Shown here piece after piece: positions 1 to 64,000 of a stretch of DNA of 64,000 nucleotides. The DNA comes from Oleisolibacter albus. Its GTDB lineage: Bacteria; Pseudomonadota; Alphaproteobacteria; Azospirillales; Azospirillaceae. Position 1 is the first letter of the stretch; every line of letters starts with the position of its first letter. The position numbers and the translations under genes are program-made. The stretch covers positions 124,001-188,000 of the forward strand of contig NZ_QGNJ01000003.1 in assembly GCF_003336875.1 (NCBI RefSeq), read 5' to 3'. Under the pieces are notes generated by a model. It worked only from the letters and a program-made list of their open reading frames with translations. It had not been told where the DNA came from and did not search any database.

Positions 1-49
1 CGATCGCCTGCTCTAACCTGTCTCATACAGCCAATCCGAGGCACGAACC

Positions 50-339
50 ATGCGCAGCCACCTCGCCCGCCGCCGGGTGCTCGGTCTTGTCCTGCTGGGC
101 GGCCTGCTTACCGGCGGCTCCGCCTGGGCCGATGACCTGGCGGATGCCTTCAAGCGGGCCGATGCCGATGCTGACGGCACACTGACGCCGGCCGAATTCC
201 GCATCTTCATCGACCTCAGGGCGGAGGCCGGGGGGACCGGGCGAAGACCGTCAAGGCCCGTGCTCTCTATGACCGTGCCTTTGCCCGTATCGATGCCAAC
301 AAGGATGGGAAACTGACCCTGACGGAGATTTCCACATGA
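50..339 (+). pseudogene. EF-hand calcium-binding protein, frameshifted
   Basis: The first frame opens with a Sec-type signal peptide (basic start, then LGLVLLGGLLTGGSAWA) and one EF-hand loop, DADADGTLTPAE. After a run of six G at 230-235 this frame loses the family pattern. Reading one frame over from about 235 gives ARIDANKDGKLTLTE, a clean second EF-hand, and a TGA at 337-339. The two halves therefore belong to one small periplasmic calcium-binding protein of about 95 residues that is split by a one-base change in the G-run. It may be a true lesion or a sequencing error. The GMC gene begins 11 bases downstream. The EF-hand reading is seen directly; the functional role is unknown. Confidence 0.7.
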
Positions 340-349
340 GCGGGAGCAC

Positions 350-1975
350 ATGGTGAATTCGGACACATCCCTCTTTAGCCACATCATCGTTGGCGCCGGC
401 TCGGCCGGCTGTGTCATGGCGGCCCGCTTGTCGGAGGACCCGCGCCGACGGGTGCTCCTGCTTGAGGCGGGTGGGAGGGACGACAGCGTCCTGATCCGTG
501 CCCCCCTGCTCATGGGCGAGGCGATCCAATCCTCCCGCTTCAACTGGCACTATGAGACGGTGCCCCAACCGGCGCTTGCCGGCCGCCGCCTCTACTGGCC
601 GCGCGGCAAGACGCTGGGCGGCTCCAGCGCCATCAACGCCATGCATTATGTCCGGGGAGCCCCGGCGAACTATGACGAATGGCGCGATGCGTTCGGATGT
701 GAGGGATGGGGCTGGGACGATGTGCTGCCGGCCTTCATGGCGGTCGAGCATCGGGTGAAAGGCGCCGACGTTCTGCATGGAACCGGCGGCCCGCTGTGGG
801 TGCAGGACATCGACGGGCTGAACCCGCTGACCGAGGCATTCTTTACCGCTGGCGCCCTGTTCCAGTATCCGCGCAACCATGATTTCAACGGTCCCACTCA
901 GGTGGGGTTCGGCCCCTATCAGGTGACGCAGAGGGGGCTACGCCGGTGCAGCGCCGGCGATGCCTTTCTGCGGCCGGCCCTTGCCCGACCGAATCTGACG
1001 GTTCTGACCGGTGCCCTCGCCACACGGGTGTTGCTTCAGGGGAGGCCCGGCGGCAAGCGACGGGCAGTCGGGGTCGAGGTCCTGTGCGACGGTGCCCTGC
1101 AGACGTTCGCGGCAACGGGTGAGGTTCTGCTCTGTGGTGGGGCGATCAACTCGCCTCAGCTGTTGCAGCTGTCCGGCATTGGCGATTCCACCTGGCTGCG
1201 GGATGCCGGGATCTCGCCGGAACTGGACCTGGCGGGCGTCGGTCGCAACCTCCAGGATCATCTCGATGTCATCGGGCAGATCAGGACCCGCTCGTCCCTG
1301 TCGATCGGCCTGTCCCTGCGTGCCCTGCCGGCTCTGGCCAAAGGCGTTGCTGATGCGCTGCGGGGGCGTGCAGGCCTGTTCTCGACCAATCCGGTACAGG
1401 GCGGCGCCTTCATCCGCTCCAGCCGGGCTGGGGATCTTCCAGACCTGCAACTGGTGTTCACACCGGCTCTGGCGGCTCCGCATGGCCGGGAGAGGCCGGT
1501 TGGGCACGGTGCCACCCTGCATGTCTGCCAGCTTTATCCGAGGAGCCGCGGTACGATCCGCATCGCCTGCGCGGACCCGACGGTGCCCCCCCTGATCGAT
1601 CCGAATTATGGTGGTGATCCATGGGATCTGGAGGTTCTGACCGACGGACTGGATCTGGTCCGTGATCTGCTGGCCTCATCACCCTTCGACTTCGATCGGG
1701 TCTGCGAGGTGCTGCCCGGGCCGCAGGTGCGGACCCGGTCCGATCTTCTGGACGATGTGCGTGCCCGGGCGGAGACGCTTTACCATCCGGTCGGCACCTG
1801 TGCCATGGGACGGGGTGAACTCGCCGTTGTCGACAGCCGCTTGCGCGTGCGCGGGGTCGAGCGGCTTCGCGTTGTCGACGCGTCGGTCATGCCACGGCTG
1901 ATCGGGGGCAACACCAACGCACCGACAATCATGATCGCCACACGTGCCGCCGACTTCATGCGCGATGACGCCTGA
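350..1975 (+). CDS. GMC family FAD-dependent alcohol/choline-type dehydrogenase
   Basis: This is a 541-residue flavoprotein of the glucose-methanol-choline oxidoreductase family, which oxidises alcohols to aldehydes with FAD. The N-terminus carries the dinucleotide-binding motif IIVGAGSAGC at about residues 12-21 and the following LLLEAGG strand end. The GMC signature region GKTLGGSSAINAMHYVRG lies near residues 85-102. The C-terminal part has YHPVGTCAMG with the expected catalytic histidine, and NTNAPTIMIATRAADFM, which is typical of the family end. Length is normal for BetA/AlkJ-like members. There is no signal peptide, so it should be cytoplasmic or membrane-associated. It stands directly before a GST-like gene and a sulfatase, but its substrate cannot be read from the sequence. 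Confidence 0.9.
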   Translation: MVNSDTSLFSHIIVGAGSAGCVMAARLSEDPRRRVLLLEAGGRDDSVLIRAPLLMGEAIQSSRFNWHYETVPQPALAGRRLYWPRGKTLGGSSAINAMHYVRGAPANYDEWRDAFGCEGWGWDDVLPAFMAVEHRVKGADVLHGTGGPLWVQDIDGLNPLTEAFFTAGALFQYPRNHDFNGPTQVGFGPYQVTQRGLRRCSAGDAFLRPALARPNLTVLTGALATRVLLQGRPGGKRRAVGVEVLCDGALQTFAATGEVLLCGGAINSPQLLQLSGIGDSTWLRDAGISPELDLAGVGRNLQDHLDVIGQIRTRSSLSIGLSLRALPALAKGVADALRGRAGLFSTNPVQGGAFIRSSRAGDLPDLQLVFTPALAAPHGRERPVGHGATLHVCQLYPRSRGTIRIACADPTVPPLIDPNYGGDPWDLEVLTDGLDLVRDLLASSPFDFDRVCEVLPGPQVRTRSDLLDDVRARAETLYHPVGTCAMGRGELAVVDSRLRVRGVERLRVVDASVMPRLIGGNTNAPTIMIATRAADFMRDDA

Positions 1976-2132
1976 TGTCTCCCGTCCATATCGGCGATTG
2001 ACGGTGGCGTGGAGGATGACCAATATGGCATGAGACGTGCCAATACAATGAGCGCGGCGAAATCATGGACCTGCGGGTCCCAATGGCGGGAGGAAAACGG
2101 ATGCGACATTGCCAAGCCGATGGGGGCTGGCC

Positions 2133-3149
2133 ATGAACGAAGGGTTGTACCGCCTGCTGGGCGCCCTTGGGTCCCCCTATTCCTTGAAGATGCGGGCTGT
2201 ATTGCGCTATCGCCGCCTTCCCTTCACCTGGAGTTCGGCCCGCGAGGGGCTGGAGGCGGCACAGGCGATGAAGGCAGCCGTGATCCCGGTGCTGCAATAC
2301 CCGGATGGGACGCGCCGTAACGATTCAACCGAGCTGATCCGGGACCTGGAGGAGCGTCATCCCGGCGCACGCACATTGACGCCGGAGGACCCGGCAGACG
2401 CCTTTCTGGCTCTTCTCATTGAGGATTTCGCCGACGAATGGCTGTCAAAGCCCATGTACCATTACCGCTGGACGCGGGAGCTGGACCAGCGGGTGATGGC
2501 GCGCTGGCTCGCCTGGGATTATGCCCTGGGCGGGGGGGCCGACACCATCGCAGCGATCGCGGATGGCTTCCGGACGCGGCAGGTGTCACGCCTGCGGGTG
2601 GTCGGGTCTGATGAAACCACGTCGTCCGCCATCGAGGCATCGGCGATCCGCGTACTCGACATCCTCGATCGCCACGTCGTTGAGCGCCCCTTCCTGTTCG
2701 GCGACCGGCCCAGCGTGGCCGAGTTCGCCCTGTTCGGCCAAATGTCGCAATTCCAGTTCGACCCGACACCGAACGCGCTGGCCCGGGAGCGTTTTCCCTA
2801 TGCCTACCGTTGGATCTCCTTCATCGATGACCTGTCGGGCTGGGAACGAACGGCCTGGCGTGTGTCCGGGTCCGCTCCTTACCCCGCCATCACCGAACTG
2901 CTCGACGAGATCGGCCGTTTGCACCTTCCCTTCCTGATGGCCAATGCCGCGGCCGTCGCCGCGGGGGAGCGCGAGGCCGAATTCCGTCTTCCCGACGGGG
3001 CCGTCCTGCGCCAACCCGCGGCGCGCTATCAGGCCAAGTGCCTCGCCGTCCTGCAGGCACGGTTCGCCGCTCTTCCCCCCGAAGCCGTTGCGCGCCTTGC
3101 CCCCATGCTGGAATCGGCCGGCGTGCTTGCCCCCCTGACATGCCCCTGA
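2133..3149 (+). CDS. Glutathione S-transferase-like protein
   Basis: A 338-residue soluble protein starting with a thioredoxin-like GST N-domain (LLGALGSPYSLKMRAVLRYR, then IPVLQYPDGTRRNDSTELI, the usual cis-Pro and glutathione-contact region). A helical C-domain follows, containing RPFLFGDRPSVAEFALFGQM, the GST C-terminal N-capping type motif. I chose the ATG at 2133 because GGGGGC lies about seven bases before it; a TTG at 2109 in the same frame is less likely. The protein is longer than a typical GST (about 210-230 residues) because of an extra C-terminal helical segment of about 80 residues. It ends one overlap away from the sulfatase start, so it is probably co-transcribed. Substrate is unknown. 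Confidence 0.8.
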   Translation: MNEGLYRLLGALGSPYSLKMRAVLRYRRLPFTWSSAREGLEAAQAMKAAVIPVLQYPDGTRRNDSTELIRDLEERHPGARTLTPEDPADAFLALLIEDFADEWLSKPMYHYRWTRELDQRVMARWLAWDYALGGGADTIAAIADGFRTRQVSRLRVVGSDETTSSAIEASAIRVLDILDRHVVERPFLFGDRPSVAEFALFGQMSQFQFDPTPNALARERFPYAYRWISFIDDLSGWERTAWRVSGSAPYPAITELLDEIGRLHLPFLMANAAAVAAGEREAEFRLPDGAVLRQPAARYQAKCLAVLQARFAALPPEAVARLAPMLESAGVLAPLTCP

Positions 3150-3157
3150 GGTCGTTG

Positions 3158-5548
3158 ATGCCTGACATGCCCGAGCGCAAGAAAGCAAGGATCAGCCGCC
3201 GCTCATTGTTGTTGGGGGCGGCCGGCGGCGCCGTCGCCGGTGGTGCCGCCACGGCGGGCCTGTTCACCCTGCGGGATGTCGCGCGCTCGATGCTGACACC
3301 ACCGCCGGTCGCGGCCGGTGCGCCGCCGGTGATCGGCCGGTCGTTCCAGGAGTCCCGTCCCTCCTACGCCAGCGTCGCCAGGGCGCCGGACGGTGCCCCC
3401 AACATCATCGTGATCGTGCTGGATGATGTCGGCTTTGCCGATCTCGGCTGCTACGGCGGCGAGATCCGCACGCCGAACTTCGACGCCCTGGCGGGCCGCG
3501 GCGTGCGCTATGCCAACTTCCGCACCACGGCCATGTGCTCGCCGACCCGGGCGGCGCTGCTCACCGGCCTGAACCACCACAGCGCTGGTGTGGGCTGGCT
3601 GGCCGACATCGACAGTGGCTATCCCGGCTACCGCGGCGATCTGACCCTGGAGGCGATGACCCTTCCCGAGGTCCTGCGCGAGGCCGGTTGGGCCACCTAC
3701 CTGGCCGGCAAGTGGCACGTCAACAACTCGCAGAGCAATGGGCCGACCGGGCCATTCCATAACTGGCCGACGTCCCGCGGCTTCGACCACGCCTATTGGT
3801 TCCATGGGCATTCAACCGACTATTTCAGGCCCGGTGACCTGTTTGACGGCACGGCCCCGGTCGAAGCGCCGGCACGGGACGACTATTACATCTGCGACGA
3901 CCTGACCGACCGGGCCATATCCTGGATCAGAACCCAGAAGGCATTCTCGCCGGACAAGCCCTTCTTCCTGCAACTGGCCTTCCCCGGCGCCCATTCGCCG
4001 CTGCAGGTGCCAGCCGCCTACCGCGACGCCTATCAGGGCGCCTATGACGCCGGTTGGGACGCTGTGCGGCAAGCGCGACTGGACCGGCAGAAGCAACTGG
4101 GCCTGGTGCCGGAAACGACAACCCTGCCGCCGCTGTCGTTCGGCGCGCGGCCCTGGGGGGAGCTGTCGCCGCTGGAACGCAAGGTCTTCGCCCGCTACAT
4201 GGAGGTCTATGCCGGGCTCGTCTCCAACCTCGACGACAATGTCGGGCGGCTGCTGGCGACGCTGCAGGAGCTGGGGAGCCTGGACGATACGCTGGTGGTG
4301 GTGCTGTCGGACAATGGCGGGTCCGGCGAAGGAACCGAGACCGGCTCACCCAACGTTTTTGCCCCGGCCTTCGGCCGCCCCGTGCCGCTGGAGGAAGCGG
4401 CCAAGCTCTATGATGCCATGGGGACAGACGAGACCTTTCCCCATTATCCAATGGGTTGGGCCTGCGTCTCCAACACGCCGTTCCGCTTGTACAAACAGTA
4501 TGCCCATCTGGGCGGCGTGGCCGATCCGTTGATCCTGTCCTGGCCCAAGCGCGTCGCCGACAAGGGAGCCATCCGCAGCCGCTTTGTCCATGTCATCGAC
4601 CTGTTCCCGACCCTGCTGGAGGCGGCGGGCGTCGCCCGGCCGGCATTCTATCGCGGCCAGCCGCAGAAGCCGGTGGAAGGGCAGAGCTTCTTCGCCAACC
4701 TGCTGGCGGCAGAGGCGCCGACCCGGACGGGCCAGTATTACGAGCTGGGCGGCAACCGCGCCTATGAGGACGGCCGGTGGCGCTTGACCACCCGGCACAC
4801 GCGGGGCGAGCCGTTCGAGGACGATGTCTGGGAACTCTACGACATCTCGGTCGACGTCAACGAGACGGTCGATCTCGCCGCCAGACATCCGGAGATCGTC
4901 GCCGAGATGAAGGCCAAGTGGGAGGCCGCCGCCGCCCGCTTCAACGTCTTCCCCCTCGACGACCGGGCGCTGCTGTTGAAACTGGTGCAGGACCGGCAGA
5001 CGCGCGGCATCCGGCCGTTCTGGGAGTTCCGGCCCCCGGTCGAGCGTATCCCGTTCGACGTGGCTCCGCTGGTCTGCGGCCTCAACCACAGCATCGAAAT
5101 CGAGTTGGAGCGTCAAGGCGACGGGGTCCTGGTCGCCCATGGCTCCAAGCATGCCGGCTATGTCATCTATGTCGCGGACGGTCGTCTCATCTACGAGGCG
5201 AGCCTGAGCCCCTGGTCGGACCGGATCGTCTCCAGCGAGATATTGCCGACCGGCCCTCTGGTCGTCAGCTATCGTCAGACGATGACGTCACGGCCGTTTG
5301 ACGGCTCCGGCGCGCTGTATGTCGGAGAGCGCAAGGTCGCCGAGCAGACCTTTGACCGCTGCCTGCTCAGCCCTGGATATGACGGCTTCTCCATCGGCGC
5401 CGACGTGGGGAACCAAGTGTCGCGGGCCTATCGCGGCCCCAACCCCATTGCCGGTACGATCCGGCGGGTAACGATCCGCGTCGAGGACAAGCCAACCACG
5501 CCGCAGGAAACGCTGCGCTTCCTGCAAGAGATGCGCATCCGTGTCTGA
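3158..5548 (+). CDS. Tat-exported arylsulfatase (type I, Cys-type)
   Basis: A 796-residue sulfatase that hydrolyses a sulfate ester. The start at 3158 has GAGG six bases upstream and gives a twin-arginine leader (SRRSLLLGAA, residues 13-22). The family core begins at NIIVIVLDDVGFADLG with the metal-binding Asp pair at 89-90, and the signature CSPTRAALLTG starts at Cys127, the residue converted to formylglycine. KWHVNN and the metal-binding VLSDNGG follow. A C-terminal domain of about 150 residues resembles the extension of large AtsA-type enzymes. The next gene encodes the matching formylglycine-generating enzyme and overlaps by eight bases. Folding and maturation in the cytoplasm before Tat export would fit. 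The natural substrate is unknown. Confidence 0.93.
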   Translation: MPDMPERKKARISRRSLLLGAAGGAVAGGAATAGLFTLRDVARSMLTPPPVAAGAPPVIGRSFQESRPSYASVARAPDGAPNIIVIVLDDVGFADLGCYGGEIRTPNFDALAGRGVRYANFRTTAMCSPTRAALLTGLNHHSAGVGWLADIDSGYPGYRGDLTLEAMTLPEVLREAGWATYLAGKWHVNNSQSNGPTGPFHNWPTSRGFDHAYWFHGHSTDYFRPGDLFDGTAPVEAPARDDYYICDDLTDRAISWIRTQKAFSPDKPFFLQLAFPGAHSPLQVPAAYRDAYQGAYDAGWDAVRQARLDRQKQLGLVPETTTLPPLSFGARPWGELSPLERKVFARYMEVYAGLVSNLDDNVGRLLATLQELGSLDDTLVVVLSDNGGSGEGTETGSPNVFAPAFGRPVPLEEAAKLYDAMGTDETFPHYPMGWACVSNTPFRLYKQYAHLGGVADPLILSWPKRVADKGAIRSRFVHVIDLFPTLLEAAGVARPAFYRGQPQKPVEGQSFFANLLAAEAPTRTGQYYELGGNRAYEDGRWRLTTRHTRGEPFEDDVWELYDISVDVNETVDLAARHPEIVAEMKAKWEAAAARFNVFPLDDRALLLKLVQDRQTRGIRPFWEFRPPVERIPFDVAPLVCGLNHSIEIELERQGDGVLVAHGSKHAGYVIYVADGRLIYEASLSPWSDRIVSSEILPTGPLVVSYRQTMTSRPFDGSGALYVGERKVAEQTFDRCLLSPGYDGFSIGADVGNQVSRAYRGPNPIAGTIRRVTIRVEDKPTTPQETLRFLQEMRIRV

Positions 5549-6389
5549 CGCGATGTCCGAGGCGGACCGGCTGCCGGTGCCGGCGGGGCTATACCCCGTC
5601 GGCTCTGACGAACATTACCCGGAGGAGCGTCCGGCCCGGTCCGTCCGGGTGGACGGGTTCCGGCTTGACCGTGCTCCGGTGACCAATCGCCGCTTCGCTG
5701 CCTTCGTCGCCGCCACCGGCTATGTGACCGAGGCGGAACGGTCCGACCCGGCGGGCGGGGCCGTCTTCAGCCCGACGGAGGGTCCGGTGGACCTGCGGCG
5801 GCCGGCCCTCTGGTGGCGTTTTGTCGAAAGGGCGTCGTGGCAGGCGCCCGAAGGCCCGGGCTCCTCCATCACTGACCGTCTTGACCATCCGGTGGTGCTG
5901 GTGACGCGGGCTGATGCGGAGGCTTTCTGCGCCCATGTCGGCGGACGTCTGCCGACGGAGGCGGAGTGGGAGTCGGCGGCGCGGCTGGGAAGCCGGGAAC
6001 CGGGCGGCCCCGGCGACGGTGTGCCGATGCGCAATGGGGTCCTCCTGGCCAATGTCTGGACCGGGGCTTTCCCCTATTGGTTCGATGGCTCTGCCAGGCC
6101 GGAGGCGGCAAAGCGGCGGGGAACCTCGCCTGTCGGTGCTTTTCCGCCGTCTGGGCCCGGTTTCGTGGACCTGATCGGCAATGTCTGGGAGTGGACGGCC
6201 TCGCCATACCGGGCGGCGCCGGCAGGCGGCTGCTGCGGTGCCGGGCCGGCATCCGGGACCCTCGTGGCCCTGAAGGGCGGCAGCCACCTCTGCGCTGCCG
6301 AGTACTGCGCCCGCTACCGCCCCGCCGCCCGCATCGGCCTGCCTCCGGACACGGCAACAGGGCATGTCGGCTTCCGCTGTGCCTATTGA
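5541..6389 (+). CDS. Formylglycine-generating enzyme (SUMF1 family)
   Basis: A 282-residue FGE/SUMF1 protein that oxidises the sulfatase active-site cysteine to formylglycine. The family markers are YPEERPARSVRVDGF near the start, VTNRRFAAFVAATGY, GGRLPTEAEWESAAR, and LIGNVWEWT. Near the end GGSHLCAAEYCARYRP carries the two cysteines (Cys251 and Cys256) in the spacing of the catalytic pair of true FGE. This argues against the related EgtB or PvdO subfamilies. The GTG start at 5541 overlaps the end of the sulfatase; an ATG at 5553 is possible but has no better ribosome site. Together with the sulfatase it forms a self-contained enzyme-plus-maturase pair. Confidence 0.92.
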   Translation: MSDAMSEADRLPVPAGLYPVGSDEHYPEERPARSVRVDGFRLDRAPVTNRRFAAFVAATGYVTEAERSDPAGGAVFSPTEGPVDLRRPALWWRFVERASWQAPEGPGSSITDRLDHPVVLVTRADAEAFCAHVGGRLPTEAEWESAARLGSREPGGPGDGVPMRNGVLLANVWTGAFPYWFDGSARPEAAKRRGTSPVGAFPPSGPGFVDLIGNVWEWTASPYRAAPAGGCCGAGPASGTLVALKGGSHLCAAEYCARYRPAARIGLPPDTATGHVGFRCAY

Positions 6390-6434
6390 TGCCGTGCTGA
6401 ACTCCCCATCACGGAGAGGGTGCAGCACCTCCCT

Positions 6435-8057
6435 TCACGGCGCGATCAGATGGCGGACGCGCGGTGGCTCCGGCCCGCGATGGAAGGCGTGGACCAGAGC
6501 CTGATCCTCGCGGTCGGCATGGGTCACCCGCTCATGCTGGCGCAGATGCTCCAGCCAGCTTTCCAGCACGAAACTCTCCATCATGCGGCCCGGGTCGCCG
6601 GCATCCTGGTAAAGCCCCCAGCTGATGGCTCCGTCACGATGCCGGATCTGGCGCAGGCGCTGCATGGCGGCGGTGAAGGCCGTCGCCTGCGCGGGATCGA
6701 TGCAGTATTCGACGGTGATCATCACCGGGCCTCGGTCGGTCGCTCCTTCGGCAACCATCACCGGCGCCGGCCAGTGCATCGAGGGGGCAAGATTGCCGGC
6801 CATGTCGCCGGCGATGCGCCAGCGCAGGGCCAGTCCAAGGGCCAGGACCAGTCCCGCCGCTGCCAGCATCAGCGTGGCCGGAATGCCGATATGACCGGCC
6901 AGCCAGCCCCAGACGGTGCTGCCCGCCGCCATGGAGCCCTGGAACACCAGCAGATTGACGGCCAGGGCGCGGGCCTTGACCCAGGTCGGCACCGCCGTCT
7001 GCGCTGCTACATTGAAGCTGGACAGCACGGCGATCCAGGCCATGCCGGCCAGGGCCAGCACCAGGGCCGCCGCCCACAGCGCGCGCACCTGCGACAGGCC
7101 GAGGCTGGCCAGGGCGAACAGCAGGCTGGCACCGACGGTCAGGCTGTTGCTGCTGATCCGGCCGTGCAGGCGTGGCAGCAGCATGGCTCCGATGATGGCG
7201 CCTCCGCCCATGCAGCCCAGCAGGGCGCCATAGCCGGCCGCGCCCACGCCCAGCTCACGCCGGGCGATGATGGGGACGAAGGCCCACAGGGCGCTGGCGA
7301 ACAGGAAGAAGCCCACGGAACGGATCAGCACCGTCTTCAGCGCCGGGGAATGGCGGGCATAGCGCGCCCCGGCACGCAAGGCGCCCAGGAACCGCTCGGC
7401 CGGCAGCGTCGGTGGCGCCGCCTGCCGCTTCCAGCGCAGCAGCACCAGCATCACCCCCAAGACCGAGATGGCGTTGAGGGCGAAGACGGCCGGGGTTCCG
7501 GCAGCGGCGATGATGAAGCCGCCCAGCGCCGGACCGACGGCACGGGCGATGTTGATGCCCAGACTGTTCAGTGCCACCGCCTGGGGCAGCAAGGGGCGTG
7601 GCACCAGCTCGGGCACGATGGCCTGGAAGGCGGGGGCGGACAGGGCCGCCCCCGTAGCCATGGCGAAGGTGAAGGCCAGCAGTACCAGCGGCCCGGTCAG
7701 GCCGGCCAGGGTCAGCAGCGCCAGGGCGCCGGCGCAAAGCAGGGACCAGATCTGTGCCAGCACCAGCAGGCGGCGGCGGTCGACGATATCGGCCAGCGCG
7801 CCGCCCGGCAGGGCGAACAGGAACATCGGCAGCGTGGTGGCCGCCTGCACCAACGCCACCAGGATCGGCTTCTCCGACAGGCTGGTCATCAGCCAGCCGG
7901 CCCCGGCGTCATGCATCCAGGTGCCGATGTTGGAAATGACGGTGGCGATCCACAGCGCCCGGAACAGCGGCTGGTGCAATGGTCCCGGCGGCGCGGCAGG
8001 CGGGGTAGCAGAAGGCGGGTCAGCCGATGGGGCTGTCGGGACTGGCGTGTCGCGCAT
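6435..8057 (-). CDS. MFS transporter with C-terminal monooxygenase-like domain
   Basis: A 540-residue major facilitator of the MFS_3 / transmembrane secretion effector type (EntS-like exporters). After a proline-rich cytoplasmic start, twelve hydrophobic segments run from about residue 35 to 410, beginning LFRALWIATVISNIGTWMHD, which is characteristic of this group. The last 100 residues form a soluble alpha/beta domain (MITVEYCIDPAQATAFTAAM) like those seen at the end of many MFS_3 proteins. The start at 8057 lies only five bases after the stop of the amidohydrolase, so it is the last gene of that operon. It probably exports a small molecule; the cargo is not evident. Confidence 0.85.
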   Translation of the reverse strand: MRDTPVPTAPSADPPSATPPAAPPGPLHQPLFRALWIATVISNIGTWMHDAGAGWLMTSLSEKPILVALVQAATTLPMFLFALPGGALADIVDRRRLLVLAQIWSLLCAGALALLTLAGLTGPLVLLAFTFAMATGAALSAPAFQAIVPELVPRPLLPQAVALNSLGINIARAVGPALGGFIIAAAGTPAVFALNAISVLGVMLVLLRWKRQAAPPTLPAERFLGALRAGARYARHSPALKTVLIRSVGFFLFASALWAFVPIIARRELGVGAAGYGALLGCMGGGAIIGAMLLPRLHGRISSNSLTVGASLLFALASLGLSQVRALWAAALVLALAGMAWIAVLSSFNVAAQTAVPTWVKARALAVNLLVFQGSMAAGSTVWGWLAGHIGIPATLMLAAAGLVLALGLALRWRIAGDMAGNLAPSMHWPAPVMVAEGATDRGPVMITVEYCIDPAQATAFTAAMQRLRQIRHRDGAISWGLYQDAGDPGRMMESFVLESWLEHLRQHERVTHADREDQALVHAFHRGPEPPRVRHLIAP

Positions 8058-8062
8058 GGCCG

Positions 8063-10015
8063 TCACACCGCCCAGCACCCGCACCCGAACGCCCCCCAGA
8101 ACCCGCCGGCATCCGCCGCCGGGACGTTGGCCCCCAGCGCCGCCGCATGGTCGTGCCCATGCACGGCGCAGGACGACGCGCAGCCGCACAGCGAGCCCAT
8201 CTTCAACAGCTTGCCGTCCTTGTCGCGGGCCGGCTGCCAATAGCCGCCGAAGGTGGCAACCGGTGACCAGTCGGGCATGGGCTTGGGCAGGGCCGGGGCC
8301 AGGGGGCTGAAATCGCCCGATCCATGCACCACCGTGCCGCCCAGCAGGGTCAGGACCGACGTGATATGGGCGATCTCGCTTTCCGCGACGCTGAAATAAT
8401 CGTCCGACAGGACGATCAGGTCGGCCAGCTGCCCGGCCTTGATCTGCCCCTTCTTGCCCTGTTCGTTGGAGAACCAGGTATTGGCCTCCGTCCATAGGCG
8501 CAGCGCCGTTTCCCGGTCCAGCCGGTTGGTGTTGGGGTAGAGCGACAGGCCGCCCACGGTGCGGCCCGTCACCAGCCAGGACAGCGACACCCAGGGGTTA
8601 TAGCTGGCGACGCGCGTGGCGTCGGTGCCGGCCCCCACGGGGATGCCCGAGGCCAGCATCCGGGCAATCGGCGGCGTCGCCTCAGCGGCCTTGGCACCAT
8701 AGCGTTCGGTGAAATATTCACCCTGATAGGCCATGCGGTGCTGCACGGCGATGCCGCCGCCCAGCGCCGCGATCCGGTCGATATTGCGCTGGTCGATGGT
8801 TTCGGCATGGTCGAAGAACCAGTGCAGCCCGTCGAATGGCACATCCCGGTTCACCGTCTCGAACACGTCGAGCGCGCGGGTGATGGTCTCGTTGTAGGTG
8901 GCGTGCAGACGCCAGGGCCAGCGGTTCTCCACCAGCAGCCGCACCACCGGCTCCAGGTCGCCTTCCATAGTGGACGGCATCTCCGGCCGTTCGACGCGGA
9001 AATCCTCGAAATCGGCAGCGGAATAGACCAGCATCTCGCCGGCGCCATTATGGCGATAGGTGTCGTCGCCCTGGCCCGGCTTCACCCGCTTGGACCAGCC
9101 GGCGAAATCGGCTAGTTCCTGCTTCGGCTTCTGCGTGAACAGGTTGTAGGAGATGCGCAGCGTCAGCTCACCCTCGGCATGCAGCTTCTCGATGATCTGG
9201 TAATCCTCGGGATAATTCTGAAAGCCGCCGCCGGCATCGATGACGCCGGTGACGCCCAGCCGGTTCATTTCCCGCATGAAATGGCGGGTGGAATTGATCT
9301 GGTATTCGGGCGCCAGCTTCGGCCCCTTGGCCAGGGTCGAATAAAGGATGGTGGCATTGGGCTTGGCCAGCAGCAGGCCCGTCGGCTCCCCGTTCTGATC
9401 GCGCACGATCTCCCCGCCCGGCGGGTTGGGCGTGTCGCGCGTATAGCCCACAACGCGCAGCGCGGCCCGGTTCAGCAGGGCACGGTCATAAAGGTGCAGG
9501 ATGAAGACGGGCGTGTCGGGGGCCGCCGCGTTCAGTTCCTCCAGCGTCGGCAGGCGCTTTTCTGCGAACTGATGTTCGGTGAAACCGCCGACCACGCGCA
9601 CCCATTGCGGCGGCGGCGTCACTTCGGCCTGGCGCTTCAGCATGGCCATGGCATCGGCCAGGGTCGGCACCCCGTCCCAGCGCAATTCCATATTATAGTT
9701 CAGGCCGCCGCGGATGATGTGCATATGGCTGTCGATCAGGCCGGGCACGACACGCCGCCCCTTGGCGTCGATCAGGCGGGCATCCGGGGCGGCCGCCGCC
9801 CGCACCTCGGCTTCGGACCCTACAGCCAGGAACCGCCCGTCGCGGATGGCCACAGCCTGGGCCTGGGGGTTGGCGCGGTCCAGCGTGGTGACCTTGGCAT
9901 TGGTCAGGATCAGATCGGTGGCGGGCATGGCGGCTCTCCCGGGCGCAGCAAAGAACGGGGTCATGAGAAGCGAGGCCGCCCCTTTCAGGGCGGTGCGGCG
10001 GTTGGGGCCGGTCAT
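8063..10015 (-). CDS. YtcJ-like metal-dependent amidohydrolase, Tat signal
   Basis: A 650-residue Amidohydro_3 family enzyme. The N-terminus has a twin-arginine-type leader (NRRTALKGAASLLMTPFF). The fold begins with DLILTNAKVTTLD and continues to VVPGLIDSHMHI, giving the metal-binding His97-x-His99. Later metal ligands are likely in WFFDHAETI and in GAGTDATR near the C-terminal third. The family hydrolyses amide, imide or formamide bonds with one or two metal ions, and substrates are mostly unknown. The C-terminal end is Cys- and Gly-rich (GCASSC, GAFGCGCWAV), which is seen in several exported members. The start overlaps the stop of the XapX gene by four bases. Confidence 0.88.
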   Translation of the reverse strand: MTGPNRRTALKGAASLLMTPFFAAPGRAAMPATDLILTNAKVTTLDRANPQAQAVAIRDGRFLAVGSEAEVRAAAAPDARLIDAKGRRVVPGLIDSHMHIIRGGLNYNMELRWDGVPTLADAMAMLKRQAEVTPPPQWVRVVGGFTEHQFAEKRLPTLEELNAAAPDTPVFILHLYDRALLNRAALRVVGYTRDTPNPPGGEIVRDQNGEPTGLLLAKPNATILYSTLAKGPKLAPEYQINSTRHFMREMNRLGVTGVIDAGGGFQNYPEDYQIIEKLHAEGELTLRISYNLFTQKPKQELADFAGWSKRVKPGQGDDTYRHNGAGEMLVYSAADFEDFRVERPEMPSTMEGDLEPVVRLLVENRWPWRLHATYNETITRALDVFETVNRDVPFDGLHWFFDHAETIDQRNIDRIAALGGGIAVQHRMAYQGEYFTERYGAKAAEATPPIARMLASGIPVGAGTDATRVASYNPWVSLSWLVTGRTVGGLSLYPNTNRLDRETALRLWTEANTWFSNEQGKKGQIKAGQLADLIVLSDDYFSVAESEIAHITSVLTLLGGTVVHGSGDFSPLAPALPKPMPDWSPVATFGGYWQPARDKDGKLLKMGSLCGCASSCAVHGHDHAAALGANVPAADAGGFWGAFGCGCWAV

Positions 10016-10272
10016 GACCGGCGGCTTTCGCCGGGGGCGGCCCCTTCGGGCAGGCGGCCGAGCACATGGTTGGCGCAGCCGGTGCGCAGATAGGCCATGA
10101 CCGGCTCGCCGCCGATGACGCGCTTGGCCAGCGGCACCACCTGCTCACCCAGCAGGATGCCCAGCAGGCCGACCAGCGCGATGGTGGGCGGGGCCGGCGA
10201 GCGGACGTTCAGCAGGCTGTAGATAACGCCGACCAGCAGCCCGGCGGCGAGCGACAGCAGATAGGGCTTCAT
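10012..10272 (-). CDS. XapX domain small membrane protein
   Basis: An 86-residue protein with two hydrophobic segments. The sequence KPYLLSLAAGLLVGVIYSLL, followed by RSPAPPTIALVGLLGILLGE, is the XapX (DUF1427) pattern, in which a short membrane hairpin holds a conserved RSPAPP turn. The role of XapX proteins is not established. The last 30 residues are a polar tail. The start at 10272 is the first ATG before the domain. The gene overlaps the amidohydrolase start as ATGA, so translation is probably coupled. Confidence 0.82.
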   Translation of the reverse strand: MKPYLLSLAAGLLVGVIYSLLNVRSPAPPTIALVGLLGILLGEQVVPLAKRVIGGEPVMAYLRTGCANHVLGRLPEGAAPGESRRS

Positions 10273-10367
10273 GGTTCCTCTCCCCGGTCGGCGGGAAAAA
10301 GAGGCCGGCGCACGGGAGCATGGCGCCGGCCCGCAAGCGGCATGGGGCACCGCCCATGCCATGGTGG

Positions 10368-11027
10368 TCAGTGCGCGCCTTCCGAGGCGCCGAACATGGT
10401 CTTGGCGTAGATGATGCCGAGGCCGTAGGCGCCGCCGAACTTCCTGGCGATGCCGGTGGTCATGTCATAGGTCTCGGTGCGGGCCCAGTCGCGCTGGAGT
10501 TCCAGCATGTATTGCAGCGAGGTCAGCGGGCGGACGCCGGCCTGGACCATGCGGTCCATGGCCCGCTCATGCGCCTCGTCGGAGACATCACCGCAGGCGT
10601 CGGCGATGACATAGACCTCGTAGCCCTGGGCCAGTGCCGACAGGGTCGGGCCGACGATGCAGACCGAGGTCCACAGGCCGCAGAAGACCAGGCGCGGCTT
10701 GGCGATGGCGTTGACCTCGCGGATGACGGCCTCGTCCTCCCAGGTGTTCATGGAGGTGCGGTCCAGCAGCGCCTGTTCCGGGAAGGCCTCGGTGATCTCC
10801 TGGAACATGGGGCCGGAGAAGGTCTTCTCCGCCACGGTGGTCAGGATGGTGGAAACACCGAAGCCGGCGGCGGCATGGGCCACCAGGGCCGCGTTGTTGC
10901 GCAGCAGAACGGCATCGATCGACTTGGTGGCGAAGGCCATCTGTGACTGGAAATCGATCATGACCAGCGTGTGGTCCGTGGGCGTCAGCAGCAGCGGGCC
11001 GGGTGTCGCGGTCGCGGTGATGGGCAT
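10368..11027 (-). CDS. YcaC-type isochorismatase-like cysteine hydrolase
   Basis: A 219-residue member of the isochorismatase-like hydrolase superfamily. It contains HTLVMIDFQSQMAF with the catalytic Asp, TTVAEKTFSG with the expected Lys region, and LVFCGLWTSVCIVG with the nucleophilic cysteine. The overall pattern is closest to YcaC-like hydrolases, whose substrates are uncertain and may be small amides. The ATG at 11027 has AGGAAA about seven bases upstream. A gap of 95 bases separates it from the XapX gene on the same strand, so it is probably the first gene of the four-gene operon. Confidence 0.87.
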   Translation of the reverse strand: MPITATATPGPLLLTPTDHTLVMIDFQSQMAFATKSIDAVLLRNNAALVAHAAAGFGVSTILTTVAEKTFSGPMFQEITEAFPEQALLDRTSMNTWEDEAVIREVNAIAKPRLVFCGLWTSVCIVGPTLSALAQGYEVYVIADACGDVSDEAHERAMDRMVQAGVRPLTSLQYMLELQRDWARTETYDMTTGIARKFGGAYGLGIIYAKTMFGASEGAH

Positions 11028-11355
11028 GGGGCGGTTTCCTTCTGTCGGGCCACGGGGCCACGTCCTTGTCAGGGCGGGACCGGCCTGATCCTTGCGGGAA
11101 GCGGGACGGGTGAACGATGTCATTGCTCGTTCGCCAATGATCCTAGTCACCGGCTCCACCCCGCGCCCGCCCGGAATGTCCGTCTTTATAACTTTTAACC
11201 AGCAGAATGATCGGATCGAACCCGGCATGCGTCATCCGGTCATGCTGTGCCGCGGGGCGCCAATTGCCGCGTATGGCACTTTGCTGTCGCTTTCGGTGCT
11301 CCTATGGGATGTGTCTGTCGATGGACGGCCATCGGGGCAGGGACGGGATTGAAGG
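11028..11355. other. Intergenic region, divergent
   Basis: About 330 bases between the leftward hydrolase operon and the rightward cytochrome gene. It must contain both promoters. I see no clear -35/-10 pair, operator dyad or small gene in it. Confidence 0.5.
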
Positions 11356-12117
11356 ATGGAAATCTCGAAAGGAACACCGAAGCGGGCCGCGCGTCTGGCT
11401 GCCGGCATCCTCGTGCTGACCTTGCCCTGGATGGTGGCACCCGTTCCCGGCCAGGCCGGGCCGGCACAGCCTGAACCGCATCATCCCAATGAACTCATCA
11501 TGGTCGAGGCCCGGCCGGCCGATGCGCCGCTGCCGACATCGGACCAAGCGGCGATCGAAGCTGCCGCGACGGCCTATGTCGTCAAGACCAAGACGCTTTT
11601 CCTGAAATCAACGGCCACCGATCCGGTGCCGGGCGGCAATGGCAGGCTGCTGTCGCCGGCAAGGCTGGCCGTGCTCGACCGCAAGGGCAGTCAGTTGCAG
11701 GTACGGCTGGAGGGATGGCAGATCGACGGGGTTCCCTCCGTCATCTATGCCGCCCGGGGCACGCGCCTGATGTTGGCCGTGCTGGACGAAACGGCCATGG
11801 CCGCTGTCCAGCGCCGGGGGGCCGCGTCAACCGGGGCCAACGGCCAGATCTGGTCGCCGGTGCGCCTCAGCGTCTGGATCGATGCCACGGGTCTGACCAC
11901 CGATCTCGACGCGCTGTGGCGTTTCTCCGCGACGCTCTACCAGAGCCGCTGCGGCATCTGCCATGTGTTGCCGGAGCCGACCCGGTACCTGGCAGCCCAG
12001 TGGGCGGACAATCTGGAGGCCATGCGCCGCTACACGGCATTGACCGACGACCAGTTCCAGCTGCTGCTGGGATATCTGCAGCATCAGGCCGGCGACGGCG
12101 GCACAGCGGAGCGGTGA
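11356..12117 (+). CDS. Exported monoheme c-type cytochrome (TorC C-terminal-like)
   Basis: A 253-residue protein with a signal peptide (AARLAAGILVLTLPWMVAPV) and one heme-binding motif, CGICH, near residue 198. The context YQSRCGICHVLPEPTRYLAA, followed by NLEAMRRYTALTDDQFQLLLGYLQ, resembles the C-terminal monoheme domain of TorC/TorY-type cytochromes, which hand electrons to periplasmic molybdenum reductases. The first 190 residues have no cytochrome motif and are not recognised. The multiheme NapC/NirT domain of TorC is absent, and no reductase gene is nearby. GAAGG directly precedes the ATG, with a purine-rich stretch further upstream. The electron partner is unknown. Confidence 0.65.
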   Translation: MEISKGTPKRAARLAAGILVLTLPWMVAPVPGQAGPAQPEPHHPNELIMVEARPADAPLPTSDQAAIEAAATAYVVKTKTLFLKSTATDPVPGGNGRLLSPARLAVLDRKGSQLQVRLEGWQIDGVPSVIYAARGTRLMLAVLDETAMAAVQRRGAASTGANGQIWSPVRLSVWIDATGLTTDLDALWRFSATLYQSRCGICHVLPEPTRYLAAQWADNLEAMRRYTALTDDQFQLLLGYLQHQAGDGGTAER

Positions 12118-12145
12118 GTGATCAGAGCGCAGCCAGCCGCTGCCC

Positions 12146-13021
12146 CTACGTCAGGGCCTGCTGCAGGGCGGCCAGGAACAGCCGCACCTTGGGCGGGACC
12201 AGACGCGCGGTCGGTGTCACCGCCCAGATGCCCACCGGTTCCACCGCCGCGTCCTCCAATTCCAGCGGAACCAAGTCGCCGGCGGCCACGGCCTGGGCTG
12301 TGTTCCATTCGGCCATGCAGGCGATGCCGACGCCGCCGGCGCAAGCCTCGTACAGGGTCTCCATGGCGTTGGTGGTGACACGGCCGGCCACGTGATGGCG
12401 CAGCCGCCGGCCCGCGGCCAGAAAGTCCCAGTAGGGATTGTCGGACAGGGTCAGACAATCATGTCCGGCCAGATCCGCCAGCCGGCCCGGACGGCCCCGT
12501 GCCGCGAGATAGGCCGGTGCGGCATAGAGATGGCGCGGGCTGTCTGCCAGCCGGCGGGCCACCAGGCTGTTATCCAGCGGATTGGCGATGCGGATGGCCA
12601 GATCCACACCATCCGCCACGATGTCCACCCGGTGGTCGCTGACCAGCAGGTCCAGCTTCAGGGCCGGGTTGGCCGCCAGGAACGCCGGCAGCATCGGTGC
12701 CACCACCTTGCGCGCGAAGGCGCTGGAGGTGGTCACGCGCAGCAGGCCGGAGGCGCCCAGCGCCTCCGGTCGCACGGCGGCCCGGGCGCCCGCTTCCTCT
12801 TCCAGCAGGGCGCGGGCGTGGGGAAGGAACGACTCACCCGCCGTGGTCAGGGACAATGAGCGGGTGGTGCGGTGGACCAACCGCACCCCCAGCTCGGCCT
12901 CCAGCGCAGCCAGCCGCCGCGACGCCACCATGGGGGCGATGCCCAGACGACGGGCGGCAGCGGCCAGACTGCCCGTGCCCACGGCTTCCACCAGGACCTT
13001 GGCGGCCCAGAGGTCGATCAT
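12146..13021 (-). CDS. LysR family transcriptional regulator
   Basis: A 291-residue LysR regulator. The winged HTH occupies the first 60 residues (LVEAVGTGSLAAAARRLGIA, then VASRRLAALEAELGVRLVHR). The effector-binding domain follows, with DLLVSDHRVDIVADGVDLAI and the usual second subdomain. The start at 13021 (MIDLWAAK) is the normal LysR start; further upstream reading would enter the neighbour's control region. It is divergent from an MFS gene 93 bases away, which it probably controls. A dyad in the shared region is listed separately. The effector is unknown. Confidence 0.9.
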   Translation of the reverse strand: MIDLWAAKVLVEAVGTGSLAAAARRLGIAPMVASRRLAALEAELGVRLVHRTTRSLSLTTAGESFLPHARALLEEEAGARAAVRPEALGASGLLRVTTSSAFARKVVAPMLPAFLAANPALKLDLLVSDHRVDIVADGVDLAIRIANPLDNSLVARRLADSPRHLYAAPAYLAARGRPGRLADLAGHDCLTLSDNPYWDFLAAGRRLRHHVAGRVTTNAMETLYEACAGGVGIACMAEWNTAQAVAAGDLVPLELEDAAVEPVGIWAVTPTARLVPPKVRLFLAALQQALT

Positions 13022-13030
13022 CTCGTTTTC

Positions 13031-13048
13031 CGATAGGTTGACATATCG
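13031..13048. promoter_or_regulatory. Candidate LysR operator, CGATA-N8-TATCG
   Basis: An 18-base perfect dyad, CGATAGGTTGACATATCG, lies ten bases upstream of the LysR start and about 67 bases before the MFS start. Position between a divergent LysR gene and its neighbour fits an autoregulatory operator. The spacing is not the exact T-N11-A of a classic LysR box, so this is only a candidate. Confidence 0.4.
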
Positions 13049-13114
13049 ATTCCCATGACTACCACCAAAATCCGATCCAATCCACAGTCTGCCCCGTGTT
13101 CCAGCAGGGGAGTG

Positions 13115-14317
13115 ATGACAATGGACGTGCAATCGATCCCGGCCGGGCCGACCGCCGTGCCGACCGCGGACAAAGACCAGAGCCTTGGGCGCGGGCTGAC
13201 CTTCGCCCTGGCGGCGGGAGCCGGTGTGGCTGTGGCCAATATATATTACAACCAACCCATGCTGGGGCTGATGGCCCAGGAGCTGGGGCCGGTCGGTCTG
13301 GTGCCGACGGCGACCCAGTTGGGCTACGCCGCAGGCCTGTTCCTGCTGGTGCCGCTGGCCGATCTGGTGGAGCGGCGGGCGCTGGTGGTGACGACATTCC
13401 TGCTGCTGGCCCTGGCCCTGGCCGGTGCGGCCCTGGCGCCGGGAGCGTCAGCCCTGCTGGCGGCGTCGCTGGCGGTGGGGCTGTTCAGCACCGTGGCGCA
13501 GCAGATCGTGCCCTTCGCCGCGCATCTGGCCCCGCCGCACCGCCGCGGTGCCGTGGTCGGCACGGTGATGTCGGGCCTGCTGGCCGGCATCCTGCTCAGC
13601 CGGACCGTTGCCGGTCTTGTCGCCAGCCATGGCGGCTGGCGCGCCATGTTCTGGCTGGCGGTGCCGGTGGCGCTGGCGGCGGCCGGCTGGATGGCTCTGC
13701 GGCTGCCACGCAGTCCGGCAGAGAGCAGTCTGCGCTATGGACATGCCCTGCACTCGATGGTCCATCTGTGGCGGGAGTTCCCGGCCCTGCGCCAGGCGGC
13801 CCTGACCCAGGCCTTGCTGTTCGCCGCCTTCAGCGTGTTCTGGACGGTGCTGGCCCTGCGCCTGCGGCAGCCGGATCTGGGCCTGGGCGCAGAGGTGGCC
13901 GGCCTGTTCGGGGTACTGGGGCTGGTCGGCATCATCGCTGCCCCGGTGTCCGGCCGCATCGCGGACGGCAGCGGCCCCGGCCGTGTGGTGCTGGCTGGAG
14001 CGCTGCTGACGGTGGTGGCCTGGGCCGTCTTCGGGCTGTGGCCGGGTCTGGCCGGGCTGGTGATCGGCGTCATCGTGCTGGATCTGGCGGTTCAGGCATC
14101 CCTGGTTTCCAACCAGCACATCGTCTATGCCCTGCGCCCGCAGGCGCGGGCGCGCCTCAACACGCTGTTCATGGGCAGCATGTTCCTCGGCGGGGCTGCC
14201 GGCTCCGCCGCCGCCATGCAGGCCTGGAACCAGGGCGGTTGGTGGGCGGTCAGCCTGTTGGGCGGTGGCCTGTCGCTGCTGGCCGTGCTGGTCCAGGCCG
14301 CCCCGTGGCGGCGCTGA
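13115..14317 (+). CDS. MFS transporter (drug/sugar efflux type)
   Basis: A 400-residue major facilitator with about twelve hydrophobic segments. The start region [22 protein letters not shown] is typical of the YnfM/NepI-like proton-driven efflux subgroup. The loop after segment 2 reads [13 protein letters not shown], the DxxxRR-type MFS loop motif. The start at 13115 has GGGGAG just upstream and a second ATG two codons later; extension further left is unlikely because it would run into the regulator's operator. It is divergent from a LysR gene, the usual layout for an inducible exporter. Confidence 0.87.
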
Positions 14318-14331
14318 CGGCCTCCCGCACG

Positions 14332-14363
14332 GACCGGCGCGCCCGGGATCGGGCGTGCCGGTC
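14332..14363. terminator. Hairpin between convergent genes
   Basis: GACCGGCGCGCCC and GGGCGTGCCGGTC pair over 13 bases with one G-T wobble and a six-base loop. It lies between the convergent MFS and phosphatase genes. No T-run follows on either side, so it may only aid termination. Confidence 0.45.
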
Positions 14364-14388
14364 TTCATGGTCGGGCGGGGGTTGGGCC

Positions 14389-15621
14389 TCAGGGCAGGTG
14401 CAGCCGGTCGGTCACGGCGGTCAGCGGACAGCGACCGTTCACCGCCGCCGGGCCGCACGGAACCAGGATCTGCGTCGCCGGGGGATGGGCCGGGTCCAGC
14501 GGAGTCAGTGCCCGGATCTGGTCCATGGTCTGGGCCTGGTAGACCAGACGGACGGAGCGGTCGCCGCTCCGCCGGTCGCGCCAGACCTCGAAACGCAGGC
14601 CGCCACCGATGGGCGGGTCGTCCTGGCCATAGCCGTCCATCTGGAAATGCACACCCAGCAGGCTGGTGATGGCGGCGATGGTATTGTCATGGCCCACCAG
14701 CACCGTCAGCGCCGGGGCGGCCGGATCGGACAGGCGGTCGGCGATATGCGGGGCCAGACGGATGGCGGTGCGCCGGGCCATGACCGCGGGCCGGGCATAG
14801 ACATCGAACAACAGCGCGTGCAGGCGGGAGATGCGGCCGAGATCCGCCACCGAGAGCCGGCCCCAGGCCACCTGGTCCAGCGGCATGCCTTCCAGATATT
14901 GCAGGATGAACACCTGGGCCGTGCCAGAGGTGATGTAGATCGGCCCCAGCAGGTCGATGCCGCGCCCGTCGGCACTGACCGACAGGGTGGCCTTGCTGTT
15001 GGCAATGTCGCAGGGCACCGGCCGGCGGTCGCAGCCCAGCGCCCGTTCCATCAGTCTGATCTCCGCGCCATAGGGGGCGGTCAGGGCCTGGGGATCGCCG
15101 ATCTCCGCCCGGATGGCGGCGACGGCGCCGGCCGGATCGAAGCCGGTCAGCGCGGGCTCCGGCTCGAACAGGGGGTCGTGCTGACCGCCCGGCAGATGGC
15201 CGACCTCCACCGGACAGCCGGGGGCCAGCCCTTCGGCCAAGCCCTGGCCGGTGCGGATGGTGCGCTCCGCCGTGTTGGTCCAGATCGACAGCTGGGCCGG
15301 GGTCGGGCAGCCCGTGGCCGGCAGCAGGCCCCACCGGGCCAACAGCTGGCGGTCATAGCGGCCCAGCAGCACCGAGGCCTCATAGCCGTGTGGCGTCAGA
15401 TGGCTGGCCGGCGTGTCCCAGACCGGCAGCGGTTGCTCGGTCAGGCCGGTGACGGCGGCTTCCGTCGGCAGCGGCGCGCGCACGCCATGGCGCAGCAGCA
15501 GGACCACCCGGTCCAGGGCCAGATCGCCCGGCGGCGGTTGCTCGGCCGCCGGGGCGGCGACCGCCGGGGCCAGGACGGACAGGGCCAGAATGGCCCCGGC
15601 GAGAAGTGGACGCAGGCGCAT
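14389..15621 (-). CDS. Histidine acid phosphatase (phytase/glucose-1-phosphatase type)
   Basis: A 410-residue exported phosphatase. A signal peptide is clear (PLLAGAILALSVLAPAVAAPA). The mature part opens with VVLLLRHGVRAPLP, where RHGxRxP supplies the nucleophilic histidine at about residue 45. Near residue 300 VLVGHDNTIAAI gives the HD proton-donor motif. These two motifs define the branch-2 histidine acid phosphatases, which act on phytate and sugar phosphates in the periplasm. The start ATG lies two bases after the stop of the upstream TonB receptor, so the two genes are almost certainly in one transcript. That pairing suggests it trims a phosphorylated compound brought in by the receptor. 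Confidence 0.9.
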   Translation of the reverse strand: MRLRPLLAGAILALSVLAPAVAAPAAEQPPPGDLALDRVVLLLRHGVRAPLPTEAAVTGLTEQPLPVWDTPASHLTPHGYEASVLLGRYDRQLLARWGLLPATGCPTPAQLSIWTNTAERTIRTGQGLAEGLAPGCPVEVGHLPGGQHDPLFEPEPALTGFDPAGAVAAIRAEIGDPQALTAPYGAEIRLMERALGCDRRPVPCDIANSKATLSVSADGRGIDLLGPIYITSGTAQVFILQYLEGMPLDQVAWGRLSVADLGRISRLHALLFDVYARPAVMARRTAIRLAPHIADRLSDPAAPALTVLVGHDNTIAAITSLLGVHFQMDGYGQDDPPIGGGLRFEVWRDRRSGDRSVRLVYQAQTMDQIRALTPLDPAHPPATQILVPCGPAAVNGRCPLTAVTDRLHLP

Positions 15622-15623
15622 GG

Positions 15624-18600
15624 TCAATAATCCAGACGAAGGGAGAGCAGGACGGTGCGGCCGCCATCGATGGTTTCCGGCACGGTGTCGGTGTGCCGGC
15701 CGATGGTGGCGCGGTAGGCGAGATCGCCGAGGAGATTGCGGAAGGACAGGCCGGCCTCGGCATGGTCGGCCAGACGGTAGCCGGCCTCCAGATCCAGGCG
15801 GCGGCTGGCGCGCACCCACACATCCAGGGCGCTGCCGTTGAGGGAGGCGCCGCCGCCGGCCGAGGTCCCCAACAGCCCGTATTCCTGGATGTAATCGCCG
15901 GTCCAGCGGTAGCTGAGGGCGGCGGAGAAACGGTCACGGGCATAGAGCAGCTGGGCAACGGCCTGCCAGTCCGGCGCATATTGCAACCGTTCCACCGGCT
16001 CCAGCAGCGGGTGGTTCAGGCGGACGCGGGTGGCCTGCCAGGTCACGCCGGTTTCCACGGACAATCCATCCCACGGGGCCGGCAGTCCGTGGAAGTCGTA
16101 GCCGGCCGTCAGCTCCGCCCCCCAGATGCGGGCGGTGCCGCCATTGATCGGCATGGTGACGCGAAGGCCGCGCTGGTCCTGGGTGGTCGGCGTGGCGTAG
16201 TTGGCGCCGGCATCATAGAGGTAATGCCACAGGCGCTTGTGGAAGAGGGCGAGGCTGGCATGGGCGCCGTCATCCCGGCGCCACTGGGCCGACAGGTCGG
16301 CATGCAGCCCGTCCACGGCCTTGAGGTCGGGATTGCCGCGGCTGATGGTGATGCTGCCGTCGTCCGCGACGTCGGTGCTGGCGCCGCCGGCCAGCTGGTG
16401 CGGCGAGGGGCGGGTCTGGCTGGTCCACAGCCCGGCCCGGTAGACCGTCCGCCCGTCGGGGCGGTAATTCACCTGCAGCCGGGGCAGCAGGGCCGTGAAA
16501 TCGCTGCGGCTGTCGTTCCAGCCATAGGGGATACCGTCCTTCGGCACCCCGTCATTGCCCGACAGCCAATAGCGGCTGTCCAGATCGGCCTGTTCCAGCC
16601 GCAGACCCGGCAGGATCTCCAGCCCACCGGCCAGGATGCGGGCCTGGGCGTAGCCGGCCAGGACCCGCTCGCCGCCATCGACGCTGTTGCCGTTCCAGGC
16701 GTCGGCAGTCCAGACGAAGCCACGGCTGGCCTGGGTGAACAGGGCCAGCAGCCGGTCATGGTCGATCAGCGGCAGGCCGTAGTCGTAACGGCCGTGCAGC
16801 AGCGAGTCCAAGCGGCCGGTGACCAGCCCCAGTCCGGCCAGATCGCCCAGCGTTGTTCCCGGCGCCAGAGCCGTGCCGCCGTCGCTGTCCTGGGGGCGCT
16901 GGTTGCGCCGGGTCAGGGTGCGGTCGCTGTCGCTGAGTTTGATCCCGCCCTCGATCCGGGTCAGTCCCTGCTCCCCCAACTCGTACCGCAGATCCAGGGC
17001 GCCGCCGCGCCGGTCCTGGCGGCTGCGCAGGCTGGCATGCTCCCCCCGGTTGGAGACGGGGAAGCCGTCGGATGTGGCCAGCAGCGCCTGTGTGGCCGGC
17101 CCCAGCTGCGGGACGGGATAGCCATCCCGGCTGGCAAGGCGCAGCCCCTCGGCCACGGTGGTGGCCGTGGGATTCCAGAACGAGATCTCGATATGACGGG
17201 GCTTGTCGTTGCGGCCCCAGCTGGTGAACAGCGACGGCGCCAGTGTCAGCCGGCCCAGATGCACGTTTCCGCCCAGCTGGGCCGTGCCCAGCACGGCCAC
17301 ATCGGGATTGGTCTGGAACCAGGCGTGCAGCTGGGTTTTGACGCTCTCGGTGCGGTAGAGGCCATTGCCCAGGGGCGTGTGGCTGAGGAAGCTGGAGTCC
17401 CGGCCGCCCTGGAAGCCCATCTGATAGACATCCTGTTCGGTATCGGCCCTGGCCCAGGTCAGGCGGGCATAGCCGCTGTAGGGGGCGTCAGGCCGCCAGT
17501 CCAGGGCGGCGCTGGTGCCATAGCGCTCGGTCCGGCCGCGGACGAACTGAGCGTTCAGCGAGGTCAGCAGCAGATTGGCCGCCGGGTCCATGCCGGCGGG
17601 GTTCTGGTTGGCGGCGTCGGTGATGCGGTATTCGATCTGGCCGGTCTGATAGGTCTGCTGGCTGTTGGCGAAGTGGCGCCGCCCGTAATAGGCGCCGACG
17701 GCCAGACCCAAGGCCCCGTCCCGGCCGAAGCGGTGGCGGGTTTCGGCCTGGAGGGTGCCGCCGCCGCCATCGAGACCATAGTCCCGGGCCTGATCCTCAA
17801 GCCGACCTTCCAGCAACAGACGCGTGCGCGGACCCGCCGTGTCGAAGGCGTCGGGGGTCCGCACATCGATGACGCCGCCGGCTGCATCGCCATCGCGGTC
17901 GGCGCCCAGCGTCTTTTCCAGCACCATGCGCTCCAGCCCCAGCGATGGCAGCAGGCTGAGCTGCACATCGCGGCCATAGGGCATGCTCTGGGCCACGGCG
18001 ACACCGTTGACCAGCACCTGGTTGTAAGCGCTGCCCAGGCCGCGGATGGCGGTGAACTGGCCTTCGGCACGGGCGGCGCGGTCGATGCCGCCCAGATCGC
18101 CCTGGAGCGAGGTCAGCATGACGTTGACCCCGGCCAGCCGCCCCAGCGTCTCCGCCACATTGAGATCGGGGGCCAGGGCGATGCCGTCGGCGGTCAGCAC
18201 GCTGGTCACCTGGGGATCGGCCATTTCCAGCAGAACGGCGGTGCCGGGGCGCAGGCCGGTGACCAGGATCTCCTCCAGCGCCGGTTCCGCCGCCGTCCTG
18301 GCCGGTGACGGACGGGGGGCCGGCTCCGCCGCTGCGGCGAGGATGAGGATGGTGCCGTCGGGGTTGAGACGGTAGTCCAGCGGCTGGCCGCGCAGCACCT
18401 GGCCCAGGGCGGTCTCCACATCTTCCATCGCGGTCACGGCGGTGGAGCGGCGGCCCTGCACCATGTCCGGACGGAACAGCAGGTTGCGGCCGGACTGGCG
18501 GCCCAGCTCCAGCAGAGCCGCCCCCAGGTCCTGGGCCGGAATGGTGAAGCCGCTTTCCGCGGCCCGGGCGGACAGGGTCAGCAGCAGGCCGGCCATCAGG

Positions 18601-18650
18601 CCGGCCAGGATGGGCCGCCCCCGGCCGGCGTCAGGGCCGGCGCCGCTCAA
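15624..18650 (-). CDS. TonB-dependent receptor with N-terminal STN signalling domain
   Basis: An outer-membrane receptor of about 1008 residues. After a signal peptide (GLMAGLLLTLSARA), an STN domain reads FTIPAQDLGAALLELGRQSG and TALGQVLRGQPLDYRL, which contacts a FecR-type anti-sigma factor. The plug follows (NVAETLGRLAGVNVM, FTAIRGLGSAYNQVLVNGVA), then a barrel ending in LLSLRLDY with a terminal aromatic. The arrangement matches the TonB-Xanth-Caul family. A TTG at 18650 gives a good signal peptide and has GGGGAA upstream, overlapping fecR by 20 bases; an ATG at 18596 is the alternative but leaves almost no basic leader. It is downstream of sigma and anti-sigma genes and upstream of a phosphatase. 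Confidence 0.88.
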   Translation of the reverse strand: MSGAGPDAGRGRPILAGLMAGLLLTLSARAAESGFTIPAQDLGAALLELGRQSGRNLLFRPDMVQGRRSTAVTAMEDVETALGQVLRGQPLDYRLNPDGTILILAAAAEPAPRPSPARTAAEPALEEILVTGLRPGTAVLLEMADPQVTSVLTADGIALAPDLNVAETLGRLAGVNVMLTSLQGDLGGIDRAARAEGQFTAIRGLGSAYNQVLVNGVAVAQSMPYGRDVQLSLLPSLGLERMVLEKTLGADRDGDAAGGVIDVRTPDAFDTAGPRTRLLLEGRLEDQARDYGLDGGGGTLQAETRHRFGRDGALGLAVGAYYGRRHFANSQQTYQTGQIEYRITDAANQNPAGMDPAANLLLTSLNAQFVRGRTERYGTSAALDWRPDAPYSGYARLTWARADTEQDVYQMGFQGGRDSSFLSHTPLGNGLYRTESVKTQLHAWFQTNPDVAVLGTAQLGGNVHLGRLTLAPSLFTSWGRNDKPRHIEISFWNPTATTVAEGLRLASRDGYPVPQLGPATQALLATSDGFPVSNRGEHASLRSRQDRRGGALDLRYELGEQGLTRIEGGIKLSDSDRTLTRRNQRPQDSDGGTALAPGTTLGDLAGLGLVTGRLDSLLHGRYDYGLPLIDHDRLLALFTQASRGFVWTADAWNGNSVDGGERVLAGYAQARILAGGLEILPGLRLEQADLDSRYWLSGNDGVPKDGIPYGWNDSRSDFTALLPRLQVNYRPDGRTVYRAGLWTSQTRPSPHQLAGGASTDVADDGSITISRGNPDLKAVDGLHADLSAQWRRDDGAHASLALFHKRLWHYLYDAGANYATPTTQDQRGLRVTMPINGGTARIWGAELTAGYDFHGLPAPWDGLSVETGVTWQATRVRLNHPLLEPVERLQYAPDWQAVAQLLYARDRFSAALSYRWTGDYIQEYGLLGTSAGGGASLNGSALDVWVRASRRLDLEAGYRLADHAEAGLSFRNLLGDLAYRATIGRHTDTVPETIDGGRTVLLSLRLDY

Positions 18651-19623
18651 GCCGGTATTCCCCGGGCGCCGTCTGCCGCCAGACCACGGGATGCAGGCCG
18701 GACAGGGCGGTGAGGAAGCCGCTGACATCGGCCAGATGGAACACGCCGCTGACCCGCAGCGCGGCAAGGGACGGGTCGGCCAGAGCCACATGCACCCCGG
18801 CGCGCTGCTCGATCTCGGCCAGGGCCTCGCCCAGCGGCGTATCCTCGAACACAGCCTGACGGTCGCGCCAGGCCAGGGCCAGGGCCAGATTGGCCGGCTT
18901 CTGCCGCAGGGCCGCGCCATCGGCAGCCTGCTCCACCTGCTGCCCCGGCTTCAGCACGGTCAGCACCCGGCCGTTGTCGGCGTCGCGGATGTCGGCCGCC
19001 CCCTCCAGCAGCACCACCCGCACCTTGTCGGCCCGGTGGCGCACGGTGAAGCGGGTGCCGAGGTCACGCACCTCCAGGTCGCGGGCCAGGACCCGGAACG
19101 GACGCAGCGCCTCATGCGCCACCTGGAAATCGGCCTCCCCCTGCTCCAGGGTGACGCGGCGGCCCAGCGGGTCGATGCGCACATGCAGCCGTGTGCCGGC
19201 ATCCAGCTGTATCCGCGTACCATCGGCCAGGGTCACGGCATGGCCCTCGCCGGGGCCGCTGGCGAAATCGGCTTCGCTGACGCTGGCGTTCCAGCCGACC
19301 ACAAGCAGCAGCATGGCGGCCACGGCCGCGACGCTGCCGGCCAGGGACCGAGACCAGTTCCGCGTAGCCGGACCCTGGCCGCGGGCCAGGCGCAGGCTGC
19401 GGGCGCGCAGCAGATCGGGGCGCAACGCCCCCTGGTCGGTGATGCCGCCGCTGCTGGTCCAGGCGCGGCTGACCAGATCCAAGGCCGCCACATGCTGCGG
19501 ACTGCGCTGCATCCAGGCCCGCAACTCTGTGCGCTCGGCCGGGGTCAGGCCGTGGGTGCTGCTGCGGCGGAGCCAGGCCGCCGCTTCGGTCAGGATGGTC
19601 TGATCGGGATCGGCGGCGGTCAC
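18631..19623 (-). CDS. FecR family anti-sigma factor / signal transducer
   Basis: A 330-residue inner-membrane regulator. The cytoplasmic N-terminus holds the FecR_N pattern (AAAWLRRSSTHGLTPAERTELRAW, given here only as the start and end of the helix pair). A single membrane span lies near residues 95-113 (AGSVAAVAAMLLLVVGWNA). The periplasmic part has the FecR domain (VTLADGTRIQLDAGTRLHV and GTRFTVRH). The C-terminus contacts the receptor's STN domain. The GTG start overlaps the sigma-factor stop as GTGA. It should relay ligand binding at the outer-membrane receptor to the ECF sigma factor encoded just upstream. Confidence 0.9.
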   Translation of the reverse strand: MTAADPDQTILTEAAAWLRRSSTHGLTPAERTELRAWMQRSPQHVAALDLVSRAWTSSGGITDQGALRPDLLRARSLRLARGQGPATRNWSRSLAGSVAAVAAMLLLVVGWNASVSEADFASGPGEGHAVTLADGTRIQLDAGTRLHVRIDPLGRRVTLEQGEADFQVAHEALRPFRVLARDLEVRDLGTRFTVRHRADKVRVVLLEGAADIRDADNGRVLTVLKPGQQVEQAADGAALRQKPANLALALAWRDRQAVFEDTPLGEALAEIEQRAGVHVALADPSLAALRVSGVFHLADVSGFLTALSGLHPVVWRQTAPGEYRLERRRP

Positions 19624-20171
19624 AGTGCCCGTTCCCCCAGCGTGCGGCCGAGATGGGCCAGCACCCGCTCCACATGGCGGGACACGGTCTTCACCTCCAG
19701 CCCCAGCCGGTCGGCCACCTCGCGGTGGCGCAGGCCGTCCACGCGCACCAGCAGAAAGACATTGCGGGCGATCGGGTCCACCTGTTTCAGCGCATCCTCC
19801 AGCAGGGCCAGTTCCTCACGGCAGATCAGCGCCTGTTCCGGACAGGCTGCCTTGTCATCCACCAGTTCGCCGGTCTGCTCCAGATCCTGGTGCTGGTCGC
19901 GATGGCGCACCTGGTCGCGGCGGAACCGGTCCACCATAAGACTGGACGCAACGCGCAGCAGAAATCCGCGCCAGTTGCCGATTTTTTCCTGCGGCGCCGC
20001 ACTCAGCACACGCAGATACACGTCCTGCACATAGTCGTCCACGTCCTGACGTGTGGCGACCTGCCGGCTGAAATAGGAACGCAGCAGCGATTGCTGCTCA
20101 GGCCCGCCGAGCCTGTCCAGGGCGGGTACGTCCGGTCCCGCCGCGTCGATGATCGGCGCCTGATCCGCCAT
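19620..20171 (-). CDS. FecI-type ECF RNA polymerase sigma factor
   Basis: A sigma-70 family ECF factor of about 183 residues. Region 2 reads DVDDYVQDVYLRVLSAAP and LRVASSLMVDRFRRDQVRHR, with the typical DxxQD-like helix and the -10 recognition helix. Region 4 reads GLRHREVADRLGLEVKTVSRHVERVLAHL, a helix-turn-helix that binds the -35 element. The start is uncertain: the ATG at 20171 fits the usual length, while in-frame ATGs up to 20264 would add about 30 residues without family similarity. It overlaps fecR, forming the classical sigma/anti-sigma pair that would activate the downstream receptor and phosphatase. Confidence 0.88.
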   Translation of the reverse strand: MADQAPIIDAAGPDVPALDRLGGPEQQSLLRSYFSRQVATRQDVDDYVQDVYLRVLSAAPQEKIGNWRGFLLRVASSLMVDRFRRDQVRHRDQHQDLEQTGELVDDKAACPEQALICREELALLEDALKQVDPIARNVFLLVRVDGLRHREVADRLGLEVKTVSRHVERVLAHLGRTLGERAL

Positions 20172-20392
20172 GGTTGCGCACATACCCGCGATCCGCTGCC
20201 GCTGCATATCGGCGTGTGCGGTCTTATCCGAACGCGGTTGCCATTTTATGACGGTGGCGCTCATGGGCTTTGCCGATCCTGCAGGGCCGCCCGGCGTACC
20301 GGGGCGGCGAAGGGGTCCGGTGCGGTCCGCAGCGGGACCATGCTCCCGGAATGGGAAGGGCGCATCGGGCGGTCTTCCGGGCTTTTTGAAAC

Positions 20393-20423
20393 GAAAAAGG
20401 GGCTCCGGCCGCGCCGGAGCCCC
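20393..20423 (-). terminator. Rho-independent terminator of TonB receptor gene
   Basis: On the minus strand GGGGCTCCGG pairs with CCGGAGCCCC around a five-base loop and is followed by TTTTTCGTTTC. It lies 14 bases after the stop of the receptor gene at 20437, so it separates that gene from the sigma-factor operon. Confidence 0.85.
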
Positions 20424-20436
20424 ACAAGCGGTGAGA

Positions 20437-23205
20437 TCAGTAGCTGTAACGCAGGGTCAGCAGGCTGGTGGTGCCGCTGTCCACCACATCGGACAGGGCC
20501 AGGCTGTGCTGGCCCACATGGGTCCAGTAGGTGTAGTCGCCCAGCAGGTTCGACACCGACAGGTCCAGGCTCAGCCCGTTGTCCATGGCGTAACCGGCAT
20601 GCAGGTCCAGCCGCTTGGACGGCCGGGCCCACAGATCGTCCCAGGTGCCGGGCTGGTCCAGGTAGTTGTACACGGACACATAGGAGCCGGTGTAGCTGTA
20701 GATCACGTCGAAGGAGAAACCATCCTTCTCGTAGAACAGCTGCAGGTTGGCCAGCCAGTCCGGCGCGTTCTGGATGCGCTGGTTGCGGCCGACCGTGTCA
20801 TTGCCCAGATCGACCTTGGTCCACTGGCGCGTGACATTGCCGCCGAAGCCGAAGCCATCGAAGGGCGAGGGCAGATCCACCAGCTTCTGCCGCAACGACA
20901 GTTCGATGCCGTAGACATCGCCATCGCCGCCGTTGCGCGGCTGGATGGTGCGGGTCTTGCCGCTGCCGCCCAGCGCCGCATTCACACCGTCGGAGCCGTT
21001 CTCATAGAGGTAGTTGGTCAGGTGCTTGTAATAGGCGCCCAGCGCGGCATGGCCGCCATGGTCGTTGCTCCATTCGCCGCCCAGATCCACGTTGGTGGCC
21101 CGGATCGGCTTCAGGTCGGGATTGCCCATGGTGATGGTCGTGACGCCGTCATCCGACAGATCGTAGCGGGCGCCACCGGCCAGCTGCACGAAGGCCGGAC
21201 GGGTGTAGGAGGTCCAGACCGCGGCACGGTAGACACTGTCTCCATCCGGCCGCCAGTTGGCGAACAGGCTGGGCAGAACCTCGTTGTAGGTAGTGTGGCT
21301 CTTGCCCCAGCTGCCGGTATTCTGTTCGGCGGTCTTCGTATCATCCCACGCCGGCAGCTGCCAGAAGGTGTTGCTGATGGCGGTGTGCTCGAAGCGCAGA
21401 CCCGGGATCACCTCCAGATCGCCGAACTGCAGCGTCGCCATGCTGTAGGCGGAGGTGACAGCCTCCGTCCCCTTCTGGGTATTGCAGTTCATGTTGTCGG
21501 TGAAGGAACGGTTGCTGCCGCAGCTGTCGAAGCTGCCGGGGGTCTGGTACTTGTAGAACAGCTCCAGCATGCGGTCGTGGTCGACCTTGGGGATCGACCA
21601 GCTGTATTTGCCGGGGAAGACGTCGTCATAGACGCCCTTGGCGATGCCCAGGCTGTCCCAGGTCTGGCGGCTGCCGGTGGCATCGGAGAAATAGGCGTTG
21701 GTCCAGTCACGGTTGGTGACCGTGCGCTTGCTGTCGATGTATTTGGCCCCGACCTTGACCGCACGCAGCGCGCTGTCATTGCCGGCATCATACTGCACGT
21801 CCAGCTTGGCGCCGCCCTTGTCCTGGCCGCTGTACTGTGATGTCAGCTGGCCGGCGCGGCGGGCCCAGAGCGCGGTCCCGGCATTGTTCAGCGCATTGGC
21901 CATTTCCGGCGTCAGCAGCGGCATGGGGAAGTTGTTCTGATACCCCATGGAGGTGCCGCCGCCATAGTTGAAGCGGTCGGCCGAGCTGAACTGGTCATTC
22001 CGGGCCGAGGCCTCGATATGGTCGGGCCGGTCATTGTTGCCGAAGCTGTAGAACAGCTGCGGGGAGATGGTCCAGGCGCCCACCGTCTTGTCGCCCCCCA
22101 GCTGGAAGGTGGCGAGATCGGCTTCCTCCGGGTTGGTCTCATACCAGACGGAGGTGCGGAACTTGTCGATGGACAGGGCGTAGAGGCCGCTGGGCTGCAG
22201 CACGCGGCTCTTGTTGGTGCTGACGATCTGGCTGAAGGTGCTGTTCTGCACCGTCTCGGCATAGGCGTAGGAAGCGCGGAAATAGGCGCTCAAGCTATCG
22301 TCCGGCCGCCAGTCCAGCGACAGGTTGCCGCCATAGCGCTCGGTGCTGCCGTTGGAGACGCCGACATTGAGGCCGGTCTGCACCAGGTTCGACAGTGGGT
22401 CGGTGCCGGCCGGGTTCAGCTTGCCGGCCGCATCGCTGGTCAGGGCGTAGGACCAGCCACCGTCATTGCGGGCCGCCATGCTGCCCGCCATCTCACTGTT
22501 GGTGTAGTTGCGCTTGTCGTAGAAGGCGCTGACATAGACGCCGAACTGATGGTCGCGGCCGAAGGTCCAGGCCACATCGCCGTTGGCGCCGCCGCCCAGC
22601 CCGTCCTTGTCATAGTCGCGTGCCCGGCTTTCCATGCGGCCGGACAGGCCGAGGCTGGCATGCACATCGTCCTTGAAGTCGAAGGCGGTGGGCGTGCGGA
22701 AATCGATGGTGCCGCCGATGGCATCGCCATCCATGTCGGCGGTGGAGGTCTTGTTCAGGGCGATGGTCTGCAGGCCCGACGGGGGCAGCAGGCTCAACTG
22801 CACGCCGCGGCTGTAGGGCATGCCCTGGGCCACGGTGACGCCGTTGATCATGTTGACATTGTATTCGCTGTTCAGGCCGCGCACGGCGGTGAACATGCCC
22901 TCGCCGCGCGAGGCGCCGTCGATGCCGCCGAAGAAGGACTGGCCGGTATTGACCACGGTGACGCCGGGCAGCAGGCCCAGCGCTTCGGCCACATTGTGTA
23001 CGGCAGTATGTTCCAGATCCTCGGTCGACAGGATGCTGACGCTGTTGGTCGCCTGCATCTGGGCATCGGTCGCCTGATAGCGGTTGGCCACCACCAGGAT
23101 CTCTTCCAACTGGGTGGCATCATCGGCGCGGGCGGCATCGACAAGCGTCAGGCCGGTCAGGGCGGCGGTGACCAGCAACAGGCTCTTGAACGGAATAGGG
23201 CGCAT
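20437..23205 (-). CDS. TonB-dependent receptor (TonB-Xanth-Caul type)
   Basis: A 922-residue outer-membrane receptor. The signal peptide is FKSLLLVTAALTGLTLVDAARA. The mature start EEILVVANRYQ resembles a TonB box followed by the plug (NVAEALGLLPGVTVV, FTAVRGLNSEYNVNMINGV). The barrel ends LLTLRYSY. It has no STN domain, so it should not signal to FecR. Plug and barrel share long blocks with the receptor at 15.6-18.7 kb, for example MPYSRGVQLSLLP against MPYGRDVQLSLLP, so the two are paralogues. Start at 23205 has GAGGACGAAG upstream. It has its own terminator and is separate from the sigma operon, but could still be a target of that sigma factor. Confidence 0.9.
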   Translation of the reverse strand: MRPIPFKSLLLVTAALTGLTLVDAARADDATQLEEILVVANRYQATDAQMQATNSVSILSTEDLEHTAVHNVAEALGLLPGVTVVNTGQSFFGGIDGASRGEGMFTAVRGLNSEYNVNMINGVTVAQGMPYSRGVQLSLLPPSGLQTIALNKTSTADMDGDAIGGTIDFRTPTAFDFKDDVHASLGLSGRMESRARDYDKDGLGGGANGDVAWTFGRDHQFGVYVSAFYDKRNYTNSEMAGSMAARNDGGWSYALTSDAAGKLNPAGTDPLSNLVQTGLNVGVSNGSTERYGGNLSLDWRPDDSLSAYFRASYAYAETVQNSTFSQIVSTNKSRVLQPSGLYALSIDKFRTSVWYETNPEEADLATFQLGGDKTVGAWTISPQLFYSFGNNDRPDHIEASARNDQFSSADRFNYGGGTSMGYQNNFPMPLLTPEMANALNNAGTALWARRAGQLTSQYSGQDKGGAKLDVQYDAGNDSALRAVKVGAKYIDSKRTVTNRDWTNAYFSDATGSRQTWDSLGIAKGVYDDVFPGKYSWSIPKVDHDRMLELFYKYQTPGSFDSCGSNRSFTDNMNCNTQKGTEAVTSAYSMATLQFGDLEVIPGLRFEHTAISNTFWQLPAWDDTKTAEQNTGSWGKSHTTYNEVLPSLFANWRPDGDSVYRAAVWTSYTRPAFVQLAGGARYDLSDDGVTTITMGNPDLKPIRATNVDLGGEWSNDHGGHAALGAYYKHLTNYLYENGSDGVNAALGGSGKTRTIQPRNGGDGDVYGIELSLRQKLVDLPSPFDGFGFGGNVTRQWTKVDLGNDTVGRNQRIQNAPDWLANLQLFYEKDGFSFDVIYSYTGSYVSVYNYLDQPGTWDDLWARPSKRLDLHAGYAMDNGLSLDLSVSNLLGDYTYWTHVGQHSLALSDVVDSGTTSLLTLRYSY

Positions 23206-23437
23206 CTTCGTCCTCAGTCTGCGCAGGCGGTCCCCATGTCCGCCTTCACCAGCCAAGACGCGGCCGTTTCCGAAAATCCGGACTGTCACTGAACTTTCTT
23301 ATTTGTCAGCGGGTTCCTGGTCGGCCGATCGCGTCCGGGGGCTTCCGCATGTGCCGCGACAAAGGGGCGCATGGACAGGGCTGGCGTCAGACCGGATTCA
23401 TGCAATCCAATCACCCCCGCAGGAAAACGGTTCCTAC

Positions 23438-24064
23438 ATGCAGACGCCTGGTCTTCAGCGCCACCGGCTCTATGAGGATTGCATTGCCATGGGCGTGGGG
23501 ACGCTGTTCGTCTCCTTCGGCACCATGATCTATGCCAAGGCCATGTTGCTGGTGGGCAGCATCGCCGGTCTGGCCCTGCTGTTCCAGTATGTGACCGGGG
23601 TCGGCTTCTGGCTGCTGTTCTTTGTGCTGAACCTGCCCTTCTATGTGCTGGCCTGGAAGCGCATGGGCTGGCAGTTCACGCTGCGCACCTTCATCGCCGT
23701 CTGTCTGGTCTCGGCCTTGACGCGACTGACCAGCCAGTGGGTGGACTTCGCCAGCCTGAACACCGCTTATGCCGCCATTGTCGGCGGCGGGCTGATCGGG
23801 ACGGGGCTGCTGATCCTGTTCCGTCACCGCATCGGGGTCGGTGGCATCAATATCCTGGCCCTGTATCTGCAGGACCATTGGGGCATCCGCGCCGGCTATG
23901 TGCAGATGGCCATCGATGGGGCCATCCTGCTGTCCGCCTTGTTCGTGCTGCCAGTGCAGAATCTGGTGTTTTCCGTGTTGGGCGCCGTCATCGCCAACAT
24001 GATCATCGCCATCAATCACAGACCCGGCCGTTATCTCGGATCCAGCATCGACGCTGTCGGCTGA
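23438..24064 (+). CDS. YitT-family membrane protein
   Basis: A 208-residue integral membrane protein of the YitT/DUF161 family. It has five to six hydrophobic segments, starting with CIAMGVGTLFVSFGTMIYAK and ending with VLGAVIANMIIAINH. The conserved middle GGGLIGTGLLILFRHRIGVG, followed by GINILALYLQ, is the clearest family mark. The DUF2179 C-terminal domain seen in many Gram-positive YitT proteins is absent, which is usual for proteobacterial forms. The ATG at 23438 is chosen because the protein similarity starts there. Function of the family is unknown. It is divergent from a TonB receptor gene. Confidence 0.82.
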   Translation: MQTPGLQRHRLYEDCIAMGVGTLFVSFGTMIYAKAMLLVGSIAGLALLFQYVTGVGFWLLFFVLNLPFYVLAWKRMGWQFTLRTFIAVCLVSALTRLTSQWVDFASLNTAYAAIVGGGLIGTGLLILFRHRIGVGGINILALYLQDHWGIRAGYVQMAIDGAILLSALFVLPVQNLVFSVLGAVIANMIIAINHRPGRYLGSSIDAVG

Positions 24065-24306
24065 TGTCGTTCTGCAATATAAAGATGCTGCCGGGTTACT
24101 TTAATTTGCAACGCTCCAGCTGAAGATCCGTCTTGGCTGTTCAGGACGTAGCTCTTCGCTCGGGACGAGCTTTTCTGATTCCGGGTTGCTTGCGTGTGAA
24201 CTTTGCCACAGCAGCCCTTTTCTGTGCTGCCCCTCTTGCGGATTTGTCCTCGATATGAAATTGAGAGGCGTTCGCAGAATTTATGCCTCATGGCGTGGGA
24301 CAGCAG

Positions 24307-26478
24307 ATGATGAAGACCCTGTTTCTTGGATCGGCGGCTCTGGCGCTGGCGGTTGGATATGTGGCGCCGGTCCGGGCGCAGCAGACCGCAGCGGAGATCG
24401 AGGAGATCGTCGTTATCGGCCGCGCCTCCCAGGTGGAACTGACGGACAGCTATGCCGGCGGACAGGTGGCCCGCGGTGGCCGCGCCGGGTTGCTGGGCAA
24501 TCTGGACATGATGGATGCGCCTTATGCTGGCACGGCCTATACCGCCGACCTGATCAGCCAGCAGCAGGCCATCAGCGTGGCCGATGTGCTGCGCAACGAT
24601 CCCACGGTGCGGGTGGCCCGCGGTTTCGGCAATTTCCAGGAGCTGTATGTCATCCGCGGCTTCGCCGTCTATTCCGACGACATGACCTATAACGGCGTCT
24701 ACGGCATCCTGCCGCGCCAGTTCCTGGCCGCCGAACTGGTGGAGCGCGTCGAGGTGTTCCGCGGTGCCAACGCCTTCCTCAACGGTGCGGCGCCGGGTGG
24801 CAGCGGCGTCGGTGGTGCCATCAACATCGTGCCCAAGCGGGCGCCGACCAACCCGCTGAACCGGGTCACCCTGGGCTATGAGAGCGACGGCCAAATCTAT
24901 GGCGCTGTCGATCTGGCCCGGCGCTTCGGTTCGGGCAAGGAATGGGGGGGCCGTGTCAATGCCGTCCATCGCGACGGCAAGACCGGGGTCGACCGTGAGG
25001 ACCGGAATCTCGACGTCGTCTCGCTGGGGGTCGATTACGAGGGCGAGCGTTTCCGTTTTTCCGCCGATGCCGGCTATCAGGACCACCACATCGATTCACC
25101 GCGGCCGAGTGTCTATATCGGTGCAGCGGTGCCTGCTGCGCCCGACGCTTCAACCAATTTCGCCCAGTCCTGGACCTACACCGACGAGCAACAGCTGTTC
25201 GGGGCCGTGCGCGGCGAGTATGACCTCACCGATGCCATCACCGTCTGGGCGGCGGCCGGCGGCCGCGACGGCAAGGAACACAATGTCCTGGCCAACCCGA
25301 CAGCAGCGGCGGACGGCAGCATAACCAACTCCCGCTTCGACAATGCGCGCAAGGACAAGGTGCTGTCCGCCGATGTCGGTGTGCGCGGCGATTTCAAGAC
25401 CGGTGCGATCGGACACCGGGTCGTTCTGTCGGGCTCGGCCATTTCCACAAAGGGCCTCAATGCCTATGCTGTTTCGGACAGCTTCAATGCCGGCACGTTG
25501 CGGAACACGGTCCGTGTCGCGGCGCCGGCCACGCCCTATGTCGGGGGTGATCTGGACAATCCGCGCAAGACCGAGCAGACCGACAATTCCAGCATCGCCC
25601 TGGCCGACATGCTGTCGTTCTGGGACGGCAAGGTGCTGCTGACCGTTGGTGCCCGCTATCAGGAGATCGAGACGCGGGGGTTCGCCTATGGCACGGCGGT
25701 GGAAACTTCGCGCTACAAGGATGATGCCGTCACGCCGGCCGTGGCCCTGGTCTACAAGCCGACCGAGCAGATCTCTCTCTATGCCAACTATGCCGAAGCC
25801 CTGCAGCCCGGCAGCGTCGTGCCCGAGCGGAACACGTCGAACCAGACCTATGTCAACGCCAACCAGGTCCTGTCCCCCTTCAAGGCCAAGCAGTACGAAA
25901 CCGGGGCCAAGTATGATGGTGGCCGCTTCGGCGGCAGCCTCAGCCTGTTCTCCATCACCCTTCCCAACACGGTGGAGGAGCCGGCCGGCACACAGGTCCG
26001 CCTGACCAAGGATGGCGAGCAGCGCAACCGCGGCGTCGAACTTAGTGTCTTCGGCGAGCCTGTGGAGGATGTGAAGGTGATCGGCGGCCTCACCTACCTG
26101 GATGCGGAACTGCGCAAGACCCAGGGGGGTGCCAACGAAGGCAATACGGCGGTCGGTGTGCCGGACTGGCAGGCGAATATCACCGTCACCTGGGATGTGC
26201 CGGTTGTTTCTGGCCTCAGCCTCGATACCCGCCTGACCTATACGGACTCCCAGTACATCAATGCCGCCAATACGGCCAAGGCCCCGTCCTGGACCCGCTG
26301 GGATCTGGGCGTGAGCTACACCACGGCCTTCGCCGACAAGGACGTGACGCTGCGCGGCCGTGTGGAGAATGTCACCGACGAGAAGGACTGGGTCTCGGTG
26401 GGTGGCTATCCCGGTTCCAACTATCTGGTTCTCGGCGCACCGCGGACCTTCCTGCTGTCCGCCTCCCTCGACTTCTGA
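24307..26478 (+). CDS. TonB-dependent siderophore-type receptor
   Basis: A 723-residue outer-membrane receptor. The signal peptide is KTLFLGSAALALAVGYVAPVRA. A TonB-box-like stretch EEIVVIGRAS follows. The plug has MDAPYAGTAYTADLI, SVADVLRNDPTVRV and FQELYVIRGF, the pattern of the FhuA/FpvA/FoxA siderophore receptor group. The barrel ends FLLSASLDF with a terminal Phe, as needed for Bam-dependent insertion. I chose the ATG at 24307, 14 codons before the hydrophobic core ends, because GGGA precedes it; an ATG at 24283 is also possible. No Fur box could be recognised upstream, so iron control is inferred only from the family. Confidence 0.9.
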   Translation: MMKTLFLGSAALALAVGYVAPVRAQQTAAEIEEIVVIGRASQVELTDSYAGGQVARGGRAGLLGNLDMMDAPYAGTAYTADLISQQQAISVADVLRNDPTVRVARGFGNFQELYVIRGFAVYSDDMTYNGVYGILPRQFLAAELVERVEVFRGANAFLNGAAPGGSGVGGAINIVPKRAPTNPLNRVTLGYESDGQIYGAVDLARRFGSGKEWGGRVNAVHRDGKTGVDREDRNLDVVSLGVDYEGERFRFSADAGYQDHHIDSPRPSVYIGAAVPAAPDASTNFAQSWTYTDEQQLFGAVRGEYDLTDAITVWAAAGGRDGKEHNVLANPTAAADGSITNSRFDNARKDKVLSADVGVRGDFKTGAIGHRVVLSGSAISTKGLNAYAVSDSFNAGTLRNTVRVAAPATPYVGGDLDNPRKTEQTDNSSIALADMLSFWDGKVLLTVGARYQEIETRGFAYGTAVETSRYKDDAVTPAVALVYKPTEQISLYANYAEALQPGSVVPERNTSNQTYVNANQVLSPFKAKQYETGAKYDGGRFGGSLSLFSITLPNTVEEPAGTQVRLTKDGEQRNRGVELSVFGEPVEDVKVIGGLTYLDAELRKTQGGANEGNTAVGVPDWQANITVTWDVPVVSGLSLDTRLTYTDSQYINAANTAKAPSWTRWDLGVSYTTAFADKDVTLRGRVENVTDEKDWVSVGGYPGSNYLVLGAPRTFLLSASLDF

Positions 26479-26593
26479 TGCGATGGGGGCAGCCCGGGCA
26501 GGACGCTTGCGTGGTCCGGCCCGGACTGTCATTGCATGATCGGCGACCGGGGGCACCGACGAAGTCCCGGCGCGACACCAGGGAGGAACAATC

Positions 26594-26899
26594 ATGCACA
26601 GGCTGCTGGTTCTCTACGGGCATCCCAAGGACCCCGACCATTTCCGCCGCTACTATGTGGAGACGCATGTGCCGCTGGCCATGCGGCTGCCCGGCCTGCG
26701 GGCCGGGCGCTACAGCTTCTCCCCCCGGGCGCTGGGCGGTGAGCCCCCCTATTTCTGCATCTTCGAGGGCGAGTTCGACAGCGAGGACGCGCTGATGGCG
26801 GCGCTGGGGTCGGATATCGGCCGCGCGGTGGCCGGCGACGTGGCCAACTATGCCAGCGGCGGCGCCACCTTGCTGCATTTCGACGCCGTGGAGGCGTGA
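26594..26899 (+). CDS. EthD domain protein
   Basis: A 101-residue ferredoxin-like alpha/beta protein. MHRLLVLYGHPKDPDHFRRY, followed by YVETHVPLAMRLPGLR, is the standard EthD opening, with the paired HxP-type motif. EthD proteins form small dimeric barrels and accompany many oxidative degradation systems, but their biochemical role is mostly unsettled. A strong ribosome site, GGGAGGAA, lies before the ATG. The gene follows the siderophore-type receptor by 115 bases on the same strand; a functional link is not clear. Confidence 0.85.
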   Translation: MHRLLVLYGHPKDPDHFRRYYVETHVPLAMRLPGLRAGRYSFSPRALGGEPPYFCIFEGEFDSEDALMAALGSDIGRAVAGDVANYASGGATLLHFDAVEA

Positions 26900-26911
26900 G
26901 GCGCCTGCCGA

Positions 26912-26937
26912 CCCCGGTCCCGACGTCGGGACCGGGG
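26912..26937. terminator. Perfect 26-base palindrome between convergent genes
   Basis: CCCCGGTCCCGAC is followed directly by its exact complement, GTCGGGACCGGGG. It lies 12 bases after the EthD gene and 11 bases before the end of the aminotransferase gene on the other strand. It probably terminates both transcripts, although no T-run follows. Confidence 0.6.
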
Positions 26938-26948
26938 GCTCCGGCCAA

Positions 26949-28118
26949 TCAGGCGCAGGCGGCGATGGCGGCGGCCAGCACCGGGACGGTGTCCAGAGTC
27001 AGGCCGGCCACATTGATGCGCCCGGACCCGGCCATATAGATGCCATGCTCGCTCTTCAGCCGGGCGATGGTGTCCGTGGCCAGGGGCAGCAGCGAGAACA
27101 TGCCGTTCTGCCGCTCCACCGCCGCCAGCGGCCCGCCATGGGCGGACAGGGCGGCGCGCACGCCGCGCAGGCGGCTGCGCATGGCATCCAGCTCCGCCTG
27201 CCAGAGGGCAGTCAGCTCGGTATCGTCCAGCAGCAGGGCGATGGCGGCGGCTCCATGGTCCGGCGGCATCGACCAGTTGGCCCGGGCCAGCGCCAGCATG
27301 TTGGAATGGACACGGGCGGCATCGGCGGCACTGCCGGTCAGCACGAACAGGGCGCCCACACGCTCGCGGTAGATGCCGAAATTCTTGTCGCAGGAATAGG
27401 CGACCAATACCTCGGGGCAATGGTCCAGCACGGTGCGCACGCCGGCCGCGTCCGCGTCGAAGCCGGTGCCCAGCCCCTGATAGGCCAGATCCAGGAACGG
27501 GATGATCCCGCGGGCGGACAGCAGGGCCGCCACCTCCTGCCACTGCACCGGCGTCAGGTCGGCACCGGTGGGGTTGTGGCAGCAGCCATGCAGCAGGGCC
27601 ACGTCGCCGGCCCCGGCCCGGTTGAGCGCCGCCATCAGCGCATCGAAGCACAGTGTCTGGCTGGCCGGATCGAAATAGCTATAGGTCTCCACGGTCAGAC
27701 CGGCGGCGCGCAGGATCGGCGGATGGTTCGGCCAGGTGGGCGTGCCGAGCCAGACACGGGCGCCGGGCACGGTGGCCGCGATCAGTTCGGCACTCAGGCG
27801 CAGGGCGCCGGTGCCGCCGGGCGTCTGCACCCCGGTCATGCGGCCACCGAAGTCCATGCCGCCGAAGGCCAGCCGCTGCATATGGGCGGTGAAGGCCTCG
27901 TTTCCCTCCGGCCCCAGATAGGACTTGCTGTCCTGCCGCTGCCACAGGCGCTGCTCCGCCTCCTTCAGGGCAGCTGGCACCGGCGTGTTGCCAGCCTCGT
28001 CACGATAGACGCCGACACCCAGATCCAGCTTGTGCGGGCGCGGGTCGGCCCGGTACTGGCCGATCAGGGCCAGGAGCGCGTCGGCGGGCTGCTGTTGCAG
28101 GGGGCTGAAGAAGGACAT
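26949..28118 (-). CDS. Aspartate/aromatic amino acid aminotransferase (class I, PLP)
   Basis: A 389-residue class I aminotransferase of the AspC/TyrB group, which moves an amino group between aspartate or aromatic amino acids and 2-oxoglutarate. The start FFSPLQQQPADALL, followed by LDLGVGVYRDEAGNTPV, is diagnostic. PLP-contact motifs include LLHGCCHNPTGADLT and YSCDKNFGIYRERVG, in which Lys forms the Schiff base. The C-terminal GSGRINVAGL carries the substrate-carboxylate Arg. Start at 28118 gives the normal family start. It lies 128 bases after the BKACE gene on the same strand, so it may be read from the same operon or its own promoter. Confidence 0.92.
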   Translation of the reverse strand: MSFFSPLQQQPADALLALIGQYRADPRPHKLDLGVGVYRDEAGNTPVPAALKEAEQRLWQRQDSKSYLGPEGNEAFTAHMQRLAFGGMDFGGRMTGVQTPGGTGALRLSAELIAATVPGARVWLGTPTWPNHPPILRAAGLTVETYSYFDPASQTLCFDALMAALNRAGAGDVALLHGCCHNPTGADLTPVQWQEVAALLSARGIIPFLDLAYQGLGTGFDADAAGVRTVLDHCPEVLVAYSCDKNFGIYRERVGALFVLTGSAADAARVHSNMLALARANWSMPPDHGAAAIALLLDDTELTALWQAELDAMRSRLRGVRAALSAHGGPLAAVERQNGMFSLLPLATDTIARLKSEHGIYMAGSGRINVAGLTLDTVPVLAAAIAACA

Positions 28119-28246
28119 GGCCGGCACCTGTGACGTGGCAGGGAAACGGGGGCGCAGCATAAGGCGGACGGCGCGCAATTTCCCGGCTGAATTTTCCACC
28201 GTGACAAGATCCGGCGCATGGATCGGTCGCGGTTCCCAGGGGGGGA

Positions 28247-29086
28247 TCAGGCGGCGTGCAGGGCCCGGATGTCATCCACGCCAGCCAGGGGCCGGCCCAG
28301 AAGCCGGGCACCGGCGGCGATCTGGGCCACCAGGGCGGCATTGTCCGGCGCCAGGGTGCCGTCGGCCAGATGCAGATTGTTCTCGAACCCGACCCGTACA
28401 TGTCCGCCCAGGGCGGCCGCGGCCAGGGCGCAGGCATTCTCCCGCCGGCCGAAGGCGCAGACGGTCCAGGGCAGCGGCTCCGCCGTCGCGGACAGGAAGG
28501 GCAGCAGGTCCTGCGGTGCGGAGACCTGGCCCACGGTGTAGCGGCCCAGCACGAACAGCAGGACGTCCCGGCCATCGGGTATGATGCCACGGGATTTCAG
28601 GTCCAGATAGCGGGCCACATCCTCCGGGTCATAAAGGATGACCTGGACCAGACAGTGCCCGGCCCGCAGGTCGGCGAAGAAGCGGGCCGCCTCCGCCTCA
28701 TGGGCCGCATCGGGCACGATCTCGCGGATGGCCAGCGACACCGCCTCCGGCCGCACGGCCCGGACTACCGCCATCTGCTCCGTCGGCTGGTACAGGCCCG
28801 CGGCCTCGGTGGTGATCTGTACGATCATGCGGCCCCCGGTTTCCCGGCGGATGGCGTTCGTGGCCTCGCGGTAGGCGTCGGCATCCAGCAGATGGCGGCC
28901 GTCGGGGCGGCGCACATGGGCATGGATCATGGCGGCGCCGGCTTCCCGGCAGGCGGCGGCGGTGCGGGCCAGCTCGGTGGCCGTCAGCGGGATGGCCGGA
29001 TGATCGGCTTTCAGGCGGCGGGCCCCGTTGGGCGCCACGGTGATGGCCAGGGGCGTCCAGTCGATGGGGGAGGGGGGAACGGTCAT
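28247..29086 (-). CDS. BKACE family beta-keto acid cleavage enzyme
   Basis: A 279-residue DUF849/BKACE enzyme. The family condenses a beta-keto acid with acetyl-CoA to give acetoacetate and a new CoA ester; the founding member is the 3-keto-5-aminohexanoate cleavage enzyme of lysine fermentation. The start PLAITVAPNGARR, the metal-binding AAMIHAHVRRPDG with its HxH pair, and the late GGHVRVGFENNLHL are characteristic. Substrate specificity varies widely and cannot be read here. The gene starts seven bases after the DctD-like regulator, so it is in the same operon as the ABC importer and two-component system. That suggests it degrades the imported compound or a product of it. Confidence 0.88.
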   Translation of the reverse strand: MTVPPSPIDWTPLAITVAPNGARRLKADHPAIPLTATELARTAAACREAGAAMIHAHVRRPDGRHLLDADAYREATNAIRRETGGRMIVQITTEAAGLYQPTEQMAVVRAVRPEAVSLAIREIVPDAAHEAEAARFFADLRAGHCLVQVILYDPEDVARYLDLKSRGIIPDGRDVLLFVLGRYTVGQVSAPQDLLPFLSATAEPLPWTVCAFGRRENACALAAAALGGHVRVGFENNLHLADGTLAPDNAALVAQIAAGARLLGRPLAGVDDIRALHAA

Positions 29087-29093
29087 CGGCGCC

Positions 29094-30422
29094 TCAATCG
29101 GATACGGCCAGTCCCAGCCGCTTCATCTTGTCGTACAGGGTCTTGCGCGGGACCCCCAGCGTGGTTGCGGCGGCCGTGACCTGGCCGCCGGCGGTGCGCA
29201 GCGCTTCCTGGATCAGCTGGCGTTCCACCCGATCCATCAATTCGGGCAGGGTCAGGGGGATGTCCCCGGCCTCGGCCAGCTCCTGCCCCAGCAGCCCCAG
29301 CACGAAGCGGTCGGCGGCATTGCGCAGCTCGCGCACATTGCCGGGCCAGTCCTGCAGCATCAGCCGGCGCACCAGGGCCGGAGGCACCTCCGGCACCTCG
29401 CGTTGGTAGCGGCTGGCGGCCTGCAGCACGAAATGTTCGAACAGCAGCGGGATGTCGTCGCGGCGGTCGCGCAGCGGCGGCAGTGTCAGGGTGACGACAT
29501 TGAGCCGGTAATAGAGGTCGGGGCGGAAACGGCCCTGGTCGCCCAGGAGCTTGAGATCCTCCTTTGTGGCGGCCACAACCCGGCAGCGCACCGGCACCGG
29601 TTCGTTGCCGCCCAGCCGTTCCAGCATGCGGTCCTGCAGCACCCGCAGCAGCTTGACCTGCAACGGGTAGGGCATGCTCTCGATCTCGTCCAGGAACAGG
29701 GTGCCGGCCCCGGCATGTTCGATCTTGCCGACACGGCGCTTGGCGGCGCCGGTGAAGGCGCCGGCCTCATGCCCGAACATCTCGCTTTCGAACATGCTCT
29801 CGGGGATGGCACCGCAATTGACGGCGACGAAGGGCTTGTCCTTGCGCGGGCTGCCGGCGTGCAGGGCGCGGGCCACCTGTTCCTTGCCGGTGCCGGTTTC
29901 GCCCAGCACCAGCACATCCACGTCGGTGGCGGCCAGATTGGCTACCAGATCACGCACCCGCACCATGGCTGCGCTCTGGCCCAGCAGGGCGCGGCCGATA
30001 TCCCCCTCCCGGTCCAGGGCCCGGCGCAGCCGCCGGTTCTCCAGCACCAGGGCCCGCTTCTCCAGGGCGCGGCGGACGACGCCGACGAAATGCTCACTGA
30101 CGAAAGGCTTCTCGATGAAATCGTAGGCGCCTTCCTGGATCGCGCGCACCGCCATGGCGATGTCGCCATGGCCGGTGATCAGCACCACCGGCAGTTCCGG
30201 GTCTATCGCCCGACATCGCGCCAGCAGCTCAAGCCCGTCCATGCCGCCCAGCCGCACATCGGTGACCAGCACTCCCGGCAGCTCCGCCGCCAGCTCCGGC
30301 AGCACGGCTTCGGCGGAAGCGAAGGTGCGGACGGTCAACCCCGCCAGCTGCAGCGTCTGCCGGCAGGTAAGCCGGATCATCTCCTCATCGTCGGTGAAGA
30401 GGACGGAAAGCCTGTTGCTCAC
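29094..30422 (-). CDS. DctD-like sigma-54-dependent response regulator
   Basis: A 442-residue NtrC-family activator. The receiver domain holds the acidic pair Asp11-Asp12 and phosphoacceptor Asp55 ([10 protein letters not shown]). The AAA+ domain has Walker A GETGTGKE, the sigma-54 contact loop GAFTGA and the [12 protein letters not shown] motif. The C-terminus is a Fis-type helix-turn-helix ([20 protein letters not shown]). Length and order match DctD. It overlaps the kinase gene by four bases. A candidate sigma-54 promoter lies in front of the ABC importer at the head of this operon, which would make the pair a self-amplifying induction circuit. Confidence 0.93.
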
Positions 30423-32269
30423 GCGGGTCTCCCTCCGGTGCGGATTTCCGTCAGGGTCAGAATGAATTCGGCCCCCGTCGGCAGGCTGCTGGCCTCCAGC
30501 GTGCCGCCATAGTCCCGGGCGATGGCCAGGCTGATGGCCAGGCCCAGGCCCAACCCCTCACCGGCGGGTTTTGTGGTGAAGAAGGGGTCGAAGATGCGGC
30601 CGCGGACGGTATCGGGGATGCCAGGGCCATTGTCGCGCACCACCAGCGCCACAAGGCCGGGCCGGCTTGTCCGCTGCAGCGCGATCTCGATGAAGGGGTC
30701 GGGCATGCCCTTGACCGCATCGGCGGCGTTGCGCAGCAGATTGACCAGGACCTGCTGCAGCCGCACCGGCTCGAACGCCACTTTGATGTCCGACGGCACA
30801 TCCACATCGACAATGATGCGTTCATTGGCGAAGCGCCGCTCCACCAGGGCCAGGGCCTCACGCACGGCCGTTGCCACTGGAACCGGACCGGGAGCACCGT
30901 CGCCGCGCCGGGAGAAACCGCGCAGCTGGGCGGTGATCTTCGACATGCGGTCCACCAGCTGGGCGATGAAGGTCAGATTCTCCCGCGCCTCGCTCTCCCG
31001 TCCCTGGTCGAGAAGCTGGGCGGCATTGTCGGCCAAGCCGCGCAGTGCCGTCAGCGGCTGGTTCAGTTCATGGGTCACGCCGGCGGCCATCTGGCCCAGC
31101 ACGGCCATCTTGGCCGCCTGCACCAGATCGTTCTGGGCGGCGCGCAGCTCCTGCTCGGCCTGGGTGCGTTGCTCCACCTCGCGTTCCAGCCGGCCCTTGG
31201 CCGCCTCCAGATCAGCGGTGCGCTCCGCCACCTTGTGTTCCAGGTCGCCATAGGCCCGCTCCAGCGCAGCCTGGGCCTGGATCTGCTCGCTGAGACGCCG
31301 GCGGCGCTGGCGCCAGGCGAACAGCATCACAGCGGCCAGCACCGCGAGAAGGGCAATACCCGCCATGGCCGTGCGTTCGGTACGGACGACGAGGGAGGCA
31401 TCGCCCAGCAGCAGCATGGTCCAGCCCTCCTGGCCCAGCGGTTTCCGGGCCAGAACGAAGGGAATCTCCTCCCCGGCCGGACCTGCCGGAATCCACCGTA
31501 CCGGGTCCGCCATGGCCAGGGCGGTGGAAAAGGGAAGCTCCGGCAGCGGATGTGTGCCGTATTGCTTGGTTTCGGCCAACTGCCGGCGCACCGGTTCATC
31601 GAGCGGGCGGATGCTCTGCAACGTCCAGTCGGGCCGCGAGGCGAGGAAGGCGACACCAAAACGGTCGGTGACCAGCACCGCATCGCCGGCTTCCCGCCAG
31701 ACGGCCTCGACGGTATCCAGCGACACCTTGGCGACAACGACCCCGATGACGCGGCCGCCGTCGCGAACGGGGCTGGCGATGAAGTAGCCGGGGATGCCGG
31801 TGACGTTGCCAACCCCGTAGAAGCGGCCCTCACCACCGGCCAGGGCCGCCTGGAAGTAAGGGCGGTAAGCGAAGTTCACGCCGACGAAACTGCCCGGCCG
31901 GTCCCAGTTGCCGGCGGCCAGCGTGTTGCCGTCGGGACCGATCAGATACAGCACGGCATTGCCGGCCCGGTCGCCCACGGCGGCAAGATAGCGGTTGACC
32001 CTGCCGGCCAGGGCCGGATCATCCGGGGTGCGGGCCAGTGCGGCCACAGCCGGGTCCAGGGCGACGGTGTAGGGCAGATGCGCGAAGCGCTCCACCGCCA
32101 CATCCAGGCTCTGGGCATAGACCTCGAGTCGGCCCTGGACCTCGGCCAGCAGCCCGCGCAAGGCCCAGGCCGCCGCCTGCCGGCCCGCCATGATGGCGGC
32201 GGACCCGGCCAGCAGGACGACAACGACCAGCAGGAAAAGGCGAAGGCCCGGGCTCAGGCGCTTGCTCAC
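30419..32269 (-). CDS. DctB-like sensor histidine kinase
   Basis: A 616-residue membrane kinase. One membrane span sits at residues about 8-30 and a second near 300-320 (AGIALLAVLAAVMLFAW). They enclose a periplasmic double-Cache sensor of about 260 residues, the DctB layout. A coiled coil (ERAYGDLEHKVAERTADLEA) leads to the phosphoacceptor box VTHELNQPLTALRG. The ATP-binding domain has NLLRNAADAV, VRDNGPGIP and GEGLGLGLAIS. The periplasmic sensor should bind a small organic acid or a related ligand. It partners the downstream regulator, with which it overlaps. Confidence 0.93.
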   Translation of the reverse strand: MSKRLSPGLRLFLLVVVVLLAGSAAIMAGRQAAAWALRGLLAEVQGRLEVYAQSLDVAVERFAHLPYTVALDPAVAALARTPDDPALAGRVNRYLAAVGDRAGNAVLYLIGPDGNTLAAGNWDRPGSFVGVNFAYRPYFQAALAGGEGRFYGVGNVTGIPGYFIASPVRDGGRVIGVVVAKVSLDTVEAVWREAGDAVLVTDRFGVAFLASRPDWTLQSIRPLDEPVRRQLAETKQYGTHPLPELPFSTALAMADPVRWIPAGPAGEEIPFVLARKPLGQEGWTMLLLGDASLVVRTERTAMAGIALLAVLAAVMLFAWRQRRRRLSEQIQAQAALERAYGDLEHKVAERTADLEAAKGRLEREVEQRTQAEQELRAAQNDLVQAAKMAVLGQMAAGVTHELNQPLTALRGLADNAAQLLDQGRESEARENLTFIAQLVDRMSKITAQLRGFSRRGDGAPGPVPVATAVREALALVERRFANERIIVDVDVPSDIKVAFEPVRLQQVLVNLLRNAADAVKGMPDPFIEIALQRTSRPGLVALVVRDNGPGIPDTVRGRIFDPFFTTKPAGEGLGLGLAISLAIARDYGGTLEASSLPTGAEFILTLTEIRTGGRPA

Positions 32270-32303
32270 GGATGGCGTCCCGTCTTGGCCGCGGGCGGTG
32301 TGG

Positions 32304-33098
32304 CTAATCGGTGGTCAGACCGGCCTGCTCCGCCGCCTCGTGGCGATGCTGTTCCTCCATCACCATGACCGCCAACTCGCGCTTCAACTCATTGAAGGCG
32401 TTGGTGCCGGAATCCCGCGGGCGCGGAATATCGACCCGGACATCCCGTTTCACCGTGCCCGGCCGGTAGGTCAGCACCACGATACGGTCGGCCAGATAGA
32501 TGGACTCCTCAATGGAGTGGGTTACGAAGATAATGGTCTTGCCCAACTCCTGCCAGATTTTCAGCAACTCGTCCTGCAGCGAGCGCCGGGTCAGCGCATC
32601 CAGGGCGCCGAAGGGCTCGTCCATCAGCAGCACCGGACTGTCCAGGGCCAGGACACGGGCGATGGCGACGCGCTGGCGCATGCCGCCCGACAGGTCCTTG
32701 GGATAACGGTCGCGGAATTCCCGCAGATGCAGCTTCTCCAGCAGGACGTTCACGCGTTCGGCGATCTGGGCCTTGGGCAGGCCCTTGATATCCAGGCCGA
32801 AGGCCACGTTCTCGGCCACGCTCATCCAGGGGAACAGGGCGTATTCCTGGAAGACCATGCCGCGGTCTGGGCCGGGGCCCGTCACCGGGCGGCCATCGAC
32901 CAGGATGGTTCCCGAGGTCGGCTGCGAGAAGCCGGCAACGGCGTTCAGCAGGGTGGATTTGCCGCAGCCGGAGGGGCCGAGAAGGCAGACGAACTCGCCG
33001 GCCTCCACGGTCAGGTTGATGTCCTGAAGCGCCACCACCTCCCCGCCGGGGATGGGGAAACGCTTATGGACGTCGCGAATCTCGATCGCGCTGCTCAT
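32304..33098 (-). CDS. ABC transporter ATP-binding protein (TauB/SsuB-like)
   Basis: A 264-residue ATPase of the nitrate/sulfonate/taurine importer class. Walker A is GPSGCGKST, the signature is LSGGMRQRVA, and Walker B is VLLMDEPFGALD, followed by the H-loop VTHSIEES. The Q-loop lies in MVFQEYALFPW. The C-terminus has the usual short extension. It drives the permease and binding protein encoded upstream. The gene begins 85 bases after the permease gene and ends 34 bases before the kinase gene. Confidence 0.92.
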   Translation of the reverse strand: MSSAIEIRDVHKRFPIPGGEVVALQDINLTVEAGEFVCLLGPSGCGKSTLLNAVAGFSQPTSGTILVDGRPVTGPGPDRGMVFQEYALFPWMSVAENVAFGLDIKGLPKAQIAERVNVLLEKLHLREFRDRYPKDLSGGMRQRVAIARVLALDSPVLLMDEPFGALDALTRRSLQDELLKIWQELGKTIIFVTHSIEESIYLADRIVVLTYRPGTVKRDVRVDIPRPRDSGTNAFNELKRELAVMVMEEQHRHEAAEQAGLTTD

Positions 33099-33183
33099 GC
33101 TCTGGTCCTTTGATCGTCTGGCGGTCGCTGATGCGGTGTGGCGGCCGGGCGAACGGCACGTGGCCGGCCTGTCCGCCGCGACC

Positions 33184-34005
33184 TCAATGGTCGAGTCCGC
33201 GGTGCCAGCGCAGCAGGTGGTTGTTGATGCGGGAGACGCCGGCGTCGATGGCCAGGCCCCACAGGCCGATGGTCAGCATTCCGGCGATGATCTTGTCGGA
33301 CCAGAAATACTCGCGCGCCTCCAGGATGCGGAAGCCCAGCCCGTTGTTGACGGCGATCATCTCCGACACGATCACCACGATGAAGGCGGTACCGATGCCG
33401 ATGCGCACGCCGGACAGGATGTAGGGCGTGGCCGCCGGCAGGATGATGCGCAGGAAGATGGTGCCCCGGCCGGCGCCCAGATTGCGGGCAGCGCGCAGAT
33501 AGATGCCGTCCACATGGCGCACGCCGGCGATGGTGTTGACCAGCACCGGGAAGAAGGCGCCGATGGCGATCAGGAAGATGGCTGGCGGGTTGCCCAGGCC
33601 GAACCACAGGATCGACAGCGGGATGTAGGCGATGGGGGGGATCGGGCGCAGCACCTGGATCAGCGGGTTCATCCAGCGGTAGATGAGGTTGGACGACCCC
33701 ATCAGCAGCCCCAGCGGCAAGGCCAGCACGCCGCCGACCAGGAAGCCCATCAGCACCCGGTACAGGCTGCCGATGCTGTCGATGATCAGCTCACCCGACA
33801 GGGCCCAGCCCAGCCAGGACTGGCTGGCCGGATCATACTCCGTCAGCGGCAGCAGATAGGCCCACCATTTCTCCGCCACAGCCAGCGGAGACGGCAGGAC
33901 ATGGGCATTGACCCAGCCCATGCTGCACACGGCCTGCCAGACCACCAGAGTGGCCAGGGGCACCATCGCCCCTTCCGCCACGGACTTCCAGGTAACGGCT
34001 TTCAT
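33184..34005 (-). CDS. ABC transporter permease (TauC/SsuC-like)
   Basis: A 273-residue inner-membrane permease with about six hydrophobic spans. The first is near PLATLVVWQAVCSMGW. The EAA-type loop contacting the ATPase reads AARNLGAGRGTIFLRIILPA. The length and the IPPIAYIPLSILWFGLG stretch match permeases of the taurine/sulfonate/nitrate family. It starts 22 bases after the binding-protein gene. It forms the membrane channel of the importer. Confidence 0.92.
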   Translation of the reverse strand: MKAVTWKSVAEGAMVPLATLVVWQAVCSMGWVNAHVLPSPLAVAEKWWAYLLPLTEYDPASQSWLGWALSGELIIDSIGSLYRVLMGFLVGGVLALPLGLLMGSSNLIYRWMNPLIQVLRPIPPIAYIPLSILWFGLGNPPAIFLIAIGAFFPVLVNTIAGVRHVDGIYLRAARNLGAGRGTIFLRIILPAATPYILSGVRIGIGTAFIVVIVSEMIAVNNGLGFRILEAREYFWSDKIIAGMLTIGLWGLAIDAGVSRINNHLLRWHRGLDH

Positions 34006-34027
34006 TGTCCCGATCCCCCCGCGAGGC

Positions 34028-35005
34028 TCAATTGACGTTCAGGGCGTGCTTGGCCTCGTCCAGCAACTCCGTCTTCACGAAGTCGGTGGCCTTGGGCGGC
34101 TTGGACATCTTGCCGATGCCATGCTTGGCCATGGTGTCGGTGGTGGCCTGGATGTGCTCCGGCGTGATCGACAGGGTGTAGGGGGCATTGCCGATAGCGG
34201 CGTCGAAGTCGGCTTCCGACAGCTGGTTGCTGAACAGCTTCTCACGCACGAATTTGGACGCGGTCTCCTTGCTGTCCATGAAGGTCTTGGTGGCCTTGAC
34301 GAAGCACCGCATGTACTTCTCGGCCAGATCCCGATGTTCCTTCACGAAGGTCTCGGTCATGACCAGGGTGCGCACCGGCGAGCCGATGGGCGTGTCATAG
34401 GGCTTGACCACCTCGATGCCGAAGCCGGCGCTGACGGCCTGCGACCCCTGGGGCTCGGTCTGCATGATGGCATCCAGCTGCTTCAGCAGCAGGGCCTGGT
34501 TCAGGTCGGGATAGTTCAGATAGATGAGCTTGACGTCCTTGCCCGGCTGGTCTGACCCGGTGAGGCCGACTTTGGCCAGTTCGGCTGCCAGCAGCACCTC
34601 CTGGATGCCGCCGCGGGTCACGCCAACGGTCTTGCCCTTGAGGTCGGCCACGGTCTTGATGCCGGAGGCCGGGGTGGCGACCAGACGCGCGCCGCCCTGG
34701 GCGAAGCCGGCCACCACATAGATCGGCGCGCCGTTGGCACGGGCGGAAATGGCGGCTTCCGAGGCGGTCGCACCCACATCCAGCTCACCGGCCATGATGG
34801 CCTGCATGATGTCCGGACCCTTGGCGAAGATCTTGGTCTCCACCTTGATGCCGCAGGAGGGGGCGATCTCCTGCACATAGGAGACGGCGCCGAAATGGGC
34901 CAGCTTCAGGTTGCCGACGCGGATGACATCCTCGGCGGCCGCGGCGGTGGAGAGCAGGCTTGCAGACGCAAGAAGGGCGGCGAACAGGCGCAAGCGCGTT
35001 TTCAT
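34028..35005 (-). CDS. ABC transporter substrate-binding protein (TauA/SsuA-like)
   Basis: A 325-residue periplasmic binding protein. The signal peptide is RLRLFAALLASASLLSTAAAA. The mature part (VIRVGNLKLAHFGAV, MAGELDVGATASEAAI, DLKGKTVGVTRG) follows the NMT1/SsuA-type two-lobed fold. Members bind taurine, sulfonates, nitrate, pyrimidine precursors or aromatic acids, so the ligand cannot be assigned. It is the first gene of a leftward operon with permease, ATPase, DctB/DctD-like regulators and BKACE. A sigma-54-type promoter sits about 70 bases upstream. Confidence 0.9.
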   Translation of the reverse strand: MKTRLRLFAALLASASLLSTAAAAEDVIRVGNLKLAHFGAVSYVQEIAPSCGIKVETKIFAKGPDIMQAIMAGELDVGATASEAAISARANGAPIYVVAGFAQGGARLVATPASGIKTVADLKGKTVGVTRGGIQEVLLAAELAKVGLTGSDQPGKDVKLIYLNYPDLNQALLLKQLDAIMQTEPQGSQAVSAGFGIEVVKPYDTPIGSPVRTLVMTETFVKEHRDLAEKYMRCFVKATKTFMDSKETASKFVREKLFSNQLSEADFDAAIGNAPYTLSITPEHIQATTDTMAKHGIGKMSKPPKATDFVKTELLDEAKHALNVN

Positions 35006-35398
35006 GAGGTTTCGTCCCTATCGACATTGTTCGGTGCGGCCGGGGCGAACCGGCCGCACATTGCCGATCCCACTTAGCAGGATGCATGCCAGTGCTGCGT
35101 TGCGCGCACAATTCGGCCGCATAACCAGTGGTGGCCTTTGTCCAATCCGACTGTGCAGTGCAGCAGCGGAAGGGATGTGCGGCGGAAATCCGGAATGGCG
35201 GCGAGCGTGCCGTAACATTTTTCGCCGCGACACCATCGGCAGACCGCTCCGGATCGGACCGGTTAGGGGACGGTGCCGGAAAAGGACGGCAATCGGCCTG
35301 ATCCATGCCCCTGGCATTAAGAGGGGCCTAACGAATTGGAGGTATTTATTCGATGTAACGCCGCCCCTTGCCGGGGCGTGTCCCACTTCCGCGGGGTG
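35006..35398. other. Divergent intergenic region with regulatory signals
   Basis: About 390 bases between the leftward ABC operon and a small rightward gene. It holds the sigma-54-type promoter listed separately. Further upstream on the operon side are short dyads such as TGCG-N5-CGCA near 35096-35110, which could be part of an activator site, but none is convincing. Confidence 0.4.
35076..35091 (-). promoter_or_regulatory. Candidate sigma-54 promoter for the ABC/DctBD operon
   Basis: Read on the minus strand, the site is TGGCATGCATCCTGCT, against the consensus TGGCACG-N4-TTGCW. It keeps the essential GG and GC pair with exactly ten bases between them and differs at two consensus positions. 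Transcription would start about 12 bases beyond, leaving a leader of about 60 bases before the binding-protein ATG at 35005. The presence of a DctD-like sigma-54 activator in the same operon supports it. Confidence 0.6.
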
Positions 35399-35668
35399 AT
35401 GGCCGTGTCAGCGCCGCAGTCATTACAAGCATTGCTCTATGCCAACGTTCCAATCGACCTGCATATGTCGGCGATGGAGTTGTATGTGACCATGCGGACA
35501 TCCGCCGATATGGGCGATGTCAGTGATCGGGATCTGCAGAATTACCTCTGTTCCGAGGAATTCAGATTGATCCTCTTGTTGCATGAACAGAACCGCCGCG
35601 GCCAGTGGGATGCCGCGGGACCCGCTTCGGATGCGGGATCGGCAGGTCGGTCAGACCGTCCGGGGTGA
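35399..35668 (+). CDS. Small protein of unknown function
   Basis: An 89-residue open frame with GCGGGG a few bases before the ATG. The middle (SAMELYVTMRTSADMGDVSD, then a short helix rich in Glu and Leu) is predicted mainly helical and acidic; the last 25 residues are Gly/Ser/Asp-rich and look disordered. I do not recognise a family. Codon use is less GC-biased than in the neighbours. It overlaps the end of a convergent small gene by 18 bases, so at most one of the two extreme 3' ends is under coding constraint. Confidence 0.4.
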   Translation: MAVSAPQSLQALLYANVPIDLHMSAMELYVTMRTSADMGDVSDRDLQNYLCSEEFRLILLLHEQNRRGQWDAAGPASDAGSAGRSDRPG

Positions 35669-36031
35669 GGGGCGGCGCGGAGGGGGATTGCCCATCCGCG
35701 CAGACGGGCCGGTGACATCCACGCGTTGCGATGAGCGTCGGCGCAGCAGTTGCGCCACCAGCAACAGCGTGGCGTCCAGCGCATCCTCCACGGCGCGCAA
35801 ACGGATCAGGCGGGCCGCCGCCATGCTGATCTGTGTCCGGCGGGCCGTATCGTCATCCTTCTCGGCGTCCGGCGCACACAGATGGTTCAGCTGATGCTGC
35901 AAGCTATCCACCTGGTGTGTGACCCGGGCGAGATGGCAGAATGTTGCGCGTGCATGCGGGCAATCGGGGATGGGGGGGCCGTGTGTCCCATCCCAGAGCC
36001 CATCATCCGATGGCTTTCTGAAATCCTTCAT
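35651..36031 (-). CDS. Small protein of unknown function, helical
   Basis: A 126-residue frame from the ATG at 36031; a longer form from 36118 is possible. The central part (VTHQVDSLQHQLNHL and ISMAAARLIRLRAVEDALDA) is strongly helical with Leu/Val spacing that could form a coiled coil. The C-terminus is basic (QLLRRRSSQR). No signal peptide, membrane segment or known domain is visible. No strong ribosome site is seen. It is convergent to the small gene on its left. Confidence 0.35.
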   Translation of the reverse strand: MKDFRKPSDDGLWDGTHGPPIPDCPHARATFCHLARVTHQVDSLQHQLNHLCAPDAEKDDDTARRTQISMAAARLIRLRAVEDALDATLLLVAQLLRRRSSQRVDVTGPSARMGNPPPRRPSPRTV

Positions 36032-36391
36032 TCGTCGCGCCTGGTGCAGGATTTTCCTTACCGTATCAGGGATATTATGCCGGCATCCCCGATGGGAAAG
36101 TCGTGCCGTCCAACTCATTGGTTGTTCTGCTGTTCCTTCGCCCTACGCCGGCCTCGCCTTTTTTTCGGACGGCGGGCGGGATGCGGGTCTGGCGTCTGCG
36201 GGGGGGGGGGGGGCGGGTCTGTTGCCGCTCCGGGGCCGCATCATCATGCCGCCTTGGGAGAATGAACCGCGATGTGCAGGGTTTGCCCTCCTGGTCCGTT
36301 GAAGCGGTAACGGCACAATCAGCCCCGATCCGGCCTCCATCCTTCGGCTGGGCGGCCATGAGCCGGTGACAGTCCGGCTTGAGGAGTGACG
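36032..36391. other. Intergenic region with G14 tract upstream of RND operon
   Basis: About 360 bases between a small leftward gene and the RND adaptor gene. It includes an uninterrupted run of 14 G at 36200-36213, about 180 bases before the adaptor ATG. Such runs slip easily during replication. No clear gene or promoter motif is visible besides the ribosome site GAGGAG at 36381-36386. Confidence 0.5.
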
Positions 36392-37573
36392 ATGCAGCGT
36401 TCGGTGTGGGTGGTCCTGGTCCTGTCGGCGGTAGTGGCAGCCGGGGCGTGGTACGGTTTTGGTCGCCGGTCCGGGGGGGAGGGCCGCGCGGCCGCACCTC
36501 CGCCCGAGGTTACGGTCGCCACAGTAAGCCGCGGGCCAGCCGCCTTGTCGGTTGCTGCCGTCGGCACGGTTCGGCCCATCCAGTCCGTGCAGATCATGCC
36601 GCTGGTCGAGGGACCCATCATCCGGGTGGCCTTCACCGATGGACAACTGGTCCAGCCGGGCCAATTGCTGTTCGAAATCGATCCGCGCCCCTATCAGGCC
36701 GCTCTTGATCAGGCAGAGGGGCAGCAGGCCCAGGACCGGGCCAATCTTACCTCGGCCCGGCTCGATCTGGCGCGGGCGGAAGAGTTGGCGGAGAAGCGCT
36801 TCACCAGCCGGCAGTCCCTGGACCAGCAGCGCGCCACGGTCGAAGCCCTCACGGCGGCAGTCAAGGCCGACGAGGCCCGGGTGGCGGCCGCCCGGGTCAA
36901 TCTGGAGCGGACCCGGATCACGGCCCCGGTGGCGGGCAAGGTCGGGCAGGCGCAACTGACCGTCGGCAATATCGCCCGTCCGGGTCAGACCACCCCGTTG
37001 ACCACCATCAACCAGCTGAGTCCCATCGACGTGCAGTTCGCCCTGCCGCAGGCGCGCCTGCCCCAGATGCATACGGCCAACGGCCAGGGACCTGTTCCGG
37101 TCATTGCCCGGGATTCACAGACAGGCCGTACGCTGGCCCAAGGGGCGCTGGTCTTCATCGACAACACGGTTGATGCCGCGACCGGGACGGTGTCGATGAA
37201 GGCCCGCTTCGCCAACGAGGACGGGGTGCTCTGGCCGGGTCAGTTCCTGACCATGGCGGCACAGATTGACCAGCGGCCCGATGCCGTGCTGCTGGATCCG
37301 GCGGCCGTAGCCACCGGACCCGACGGCTATTACGTCTATGTGGTTCGTCCCGATGATACGGTGGAAGCGCGGGCGGTGACCCTGGCCGATCTGCAGGACG
37401 CGCGGGCCGTCGTCGATGCGGGTCTGAGCGGTGGTGAGCGCGTCATCGTCAATGGTCAGCTGCGCGTGGTGCCGGGGGGCAAGGTACGGGTCCGGCAGAC
37501 TGCGCCCGCACCGGATCAGATGCCCGGTCCGGCCCAGGCTTCAGCCCTGCCGCAGGGAGCGCCGGCACGATGA
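36392..37573 (+). CDS. RND efflux periplasmic adaptor (membrane fusion protein)
   Basis: A 393-residue HlyD/AcrA-family adaptor. One N-terminal membrane segment (VWVVLVLSAVVAAGAWYGF) anchors it. The lipoyl-type half reads VGTVRPIQSVQIMPLVEGPI and the matching half RITAPVAGKVGQAQLTVGNI. Between them a coiled-coil hairpin spans about residues 95-165. The barrel and membrane-proximal domains follow (VSMKARFANEDGVLWPGQFL). It bridges the inner-membrane pump encoded next, overlapping it as ATGA, to an outer-membrane channel. GAGGAG lies five bases before the ATG at 36392. No outer-membrane factor gene is present here. Confidence 0.93.
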   Translation: MQRSVWVVLVLSAVVAAGAWYGFGRRSGGEGRAAAPPPEVTVATVSRGPAALSVAAVGTVRPIQSVQIMPLVEGPIIRVAFTDGQLVQPGQLLFEIDPRPYQAALDQAEGQQAQDRANLTSARLDLARAEELAEKRFTSRQSLDQQRATVEALTAAVKADEARVAAARVNLERTRITAPVAGKVGQAQLTVGNIARPGQTTPLTTINQLSPIDVQFALPQARLPQMHTANGQGPVPVIARDSQTGRTLAQGALVFIDNTVDAATGTVSMKARFANEDGVLWPGQFLTMAAQIDQRPDAVLLDPAAVATGPDGYYVYVVRPDDTVEARAVTLADLQDARAVVDAGLSGGERVIVNGQLRVVPGGKVRVRQTAPAPDQMPGPAQASALPQGAPAR

Positions 37574-40500
37574 GCAACGATACCCATCAGCCGGGGACCG
37601 GCGAACCGGACGTTCCGCCCCCAACGGAAAGCCATGCCGGCATCTCCGCCCCCTTCATCCGCCGTCCCATCGCCACGGTGCTGCTGTCACTGGCCCTGCT
37701 GGCGTTCGGCAGCGTCGCCTTCCTGTTGCTGCCGGTGGCGGCCTTGCCGCAGGTGGAGTTCCCGACCATCCAGATCAGTGCCAGCCTGTCGGGAGCCAGC
37801 CCCGAGGTGATGGCGCGTTCCGTGGCGGCTCCGTTGGAGCGGCAGTTGGCGACCATCGCCGGCACCACCCAGCTGACCTCCACCAGCTCAACCGGCACCA
37901 CGCAGATCACCATGCAGTTCGATCTGAGCCGGGACATCGATTCCGCGGCCCAGGACGTGGCGGCGGCCATCCAGGCGGCCCGCGGGCGCCTGCCCAGCGA
38001 TCTGCCGGATCCGCCAACCTATCGCAAGGTGAACCCATCGGAAGCGCCCGTGCTGCTGCTGGCCCTGACCTCCGATCAATTGCCCAGCTACGAGGTGACG
38101 CGCTGGGCCGACACGCTGGCGCAGCAGATTTCATCAGAACCCGGTGTGGCCGAGGTCCGCATCGCCGGTGAGCAGAAATACGCCGTCCGTATCGATCTCA
38201 ACCCCACGGCGCTGGCGGCCCTGGGCATCGGTGTGGACGAGGTGGCCACCACCATCCAGCAGAGCAACCAGAACCAGCCCAAGGGCCAGCTGCAGGGGCC
38301 GGGGCGGGCCGTGGGGCTGGATGCCAACGACCAGCTGAAGGAGGCCAAGGCCTTCCGCGACGTGCTGGTGACCTACCGCAACGGGGCAGCGGTGAAGCTG
38401 CAGGACGTGGCCCGTGTCTATGATGGAGTCGAGGACGACCGGCAGCGCGCCATTTTCGGTGACCGTCCTGGCGTGTTGCTGCTGATCACCCGCCAGTCCG
38501 ATGCCAACGTCATCGACACGGTCGACGGCATCCTGGGGCGCCTGCCGCAACTGACCCAGAGCGTCCCGCCGACCGTCTCGGTCGCCGTCGTTTCCGACCG
38601 TTCGCTTTCGGTGCGCGACAGCGTGCACGAGGTGGAGTTCACGCTGGTCCTGACCGTCGGGTTGGTGGTGCTGACCATCCTTCTGTTCCTGCGCAACATC
38701 ACGGCGACGCTGATACCGGCCACGGCGGTGCCGCTGTCGCTGGTGGGCACCTTCGCCGTCATGTATGCCTGCGGCTACAGCCTGAACAATCTCAGCCTGA
38801 TGGGGCTGACCATCGCCGTGGGGCTGGTGGTGGATGATGCCATTGTCATGCTGGAAAACATCGTCCGCCATATCGAGGAAGGGTTGCCGCCGTTCCGCGC
38901 GGCATTGAAGGGCGCGTCGGAGATCGGTTTCACCATCGTCTCCATCACCATCAGTCTGGTGGCGGTGTTCATCCCGCTGCTGCTGATGGGGGGCATCGTC
39001 GGCCGGCTGTTCCGGGAATTCGCTGTCACCGTGACGGCAGCACTGATCGTCTCCATGCTGGTGTCGCTGACACTGACGCCGATGCTGGCCTCCCGCTACA
39101 TCCGGCCTGAGCCTCCGCCAGAGCGCCGGGGCCGGCTCTACCGCCTGTCCGAGCGTGCTTTCGACGGTATGCTGCAGGCGTATGAGCGGAGCCTGGATGT
39201 CGTGCTGCGTCACCAGCTCGTGACGCTGCTGGCCACGCTGCTGGTCATGGCCTGCACGGTCGCGCTTTACATCCATCTGCCCAAGGGCTTCCTCCCGCAG
39301 GAGGATACCGGCCAGATCCAGGGACAGGTGGAGGCGTCCCCCGACGTTTCCTTCACCCGCATGCTGCAGCTGATGGGCGAGGTCACGGCCGTGGTCAATG
39401 CCGATCCCGACGTCCAGGCGTCCGCGGCCTTCCTGGGAGGCCGCGCGGGTTCGGGAAACACGGGACGCATGTTCATCACCCTGAAACCACGGGGAGACCG
39501 TGACCGCAGTGCCGATGCGGTCATCGCTTCGCTGCGGCCGAAATTCGCCAGACTGCAGGGGGTGAAGGTGTTCCTGCAGGCCAGCCAGAATATCCGCATC
39601 GGCGGGATGCAGACCCGCTCCCAGTATCAGTTCACGCTGCGTTCCCTGGATGCGGCGACTCTGAACAGCTGGGCGCCGCGGATCGAGGCGGCGTTGCGGA
39701 CCGTGGACGGGGTGGAGGATGTGGCTTCCGACCAGCAATCAATCAGCCCGCGTCTGGCCCTGACCGTGGACCGTGTGCAGGCGGGCCGTCTGGGCGTCAC
39801 CATCCAGTCGGTGGATGCGGCCCTTTACGGGGCCTTCGGCGACCGTTTCGTCTCCACCATCTATGCCGATACCGACCAGTACCGGGTGGTGATGTCGGTG
39901 GCCGACCGTTTCCAGACCGACGCCAGCGCGCTGGAGGGGCTCTATGTCCGCTCCAGCAGCGGCGGGCTGGTGCCGCTGACAGCCTTCACCACGGTGAAGC
40001 CGGCGGTGGCGGCCCTGTCGGTCAACCATTCCCAGCAGTTCCCGTCGGTCACGCTGTCCTTCAATCTGCGCCCCGGCACCTCGCTGGGCCAGGTGATCCC
40101 GCAGATCCAGGCCATTCCGGCCGGGATCGGGGCGCCGCCCACCATCTCGGCCCTGTTCCAGGGCACGGCGCAGGAATTCCAGCGTTCCCTGTCCAGCCAG
40201 CCCCTGCTGATCGCGGCGGCGCTGTTCGCCGTCTATGTGGTGCTGGGCGTGCTGTATGAGAGCTTCATCCATCCCATCACCATCCTGTCCACCATTCCCT
40301 CGGCCGGGTTGGGGGCGTTGTTGGGACTGTGGGGCACCGGGCTGGAACTGAGCGTCGTGGCCATCATCGGCATCATCATGCTGATCGGCATCGTCAAGAA
40401 GAACGCCATCATGATGGTGGACTTCGCCATTCAGGAGGAGCGGACGGGCAGAAGCCCGGCCGAGAGCATCCGTCAGGCCTGTCTCAAGCGGTTCCGGCCG

Positions 40501-40728
40501 ATCATGATGACCAGCTTCGCCGCCATCCTGGGGGGTGTGCCGCTGGCCCTGTCCAGCGGCTATGGGGCGGAGCTGCGAACGCCGCTGGGTGTCACCATCG
40601 TGGCCGGCCTGCTGGTCAGCCAGGTGCTGACGCTCTATTCGACGCCGGTCATCTATCTCTATCTCGACCGCTTGCAGGTGCGCCTGTCGCGGCGCGGTCA
40701 GGCAACGGCACCGGTGGCGGCGGAATAA
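37570..40728 (+). CDS. RND multidrug efflux permease (HAE1, MdtB/MdtC-like)
   Basis: A 1052-residue proton-driven pump of the hydrophobe/amphiphile efflux family. The start is cytoplasmic, then FIRRPIATVLLSLALLAFGS forms the first span. The proton-relay Asp pair lies in the fourth span (GLVVDDAIVMLENI). Large periplasmic loops follow spans 1 and 7. The second half ends with GIVKKNAIMMVDFAIQEER and FAAILGGVPLALSSGYGAEL, closest to MdtB/MdtC. Length is normal. The cargo is unknown, but drugs, detergents or metabolites are usual. It shares an operon with the upstream adaptor. Confidence 0.94.
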   Translation: MSNDTHQPGTGEPDVPPPTESHAGISAPFIRRPIATVLLSLALLAFGSVAFLLLPVAALPQVEFPTIQISASLSGASPEVMARSVAAPLERQLATIAGTTQLTSTSSTGTTQITMQFDLSRDIDSAAQDVAAAIQAARGRLPSDLPDPPTYRKVNPSEAPVLLLALTSDQLPSYEVTRWADTLAQQISSEPGVAEVRIAGEQKYAVRIDLNPTALAALGIGVDEVATTIQQSNQNQPKGQLQGPGRAVGLDANDQLKEAKAFRDVLVTYRNGAAVKLQDVARVYDGVEDDRQRAIFGDRPGVLLLITRQSDANVIDTVDGILGRLPQLTQSVPPTVSVAVVSDRSLSVRDSVHEVEFTLVLTVGLVVLTILLFLRNITATLIPATAVPLSLVGTFAVMYACGYSLNNLSLMGLTIAVGLVVDDAIVMLENIVRHIEEGLPPFRAALKGASEIGFTIVSITISLVAVFIPLLLMGGIVGRLFREFAVTVTAALIVSMLVSLTLTPMLASRYIRPEPPPERRGRLYRLSERAFDGMLQAYERSLDVVLRHQLVTLLATLLVMACTVALYIHLPKGFLPQEDTGQIQGQVEASPDVSFTRMLQLMGEVTAVVNADPDVQASAAFLGGRAGSGNTGRMFITLKPRGDRDRSADAVIASLRPKFARLQGVKVFLQASQNIRIGGMQTRSQYQFTLRSLDAATLNSWAPRIEAALRTVDGVEDVASDQQSISPRLALTVDRVQAGRLGVTIQSVDAALYGAFGDRFVSTIYADTDQYRVVMSVADRFQTDASALEGLYVRSSSGGLVPLTAFTTVKPAVAALSVNHSQQFPSVTLSFNLRPGTSLGQVIPQIQAIPAGIGAPPTISALFQGTAQEFQRSLSSQPLLIAAALFAVYVVLGVLYESFIHPITILSTIPSAGLGALLGLWGTGLELSVVAIIGIIMLIGIVKKNAIMMVDFAIQEERTGRSPAESIRQACLKRFRPIMMTSFAAILGGVPLALSSGYGAELRTPLGVTIVAGLLVSQVLTLYSTPVIYLYLDRLQVRLSRRGQATAPVAAE

Positions 40729-40735
40729 TGGGGCA

Positions 40736-41644
40736 TCAGACCGGCGCCGCCCGGGCGGCTGCGCCGGCCGCCTCCACCAGCCAGCTGCGGAAGGCCGCCA
40801 GCGGGCCATAGGCATCCCGCTCCGGCGGATAGACCAGATGATAGCCACCGCTCCCGTCCAGTCGCTGGCCGGGCAGCCTGCGCAACTCGCCGCTGTCGAT
40901 CTCGTCCTGGACCAGGATGCTGGGCACCAGGGCACAGCCGAGCCCGGCGACCGCGGCGCGGATGACCAGCAGGAACTGTTCGAACACCAGGGCGGGCTGG
41001 TCCGTGCCGCGTTGCAGCCCCTGGGTCCGGAACCAGCGGTCCCAGCCATCCAGGCGCGTTTCCTGCAGCAGCAGCGGCAGGTGCAGCAGATCGGCGGGCG
41101 CGCGCGCGCGCTCGGCCAGGGCGGGGGCGGCCACCGGCACCAGCTCCTCCCCCAGGAAGCGCAGGCAGACCAGACCCGGCGCCGTCGGCGCGCCGCTGAG
41201 GATGGCCGCGTCGATCCCCTCCGCCCGCAGATCGAAGGGGCGGACGCGGGTGGAGAAATTGATGCTGATGTCGCGGTGCCGGGCGAAGAAATCGGGCAGG
41301 CGCGGCATCAGCCAGCGGGCGCCGAAGGTGGGCAGGATGGCCAGATCCAGCGTGCCGCCGCCGCTGTCGAAGGCGATGGTGCGGGCACTGGCCTGGGCCA
41401 GCCGCGACAGCACCTCCCGCGCCTGTTCGGCGAAGTAACGGCCGGCGGGGGTCAGGCCGATGCGCTGGCGCACCCGGTGGAACAGGGCGACGCCCAGCTG
41501 CGCCTCCAGCTGGGCCACATGCCGGCTGATGGCCCCCTGGGTCAGGTTCAACTCAGCGGCGGCACGGGTGAAGCTGCCCAGCCGGGCCGCCGCCTCGAAC
41601 GCGGCCAGGGCGGCGGTGCCGGGCAGCAGGCGGCGGGCGAACAT
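40736..41644 (-). CDS. LysR family regulator (GcvA/GcdR-like)
   Basis: A 302-residue LysR protein. The HTH region reads AFEAAARLGSFTRAAAELNL, TQGAISRHVAQLEAQLGVAL and FHRVRQRIGLTPAGR. The effector domain contains DLAILPTFGARWLMPRLPDF, which is the GcvA-subgroup pattern. It is divergent from gcdH, 203 bases away, and dyads of LysR type lie in between. It is therefore the likely activator of glutaryl-CoA catabolism, as GcdR is in pseudomonads. Its own 3' end lies seven bases from the RND gene's stop. Confidence 0.9.
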   Translation of the reverse strand: MFARRLLPGTAALAAFEAAARLGSFTRAAAELNLTQGAISRHVAQLEAQLGVALFHRVRQRIGLTPAGRYFAEQAREVLSRLAQASARTIAFDSGGGTLDLAILPTFGARWLMPRLPDFFARHRDISINFSTRVRPFDLRAEGIDAAILSGAPTAPGLVCLRFLGEELVPVAAPALAERARAPADLLHLPLLLQETRLDGWDRWFRTQGLQRGTDQPALVFEQFLLVIRAAVAGLGCALVPSILVQDEIDSGELRRLPGQRLDGSGGYHLVYPPERDAYGPLAAFRSWLVEAAGAAARAAPV

Positions 41645-41661
41645 GGGCGGTCTTCCTGTGC

Positions 41662-41750
41662 ATGATGATCATGGCGACTTTACACGCCCGTGCCGACATC
41701 GCCAGTCCGGTCTGCCCTGTTGATGAGTAAAAATCATGAAGTGGATGATC
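41662..41750. promoter_or_regulatory. LysR-type operator array upstream of gcdH
   Basis: The region has ATGATGATCAT at 41662-41672, then ATGAGTAAAAATCAT at 41723-41737, a 15-base dyad with the exact T-N11-A spacing of a LysR box. It is followed, sharing the TCAT, by a second 15-base dyad TCATGAAGTGGATGA ending at 41748. Two dyad centres 11 bases apart put both on one face of the helix. This fits the recognition and activation sites of a LysR regulator between the divergent LysR and gcdH genes. Confidence 0.6.
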
Positions 41751-41847
41751 AAAGCTGGTTTGATCCGGGGCCGATCCCGGCGTAAACGGAGCGGGAAGCC
41801 CGGCGCGGGGTCGCTGCCTGCCGGGAGATTTGGGGAGGAGATGCGCG

Positions 41848-43029
41848 ATGGCCGAGGCGTTCCGCTGGGATGATCCGTTCCTGCTGGAGGATCAGCTGAC
41901 GGAGGAGGAGCGGATGATCCGCGACACCGCCCGCGCCTATGCCCAGGAGCGGCTGCAGCCGCGGGTGACCCAGGCCTTCGCCGCCGAGGAGACGGATCCC
42001 GCCATTTTCCGGGAGATGGGGGCGTTGGGCCTGCTGGGCATGACCGTTCCGGAAACCTATGGCGGCGCCGGCGTCGGCTATGTCTCCTATGGGCTGGTCG
42101 CCCGCGAGATCGAGCGTGTGGACAGTGGTTACCGCTCGATGATGAGCGTGCAGTCCTCGCTGGTCATGCATCCGATCCACGCCTATGGCAGCGAGGCGCA
42201 GCGGCGCACCTATCTGCCGAAACTGGCCTCGGGCGAGTGGATCGGCTGTTTCGGCCTGACCGAGCCGGACGCCGGCTCCGATCCCGCCGGCCTGCGTACC
42301 CGGGCCGAGAAGGTGGCCGACGGCTACCGGCTGACCGGCAGCAAGATGTGGATCTCCAACGCGCCGATCGCCGATGTGTTCGTGGTCTGGGCCAAGTCTG
42401 ACGCCCATGATGGCGCCATCCGCGGCTTCGTGCTGGACAAGGGGCTGCCCGGTCTGACGGCGCCGAAGATCGGTGGCAAGCTGTCCCTGCGCGCCTCCAT
42501 CACCGGCGAGATCGTCATGGATGGGGTGGTGGTGCCGGAGGAGGCGCTGCTGCCCAACGTCTCCGGCCTGAAGGGGCCGTTCGGCTGTCTGAACCGGGCC
42601 CGCTACGGCATCTCCTGGGGCGCCATGGGTGCGGCGGAAGCCTGTTTCGAGGCCGCCCGCCGGTACACGCTGGACCGCAAGCAGTTCGGCCGGCCCCTGG
42701 CCGCCACCCAGCTGGTCCAGAAGAAGCTGGCCGACATGCAGACCGAGATCGCGCTGGGCCTGCAGGCCTCCCTGCGGGTCGGCCGCCTGTTCGATGCCGG
42801 AACGGTGGCGCCGGAAATGATTTCGATTGTGAAACGGAACAATTGCGGCAAGGCGCTGGACATTGCCAGGCAGGCCCGCGACATGCATGGCGGCAACGGC
42901 ATTTCCGAGGAGTTCCAGGTCATCCGCCACATGCTGAACCTGGAAACCGTCAACACCTACGAGGGCACGCACGACATCCACGCCCTGATCCTGGGCCGGG
43001 CCATCACCGGTATCCAGGCATTCTTCTGA
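41848..43029 (+). CDS. gcdH: Glutaryl-CoA dehydrogenase
   Basis: A 393-residue acyl-CoA dehydrogenase that oxidises and decarboxylates glutaryl-CoA to crotonyl-CoA, using FAD. The start [20 protein letters not shown] is a GcdH hallmark. The substrate-site stretch [16 protein letters not shown] contains the Arg that binds the distal carboxylate, and [20 protein letters not shown] contains the catalytic Glu. FAD contacts are in [14 protein letters not shown]. The ATG at 41848 has GGGGAGGAG upstream. It pairs with the downstream CoA-transferase, which would form glutaryl-CoA from glutarate, as in lysine and tryptophan breakdown. Confidence 0.95.
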
Positions 43030-43102
43030 GGACGAGGCGCCGGGCGCCTAGCGTCGGCGGTGGCGCGCCGGTCTCTCCATCTCCAGTCGGGAGCGTTCAT
43101 CC

Positions 43103-44305
43103 ATGGCAGGGGCTTTGGCCGGCATCCGCGTCCTCGATCTGTCCCGCATCCTGGCGGGACCCTGGGCCACGCAGATGCTGGGGGATTTCGGGGCGGAGAT
43201 CATCAAGGTCGAACGGCCGGGGGAGGGGGATGATACCCGCCGCTGGGGTCCGCCCTTCCTGGACGGGCCGGACGGCCCCTCCGCCTATTTCCTCACGGCC
43301 AACCGCAACAAGCGGTCGCTGTGCATCGACTTCACCACGGCGGACGGGCAGGCGCTGGTCCGGGATCTGGCGGCCCGCTCCGACATCCTGGTCGAGAACT
43401 ACAAGGTCGGCGGACTGGCCAGGTACGGCCTGGATTATGACAGTCTGCGCGCGGTCAATCCGCGCCTGATCTATTGCTCTATCACCGGCTTCGGCCAGGA
43501 TGGCCCCTATGCCCAGCGCCTGGGCTACGACTTCCTGATCCAGGGCATGAGCGGGCTGATGAGCGTGACCGGCAGCGCCGACAGCGGGCCGCTGAAGGCC
43601 GGCGTGGCCCTGGCCGACATCATCACCGGGCTTTATGCCGGCAACGCCATGCTGGCGGCCCTGCACCACCGTGCGCGCACGGGCGAGGGGCAGCGGCTGG
43701 ATATCGCCCTCCTGGACTGCATGGTGGCGGCCATGGCCAACCAGGCGCTGAACCGGCTGGTGGGCGGGCGCGACCCCGGTCGTCTCGGCAATGCCCATCC
43801 CAGCATCGTCCCCTATGACACGTTTCCGGTGGCGGATGGCCATATCAATCTGGCCGTCGGCAACGACCGGCAGTTCCAGCGCCTGTGCGCCGTACTGGGG
43901 CTGGAGGCGCTGGCGGACGATCCCCGTTTCGCCAGCAACAGCGCCCGCGTCACCAACCGGCTGGTCCTGACCGACCTGCTGTCCGAGCGGCTGCGCACGC
44001 AGCCGGGCGCCTGGTGGCTGGAGCGGCTGGAGGCGGCGGAGGTGCCGGCCGGCCCCATCAACAGCCTGGGCCGGATGTTCGACGACCCGCAGGTGCGCCA
44101 TCGCGGTCTGGCCCTGGAGATGCCGCACCCGACCCTGGGCGCCGTGCCCGGCGTGGCCAGCCCGGTGAAGTTCTCCGCCAGCCCGGTGGTGGACAGCGCC
44201 GCACCGCCGGCCCTGGGGGCCGATACGGCTGCCATCCTGCGCGACCTGCTGGGCCTGGAGCCAGGGGATATCGACCATCTGCGGGACCGGGGCGTGGTGG
44301 CCTGA
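43103..44305 (+). CDS. Family III CoA-transferase (succinyl-CoA:glutarate type)
   Basis: A 400-residue CaiB/BaiF CoA-transferase. The start LAGIRVLDLSRILAGPWATQ, then VERPGEGDDTRRWGPPF, is characteristic. The catalytic Asp is expected near residue 173 in GPLKAGVALADIITGLYAG. Other marks are RNKRSLCIDF and YCSITGFGQDGPY. Position 73 bases after gcdH points to glutarate activation with succinyl-CoA, as for the SUGCT homologue. Related members use other acids, so the substrate is inferred from context. Confidence 0.9.
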   Translation: MAGALAGIRVLDLSRILAGPWATQMLGDFGAEIIKVERPGEGDDTRRWGPPFLDGPDGPSAYFLTANRNKRSLCIDFTTADGQALVRDLAARSDILVENYKVGGLARYGLDYDSLRAVNPRLIYCSITGFGQDGPYAQRLGYDFLIQGMSGLMSVTGSADSGPLKAGVALADIITGLYAGNAMLAALHHRARTGEGQRLDIALLDCMVAAMANQALNRLVGGRDPGRLGNAHPSIVPYDTFPVADGHINLAVGNDRQFQRLCAVLGLEALADDPRFASNSARVTNRLVLTDLLSERLRTQPGAWWLERLEAAEVPAGPINSLGRMFDDPQVRHRGLALEMPHPTLGAVPGVASPVKFSASPVVDSAAPPALGADTAAILRDLLGLEPGDIDHLRDRGVVA

Positions 44306-44331
44306 TCCGTCCTGGCCGTGGCCCGGTGCGG

Positions 44332-45084
44332 TCAGACGTGCTGGCCGCCATTGATGTGGATCTCGGCGCCGTTGATGTAGGAGGCGTCGGCGGAGCAGAG
44401 GAACAGGATGGTCCGTGCCACCTCGGCCGGGTCACCCAGACGCTTCATCGGGATCTGCGTCTCCACGATCTGGTCGGTGCCGGGCGACAGGATGGAGGTG
44501 TGGATCTCCCCGGGGGCGATGGCGTTGACGCGCACGCCGAAGGGACCGAAATCGAAGGCCTGTTCCCGTGTCAGCGCCGCCATGGCCGCCTTCGAGCAGG
44601 CATAGGCCACGCCGGCGAAGGGATGGACGCGCGAGCCGGCGATGGAGGTCACGTTGACGATGGTGCCCTTCGACGCCCGCAGCTCCGGCAGCAGATTGCG
44701 CGACAGTGCCGCGGCCGAGAACAGGTTGACGTTGAAGACGGTCAGCCAGGTGGCGTAGTCGGTGTCATGCACGCCCAGCCGCGCCCCGCCCGGCTGCTTC
44801 GGGGAAATGGCGGCATTGTTGACCAGGGCGCCCAGGCCGCCGCCGCCCAGCCGGTTGCGCACCTCGTCGGCCAGTGCCTCATAGCCGGCGGGATCGGACA
44901 GGTCCGCCTGGATATGGTTCTCCCGCCCGCCGGGCCAGGGGCAGTCCGCATCGAACGCCGCCCGCGACACCGTCAGCACGCGCCAGCCATGCCGGTAGAA
45001 CAGCTTCACCGTGGCGTGACCGATGCCACGGCTGGCCCCGGTCAACAGCATGGTTTTGGCCTGGGTTGCCTCACCCTGGGACAT
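44332..45084 (-). CDS. Short-chain dehydrogenase/reductase
   Basis: A 250-residue classical SDR that moves hydride with NAD(P). The cofactor motif TGASRGIG starts near residue 15. NNAAISP gives the NNAG-type motif. The catalytic set lies in VNVTSIAGSRVHPFAGVAYACSK, of which only the YxxxK part (YACSK) need be noted, with the Ser in TSIAGS. The C-terminus ends with the usual DASYINGAEIHINGGQ. It is convergent with the CoA-transferase. Substrate is unknown; 3-oxoacyl or hydroxy acid types are common. Confidence 0.9.
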   Translation of the reverse strand: MSQGEATQAKTMLLTGASRGIGHATVKLFYRHGWRVLTVSRAAFDADCPWPGGRENHIQADLSDPAGYEALADEVRNRLGGGGLGALVNNAAISPKQPGGARLGVHDTDYATWLTVFNVNLFSAAALSRNLLPELRASKGTIVNVTSIAGSRVHPFAGVAYACSKAAMAALTREQAFDFGPFGVRVNAIAPGEIHTSILSPGTDQIVETQIPMKRLGDPAEVARTILFLCSADASYINGAEIHINGGQHV

Positions 45085-45266
45085 GGGTCACTTCTCCTCG
45101 ACAGGCGACGCGATTGCGGGGCCGTTGCGGGCATGGATAGCCTATGTTGGAACGGCAGCGGAAGATGGGAAGCCTCGGGCACCGGGTTCATTGGGACTGC
45201 GCCCGAATGTCCACCCCGGCCAGCGGGGTGGCGCTTTCCCCGGACGGGCCGGCGGCGGGAGAGACC

Positions 45267-45857
45267 ATGCACAGGGGATGGGGCGGTGGAGGACTGTCGG
45301 CGGGGGACACGGTCAGGTCCTGGGGGCCGCTGTTGACCGGCGCGACCCTGGGTCTCTGGGCCTGTTCCGTGATGCCCCTGTCCGCCGGTGGCGGCTGGGC
45401 CCTGCCGCTGACGGTCGGGCTGGCCCTGCTGCTGACGCTGCTGGCCTGGAGCGACCTTCGCACCGGCCTGCTGCCTGACCGGCTGACGCTGACGCTGCTG
45501 GCGTCGGGGGCCGCTGCCACGGCCCTGCTGGATGGGGCGCGGCCCCTGGATCACGTCCTGGGGGCGCTGGCCGGCTATGGTGTCCTGCGCCTGCTGGCGG
45601 GCCTGTATCGCCGGGTCCGCGGCCATGACGGTCTCGGCCAGGGGGATGCCAAGCTGCTGGCCGGGCTGGGAGCCTGGACCGGCTGGCAGGCCCTGCCCGG
45701 CCTGCTGTTCCTGGCCGCCGCGGGCGGGCTGGCTGCGCTGCTGCTGGCGCGCATGCGCGGGTCCCGGCCGGACTGGCGCGCCCCGCTGCCCTTCGGCCCC
45801 TTCCTGGCCGGCGCCGGCTGGCTGGCCTGGCTCTACGGCCCGCTGCTGGCGGGATAG
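45267..45857 (+). CDS. gspO: Type IV prepilin peptidase (A24), GspO
   Basis: A 196-residue membrane aspartic protease that cleaves pseudopilin leaders. The two catalytic Asp are in LAWSDLRTGLLPDRL and in GLGQGDAKLLAGLGAW, the GxGD motif. About five to six spans are present. The N-terminal methylating domain with its cysteine quartet is missing, as in short A24 forms. The ATG at 45267 follows GGGAGAG. The gene is convergent to the gsp operon, its end being 74 bases from gspK. It should process GspG, H, I, J and K encoded there. Confidence 0.88.
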   Translation: MHRGWGGGGLSAGDTVRSWGPLLTGATLGLWACSVMPLSAGGGWALPLTVGLALLLTLLAWSDLRTGLLPDRLTLTLLASGAAATALLDGARPLDHVLGALAGYGVLRLLAGLYRRVRGHDGLGQGDAKLLAGLGAWTGWQALPGLLFLAAAGGLAALLLARMRGSRPDWRAPLPFGPFLAGAGWLAWLYGPLLAG

Positions 45858-45931
45858 AGAAAGCCCCGGCTGCCACCATGCTGATGGCGCCGGGACTGTC
45901 GGCCCCGGGACAGGCCGCCCTGATGCAAGCG

Positions 45932-46828
45932 CTACTCGCTGCTGATCACACGCACTGGCGCGTCGGGCAATCCGGTGAACTCGATCAGGGCGGTACGGAT
46001 GAAGCGTCCGCCCTCGGCTTCGGCCAGAACCCGGATGGTCAGGCGGCGGCCATCCAGGTCCGGCGCGATCTCGGTGTCCAGGGCCGGGCCGCGCCCGTCC
46101 AGGGCGGCGGGGGGGCGTTCCGCCCCGGGGCCATCCAGTGCCGATTTCGCCGCGCGGGCCAGGGGAGCTGCGGTCCGCGGGTCGAAGCGGCCGGGGTCGA
46201 GGAAGGAGACGGACAAGGCCGGCCGCAGCCGTTCCACCAAGTTCGCCGACATACCGCGTACATCCCCCAGCTCGTCCAGGGTACGGAACGGGCCGTTGCG
46301 GGGGACCACCGGCAGCCGGTCGGCCCGGTATCCCTTTTCCTCCGTTCCGGGCCGGCGCGGCTGGTCGTCGCTGTCGCGCCAGTCCAGCACCGCGTCGGTC
46401 ACGGCGTCGAGCGTCTCCCCCTCCAGGCCGGCGGCGGCCAGCAGCTGTTTGATTTCCGCCTCCGGCGCCTGGTTGAGGGCGATCTTGCCACGCTCATCCT
46501 CGACCGTGACCGTCAGTGCCGTACCGCCGAACATCAGGTGATGTGCCGGACCCGCCAGAGGCCAGCGCTGGCGCAGATCGTCGCTGCCCAGACCCTGGAG
46601 CGCCAGGATCACGCCGGCATCGGCGGCGGCGGACAGGCGGGCGCGGACGCGCTCCGCCTCCACCGTCAGCAGGGTGGCGCGGCCGCGGGCGATGACGTCC
46701 AGGGCCAGATAGGAGAAGACCAGACAGGCGGCCACGGCCATGGCCACGGCGAAGCCCCGCTCGCCGGCCCGCCTGTCGGCTCCGGCACCGTCCGGCCCCC
46801 TGCGCGTCCTGTGGCGGCCCGGGGTCAT
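45932..46828 (-). CDS. gspK: Type II secretion minor pseudopilin GspK
   Basis: A 298-residue minor pseudopilin that caps the pseudopilus tip. The N-terminus has a long basic leader, then RGFAVAMAVAACLVF, a prepilin cleavage site lacking the Glu at +5, as is normal for GspK. The large globular domain contains GKIALNQAPEAE, AVLDWRDSDDQPR and GPFRTLDELGDVRGM, which are typical. It is the last gene of the operon and overlaps gspD by four bases. Confidence 0.92.
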   Translation of the reverse strand: MTPGRHRTRRGPDGAGADRRAGERGFAVAMAVAACLVFSYLALDVIARGRATLLTVEAERVRARLSAAADAGVILALQGLGSDDLRQRWPLAGPAHHLMFGGTALTVTVEDERGKIALNQAPEAEIKQLLAAAGLEGETLDAVTDAVLDWRDSDDQPRRPGTEEKGYRADRLPVVPRNGPFRTLDELGDVRGMSANLVERLRPALSVSFLDPGRFDPRTAAPLARAAKSALDGPGAERPPAALDGRGPALDTEIAPDLDGRRLTIRVLAEAEGGRFIRTALIEFTGLPDAPVRVISSE

Positions 46829-48960
46829 GAGCCGGCCAGCGGGGCCAGACTGCGCAGCTTACGGCGCAGCTCCTCCGTCACCATGCTGGCATCCTGGCTG
46901 CCGCGCACCACCCGCGGCGTCAACAGTACCAGAAGTTCGGTCCGGCTCTTGCTGTCGTTGGTGCTGCTGAACAGCGACCCCAGCACCGGAATGTCCTTCA
47001 GCAGCGGCACGCCGTCCTTGCCGCGGTCGCTGTTGTCGCGGATCAGCCCGCCCAGGGCGATGGACTGGCCGTCCTGCACCGCCACCGAGCTGGCGATGCG
47101 GCGCTGCTGGATGGTGGGGCTGTCGAGCTTCGAGGTGCGGGTCGTGGTCACGTCGCTGACCTCCTGGGCGATGTCCAGCAGCACCAGCCCGCCATCATTG
47201 ACCCGCGGCGTCACCCGCAGAATGACGCCGGTGTCGCGGTAGTCGATGGAGTTCACGATGGGAGAGCTGCCGACGGTGCTGACAGCCGAGGCGGTGGCCA
47301 CCGGCACCTGATCGCCCACCTGCAACAGGGCCGTCTGGTTGTTCAGCACCAGCAGCTGCGGCGAGGACAGCACCTTGGTCTCCGTCACCGATGATAGCGC
47401 GTCCAGCACACCGGTGATGGTGCGGCCATTGTCGAAGAGATAGGAGAAGCCGGGATAGGTCGGGGTCAGGGCGCCATTGTCATTGGTGCTGAGACGGAAG
47501 CCATGGTTGCCGGAGCGCAGATACCACTGCACGCCGTAGCGCAAATCATTGTTCAGCGTCACCTCGGTGATGACGGCCTCGATCATCACCTGCATCGGCA
47601 CCACGTCCAGCTGGCGCAGCGCCTGCTGCACGGTCTCGTAATCACGCGGGGCCGCATAGATGACCAGGGCATTGTTCTCCTCGTCTGCGGTCAGGCTGAC
47701 GGTACGGCCCTCGGCCACCTGGATCGTGCGTGTGCCGGCGCCGGCCATGGCCGTGGGGCCGGCGATGCCGTGGTCGGCGCGGCTGGGATCGGCGACAAGC
47801 TGACCGGCTCCGGCATCGGCGGACATCGATTTGGTGCTATTGCCGGCTGCGCGTGTGCCGGTGGTGTCCGTTGCTCCGCTGCTGTTTCCCCCCATGTCCG
47901 TGCCGGGATCACCGCCGAAGGCCGCGGCCAGGACGCGGGACAGATTGCCGGCCCGCCCGTTCTGCACGCGATAGACGAACAGCCGCTTCTCCGCGGCCTC
48001 CCCAGCCCGGTCCAGCTCCTCCATCCAGACGCGCAGCGTCTCCAGATAGGCCGGTTGCGGCGAGATGGCCAGCACGGCGTTCAGCCGCTCGATCGGTACC
48101 AGCCGGACCAGGTCGCGGATGGGCGACCCTTCCGTCCCGGTGATCTGGCCCAGCTCATCCGCCAGCCGGGCGGCATCGGTCCGGCGCGGTGTGAACAGAG
48201 CGAAGGACATGCCGTGCAGCCAGTTGACGTCGAACTGGGCGATCAGGTCGCGGATGCTGCGGCGTTCGGCTTCGGTTCCGGTCACCAGCAACAGATTGCG
48301 GGCCGGATCCGCCTGCGTCAGCGCCCCTTCCGCCATCAGCGGCGTCAGCACCGATTTCAGCGCCGCCGCCCCGACGAAGCGCAGCGGTACCGCCATGGTG
48401 CCGTAGCCCGCGGCATCGGCCGGCAGCAGGGCCGGCTGCCGCCGGCTTTCAGCCAGAGGGACGATGGTGTAGCCGCCATCACGGCGGATCAGCGCCAGTC
48501 CCGCCGTCCGCAGCGCCTGTTCCAGTGTCGGCAGCACATCCTCGCGCCGGATCGGTTGGGCGGTTTCCAGCGTCACCACGCTCTGGGCGGCGGCATCGAC
48601 GCTGTAGCCCAGCCCCAGAATGTCGCCCAGCACCGATTTGGCCACATCGCGCACATCGGCCGCGGCGAAGGCCAGGGTGATGTCCCCCGCCGGGGTGGTC
48701 TGCGCCAGGGCTCGCGGCGGGGCCAGAAAGGTACCGGAGCCGCGCACGATGCGGGTGGACGGCGATTGCGGCAGTGTGGCCGGCCCAGGACCGGCCTGGG
48801 CCGTGGCCAGTGCTGCCGGTGCCGCCGGGGGCTGTGTGGCGGCGGCCGGCGTCGTGGTGGCCGGCTGTGGCGGCGTGCCGGCCTGGGGCGTGGCGCAGCC
48901 CGTGGCCAGGGCCAGGATGGTCAACAGGGCGAGGGGGCCCCGCAGGGTCGGTCGTCTCAT
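46825..48960 (-). CDS. gspD: Type II secretion secretin GspD
   Basis: An outer-membrane secretin of about 711 residues. The start MRRPTLRGPLALLTILALAT is a lipoprotein signal with Cys22 as acylation site, unusual for GspD proteins with a plain signal but known for some. N0-N3 domains occupy the first half (VTLETAQPIRREDVLPTLEQ, ILAAAFGGDPGT). A Ser/Thr/Gly-rich loop sits near residues 335-380. The secretin core ends GVPLLKDIPVLGSLFSS and TELLVLLTPRVV. An ATG at 48981 would add seven residues. It forms the exit channel for folded proteins. Confidence 0.93.
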   Translation of the reverse strand: MRRPTLRGPLALLTILALATGCATPQAGTPPQPATTTPAAATQPPAAPAALATAQAGPGPATLPQSPSTRIVRGSGTFLAPPRALAQTTPAGDITLAFAAADVRDVAKSVLGDILGLGYSVDAAAQSVVTLETAQPIRREDVLPTLEQALRTAGLALIRRDGGYTIVPLAESRRQPALLPADAAGYGTMAVPLRFVGAAALKSVLTPLMAEGALTQADPARNLLLVTGTEAERRSIRDLIAQFDVNWLHGMSFALFTPRRTDAARLADELGQITGTEGSPIRDLVRLVPIERLNAVLAISPQPAYLETLRVWMEELDRAGEAAEKRLFVYRVQNGRAGNLSRVLAAAFGGDPGTDMGGNSSGATDTTGTRAAGNSTKSMSADAGAGQLVADPSRADHGIAGPTAMAGAGTRTIQVAEGRTVSLTADEENNALVIYAAPRDYETVQQALRQLDVVPMQVMIEAVITEVTLNNDLRYGVQWYLRSGNHGFRLSTNDNGALTPTYPGFSYLFDNGRTITGVLDALSSVTETKVLSSPQLLVLNNQTALLQVGDQVPVATASAVSTVGSSPIVNSIDYRDTGVILRVTPRVNDGGLVLLDIAQEVSDVTTTRTSKLDSPTIQQRRIASSVAVQDGQSIALGGLIRDNSDRGKDGVPLLKDIPVLGSLFSSTNDSKSRTELLVLLTPRVVRGSQDASMVTEELRRKLRSLAPLAGS

Positions 48961-48984
48961 GGCAGATCCGGGGCTGGGCATGGG

Positions 48985-49440
48985 TCAGGGCCGCTGAGCG
49001 GGCGGCGGCCGTTTGAAGGTCAGGCGGTGGATGCTGTCACCCCGGCGGAAGATCAGGGCGTTCTGTTCGATACCGGTCAGGGTCCAATCCCCGAGATTCT
49101 GGCCCACGCGCAGGGTGCGGGCTTTGCTGCCGGGTGGACCGTCCGGGGGTTTGACCAGGGCGATATCGGCCCCCCGGCCGGTGACGATGCCGACCACGGC
49201 CAGCCCGGCCACATCGGGCGCATTGTCCGTGCTGCTGGCCGGTGGCCGGCGCAGGCGGGTGAACAGCGGGCGGGCGGCGAGATCCGGCGTGACCGGCGGG
49301 TCGGCGGCAACCGCCGGCGGCGGCGGTGCGGCGCCCGGTCCGGGGGCAGGGGCGATGTCCGGCGGCGTCAGCAGGATCTGGGCCGCCAGCAGGCCGGTCA
49401 GACCCAGTGCCAGGGCCGGCGGCAGGCGGAGACGGCGCAT
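48985..49440 (-). CDS. gspC: Type II secretion inner-membrane protein GspC
   Basis: A 151-residue bitopic protein. One membrane span is near LPPALALGLTGLLAAQILL, then a Pro/Ala-rich linker. The C-terminal homology-region domain reads LAVVGIVTGRGADIALVK, LRVGQNLGDWTLTGI and LIFRRGDSIHRLTF, the GspC HR fold that binds the secretin N0 domain. No PDZ or coiled-coil domain follows, so this is a short GspC. It is placed between gspM and gspD, with the start two bases after the gspM stop. Confidence 0.8.
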   Translation of the reverse strand: MRRLRLPPALALGLTGLLAAQILLTPPDIAPAPGPGAAPPPPAVAADPPVTPDLAARPLFTRLRRPPASSTDNAPDVAGLAVVGIVTGRGADIALVKPPDGPPGSKARTLRVGQNLGDWTLTGIEQNALIFRRGDSIHRLTFKRPPPAQRP

Positions 49441-49441
49441 G

Positions 49442-50050
49442 TCAGCGGCCCTCCATGGCTGTGGCCGGGTCGGCGGCTGGGGCGTTGGCGGAAGCAACGG
49501 GGGCAGCCAGATCCAGCCGCACCTCCACCGGCCGGCTTTGGTCCGGCGCCGTGGGCAGGGGGCTGGCGCTGATGGCCAGATCGGTCAGCACCAGATGCGG
49601 CGGCGCCTCCAGCTGGTGCAGCAGCGCCGTCAGCTGCGCCTCGGTCAGCGGCCCTTCGATGCGGGCGCGGACCCAGCCCGGCCAGCGGTCGTCGGCGTCC
49701 AGCGCCGTGACGGCGGCGGTGCCGGCGCCCTGGGCCGCAACCAGATCGCGCAGCCGAACCAGCAGCGCCTCGGCGGCCAGGGCCGGCGTGGGTGCCTGCA
49801 GGGCGAAATCGCCGGCGCTCTGCCGCTGCCGCTCGGCCGCCGCCCGCCACGATGCCAGCCCGGCCAGCAGGCGCTGGCTGCGCTCCCGTTCCCGCAGCAG
49901 CAGCTCCCGCCGTTCGGCCCGCTCCGCCATGCCCTCCAGGACCGGGTGCAGCAGCAGCGACCAGCCGGCGGCCAGGGCCAGCAGCAGCAGCCCGGCGGCG
50001 ACCAGCCGTCGTTCCCGTGCGGACAGGGGGCGCTGCGGCAGTGCGATCAT
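49442..50050 (-). CDS. gspM: Type II secretion inner-membrane protein GspM
   Basis: A 202-residue inner-membrane platform protein. A single span lies at RRLVAAGLLLLALAAGWSLL. A coiled coil follows (AERAERRELLLRERERSQRL). The C-terminal ferredoxin-like domain includes PLTEAQLTALLHQLEAPPHL. It pairs with GspL. The start overlaps the gspL stop as ATGA. Confidence 0.85.
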   Translation of the reverse strand: MIALPQRPLSARERRLVAAGLLLLALAAGWSLLLHPVLEGMAERAERRELLLRERERSQRLLAGLASWRAAAERQRQSAGDFALQAPTPALAAEALLVRLRDLVAAQGAGTAAVTALDADDRWPGWVRARIEGPLTEAQLTALLHQLEAPPHLVLTDLAISASPLPTAPDQSRPVEVRLDLAAPVASANAPAADPATAMEGR

Positions 50051-51084
50051 GGGCTGCTCTCCGGACGCAGGGTGATGTCGAAGGGACGTTTGCCCGCGGT
50101 GGCGGCCGGAGCGGCCGTGGCCGTCTGCGCCTGCTCCAGGCGGGGGGAGGCCTCGATCAGCGCCAGCACATCGATCGCCGGATCGGCTTCCCCCACCAGA
50201 TGCAGGCGGGGGCCGGCCGGGTCCCATTCCAGCCGCAGCACCCAGGCCCCGTCGGGCAGGGCGGACGCCACCGCCTCCAGCAGCGGCAGCGGGGCCGCCG
50301 CCTGCTTGTCCCGCAGCAGGGTGGCGCGGCGAGCCTCCTCCTCCTCCACCGACCGGCGCAGGCCGGCGGCGCGGGCGGCCAGATCGCGCTGTGACGCCAC
50401 CTCGGTCTCCAGCGCCGCCAGCCCGGCCATATCGCGGCCCAGCAGCAGGCCCAGATTGGCCAGCAGCAGCAGGACCACGCCCCCCCACCAGCCGTGCCGG
50501 CGCAGCTGCGCCCGCAGGCCGATGCCGACCGTCGCCGGAGCCGGCAGCCGCTGCCGCGCCCGCCCATCGGGCCCGGCAACCACGAACCCGTCCAGGCGCA
50601 CGCCGGCCGCCGCGGCCTGCCGGGCCAGATCCAGGGCCCGCGGCCGAGGCAGCACGGTGAGGGCGTAGGGGCGCTGACTGCCGCCGTCCGTTCCGGCCGG
50701 GTCCAGGCTGTACAGTGCCGCGGCGGCGGGGAAAGGGGTGTAGCGGTCCAGCTCCAGCGCCAGCAGGCGCTGCGCATCGTCCGGCGTCAGCGCCGCCGGC
50801 AGCTCCACCCGCGCTTCCAGCACCTCCTCCGCCGGCAGCACCAGCAGGGCCGAGGCGCCGTCGGACGCCGGGGCGGGGCGGCAATGGCCGTGCTGCAGCC
50901 GCCCCCACCGCACACCCTCCGGCTGCAGCCAGACGATGGCCAGTGGCCGGTGCAGTCGCCGCGCCAGGGCCGGCGGCACCAGCAGCGCCAGTTCGCGGCC
51001 CCACCAGCCGAGGCCGGTCCGCGCCGCCCGCCACAGGGGTTCCAATCCGGCCAGGGAGAGGCGGTGCAGCGGTCCGGTGGTCAT
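50047..51084 (-). CDS. gspL: Type II secretion inner-membrane protein GspL
   Basis: A 345-residue protein linking the GspE ATPase to the membrane platform. The cytoplasmic actin-like part (LLVLPAEEVLEARVELPAAL, LALELDRYTPFP) is shorter than in enterobacterial GspL. A membrane span lies near WGGVVLLLLANLGLLLG, and a periplasmic PilN-like coiled coil and ferredoxin-like domain follow (LPLLEAVASALPDGAWVLRL). It overlaps gspJ and gspM by four bases each. Confidence 0.87.
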   Translation of the reverse strand: MTTGPLHRLSLAGLEPLWRAARTGLGWWGRELALLVPPALARRLHRPLAIVWLQPEGVRWGRLQHGHCRPAPASDGASALLVLPAEEVLEARVELPAALTPDDAQRLLALELDRYTPFPAAAALYSLDPAGTDGGSQRPYALTVLPRPRALDLARQAAAAGVRLDGFVVAGPDGRARQRLPAPATVGIGLRAQLRRHGWWGGVVLLLLANLGLLLGRDMAGLAALETEVASQRDLAARAAGLRRSVEEEEARRATLLRDKQAAAPLPLLEAVASALPDGAWVLRLEWDPAGPRLHLVGEADPAIDVLALIEASPRLEQAQTATAAPAATAGKRPFDITLRPESSP

Positions 51085-51749
51085 GAGGAGGCTGCTTTCC
51101 GGCAGTCGGTGCGGTTGTACATCAGGCAGCCCACATCGGCGTCGGCACCGGGGCGGATCACCAGATCCGGCCAGCGCCGGACATCATCGGCGGCGAAGCG
51201 CAGACGGATGCGGATGGCGGCCGGCAGGGTGCTGCGGCGGCGCCATTGCTGCTGCCAGCCGGGTGGGCCGGCCGCGTCCTGGGCCGCGGACCCGAAATAG
51301 GCCAGATCCAGCGCCTGCACCCCGTCGGCCAGGGTCAGGCTGCGCTGCGGCGCCTCGCGCTGGCCGCGCCAGGCGGTGTTGACCGACGACAGGATCAGGC
51401 TGCCGTCGCGCAGGGTCAGGGTATAGAGGCGCAGCGTGCCCGGCGCCTCGTCGGGCGGCGGCGGGGCAACGAAGCTCAGCCGGGCCGGCATGCCGGTGAA
51501 GTCGACCGACCCGTCGCTGACGGCGGAGGGCGGCTGCACCGCGGCCCGTTCCAGCCGCTCGCGCAGCACCCGCTGGGCGGCGGCCATCCGGTCGACCATC
51601 TGGTCGCGCCGGTCGCCGCGCTCCCAGACGCGCTGACCCGTGTGCAGGCCCCCGGCGATGAGGCTGGCCAGCAGGCCGAGCAGGGCCAGACTGACCAGCA
51701 GCTCCATCAGGGTGAAGCCGCGTTGGCGGCGGGGATCAGGGGCGGGCAA
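51081..51749 (-). CDS. gspJ: Type II secretion minor pseudopilin GspJ
   Basis: A 222-residue pseudopilin. The cleavage site is RQRGFTLMELLVSLALLGLL with Glu at +5. The globular domain (VQALDLAYFGS, LPAAIRIRLRF) is typical of GspJ. I chose a TTG start at 51749, which gives an 11-residue leader and has GGAGCC upstream; it overlaps the gspI end by 14 bases. A longer start from an ATG at 51794 is possible. Confidence 0.87.
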   Translation of the reverse strand: MPAPDPRRQRGFTLMELLVSLALLGLLASLIAGGLHTGQRVWERGDRRDQMVDRMAAAQRVLRERLERAAVQPPSAVSDGSVDFTGMPARLSFVAPPPPDEAPGTLRLYTLTLRDGSLILSSVNTAWRGQREAPQRSLTLADGVQALDLAYFGSAAQDAAGPPGWQQQWRRRSTLPAAIRIRLRFAADDVRRWPDLVIRPGADADVGCLMYNRTDCRKAASS

Positions 51750-52128
51750 GGCGCAGGCTCCGAAGGGTGACGTCCGCGGTCCGGCCGCCGGCATGGACCG
51801 TGACCAGCAGGGCCTGGCCAAGGCCGGGCGGGCCGGGCTGGGGGGTCAGCTCCACCTGCCAGACCAGCCCGTTCTCCTGCCCGCTCCAGCGGCCCGGGCG
51901 CAGCGGGATATCGGCGCCGACGCTGGCCAGCCGCGATTGCGCCAGCATCAGCGCGTCCCGCATCTGGGCTGTGCGGCTGGCGTTCCGGCTGCCGCTGCCG
52001 ATGACCTGATAGAGCATGCCCAGCGCGGCCAGCACGATGAGGGTGGCCACCAGGGCTTCCATGACGGCGAAGCCGGCCTGGGCCGAGCGGCGGCCGCCGG
52101 GCCGGCCGGCAGGCGGATGTGGCGTCAT
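51736..52128 (-). CDS. gspI: Type II secretion minor pseudopilin GspI
   Basis: A 130-residue pseudopilin. The cleavage motif is AQAGFAVMEALVATLIVLAA with Glu at +5, after a 19-residue leader. The later stretch ALMLAQSRLASVGADIPL resembles the GspI NxMxE-type segment that follows the long helix. It overlaps gspH and gspJ. Confidence 0.87.
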   Translation of the reverse strand: MTPHPPAGRPGGRRSAQAGFAVMEALVATLIVLAALGMLYQVIGSGSRNASRTAQMRDALMLAQSRLASVGADIPLRPGRWSGQENGLVWQVELTPQPGPPGLGQALLVTVHAGGRTADVTLRSLRLARP

Positions 52129-52562
52129 GGCCGCCCCCCGGCGGCAGGCAGCCGCTCCAGGCTGATAGTGCCGGCGACCGGGCCGATCTCCAGGGCGATG
52201 CGGCGGCGGGTACCGGTCAGCAGCAGGCGGGCGCCGGCGGTCTGCCCGTCGGCGCCGAAGCGGATCTCCGCCGGTCCGTCCAGCCGCAGCCCGGCCGGCA
52301 GCCGTACCGTTCCGGCGGGACTGCGATAGCCCTGTCCGTCGGACAGGAGCGACAGCGCCACGACCTCACCCCGGCGCAGGGCCATGGCCCGGGCGCGCGC
52401 CAGATCCAGGGCCAGCTGGCGGGCGCTGCCGCCCAGCTCCAGCGCCTGCACGGCCAGCTCCAGCCGCGGCGCGGCGATGGCGCCGATCAGGGCGGCGACG
52501 GCCAGCGTCACCAGCATCTCCATCAGCGTGAAGCCGGCCTGGGCGCTGCGGGGGGGCATCAC
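52125..52562 (-). CDS. gspH: Type II secretion minor pseudopilin GspH
   Basis: A 145-residue pseudopilin with cleavage motif AQAGFTLMEMLVTLAVAALI after a ten-residue leader. The segment GGSARQLALDLARARAMALR is the classic GspH helix after the stalk. The remaining beta domain includes IRFGADGQTAGARLLLTG. It overlaps gspG and gspI by four bases each. Confidence 0.88.
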   Translation of the reverse strand: MMPPRSAQAGFTLMEMLVTLAVAALIGAIAAPRLELAVQALELGGSARQLALDLARARAMALRRGEVVALSLLSDGQGYRSPAGTVRLPAGLRLDGPAEIRFGADGQTAGARLLLTGTRRRIALEIGPVAGTISLERLPAAGGRP

Positions 52563-53068
52563 CAGGTCCCGATATCCTGGTTTTCGCCGCTGCCGCCCTC
52601 GGCCCGATCGGCGCCCAGGGTGAACACCTCCAGTTCGGCCCGCTTGCCGGGATAGTGATAGCCGTAGGGGACGCCCCAGGGGTCGGTCAGCCCCTCGGCC
52701 TTGCGCAGATAGGGGCCGTTCCAGCCGACGACGCCGGGCGGCGGTTCGACCAGGGCCTTAAGCCCCTCCTTCTCGCTGGGATAGCGGCCCACATCCAGCC
52801 GGTAGAGATCGAGGCTGGAGACGATGTTCTGGATCTGCACCCGCGCCGTCTGCGCACGGGAGGAGCCGAGATATTTCAGCACCTGCGGGCCGACGACGGC
52901 GGCCAGCAGGCCCAGGATCGCCAGAACCACCAGCAGTTCCAGCAGGGTGAAGCCGGCCTCGCGGCCGGACCGGCGGGGGCCTGACCCGGGGCCGGACGCG
53001 CGGGTGTCGGGGGGCGTCGCGGGACGGACGGGGGCCGGACGGGCGGGGGAGGGGAGGAGGATTTTCAT
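52559..53068 (-). CDS. gspG: Type II secretion major pseudopilin GspG
   Basis: A 169-residue pseudopilin that forms the bulk of the pseudopilus. The mature part is a textbook GspG: GFTLLELLVVLAILGLLAAV, LDLYRLDVGRYPSEKEGL and DPWGVPYGYHYPG with the calcium-site loop. The leader is 39 residues, Pro/Arg/Gly-rich, and has no internal start codon that would shorten it. Most GspG leaders are about 6-10 residues. The start overlaps the gspF stop as ATGA. Confidence 0.93.
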   Translation of the reverse strand: MKILLPSPARPAPVRPATPPDTRASGPGSGPRRSGREAGFTLLELLVVLAILGLLAAVVGPQVLKYLGSSRAQTARVQIQNIVSSLDLYRLDVGRYPSEKEGLKALVEPPPGVVGWNGPYLRKAEGLTDPWGVPYGYHYPGKRAELEVFTLGADRAEGGSGENQDIGTW

Positions 53069-54339
53069 CGCAGGGCCAGATCGTTGAGTCCAAGGATGGC
53101 GGACAGGATGGCGGCGATGATCCCGGCCACGATCAGGCCCAGGATCACGGTGATGGCGGGCGTCAGCACCGACATCAGCCGCTGCGTCGCCGTGCGCAGG
53201 TCGCGGTCCAGCACATCGGCCAGCCGGGTCAGCATCAGCGGCAGCTGGGCTGTCTCCTCGCCGGTGCGCAGGAAATTCAGGGCGATGGGCGGAAAGCAGC
53301 CGGTGGCGGCCAGGGGACCGGACAGGCCGCCCCCCTCGCGCAGGCCGGCGGCCACCTGCTCCACCGCGGCACCCATATGGCTGTTGCCCAGGGCCTTGCG
53401 GGCGATGGCCAGCGCCACCGGCAGATGCACCCCCGCCTCCACCAGCCCGGCCAGGGTGCGGGCGAAGCGGGCCGTTTCCGCCGTGGACAGCAGCGGCCCC
53501 AGCAGCGGCAGGCGCAGCACCTGCCGGTCCAGCGCTGCCCGGACCGCGGGACGCTTCAGCCAGCGCGCCAGTCCCAGCCCCAGCAGCGCCAGCAGGGCCA
53601 GGGCGGTCAGCCCGTGCTGGCGCAGGGCGGTGCTGGCGCCCAGCACCAGGGCCGTGGCCGGCGGCAGCTCCCCCTTCATGTCGGCGAACAGCGTCTCGAA
53701 CTGCGGCACCACCAGCCCCAGCATGACGCCGATGGCGCCCATCGCCACCAGGGCCAGCATGGCCGGATAGATCAGGGCCGAGATCAGGGTCTGGCGCAGG
53801 GCGGCGGCGCGTTCCAGCAGCTCGGCCAGCCGCGACAGGCCGGCATCCAGCCGCCCGCTCATCTCCCCCGCCTCGGCCATGGCGCAGGAAACGGGGGGAA
53901 ACAGGCCGGGCAGGCCGGCCATGGCGCGCGACAGCGGCTCCCCGGCCTTGACCTGGGCGCGCAGCCCGGCGAAGGCGGCGCGCAGTCCGGGATGCGGGGC
54001 CGTTTCCGCCACCACGGCCAGCGCCCGCTCCAGCGGCAGGCCGGCGCCCAGCAGCACGGCCAGTTCGCCCAGACTGTCGGGCAGGCGGGCGCGGGCGCGG
54101 CGATCCACGGCCAGCCCGTCCGGTGTTGCCGCCGCGGCGATCTCGTGGGCCTCGATGGGCAGCAGCCCGTCGGCCCGCAACCGGTGCAGCGCGGCGCTCT
54201 GGTCCGCCCCCTCCACCGTGCCCTGCCGCACCTCGCCGGTGCCGGGCAGCACGGCCCGGTAGCGGAAGCGCTTCAGGGTCCGGCCGGGGGCCGGGTGGCC
54301 GGGGGACAGGCCGGTGGTCTCAGGCGTCCTGGGTGACAC
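53065..54339 (-). CDS. gspF: Type II secretion inner-membrane protein GspF
   Basis: A 424-residue polytopic platform protein. Two repeated halves follow the GspF/PilC pattern (LAVLLGAGLPLERALAVVAE, then FARTLAGLVEAGVHLPVALA). Each is followed by membrane spans, for example LALVAMGAIGVMLGLVVPQF, and the protein ends with ITVILGLIVAGIIAAILSAI. The GTG start at 54339 is supported by GGAGGAGG seven bases upstream and overlaps the gspE end by 20 bases. The next gene, gspG, overlaps its stop. Confidence 0.9.
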   Translation of the reverse strand: MSPRTPETTGLSPGHPAPGRTLKRFRYRAVLPGTGEVRQGTVEGADQSAALHRLRADGLLPIEAHEIAAAATPDGLAVDRRARARLPDSLGELAVLLGAGLPLERALAVVAETAPHPGLRAAFAGLRAQVKAGEPLSRAMAGLPGLFPPVSCAMAEAGEMSGRLDAGLSRLAELLERAAALRQTLISALIYPAMLALVAMGAIGVMLGLVVPQFETLFADMKGELPPATALVLGASTALRQHGLTALALLALLGLGLARWLKRPAVRAALDRQVLRLPLLGPLLSTAETARFARTLAGLVEAGVHLPVALAIARKALGNSHMGAAVEQVAAGLREGGGLSGPLAATGCFPPIALNFLRTGEETAQLPLMLTRLADVLDRDLRTATQRLMSVLTPAITVILGLIVAGIIAAILSAILGLNDLALR

Positions 54340-56077
54340 GCAGCACCTCCTCCAGCGTCGTCTCCCCGGCCATGGCCTTGGCCAGGCCGTCGGCCAGCAT
54401 GGCGCGCATGCCCGCCTGCTGGGCGGCGCGGCGGATGTCGCGGGCCTCGGCCCGGGCCAGCACCAGCCGGGCCACGGCCTCGTCCATGGGCAGCAGCTCC
54501 AGCACGGCCAGCCGGCCGCGGAAGCCCTCGCCATGGCAGGCGGGACAGCCCGCGGGCTGCCAGAAGCGGGCGCCGGCCGGCTGGGTCAGGCCGGGCGGCA
54601 GGGGCGGGACCCACCCGGCGGGGGCGGGCTGGCGGCAGTGGGGGCAGAGGCGGCGCACCAGCCGCTGCGCCAGCGCGGCGTTGACGGTGGAGGCGATGAG
54701 GAACGGCTCCACCCCCATGTCCAGCAGGCGGGTGAAGGCGCTGGCGGCGTCGTTGGTGTGCAGGGTGGACAGGATGGCGTGGCCGGTCAGCGCCGCCTGT
54801 ACCGCCACCTGGGCCGTTTCCAGGTCGCGGATCTCCCCCACCATGATGACGTCCGGGTCCTGGCGCAGGAAGGAGCGCAGGGTGGCGGCGAAATCCAGGC
54901 CGATCTGCTGTTTGACCTGGATCTGGTTCACCCCCTCCAGCCGGTATTCCACCGGGTCCTCGACGGTGAGGATCTTGCGGTCGGGCGTGTTCAGCACGGC
55001 CAGCGAGGCATAGAGCGTGGTGGTCTTGCCGCTGCCGGTGGGACCGGTCACCAGGGTGATGCCGTGCGGCCGGTCCAGGATGCCGCGATAGAGCGGCAGC
55101 AGGTCCGGCCCGAAGCCCAGCGTCTCCAGCTCCAGCGCCAGGCCGGACCGGTCGAGGATGCGCAGCACCACCGATTCGCCATGGATGGTGGGGGCGGTGG
55201 CCACGCGGAAATCGATGTCGTGCCCGCGCACGGCCAGCCGCAGCCGCCCATCCTGGGGCAGGCGCCGTTCGGCCACGTCCAGCCCGGCCATGACCTTGAT
55301 GCGCGACACCAGCGGGCCGCGCAGCCCGGCCGGAAATCCCTCGATCTCGCGCAGGGCGCCGTCGACCCGCAGCCGCACCCGCAGCCGGTCCTCGGTGGGT
55401 TCGATATGGATGTCGGAGGCGCGGGCCTCCGCGGCGCGGGCGATCAGCGCATTGACGGCGCGCACCACCGGCGCATCGCTGCTGAGATCGCGCAGCCGTT
55501 CCAGATCGGCATCGTCGGCGCTGGCGTCATCGGCGGGGGCGGGGCCGGCCTCGCCGCCATACAGCCGGTCGATGGCGGCGTCCAGGTCGCCCAGCCGCGC
55601 CACCCGCAGCGCCACCGGCCGGCCGAAGGCGAAGGACAGGGCGCGGGCCGGATAGGGATCGGTGGGATCGGCCACCGCCAGCTCCAGCACCGCGCCGGGC
55701 TGGCCCAGGGGCAGTGCCCGCACCCTGCGCAGGAAGCGCGGGCCGGCGCGGTCGGTCCCGTGCGCCGCCTGCGGCCAGTCGCCGGGCCGCATCAGCGGCA
55801 GGCCGCAGGCCGCCGCCAGCGCTTCCGCCAACGCCTGTTCGCTGACCAGACCCAGCCGGGTCAGCACCGCATCCAGCCGGTCGCCGGTCTGGTCCCGCAC
55901 CAGCCGGGCGCGGGCCAGACCATCGGGGCTGACCAGCGCCCGCTCCAGCAGGATGCGGTCCAGGTCGCCGCCAGCCGGCAGCGGCGCCACAGCGGCATGG
56001 GCGGCCGGGCCGGAATCCAGGGTCGGGTCCGGGGCAGAATCCAGGGCCGGCCGTGGCAGCGTCCGCGGGTCCGTCAC
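54320..56077 (-). CDS. gspE: Type II secretion ATPase GspE
   Basis: A 585-residue secretion ATPase of the hexameric type. The N-terminal GspE-N domain (LLERALVSPDGLARARLVRD) binds GspL. The ATPase core has Walker A GPTGSGKTTT, the Asp box ILTVEDPVEYRLEG, Walker B DPDVIMVGEIRD and the His box ILSTLHTNDA. A zinc site is formed by CPHC and CPAC pairs near residues 475-515. The GTG start at 56077 begins the operon. The order gspE-F-G-H-I-J-L-M-C-D-K differs from the classical C-to-O order. Confidence 0.94.
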   Translation of the reverse strand: MTDPRTLPRPALDSAPDPTLDSGPAAHAAVAPLPAGGDLDRILLERALVSPDGLARARLVRDQTGDRLDAVLTRLGLVSEQALAEALAAACGLPLMRPGDWPQAAHGTDRAGPRFLRRVRALPLGQPGAVLELAVADPTDPYPARALSFAFGRPVALRVARLGDLDAAIDRLYGGEAGPAPADDASADDADLERLRDLSSDAPVVRAVNALIARAAEARASDIHIEPTEDRLRVRLRVDGALREIEGFPAGLRGPLVSRIKVMAGLDVAERRLPQDGRLRLAVRGHDIDFRVATAPTIHGESVVLRILDRSGLALELETLGFGPDLLPLYRGILDRPHGITLVTGPTGSGKTTTLYASLAVLNTPDRKILTVEDPVEYRLEGVNQIQVKQQIGLDFAATLRSFLRQDPDVIMVGEIRDLETAQVAVQAALTGHAILSTLHTNDAASAFTRLLDMGVEPFLIASTVNAALAQRLVRRLCPHCRQPAPAGWVPPLPPGLTQPAGARFWQPAGCPACHGEGFRGRLAVLELLPMDEAVARLVLARAEARDIRRAAQQAGMRAMLADGLAKAMAGETTLEEVLRVTQDA

Positions 56078-56125
56078 ACCAGCACACTCCCCTTCCGCAC
56101 CCCGCCGCTCCGGCAGGGCCGCTCT

Positions 56126-56141
56126 GACTACATAAGTAGTC
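56126..56141. promoter_or_regulatory. Dyad upstream of gspE
   Basis: GACTAC, four bases, GTAGTC: a perfect 6-4-6 dyad about 49 bases before the gspE start. It could be a repressor or activator site for the secretion operon. No regulator gene is adjacent, so the binding protein is unknown. Confidence 0.35.
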
Positions 56142-56216
56142 GCTCGAAAAGTTCATGTATATGACGTCTTTGTGGACTCGCGGTCAAATGACAATATGAT
56201 TTCGGGCGGCATGAAA

Positions 56217-56237
56217 CAATATTCGTAACATATATTG
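56217..56237. promoter_or_regulatory. CAATAT-N9-ATATTG dyad in the gsp/PstS intergenic region
   Basis: A 21-base dyad lies between the divergent genes. It includes a T-N11-A spacing, as in LysR-type sites, but no LysR gene is next to it. It may overlap a promoter. Confidence 0.3.
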
Positions 56238-56588
56238 CGTTTTTATGATCGGGCCGGCGACATCGCCTCAAAGATGTGGTGTGGGGTGGGTGCTGAGGCT
56301 GTCGCCACCCATAAGGACATACCCAATATGGCGATGATGTCGGAAATCCGCGCAACTCCACGGCATTTTAAGCATGCGACATCAATCTTTCACGATACGA
56401 TCATTTTACCAATGCAACCCCACGGATATATGGTCTGCCGGCCCGATGCGTCATTCCGGTGTGGGGGGTGCGACGGCAAGGGTTCCTGTTCTACACGGGT
56501 CATTGCCGTGAACACTGTTCCTGTGCCGGATAACCATCCGGGCAGACCATCGAATATTGCCTATAGACCGACAATCAGGGAGTGATCG

Positions 56589-58082
56589 ATGACGCGCATT
56601 CACAGCCTTCTGCTGGCCGCCACCGCTCTGGCCGGCGCCGGCTTCGCCCAGACCGCGGCGGCCGAGGACGCCTATCTGGCCGGCGGCGCCAGCCTGCCCA
56701 ACGCCTATTACACCCAGGCGATGAACTGCTACGGCAACACCGACCAGACGCTGCATGTCAACAACAACACCGACCAGGTCATCGCCAACTACAGCGGCTG
56801 CCCTGGCACCGTGAACAGCGGCGTGTCGCTGGGCTATGTCTCCACCGGCTCGGGCCGCGGCATCGAGGGCTACATCGCCAATGATGCGGCCCGTTATCTC
56901 TATACCGACAAGGACAGCTCCGCGGCCGGCTTCCAGGTGCGGGCGGCGGATAGCAGCCTGCTGACCCTGAACAGCACCATGCCGCTGTTCAGCGGCTCCG
57001 ACGCGGCGCTGACCACGGCCCAGCTGGCGGCCCTGGCCTCCGCCGGTGCCACCGACAATGTCCAGGGCACGGTTGACATCCGCGCCGACGGCGTGGCCGA
57101 CGATCCCAGCAATGCCAACGACTACAAGAACTTCGTCGCCAACTATGGCGCCGTGATCCAGGTGCCGGCGCTGTATGCCGCCGTCGCCGTGGCCTTCGAC
57201 CCGACCTACCGCGATGAAAATGGCGTCGAGCAGAGCCTGGGCCGCGTGACCCTGAGCCAGAGCGATGTCTGCGGCATCTTCACCGGCAGCATCACCACCC
57301 TGAACGGCCTGGCCATCCAGCTGGTCGGCCGCTCGGACGGGTCCGGCACCACCGAGCTGTTCACCCGCTTCCTGGCCTCGGCCTGCGGTGGCGTGTTCAG
57401 CAATCCGGAAGGGACCCAGACCCTGCCGAACAGCGGCATCTACACCACCCTGGCCAATGGCAATGACGGCGTGGCCGCCGCCCTGAACTACAGCACCGCC
57501 ACCCCGGCCAACACCATCCGCATCGGCTATCTCAGCAACGATTACCTGTCCGATGCCGTCAATGGCCTGAACCATGCCCGTCCGGGCAGCGCCTGGGCCG
57601 GCTATGGCATCACCGCCGCCCGCATCATCAACGCCAATAACGGCACCGCCTACGATCCGAATGTGGCCGGCATCACGGCGGCTTCCCTTGCCGTGGGCTT
57701 CACTCCTCCGACCGGTGCTGATGCCGCCGATCCGGCCAAGTGGGCGCCGCTGGCGGCCAACTCGGCCATCGAGAACCCCACCGCCGGCTATCCCATCATC
57801 GGCACCAGCAATCATCTGGTCTACAGCTGCTACAGCACGGAGGCCCGGCGTCTGGCCGTGGCCGGCACCAATGCCAGCGGCGCCACCCCCGGCTATCTCT
57901 ACTGGTACTACAACACGCCCTCTGTGGTGACGCCGCTGCTGGGGCAGGCCGGCTTTGTTGCCCTTCCGACCGCGCTGCGGAACGCCATCACCAGCACCTT
58001 CTTCAACAGCAGCTCCAGCCTGGCGATCGGCTCCAAGGAAGCCGGCACCTGCGCGTCCGGCGTGACGGGCACCGGCGCCTGA
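56589..58082 (+). CDS. Secreted PstS/DING-like substrate-binding protein
   Basis: A 497-residue exported protein. The signal peptide is [20 protein letters not shown], and the mature start DAYLAGGASLPNAYY resembles the GGGATLP start of PstS/DING phosphate-binding proteins. The family's ligand-site stretch is GRSDGSGTTELFTRFL. Six cysteines (in MNCYG, SGCPG, DVCGIF, SACGG, YSCYS and GTCAS) could form three disulfides, which suits an extracellular protein. GGGAG precedes the ATG. It stands head to head with gspE, and DING/PstS-type proteins are known type II substrates in pseudomonads, so it may be a substrate here. Phosphate binding is inferred. Confidence 0.75.
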   Translation: MTRIHSLLLAATALAGAGFAQTAAAEDAYLAGGASLPNAYYTQAMNCYGNTDQTLHVNNNTDQVIANYSGCPGTVNSGVSLGYVSTGSGRGIEGYIANDAARYLYTDKDSSAAGFQVRAADSSLLTLNSTMPLFSGSDAALTTAQLAALASAGATDNVQGTVDIRADGVADDPSNANDYKNFVANYGAVIQVPALYAAVAVAFDPTYRDENGVEQSLGRVTLSQSDVCGIFTGSITTLNGLAIQLVGRSDGSGTTELFTRFLASACGGVFSNPEGTQTLPNSGIYTTLANGNDGVAAALNYSTATPANTIRIGYLSNDYLSDAVNGLNHARPGSAWAGYGITAARIINANNGTAYDPNVAGITAASLAVGFTPPTGADAADPAKWAPLAANSAIENPTAGYPIIGTSNHLVYSCYSTEARRLAVAGTNASGATPGYLYWYYNTPSVVTPLLGQAGFVALPTALRNAITSTFFNSSSSLAIGSKEAGTCASGVTGTGA

Positions 58083-58110
58083 TCCAGGCAGACAAAGGCC
58101 CATGACTTCG

Positions 58111-58141
58111 ACCCCCGCCCGCCAGGCGGGGGTCTTTTGTC
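58111..58141 (+). terminator. Rho-independent terminator after PstS-like gene
   Basis: ACCCCCGCC pairs with GGCGGGGGT around a five-base loop, followed by CTTTTGTCC. It lies 28 bases after the stop codon and separates this gene from the lasso cluster. Confidence 0.85.
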
Positions 58142-58147
58142 CTGCCG

Positions 58148-58165
58148 ATCATTAAGATATATGAT
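58148..58165. promoter_or_regulatory. AT-rich dyad upstream of lasso precursor
   Basis: ATCAT-N8-ATGAT lies in an AT-rich stretch about 100 bases before the precursor start. The only -10-like sequence seen is TATAAC at 58242-58247, with no convincing -35. Promoter assignment is therefore weak. Confidence 0.3.
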
Positions 58166-58266
58166 TGTATTGTGAAGATCGATCAGTGATTTAGACAGAC
58201 ATACGGCTGTCGGGTAAAAAGCGTGTAAGTCCAATCAGGACTATAACGCAGAGCAAGAGGATGATG

Positions 58267-58383
58267 ATGGTGACGGAAAAGCTGGAATGGCAGACGCCGG
58301 AGATGGTGGAACTGCCCGTGAACGCGGCGGAATCCGGATTTACTGAACCCACCCTGGCCGACACGGATACCTACAACAGTTGA
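58267..58383 (+). CDS. Lasso peptide precursor (A), predicted 15-residue core
   Basis: A peptide of 38 residues (40 if the first of three tandem ATGs at 58261 is used). The third ATG is six bases from AAGAGG, so I prefer it. The leader carries WQTPEMVEL, matching the aromatic-x-x-P motif read by RRE proteins. The likely core is GFTEPTLADTDTYNS: Gly1 and Asp9 could close a nine-residue macrolactam, leaving a six-residue tail ending in Ser, as in phosphorylated paeninodin-type lasso peptides. The residue at -2 is Glu rather than the usual Thr, so the cleavage site is uncertain. Kinase, RRE, peptidase and cyclase genes follow on the same strand. Confidence 0.75.
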   Translation: MVTEKLEWQTPEMVELPVNAAESGFTEPTLADTDTYNS

Positions 58384-58422
58384 TCTTGCCGGCGCCGGAT
58401 CGCATCGGCCGGCTCTGAACGA

Positions 58423-58455
58423 CCCTCCCGTCCCCGGACGGGAGGGTTTGTTTTT
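58423..58455 (+). terminator. Terminator or attenuator between lasso precursor and processing genes
   Basis: CCCTCCCGTCC pairs with GGACGGGAGGG over eleven bases, with a two-base spacer, followed by TTTGTTTTTC. It lies 39 bases after the precursor stop. In many RiPP clusters such a hairpin lets the precursor be made in excess over the enzymes. Confidence 0.88.
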
Positions 58456-59014
58456 CGGGGCCGAATCGCCTGCGCTCCGTCTGGGGGCGGTGGCCCGTAC
58501 CCCGGCGTCGTGCTCGCGCAGCCGGGCACCCGGGGAGGCGCGGTCTGTGTCCCCCACTGTCCGCTCCGCCTGTGCGGGGGAAGACAGAAGGGGACGACCG
58601 GTCCTGTGGTCTCAACACCGCCGGCGGTCCGACGGCCGGCGGTGAAAGCTGGCATGGCCGCACCTCGATCCGGCAGCGCAGGCATAGGCAGGGCCGAGCG
58701 TAGAGGCCAGCCGTAAATGCGCAGATCGTATACGGCTCACCCCACGCAGTCCCTTGTTTCCGATGCCGGTTCTGCCAAGAAAATGTCCAGTAATGCGGTG
58801 GCAGATATTGAGGAAATGATTATTAATAATTGTGAAATTTGAATGACGATAAAACTGATGTTGAAAATCACATAGGCCATACGCATAAAGATGTCGCCCC
58901 TTCGATAAGATTGTTCCCGTCTGCATGGGGGTATCACGATCGCTGACAGCATGACGGTTGGAACAGTCCGGGGAATCGGGAAGCGTTGCCGCGGAAGGCC
59001 GAGGAAGTGGATCC
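58456..59014. other. Gap between lasso precursor terminator and kinase gene
   Basis: About 560 bases with no convincing gene. The part at 58780-58900 is clearly AT-rich compared with the neighbours. Two weak candidates exist: a 41-codon plus-strand frame at 58717-58842 (starts MRRSYTAHPTQ, ends MIINNCEI), and a minus-strand frame ending at 58737 whose ATG near 58886 would give a 49-residue hydrophobic peptide (MRMAYVIFNISF, then IVIQISQLLIIISSIS). Neither has a good ribosome site. The region probably contains a promoter for the processing genes. Confidence 0.4.
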
Positions 59015-59971
59015 ATGAGCATCTGGTATTATCAGGGGCTGGACCGGCCGATCGCCTGCCCGTTCCCCCTGCCGGAACTGGCGCCGGATGCCGGGGGTGC
59101 AGGGAAGGCCGCCATCCGCATCACCCTGGCCGGGGCAGCGGACCCCGACCGGCCGGGCGGTCCCGTCTTCTCCGACGGGGAGATCGCCCTGCATCCGCCG
59201 CCCTGCAGCCTGGTGATCCGTGGGGGCGAGACCCTGGAAATCCGGCCCACGGCGCCGGACGACCCGGCTGGAATCCGCACCTTCCTGCTGGGGTCCGGGC
59301 TGGGGGCGCTGGCGCATCAGCGCGGCCTGCTGCCGCTGCATGCCAGTGCCGTGGCGCTGGGGCCGGATGCGGGTGTCGTTGCCTTTTCCGGCCCGTCCGG
59401 CCATGGCAAGTCCACCCTGGCCGCCCATCTGGCGGCGCAGGGGCACGGGCTGATGACCGATGATCTCTGTATCCTGCGCCTGGACGCGGACCGGGCCCTG
59501 GCCTTTCCCGGCGTCCGCCGGCTGAAGCTGTGGCGCGATGCCCTGACCGCGCTGGGCCATGATGCCGACCGGCTGCCGCCGGTGCAGCACCAGCTGGACA
59601 AGCGGGCGCTGCCGCCGCCGCCACAGGCCGCGGCCCGGCCGGCGCCGCTGCGGGCGCTGTACATCCTCGACCGGGGGGAGGTGCCGGGCATCGCCCCGAT
59701 ATCCGGCCTGTCCGCTTTGGAGGCGGTATGGGCCAATATCTTCCGGCGGCATTATGCGCTGCGCAGCGGGCAAGGCGCGGCCCTGCGTCTGGCCTGCGCC
59801 CGTCTGGCCGCCCAGGTCCCCGTGTTCCGCCTGACCCGGCCCTGGGATCTGGGGCGCATGCAGGACAGTGTCGATCTGCTGCTCGCGCATCACCGGACCC
59901 TGGCCGCAGCCCGGCCCGACGCACCCGGCATTTCTACGGTTTCCCATGGTGACGAGCATGCACAGAACTGA
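59015..59971 (+). CDS. HPr-kinase-like lasso peptide kinase
   Basis: A 318-residue protein related to HPr kinase/phosphorylase as found in lasso clusters. The P-loop GPSGHGKST lies at about residues 126-134, after LLPLHASAVAL with a conserved His near 109. MTDDLCIL near 147-154 gives the Walker-B-like acidic pair. In paeninodin-type clusters this kinase phosphorylates the C-terminal Ser of the precursor, and the precursor here ends in Ser. The ATG at 59015 has GGAAG upstream; an in-frame TTG at 58958 lacks support. The end overlaps the next gene by 14 bases. Confidence 0.85.
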   Translation: MSIWYYQGLDRPIACPFPLPELAPDAGGAGKAAIRITLAGAADPDRPGGPVFSDGEIALHPPPCSLVIRGGETLEIRPTAPDDPAGIRTFLLGSGLGALAHQRGLLPLHASAVALGPDAGVVAFSGPSGHGKSTLAAHLAAQGHGLMTDDLCILRLDADRALAFPGVRRLKLWRDALTALGHDADRLPPVQHQLDKRALPPPPQAAARPAPLRALYILDRGEVPGIAPISGLSALEAVWANIFRRHYALRSGQGAALRLACARLAAQVPVFRLTRPWDLGRMQDSVDLLLAHHRTLAAARPDAPGISTVSHGDEHAQN

Positions 59972-60323
59972 CGTGACGACCGCGACCACCCCTGCGACCA
60001 CCCTTGCCGCCGTCTCTGCCTCCCCCGATCCGGGCAGTCTCGGCCTGGACAGTGTGATCCGCCGCAATCCCGACATCCTGGCCACCAAGATCGGGGCGGA
60101 GGTGATGATGCTGGATGTGTCGGCCGGCACCTGCTTCGGGTTGAACCCGGTCGGCACCCGCATCTGGGACGGGATCGAGACAGCCACACGGGTGCGCGAC
60201 CTGTGCGAGGATCTGCTGGCTCGGTTCCGTGTCACACCGGAGGTCTGCCAGGCCGAGGTGTTGACCCTGCTGCGCCGCATGCAGGCCAAGGGGCTGGTTC
60301 TGATCGATGCGCCGCAGGACTAG
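59958..60323 (+). CDS. PqqD-type RiPP recognition protein (lasso B1)
   Basis: A 121-residue PqqD-like RRE protein that binds the precursor leader and delivers it to the peptidase. After a Thr/Ala-rich start of about 35 residues, the domain reads GAEVMMLDVSAGTCFGLNPV, then GTRIWDGIE and a three-helix end (AEVLTLLRRMQAKGLVLI). The ATG at 59958 overlaps the kinase gene by 14 bases; an ATG at 59946 is four codons earlier. It should act in the cytoplasm with the B2 peptidase, which it overlaps by 17 bases. Confidence 0.9.
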   Translation: MHRTDVTTATTPATTLAAVSASPDPGSLGLDSVIRRNPDILATKIGAEVMMLDVSAGTCFGLNPVGTRIWDGIETATRVRDLCEDLLARFRVTPEVCQAEVLTLLRRMQAKGLVLIDAPQD

Positions 60324-60765
60324 GTGGCGGCGGCCGCCGGCCGATTACGGCCTGCTGGCGGAAGCGGTTCTCTGTCTCGCCGTCGCACGGCTGGCGCTGC
60401 TGCTGCTGCCCTTCCGCACCCTGGCCCGCCTGATGGTCCGGGCCGGCGGTGACCGGGAAAGCGGGCTGCAAGCGCCGGAGCGGGTGCGGCGCGTCGGCTG
60501 GGCCGTGCGCACGGCCGCCCGGCGCGGGCCGGTGCCCGCCGTCTGTTTCCCCCAGGGACTGGCGGCGCAGATGATGCTGGCCCGCCGCCGGGTCGGCAGC
60601 CGGCTTTACTATGGGCTGAAACAGGCGGACGGAGCGCTGAAGGCCCATGTCTGGGTCCGCGCCGCCGGCTGCGATGTGGTGGGCGGGCGCGAGGCGCCCG
60701 GCTTCGCCGTGGTGGCGACCTTTCCGCCGATGCCGGCGGAGCAACAGCAGGACGTGGCGGAATGA
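60307..60765 (+). CDS. Lasso peptide leader peptidase, transglutaminase-like (B2)
   Basis: A 152-residue member of the transglutaminase-like protease family used in lasso maturation. Cys80 in VPAVCFPQGLAAQMML and His114 in LKAHVWV form the expected Cys-His pair, with Asp123 in GCDVV as a likely third residue. The N-terminal helices (LLAEAVLCLAVARLALLLLP) are typical of this family and might touch the membrane. It removes the leader bound by the PqqD protein. The start overlaps the B1 gene and the stop overlaps the cyclase gene as ATGA. Confidence 0.9.
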   Translation: MRRRTRWRRPPADYGLLAEAVLCLAVARLALLLLPFRTLARLMVRAGGDRESGLQAPERVRRVGWAVRTAARRGPVPAVCFPQGLAAQMMLARRRVGSRLYYGLKQADGALKAHVWVRAAGCDVVGGREAPGFAVVATFPPMPAEQQQDVAE

Positions 60766-62735
60766 GCGCGATCGGCGGTTTCTGGCCCGGCAGGGATCGG
60801 CCCGACCTGCTGGCGGTGGTGGAACGCATGGGCGGCGGCCTGTCGGCCTATGGTCCGGACCGCAAGGGCCAATGGCGGGGCGACGGGATCGCCCTGGTCT
60901 GGCGCCAGCTGTCCGTGCTGCCCGAGGATCTCTATGACCGGCAGCCGCTGGTGTCCGCCGATGGCCGCCACGTGCTGGTGGCCGATGCCCGCATCGACAA
61001 TGGCGCCGAACTGGCTGACGAACTGGGCTGGCCGCCGGAATCGGCGCAGCCGCGGGTGGAATCGCGGCTGATCCTGGACGCCTATCGCCGCTGGGGCGTG
61101 GGCTGCGTGGCCCGGCTGCTGGGGGATTTCGCCTTCGCCCTGTGGGACACGCAGGAACGGCGGTTGCTGCTGGCGCGCGATGCCACCGGCACCCGGCCGC
61201 TGTTCTGGGCCCGCTGTGGCGACGGCATCGCCTTCGCCAGCATGCCGCGGGGCCTGTTCGCCGTGCCCGAGATCTCCCGCACCATCGATGACAGCCAACT
61301 GGCCGCCTATCTGGCGCTGCTGATGCTGGAGGGGCCGGACACGCTGTATCGCGACATCAAGCGGGTTCCCAACGGCCATCTGCTGCTGGCCGACGCCGAC
61401 GGGGTGCGGCTGCATCGCTATTGGAACCCCGACCGCGGCCGGGAGTTGCATCTGCCGCGGCAGCAGGATTATGCCGAGGCGCTGCGGGCGGAGATGACCC
61501 GCGCCGTGCGCTGCCGGCTGCGCAGCAGCGGTCCGGTGGCCAGCATGCTCAGCGCCGGCCTCGACAGCAGCTCGGTGACTTCCATCGCCGCCTCGTTGCT
61601 GGGGACGGCTGGCAAACGGCTGCTGGCGCTGACCGCGGTGCCGCGGTCCGGCTTCCCGGCCTCGGCCGGTGCCGGTCGGGTGGTGGACGAATCCACCCTG
61701 GCGGCCCGGGTGGCGGCGCTCCACCCCAACATCGACCATATGCTGGTCCCCTCGGGCACGCGCTCGCACCTGCAGACCGTGGATCTGTTCCTTCAGCATA
61801 CGGATCTGCCGGTGCTGAACCCCTGCAACGCCGTCTGGACCAGCCGGTTGGCGCAGCAGGCGCGTCAGGGGGGCGCGCGGGTCCTGCTGAGTGGTGCCGG
61901 CGGCAATTTCGGCGTCAGCTATGAGGGCGAGAAGTATCTGCCCCAGCTGTTCATCCGGGGCCGCTGGCTTGAGCTGGCCCGGCTGCTGGCCGGCATGCAC
62001 CGGGACAACCGGGCGGCCCTGCGCGGCCTGTGGCTGGCGCTGGCGCCGCATCTGCCGCCGGGCCTGCACCGGCAGCTACGTCGGCTGGCCGGGCGGCATG
62101 CCATCGGGAGTACCAGCCAGTTCAGTATGCTGGTACCGGAGTTCGCGGCGGCGTCCGGCCTGGAGCGCCTGTATGACCAGAAGGGTTACCGCCGCTTCAG
62201 CGATCCGCCGCCAGCCGATGGCTGGACTGTGCGGAAACAGTGCTTTCAGCGCATTGATCCCGGCCCCTATGTCGCTGCCGACGCCGCGCTGGCAGGGATC
62301 GACCGCCGCAACCCGCTGCTTGACCGGCAGCTGCTGGAATTCTGCCTGTCGGTGCCGGAGCGCCACTATATCGATGGCGGCCGCCGCGCTGCCCTGCTGC
62401 GCGATGCCATGGCGGGATTGCTGCCGCCGGCCCTGCTGCGCCGGCGCTGCCGAGGCCTGCAGGCTGCCGACTGGTACGAGGGGGTCGTCGCCGCCCGCGA
62501 CGAACTGGCCGAGGAGGTGCAGCGCCAGGCCCGGTCCGGTCTGGCCGGCCGTGCCCTGGATGTCGCCCGGATGCAGGATCTGGTGGACAGCCTGCCCGCT
62601 GCCGACACGCCGACGGCCGACTTGGCGGCCATGGGCTGGAACCAGTCGGTACTGAACGATCAATACCGGGCGGCCCTGCTGCGCGGCATTGGCGTCGGAC
62701 GCTTCCTGCGCCGGGTGGAGGGCGGCAACGCCTGA
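60762..62735 (+). CDS. Lasso cyclase, asparagine-synthetase-like (C)
   Basis: A 657-residue asparagine-synthetase homologue. The N-terminal half keeps the class II glutaminase fold (LLGDFAFALWDTQERRLLLA, then ARDATGTRPLFW) but begins MSAIGGFW, without the Cys2 needed to release ammonia. That is normal for lasso cyclases. The synthetase half has the PPi-loop SAGLDSSS starting at Ser264 and later GAGGNFGVSYEGEKY. It adenylates an Asp or Glu side chain of the core and joins it to the new N-terminus. It completes the set A-K-B1-B2-C. No exporter gene follows. Confidence 0.92.
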   Translation: MSAIGGFWPGRDRPDLLAVVERMGGGLSAYGPDRKGQWRGDGIALVWRQLSVLPEDLYDRQPLVSADGRHVLVADARIDNGAELADELGWPPESAQPRVESRLILDAYRRWGVGCVARLLGDFAFALWDTQERRLLLARDATGTRPLFWARCGDGIAFASMPRGLFAVPEISRTIDDSQLAAYLALLMLEGPDTLYRDIKRVPNGHLLLADADGVRLHRYWNPDRGRELHLPRQQDYAEALRAEMTRAVRCRLRSSGPVASMLSAGLDSSSVTSIAASLLGTAGKRLLALTAVPRSGFPASAGAGRVVDESTLAARVAALHPNIDHMLVPSGTRSHLQTVDLFLQHTDLPVLNPCNAVWTSRLAQQARQGGARVLLSGAGGNFGVSYEGEKYLPQLFIRGRWLELARLLAGMHRDNRAALRGLWLALAPHLPPGLHRQLRRLAGRHAIGSTSQFSMLVPEFAAASGLERLYDQKGYRRFSDPPPADGWTVRKQCFQRIDPGPYVAADAALAGIDRRNPLLDRQLLEFCLSVPERHYIDGGRRAALLRDAMAGLLPPALLRRRCRGLQAADWYEGVVAARDELAEEVQRQARSGLAGRALDVARMQDLVDSLPAADTPTADLAAMGWNQSVLNDQYRAALLRGIGVGRFLRRVEGGNA

Positions 62736-62845
62736 CCCGGCGCCCCTTCCGGTTCAGCCTGGCACGGCTGCCGGCCCGTCAAGCCATTCCCCTGATCCCC
62801 CGCCCGCGCTCGGCCCATGCCATGCCCGGTGCCCGGCAGCAGCCC

Positions 62846-62876
62846 GGGGCGCACCCGGCTCCCCCGGGTGCGCCCC
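62846..62876. terminator. Strong hairpin between convergent cyclase and FHA genes
   Basis: GGGGCGCACCCGG and CCGGGTGCGCCCC form a perfect 13-base stem with a five-base loop. It lies between the lasso cyclase end and the end of the haemagglutinin gene on the other strand. No T-run follows, but placement suggests a two-way terminator. Confidence 0.7.
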
Positions 62877-62882
62877 GCCGGC

Positions 62883-64000
62883 TCATTGCAGGGTGCTGTC
62901 CTTGTCGTCCTTCGGGTCGTCCACCAGTTCCAGCAGCAATTCAGTGCGGGTGGTGGGGCGGTCGCGGCTGGTCAGCTCCTTCACCGCCGCATCCACTGCC
63001 GCCGTGGCGCCCAGGGACTGGACCTGGACACTGTTGCTGATGCCACCCTGGGCGACCATCCCGAAGCTCGGGCCGGAGACATCGAAGTTGGCGGCGTTGG
63101 CCACTGCCGCGGCGGCGATGGACAGGGTGCCGCGCACCCGCACGCCGGCATCGCCGGCATCCACCGTACCGCGCGGGGCCAGCAGGGCCACCGAGGGCAC
63201 CTGATCATCCTCCGTGTCCGGATCGAAGGCACCGATGCCGGCGCCGCTGGTGCCGGCTTGGGCATCCACCAGATAGACCGGGCCGGGCTGGGTGGTGATG
63301 GTCACCGGCGGATAGTTGGCGCTGGTCTTGGGTCCCTGGCCGGCATTGAGGTCGCCATTGGAGGACCAGAGGATGATGTTGTCGCCGGCCTGGGTGAACA
63401 GGCGCGACTGGTTCAGCACCAGACTGCCGTCGGTGAAGCTGTAGATGCTGCCACCGCGCAGGCTGAGGATCCCCTCGAGGCCGGAGGGGATGGAGATGAT
63501 GGTGCTGGTGTAGACCGTATTCTGTCCGGGAATGCCGGAGATGAAATCGTCCGTCCGCGGCCGGCCCAGCAGCAGGTTGGTCAGCGCACTGTTGCGGCGC
63601 TGGATCTGCTGATCGGTGCGCACGGTGGAGCCGGCCAGGATTCGGCCGCCAGGGCCGAGGATGCGGATATCGCCGCCCCAGCCGGTCTGGATCGTGGCCA
63701 GGCGCAGATCGAGATCACCGGTGGATTTCGTCTCGCCCACGGCCCCCAGCCCGCCGCTCAGGCCGTTCTGGGTGTAGCCCAGGCTGGCCGGGAACAGCAG
63801 GTTCACGGCGGTATAGCCACGGGAATATTGCAGGTAGGAATTGCCCTTGGGATCGGCCGCCGCTCCCAGCTCGTTGAAATAGACCTTGTCGATCAGGAAG
63901 CGGCGCTGCGTCAGCACATCCAGGCTGGTGAAGGCCTCATAGGCCTGCTGGAAGCTGGGGCTCTGGCCGGCGGCCACGCCCTTGGCCGCCAGTGCCTCGG
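62883..64000 (-). CDS. Filamentous haemagglutinin family protein, C-terminal part (DUF3739)
   Basis: The frame is open to the right edge, so only the last 371 residues are seen. It contains GGSIYSFTDGSLVLNQSRLF and DNIILWSSNGDLNAGQGPKT, the DUF3739 pattern found at the end of very large TpsA/FhaB-like proteins. LLAPRGTVDAGDAGVRVRGT follows, a repeat-like beta-helix segment. The tail is polar and acidic (ELVDDPKDDKDS). Such proteins are usually secreted by a TpsB partner and act as adhesins. The N-terminal secretion domain and any partner gene lie outside the window. Confidence 0.85.
   Translation of the reverse strand, partial: EALAAKGVAAGQSPSFQQAYEAFTSLDVLTQRRFLIDKVYFNELGAAADPKGNSYLQYSRGYTAVNLLFPASLGYTQNGLSGGLGAVGETKSTGDLDLRLATIQTGWGGDIRILGPGGRILAGSTVRTDQQIQRRNSALTNLLLGRPRTDDFISGIPGQNTVYTSTIISIPSGLEGILSLRGGSIYSFTDGSLVLNQSRLFTQAGDNIILWSSNGDLNAGQGPKTSANYPPVTITTQPGPVYLVDAQAGTSGAGIGAFDPDTEDDQVPSVALLAPRGTVDAGDAGVRVRGTLSIAAAAVANAANFDVSGPSFGMVAQGGISNSVQVQSLGATAAVDAAVKELTSRDRPTTRTELLLELVDDPKDDKDSTLQ

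Follow-up and report, generated by a model that had tools for sequence, protein, structure and literature searches.

In the paeninodin cluster the genes run in the order A-C-K-B1-B2-D. Paeninodin from Paenibacillus and the SyanK/ThcoK systems share an HprK-like kinase with His-Lys-Asp-Asp residues, a split B1/B2 pair, an AsnB-like cyclase C and a precursor with a C-terminal Ser, as described in the available portions of PMC9266682, which names the His-Lys-Asp-Asp motif of lasso kinases, and of PMC8498205. The Bsf cluster of Bradymonas sediminis likewise bears a kinase and has a leader without Thr(-2). Its other features, according to the accessible part of PMC10368454, are unlike those of the locus studied here and comprise Ile(-2), phosphate on Ser3, a C-terminal Asp, a nucleotidyltransferase and an ABC transporter. 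The same part records Ile, Val and Ala as exceptions to Thr(-2), and an exporter gene D in many lasso clusters but not in all. Known lasso rings have 7-9 residues (PMC10368454, PMC8498205, both in part), and the portions of the literature consulted on lasso rings offer no precedent for a ring of ten.

The locus lies at 58261-62735 of the window, by which we mean the whole stretch of 64,000 nucleotides that was analysed, in a bacterium related to Niveispirillum. We observed five genes there, with their family signatures and catalytic residues, for a precursor (A), a kinase (K), B1, B2 and a cyclase (C), all on the plus strand and at the positions given in the first-pass annotation. With the starts adopted, successive overlaps of 26, 17 and 4 bases join K, B1, B2 and C, whereas A is separated from K by 631 bases. 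The cluster very probably belongs to the kinase-tailored lasso peptides, with a core ending in YNS. It adds a previously unseen member to the paeninodin and SyanK kind of phosphorylated lasso peptide, a class that is itself known, and its cut site and predicted ring size look unusual for that class. In contrast to paeninodin and SyanK/ThcoK, A stands apart from K-B1-B2-C, no exporter is nearby and Thr(-2) is absent. The earlier description as paeninodin-type holds for the kinase step, but neither for the exporter nor for the precursor, which the paeninodin model NF033524 did not match (nor did any family at E up to 1); the precursor of the relative L122 reached 23.2 bits with this model against a cut-off of 27.

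Precursor A (58261..58383, 40 aa) reads MMMVTEKLEWQTPEMVELPVNAAE followed by SGFTEPTLADTDTYNS, the junction being our preferred cut and the rival cut falling one residue later. Its leader motif WQTPEM at 58288 is of the W-x-x-P type, as had been noted, and fits aromatic-x-x-P-x-hydrophobic; its last residue is Ser. A search by rules that were fixed after seeing precursors, a final Ser among them, returned one candidate in the 64 kb, the same peptide adjoining the operon, against a mean of 0.37 and a maximum of 2 in 60 random first-order sequences of 64 kb each. No frame in the 631-base gap fits the motif as a second precursor, and three Rfam matches in this gap, all far under their gathering scores, were treated as chance. 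A terminator-like hairpin of 12 pairs with a T-run (58421..58448; z = -3.3 for folding of the surrounding 96 bases) stands directly 3' of A, suggesting that A is transcribed by itself as a short transcript; six such sites occur in the scanned 4.9 kb, with 1.5 expected. Upstream of A there is a weak sigma-70-like match at 58137..58165 (9/12, a consensus match only), and two matches of this kind were observed where 0.4 were expected.

Counting from the Trp of the motif, the leader has no Thr at W+12 to W+15 and carries Ala13-Glu14 instead. A second leader type, with Ala taken as the -2 residue, was found in 19 rows of relatives, in which W+13 is Ala (18) or Ser (1) with no Thr there, and W+14 is Glu in 12, Gln in 4 and Met, Ala or Asn in the others. 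Because W+14 varies, W+13 is the fixed site, and A13-E14 of the window is the commonest form of this Ala-type motif. The related precursors of L110 and L111, identical at 29/34 residues, differ at W+13, one carrying Ala there and the other Thr.

The leader peptidase B2 (60307..60765, numbered from the ATG at 60307) was recognized by lasso_biosyn_B2 NF033537 (74.6 bits, cut-off 33) and Transglut_core3 (62.9, cut-off 26), and no solved structure matched it by sequence. It had been described as carrying a Cys-His-Asp set; Cys80 and His114 are invariant in 56/56 homologues, but D123 is not conserved among them. The nearest B2s are those of the Ala-type loci L108 (51% identity), L077 (46%), L130 (46%) and L135 (43%), together with that of L101 (46%), which has no recognisable precursor and was counted under neither leader type. 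In a tree limited to rows of known leader type, L108, L077, L130 and L135 form a group with the window B2 at moderate support (85/81), the leader label of L077 being our own reading and that of L135 coming from the second W-x-x-P in its frame. The leader label changes three times on this tree against 7.3 when shuffled (0/500 shuffles as low), and the next wider group includes the Thr-type row L065. By identity, the nearest rows of K (37.6% vs 37.0%) and B1 (43.5% vs 40%) are also Ala-type, with margins too small to mean much. L108 (G432), L077 (G025) and L130 (a Magnetospirillum MAG) resemble the window in B2 (45-51% identical), in A13-[E/Q]14 and in the C-terminal Ser, but their acceptors are at 8 or 9 rather than 10, their cyclases belong to another clade and their genes do not form a single operon.

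B1 (59946..60323) is a PqqD-type RiPP recognition element by profile (PqqD PF05402, 62.7 bits, cut-off 23.4) and by matches to the solved lasso B1 9x90 (E 8e-9) and TbiB1 5v1u (E 2e-7), in agreement with the PqqD/RRE domain reported before. The AsnB-like lasso cyclase C (60762..62735) matched Asn_synthase (109.5 bits, cut-off 21) and GATase_7 (88.6, cut-off 25) and has the motif SAGLDSS (S264, G266, D268, S269); since it begins with MSAIGG, Cys2 is indeed absent, with Ser in its place. Both proteins exceed the Pfam cut-offs and fall under those of the special NCBI lasso models, B1 with 54.5 bits for lasso_PqqD_Bac NF033536 (cut-off 80) and C with 346.7 for lass_lactam_cya NF033535, its best NCBIfam match (cut-off 525). 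The closest cyclases (45-48%) are those of L117/L123 with L119 (Ancylobacter), L118 (Asticcacaulis MAG), L120 (Niveispirillum MAG), L122 (Novispirillum itersonii) and L129 (Rhizobiales MAG), which share the C-terminal Ser with the window but differ in having Thr(-2) leaders, with acceptors at 8, 9 or 10. The clade of the window C (SH-aLRT 99) also holds four D10 loci, one D9 and two D8, all as predicted. The closest relative found stands at 47-48%. In a search for closer ones, plasmids yielded four records at E up to 1e-60, none above 38%; a sample of 398 genomes from the phylum contained a single further genome with a match at E up to 1e-100, also at 38%; and viral contigs, scanned for close relatives only, contained none.

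Because the leader reading A-E before S fits the Ala type and the window B2 groups with Ala-type B2s, we favor a core of 16 residues (58333..58380, S1..S16) over the 15 residues proposed earlier; the class and the tail of that proposal stand, while its exact core is not secured. A core of 16 forces a ring from S1 to D10 (codon 58360-58362), outside the known range. The product SGFTEPTLADTDTYNS with this ring is our preferred reading and has, in our judgment, slightly less than an even chance. About as likely, if a little less so, is a product of the same class whose core is the GFTEPTLADTDTYNS of the first-pass annotation, beginning at the G at 58336, with a cut after Glu(-2)-Ser(-1), Glu filling the place of Thr(-2), and the same Asp becoming D9. 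Its G1-D9 ring would lie within the range of 7-9, and L122 (AEWQTP..T14..A16..D24), whose precursor is the closest one within the cyclase clade, has the spacing W+16/W+24 of G16/D24 in the window. Furthermore, rings of 8 or 9 are given by 48/56 ruled precursors and a ring of ten by none of the 19 Ala-type rows; counted from W+15, their acceptor falls at position 8 in 15 cases and at position 9 in three. One of the Ala-type rows, L134, gives 11 by rule, and this ring and that of 12 in one L071 row probably come from a wrong register or frame. The grouping of B2 and the form of A13-E14 argue against G1-D9. To our knowledge there is no other case of Glu(-2), but this is a weak point because the set of 57 precursor candidates was built to admit no leaders other than Thr, Ala or Ser ones and where the relatives are cut is itself an inference. 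That set left out L062 (on the same contig as L120), L145 (a copy of L144) and duplicates, rows more than 2,500 bases away from both K and C or overlapping known genes, rows with more than three of R/H/C/W, and rows whose leader lacked both a Thr at W+13 to 15 and an Ala/Ser at W+13; consequently it does not include the precursors of L065, L072, L079 and L135.

Returning to the S1-D10 product, we tentatively suggest a mosaic cluster as a possible origin, in which B2 and the cut site (Ala(-2)-Glu(-1) before Ser1) are of the Ala type and the cyclase comes from a clade whose acceptors have drifted to 8, 9 and 10, so that a phosphorylated lasso peptide with a ten-residue S1-D10 ring would result.

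K (59015..59971, 318 aa; an upstream TTG at 58958 is a possible alternative start) is weakly recognized by sequence, with 32 bits for HprK_rel_A (cut-off 200), 18.7 for PF07475 (33.3) and 16.5, under the cut-off of 240, for TIGR00679, the model of HPr(Ser) kinase/phosphatase proper. Its AlphaFold model (pLDDT 91) predicts an HprK/PEPCK-like fold, for which Foldseek gave PEPCK and HprK structures at probability 1.00 (best E 7.5e-8 for PEPCK and 7.4e-7 for HprK/P); the match is partial, with TM-scores of 0.33-0.52 by query and 0.56-0.65 by HprK chains and rmsd of 5-9. The P-loop noted before contains K132, and H109, K132, D149 and D150 are invariant across 35 aligned kinases, K counted. By our own reading of the residues, these four are the His-Lys-Asp-Asp set of lasso kinases. 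Of 57 precursor candidates that neighbor a kinase scoring 240 bits or more, the window counted, 53 have a C-terminal Ser, under a search rule that had no Ser requirement; it also occurs in 11/19 where no strong kinase was seen, although a kinase could be encoded outside the sequence retrieved for these loci. Together with the family matches, these results back the lasso class and a YNS tail predicted to carry phosphate.

It is improbable that the kinase targets another residue, a Ser or Thr of the ring or loop. BsfK of Bradymonas, also a lasso kinase, phosphorylates Ser3 of the ring, and a core starting with Ser would put a hydroxyl at position 1, with several Thr after it. However, BsfA ends in Asp in the available text of PMC10368454, so that BsfK has no C-terminal Ser to use, whereas this residue is kept in nearly all of the kinase-linked candidates counted above.

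No PF00664 match to an ABC exporter was found within 100 kb on the contig, the nearest being 100 kb off. A regex scan for ABC exporters was discarded as too strict, given the ABC family present in 36/96 loci. Because the representative of this family matches PF00005 and not PF00664, PF00005 was also searched in the genome itself; the sole ABC ATPase found over the same distance (window 32304-33098, 25 kb upstream) is a separate short gene beside permease-like and binding-protein-like frames and is read as part of an importer. A decaying cluster, an unthreaded macrolactam or a different RiPP, to which the lack of a nearby exporter, the unusual leader and flanking PstS-like and DUF3739 genes that the genus's ten other genomes do not have might point, is very improbable, since all five frames are intact, four overlap one another in series, and K, B2 and C have conserved catalytic residues.

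In the mechanism we propose, B1 would bind the W-x-x-P leader and the HprK-like kinase would act on the still linear precursor, adding phosphate to its C-terminal Ser. Cleavage by B2 would follow Ala(-2)-Glu(-1), or fall one residue on, and C would activate the Asp side chain and link it with the N-terminus so exposed. The result would be a lasso whose YNS tail is phosphorylated.

Tandem phage-tail-collar genes stand beside at least 29/48 lasso kinases of the bacterial family, with 0.26 expected, as counted from the best 48 kinase rows (E up to 1.1e-9) and the collar matches listed. L118, L120 and L122 carry such genes too, and a literature search did not find this association. Judging by position and strand, two recurrent families near the kinases (19 and 12 loci), whose representatives had no Pfam, NCBIfam or PHROG match, are putative frames antisense to collar and sulfotransferase genes. 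The association with tail-collar genes offers a first genomic lead to the function of the peptides of the sister clusters.

Leaders without Thr(-2) recur in alphaproteobacterial kinase-lasso clusters (19 rows), and even with a nine-residue ring the leader described here points to a peptidase that does not need Thr(-2). If the mosaic reading is true, the peptides of L118, L119, L120 and L129 would be further ten-residue rings. Prediction programs seek the acceptor at 7-9 after Thr(-2), and with a ring of ten they would miss or mis-cut these clusters, and the ring-size limit for threading would become open to direct test.

The five genes reported for the cluster were borne out, all of them being present and intact in the window. 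The precursor gene A (58261-58383, forward strand) is followed directly on its 3' side by a strong terminator-like hairpin (58421-58448, forward strand), so that A probably forms a short transcript of its own. The genes for the kinase K, B1, the leader peptidase B2 and the cyclase C overlap one another and begin 631 bases 3' of A. B1 matched solved lasso B1 proteins and B2 scored above the cut-off of the lasso B2 model; for C, the lasso cyclase model was the best match, with a score below the model cut-off. K barely matched the HPr kinase models at the sequence level, and its predicted structure (pLDDT 91) matched structures of PEPCK and HPr kinase/phosphatase over part of its length only. H109, K132, D149 and D150 were invariant across 35 aligned kinases; from this alignment, which covered the kinases of these loci alone, we read them as the His-Lys-Asp-Asp set that the consulted part of PMC9266682 assigns to lasso kinases.

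For comparison with relatives, we used 40 fetched stretches from the family, in which 37 of 82 genomes had a kinase match, 15 stretches around class-level cyclase matches with one extra from the same genome as the window, and 78 loci out of a set of named records, of which many are MAGs. In total, 96 loci held a kinase scoring 150 bits or more, a count that takes in the window and includes one contig twice. The closest relatives of the window cyclase were 45-48% identical to it. Where the neighbouring kinase scored 240 bits or more, 53 of 57 distinct precursor candidates had a final Ser, as did 13 of 16 where it scored 150-240 bits. Because it also occurred in 11 of 19 candidates where the kinase was weaker or not seen, the final Ser alone is a weak sign. 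The phosphorylated tail ending in YNS, proposed in the first-pass annotation, is the likely end of the product. Kinase-tailored lasso peptides are already known, among them paeninodin, ThcoK, SyanK of Sphingobium and pseudomycoidin (in the parts consulted of PMC9266682 and PMC8498205). The window cluster is confirmed as a member of this ordinary class, with an unusual leader.

The flanks of the cluster (46828-58082 and 62883-64000, continuing into the fetched locus L069) hold genes of type II secretion (GspE-type and secretin matches) and a PstS-like gene on one side, and a giant DUF3739 adhesin gene (4256 aa) followed by Porin_5 and ExbB-like/LamG genes on the other. With E up to 0.001, neither the PstS-like protein nor a fragment of the DUF3739 protein was matched in any of the ten other genomes of this genus. 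As to export, the contig had no PF00664 match closer than 100 kb to the cluster, and the single PF00005 match over this distance was an importer-like ATPase (32304-33098). Recurrent neighbours in the 96 kinase loci, with families named from one representative each, were ABC transporters (36), the nucleotidyltransferase NTP_transf_5 (25), sulfotransferases (24), GNAT (14), JmjC_2 (12) and 2OG-Fe oxygenases (11); none of these was found in window 50001-64000.

Lasso kinases also adjoin genes for phage tail collars (PF07484), which often stand in runs of two or three. Collars occurred in 29 of the 96 kinase loci: L066 (in the genome containing the window, C40:13485-14843), L044, L047, L050, L052, L054, L056, L057, L058, L060, L061, L062, L072, L075, L076, L077, L078, L080, L082, L108, L114, L118, L120, L121, L122, L125, L130, L134 and L179. 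In the 82 family genomes, a collar gene lay within 10 kb of at least 29 of the best 48 kinase matches, compared to 0.26 expected under uniform placement. Among the collar matches listed, a kinase was near 24 of 36 tandem groups, whereas this was true of just 2 of the 59 collars standing singly. The GNAT gene stood next to collars in 13 of the 14 loci that had one. The window cluster is without a collar gene. A search of open-access papers found none linking lasso peptides with tail collars, and of the papers listed for lasso peptides together with azospirilla, none dealt with such clusters to judge by their titles.

The genome itself (4.69 Mb) has six lasso-kinase loci; the stretches concerned are the window, L063, L064, L065, L066, L067 and L068. 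Of the eight precursor candidates at these loci, seven have Thr(-2). B2 (PF13471), in contrast, was matched just four times, with one match an orphan (C41:32912). B2 was absent from the fetched stretches of L066, L067 and L068, as was the cyclase from that of L067, which suggests that enzymes are shared in trans.

Most leaders of the set carry Thr at W+13 or W+14, counted from the W of the W-x-x-P motif. In a second type (19 rows), W+13 was Ala in 18 and Ser once, and W+14 was Glu in 12, Gln in 4 and Met, Ala or Asn once each. Residues other than Thr at the -2 site are on record: the consulted part of PMC10368454 describes the kinase-tailored Bsf cluster of Bradymonas with Ile(-2) and cites Kretsch et al. 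2023 for Ile, Val or Ala at -2. The window precursor reads A13-E14-S15-G16...D24. Read as Ala-type, its 16-residue core would start at S15 with D10 as acceptor; with Glu as the -2 residue, the core would start at G16 with D9 as acceptor, which is the 15-residue core proposed at first and now one of two close readings. Counted from W+15, the acceptor of the second type was at position 8 in 15 rows, 9 in 3 and 11 in 1, and never at 10. By rule, 56 precursors (the window left out) gave rings of 8 (38), 9 (10), 10 (4), 7 (2), 11 (1) and 12 (1); rings of 7-9 are stated in the consulted parts of PMC10368454 and PMC8498205, and a literature search for lasso peptides with a ring of 10 yielded two broad reviews. 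Several rule-read precursors predict Asn as the first ring residue, like metanodin (PMC12670498, in the part consulted).

In a quick tree, the window cyclase grouped with those of L117/L123, L122 and L118/L119/L120/L129 (SH-aLRT 99), whose rings by rule are 8, 9 and 10, respectively. The ring-10 peptides have Thr at W+14 and no acid at positions 7-9, the acid in reach being core position 10. Three of them are near copies, and L118, with a core differing in the first half, has a cyclase close to theirs, so the four weigh little more than one case. Their cyclase branches are 0.01-0.06 long. Since these clusters come from Asticcacaulis, Ancylobacter, Niveispirillum and a Rhizobiales MAG, such closeness suggests that they spread recently across orders. 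The five best rows for the window B2 were L108, L077, L130 and L135, all Ala-type, and L101, where a precursor was not recognised. On the B2 tree (34 rows), the leader label needed 3 changes compared to 7.3 in shuffles, and none of the 500 shuffles needed so few. The group of five rows that holds the window had a support of 85/81 and was not starred. Because the window B2 falls among Ala-type B2s and its cyclase in a clade with drifting acceptors, we prefer, without considering it secured, that Ala-type cutting at S15 is combined with a cyclase from a clade in which the acceptor position drifts. The ring size of the product is testable. The precursors of L110 and L111 are related (29 of 34 residues identical) and have Ala in one and Thr in the other at W+13, the -2 site (..VQQAANNGLVAPGDG.. 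and ..VQQTNNNGLVAPGDG..); these two loci are a natural test pair for the specificity of B2.
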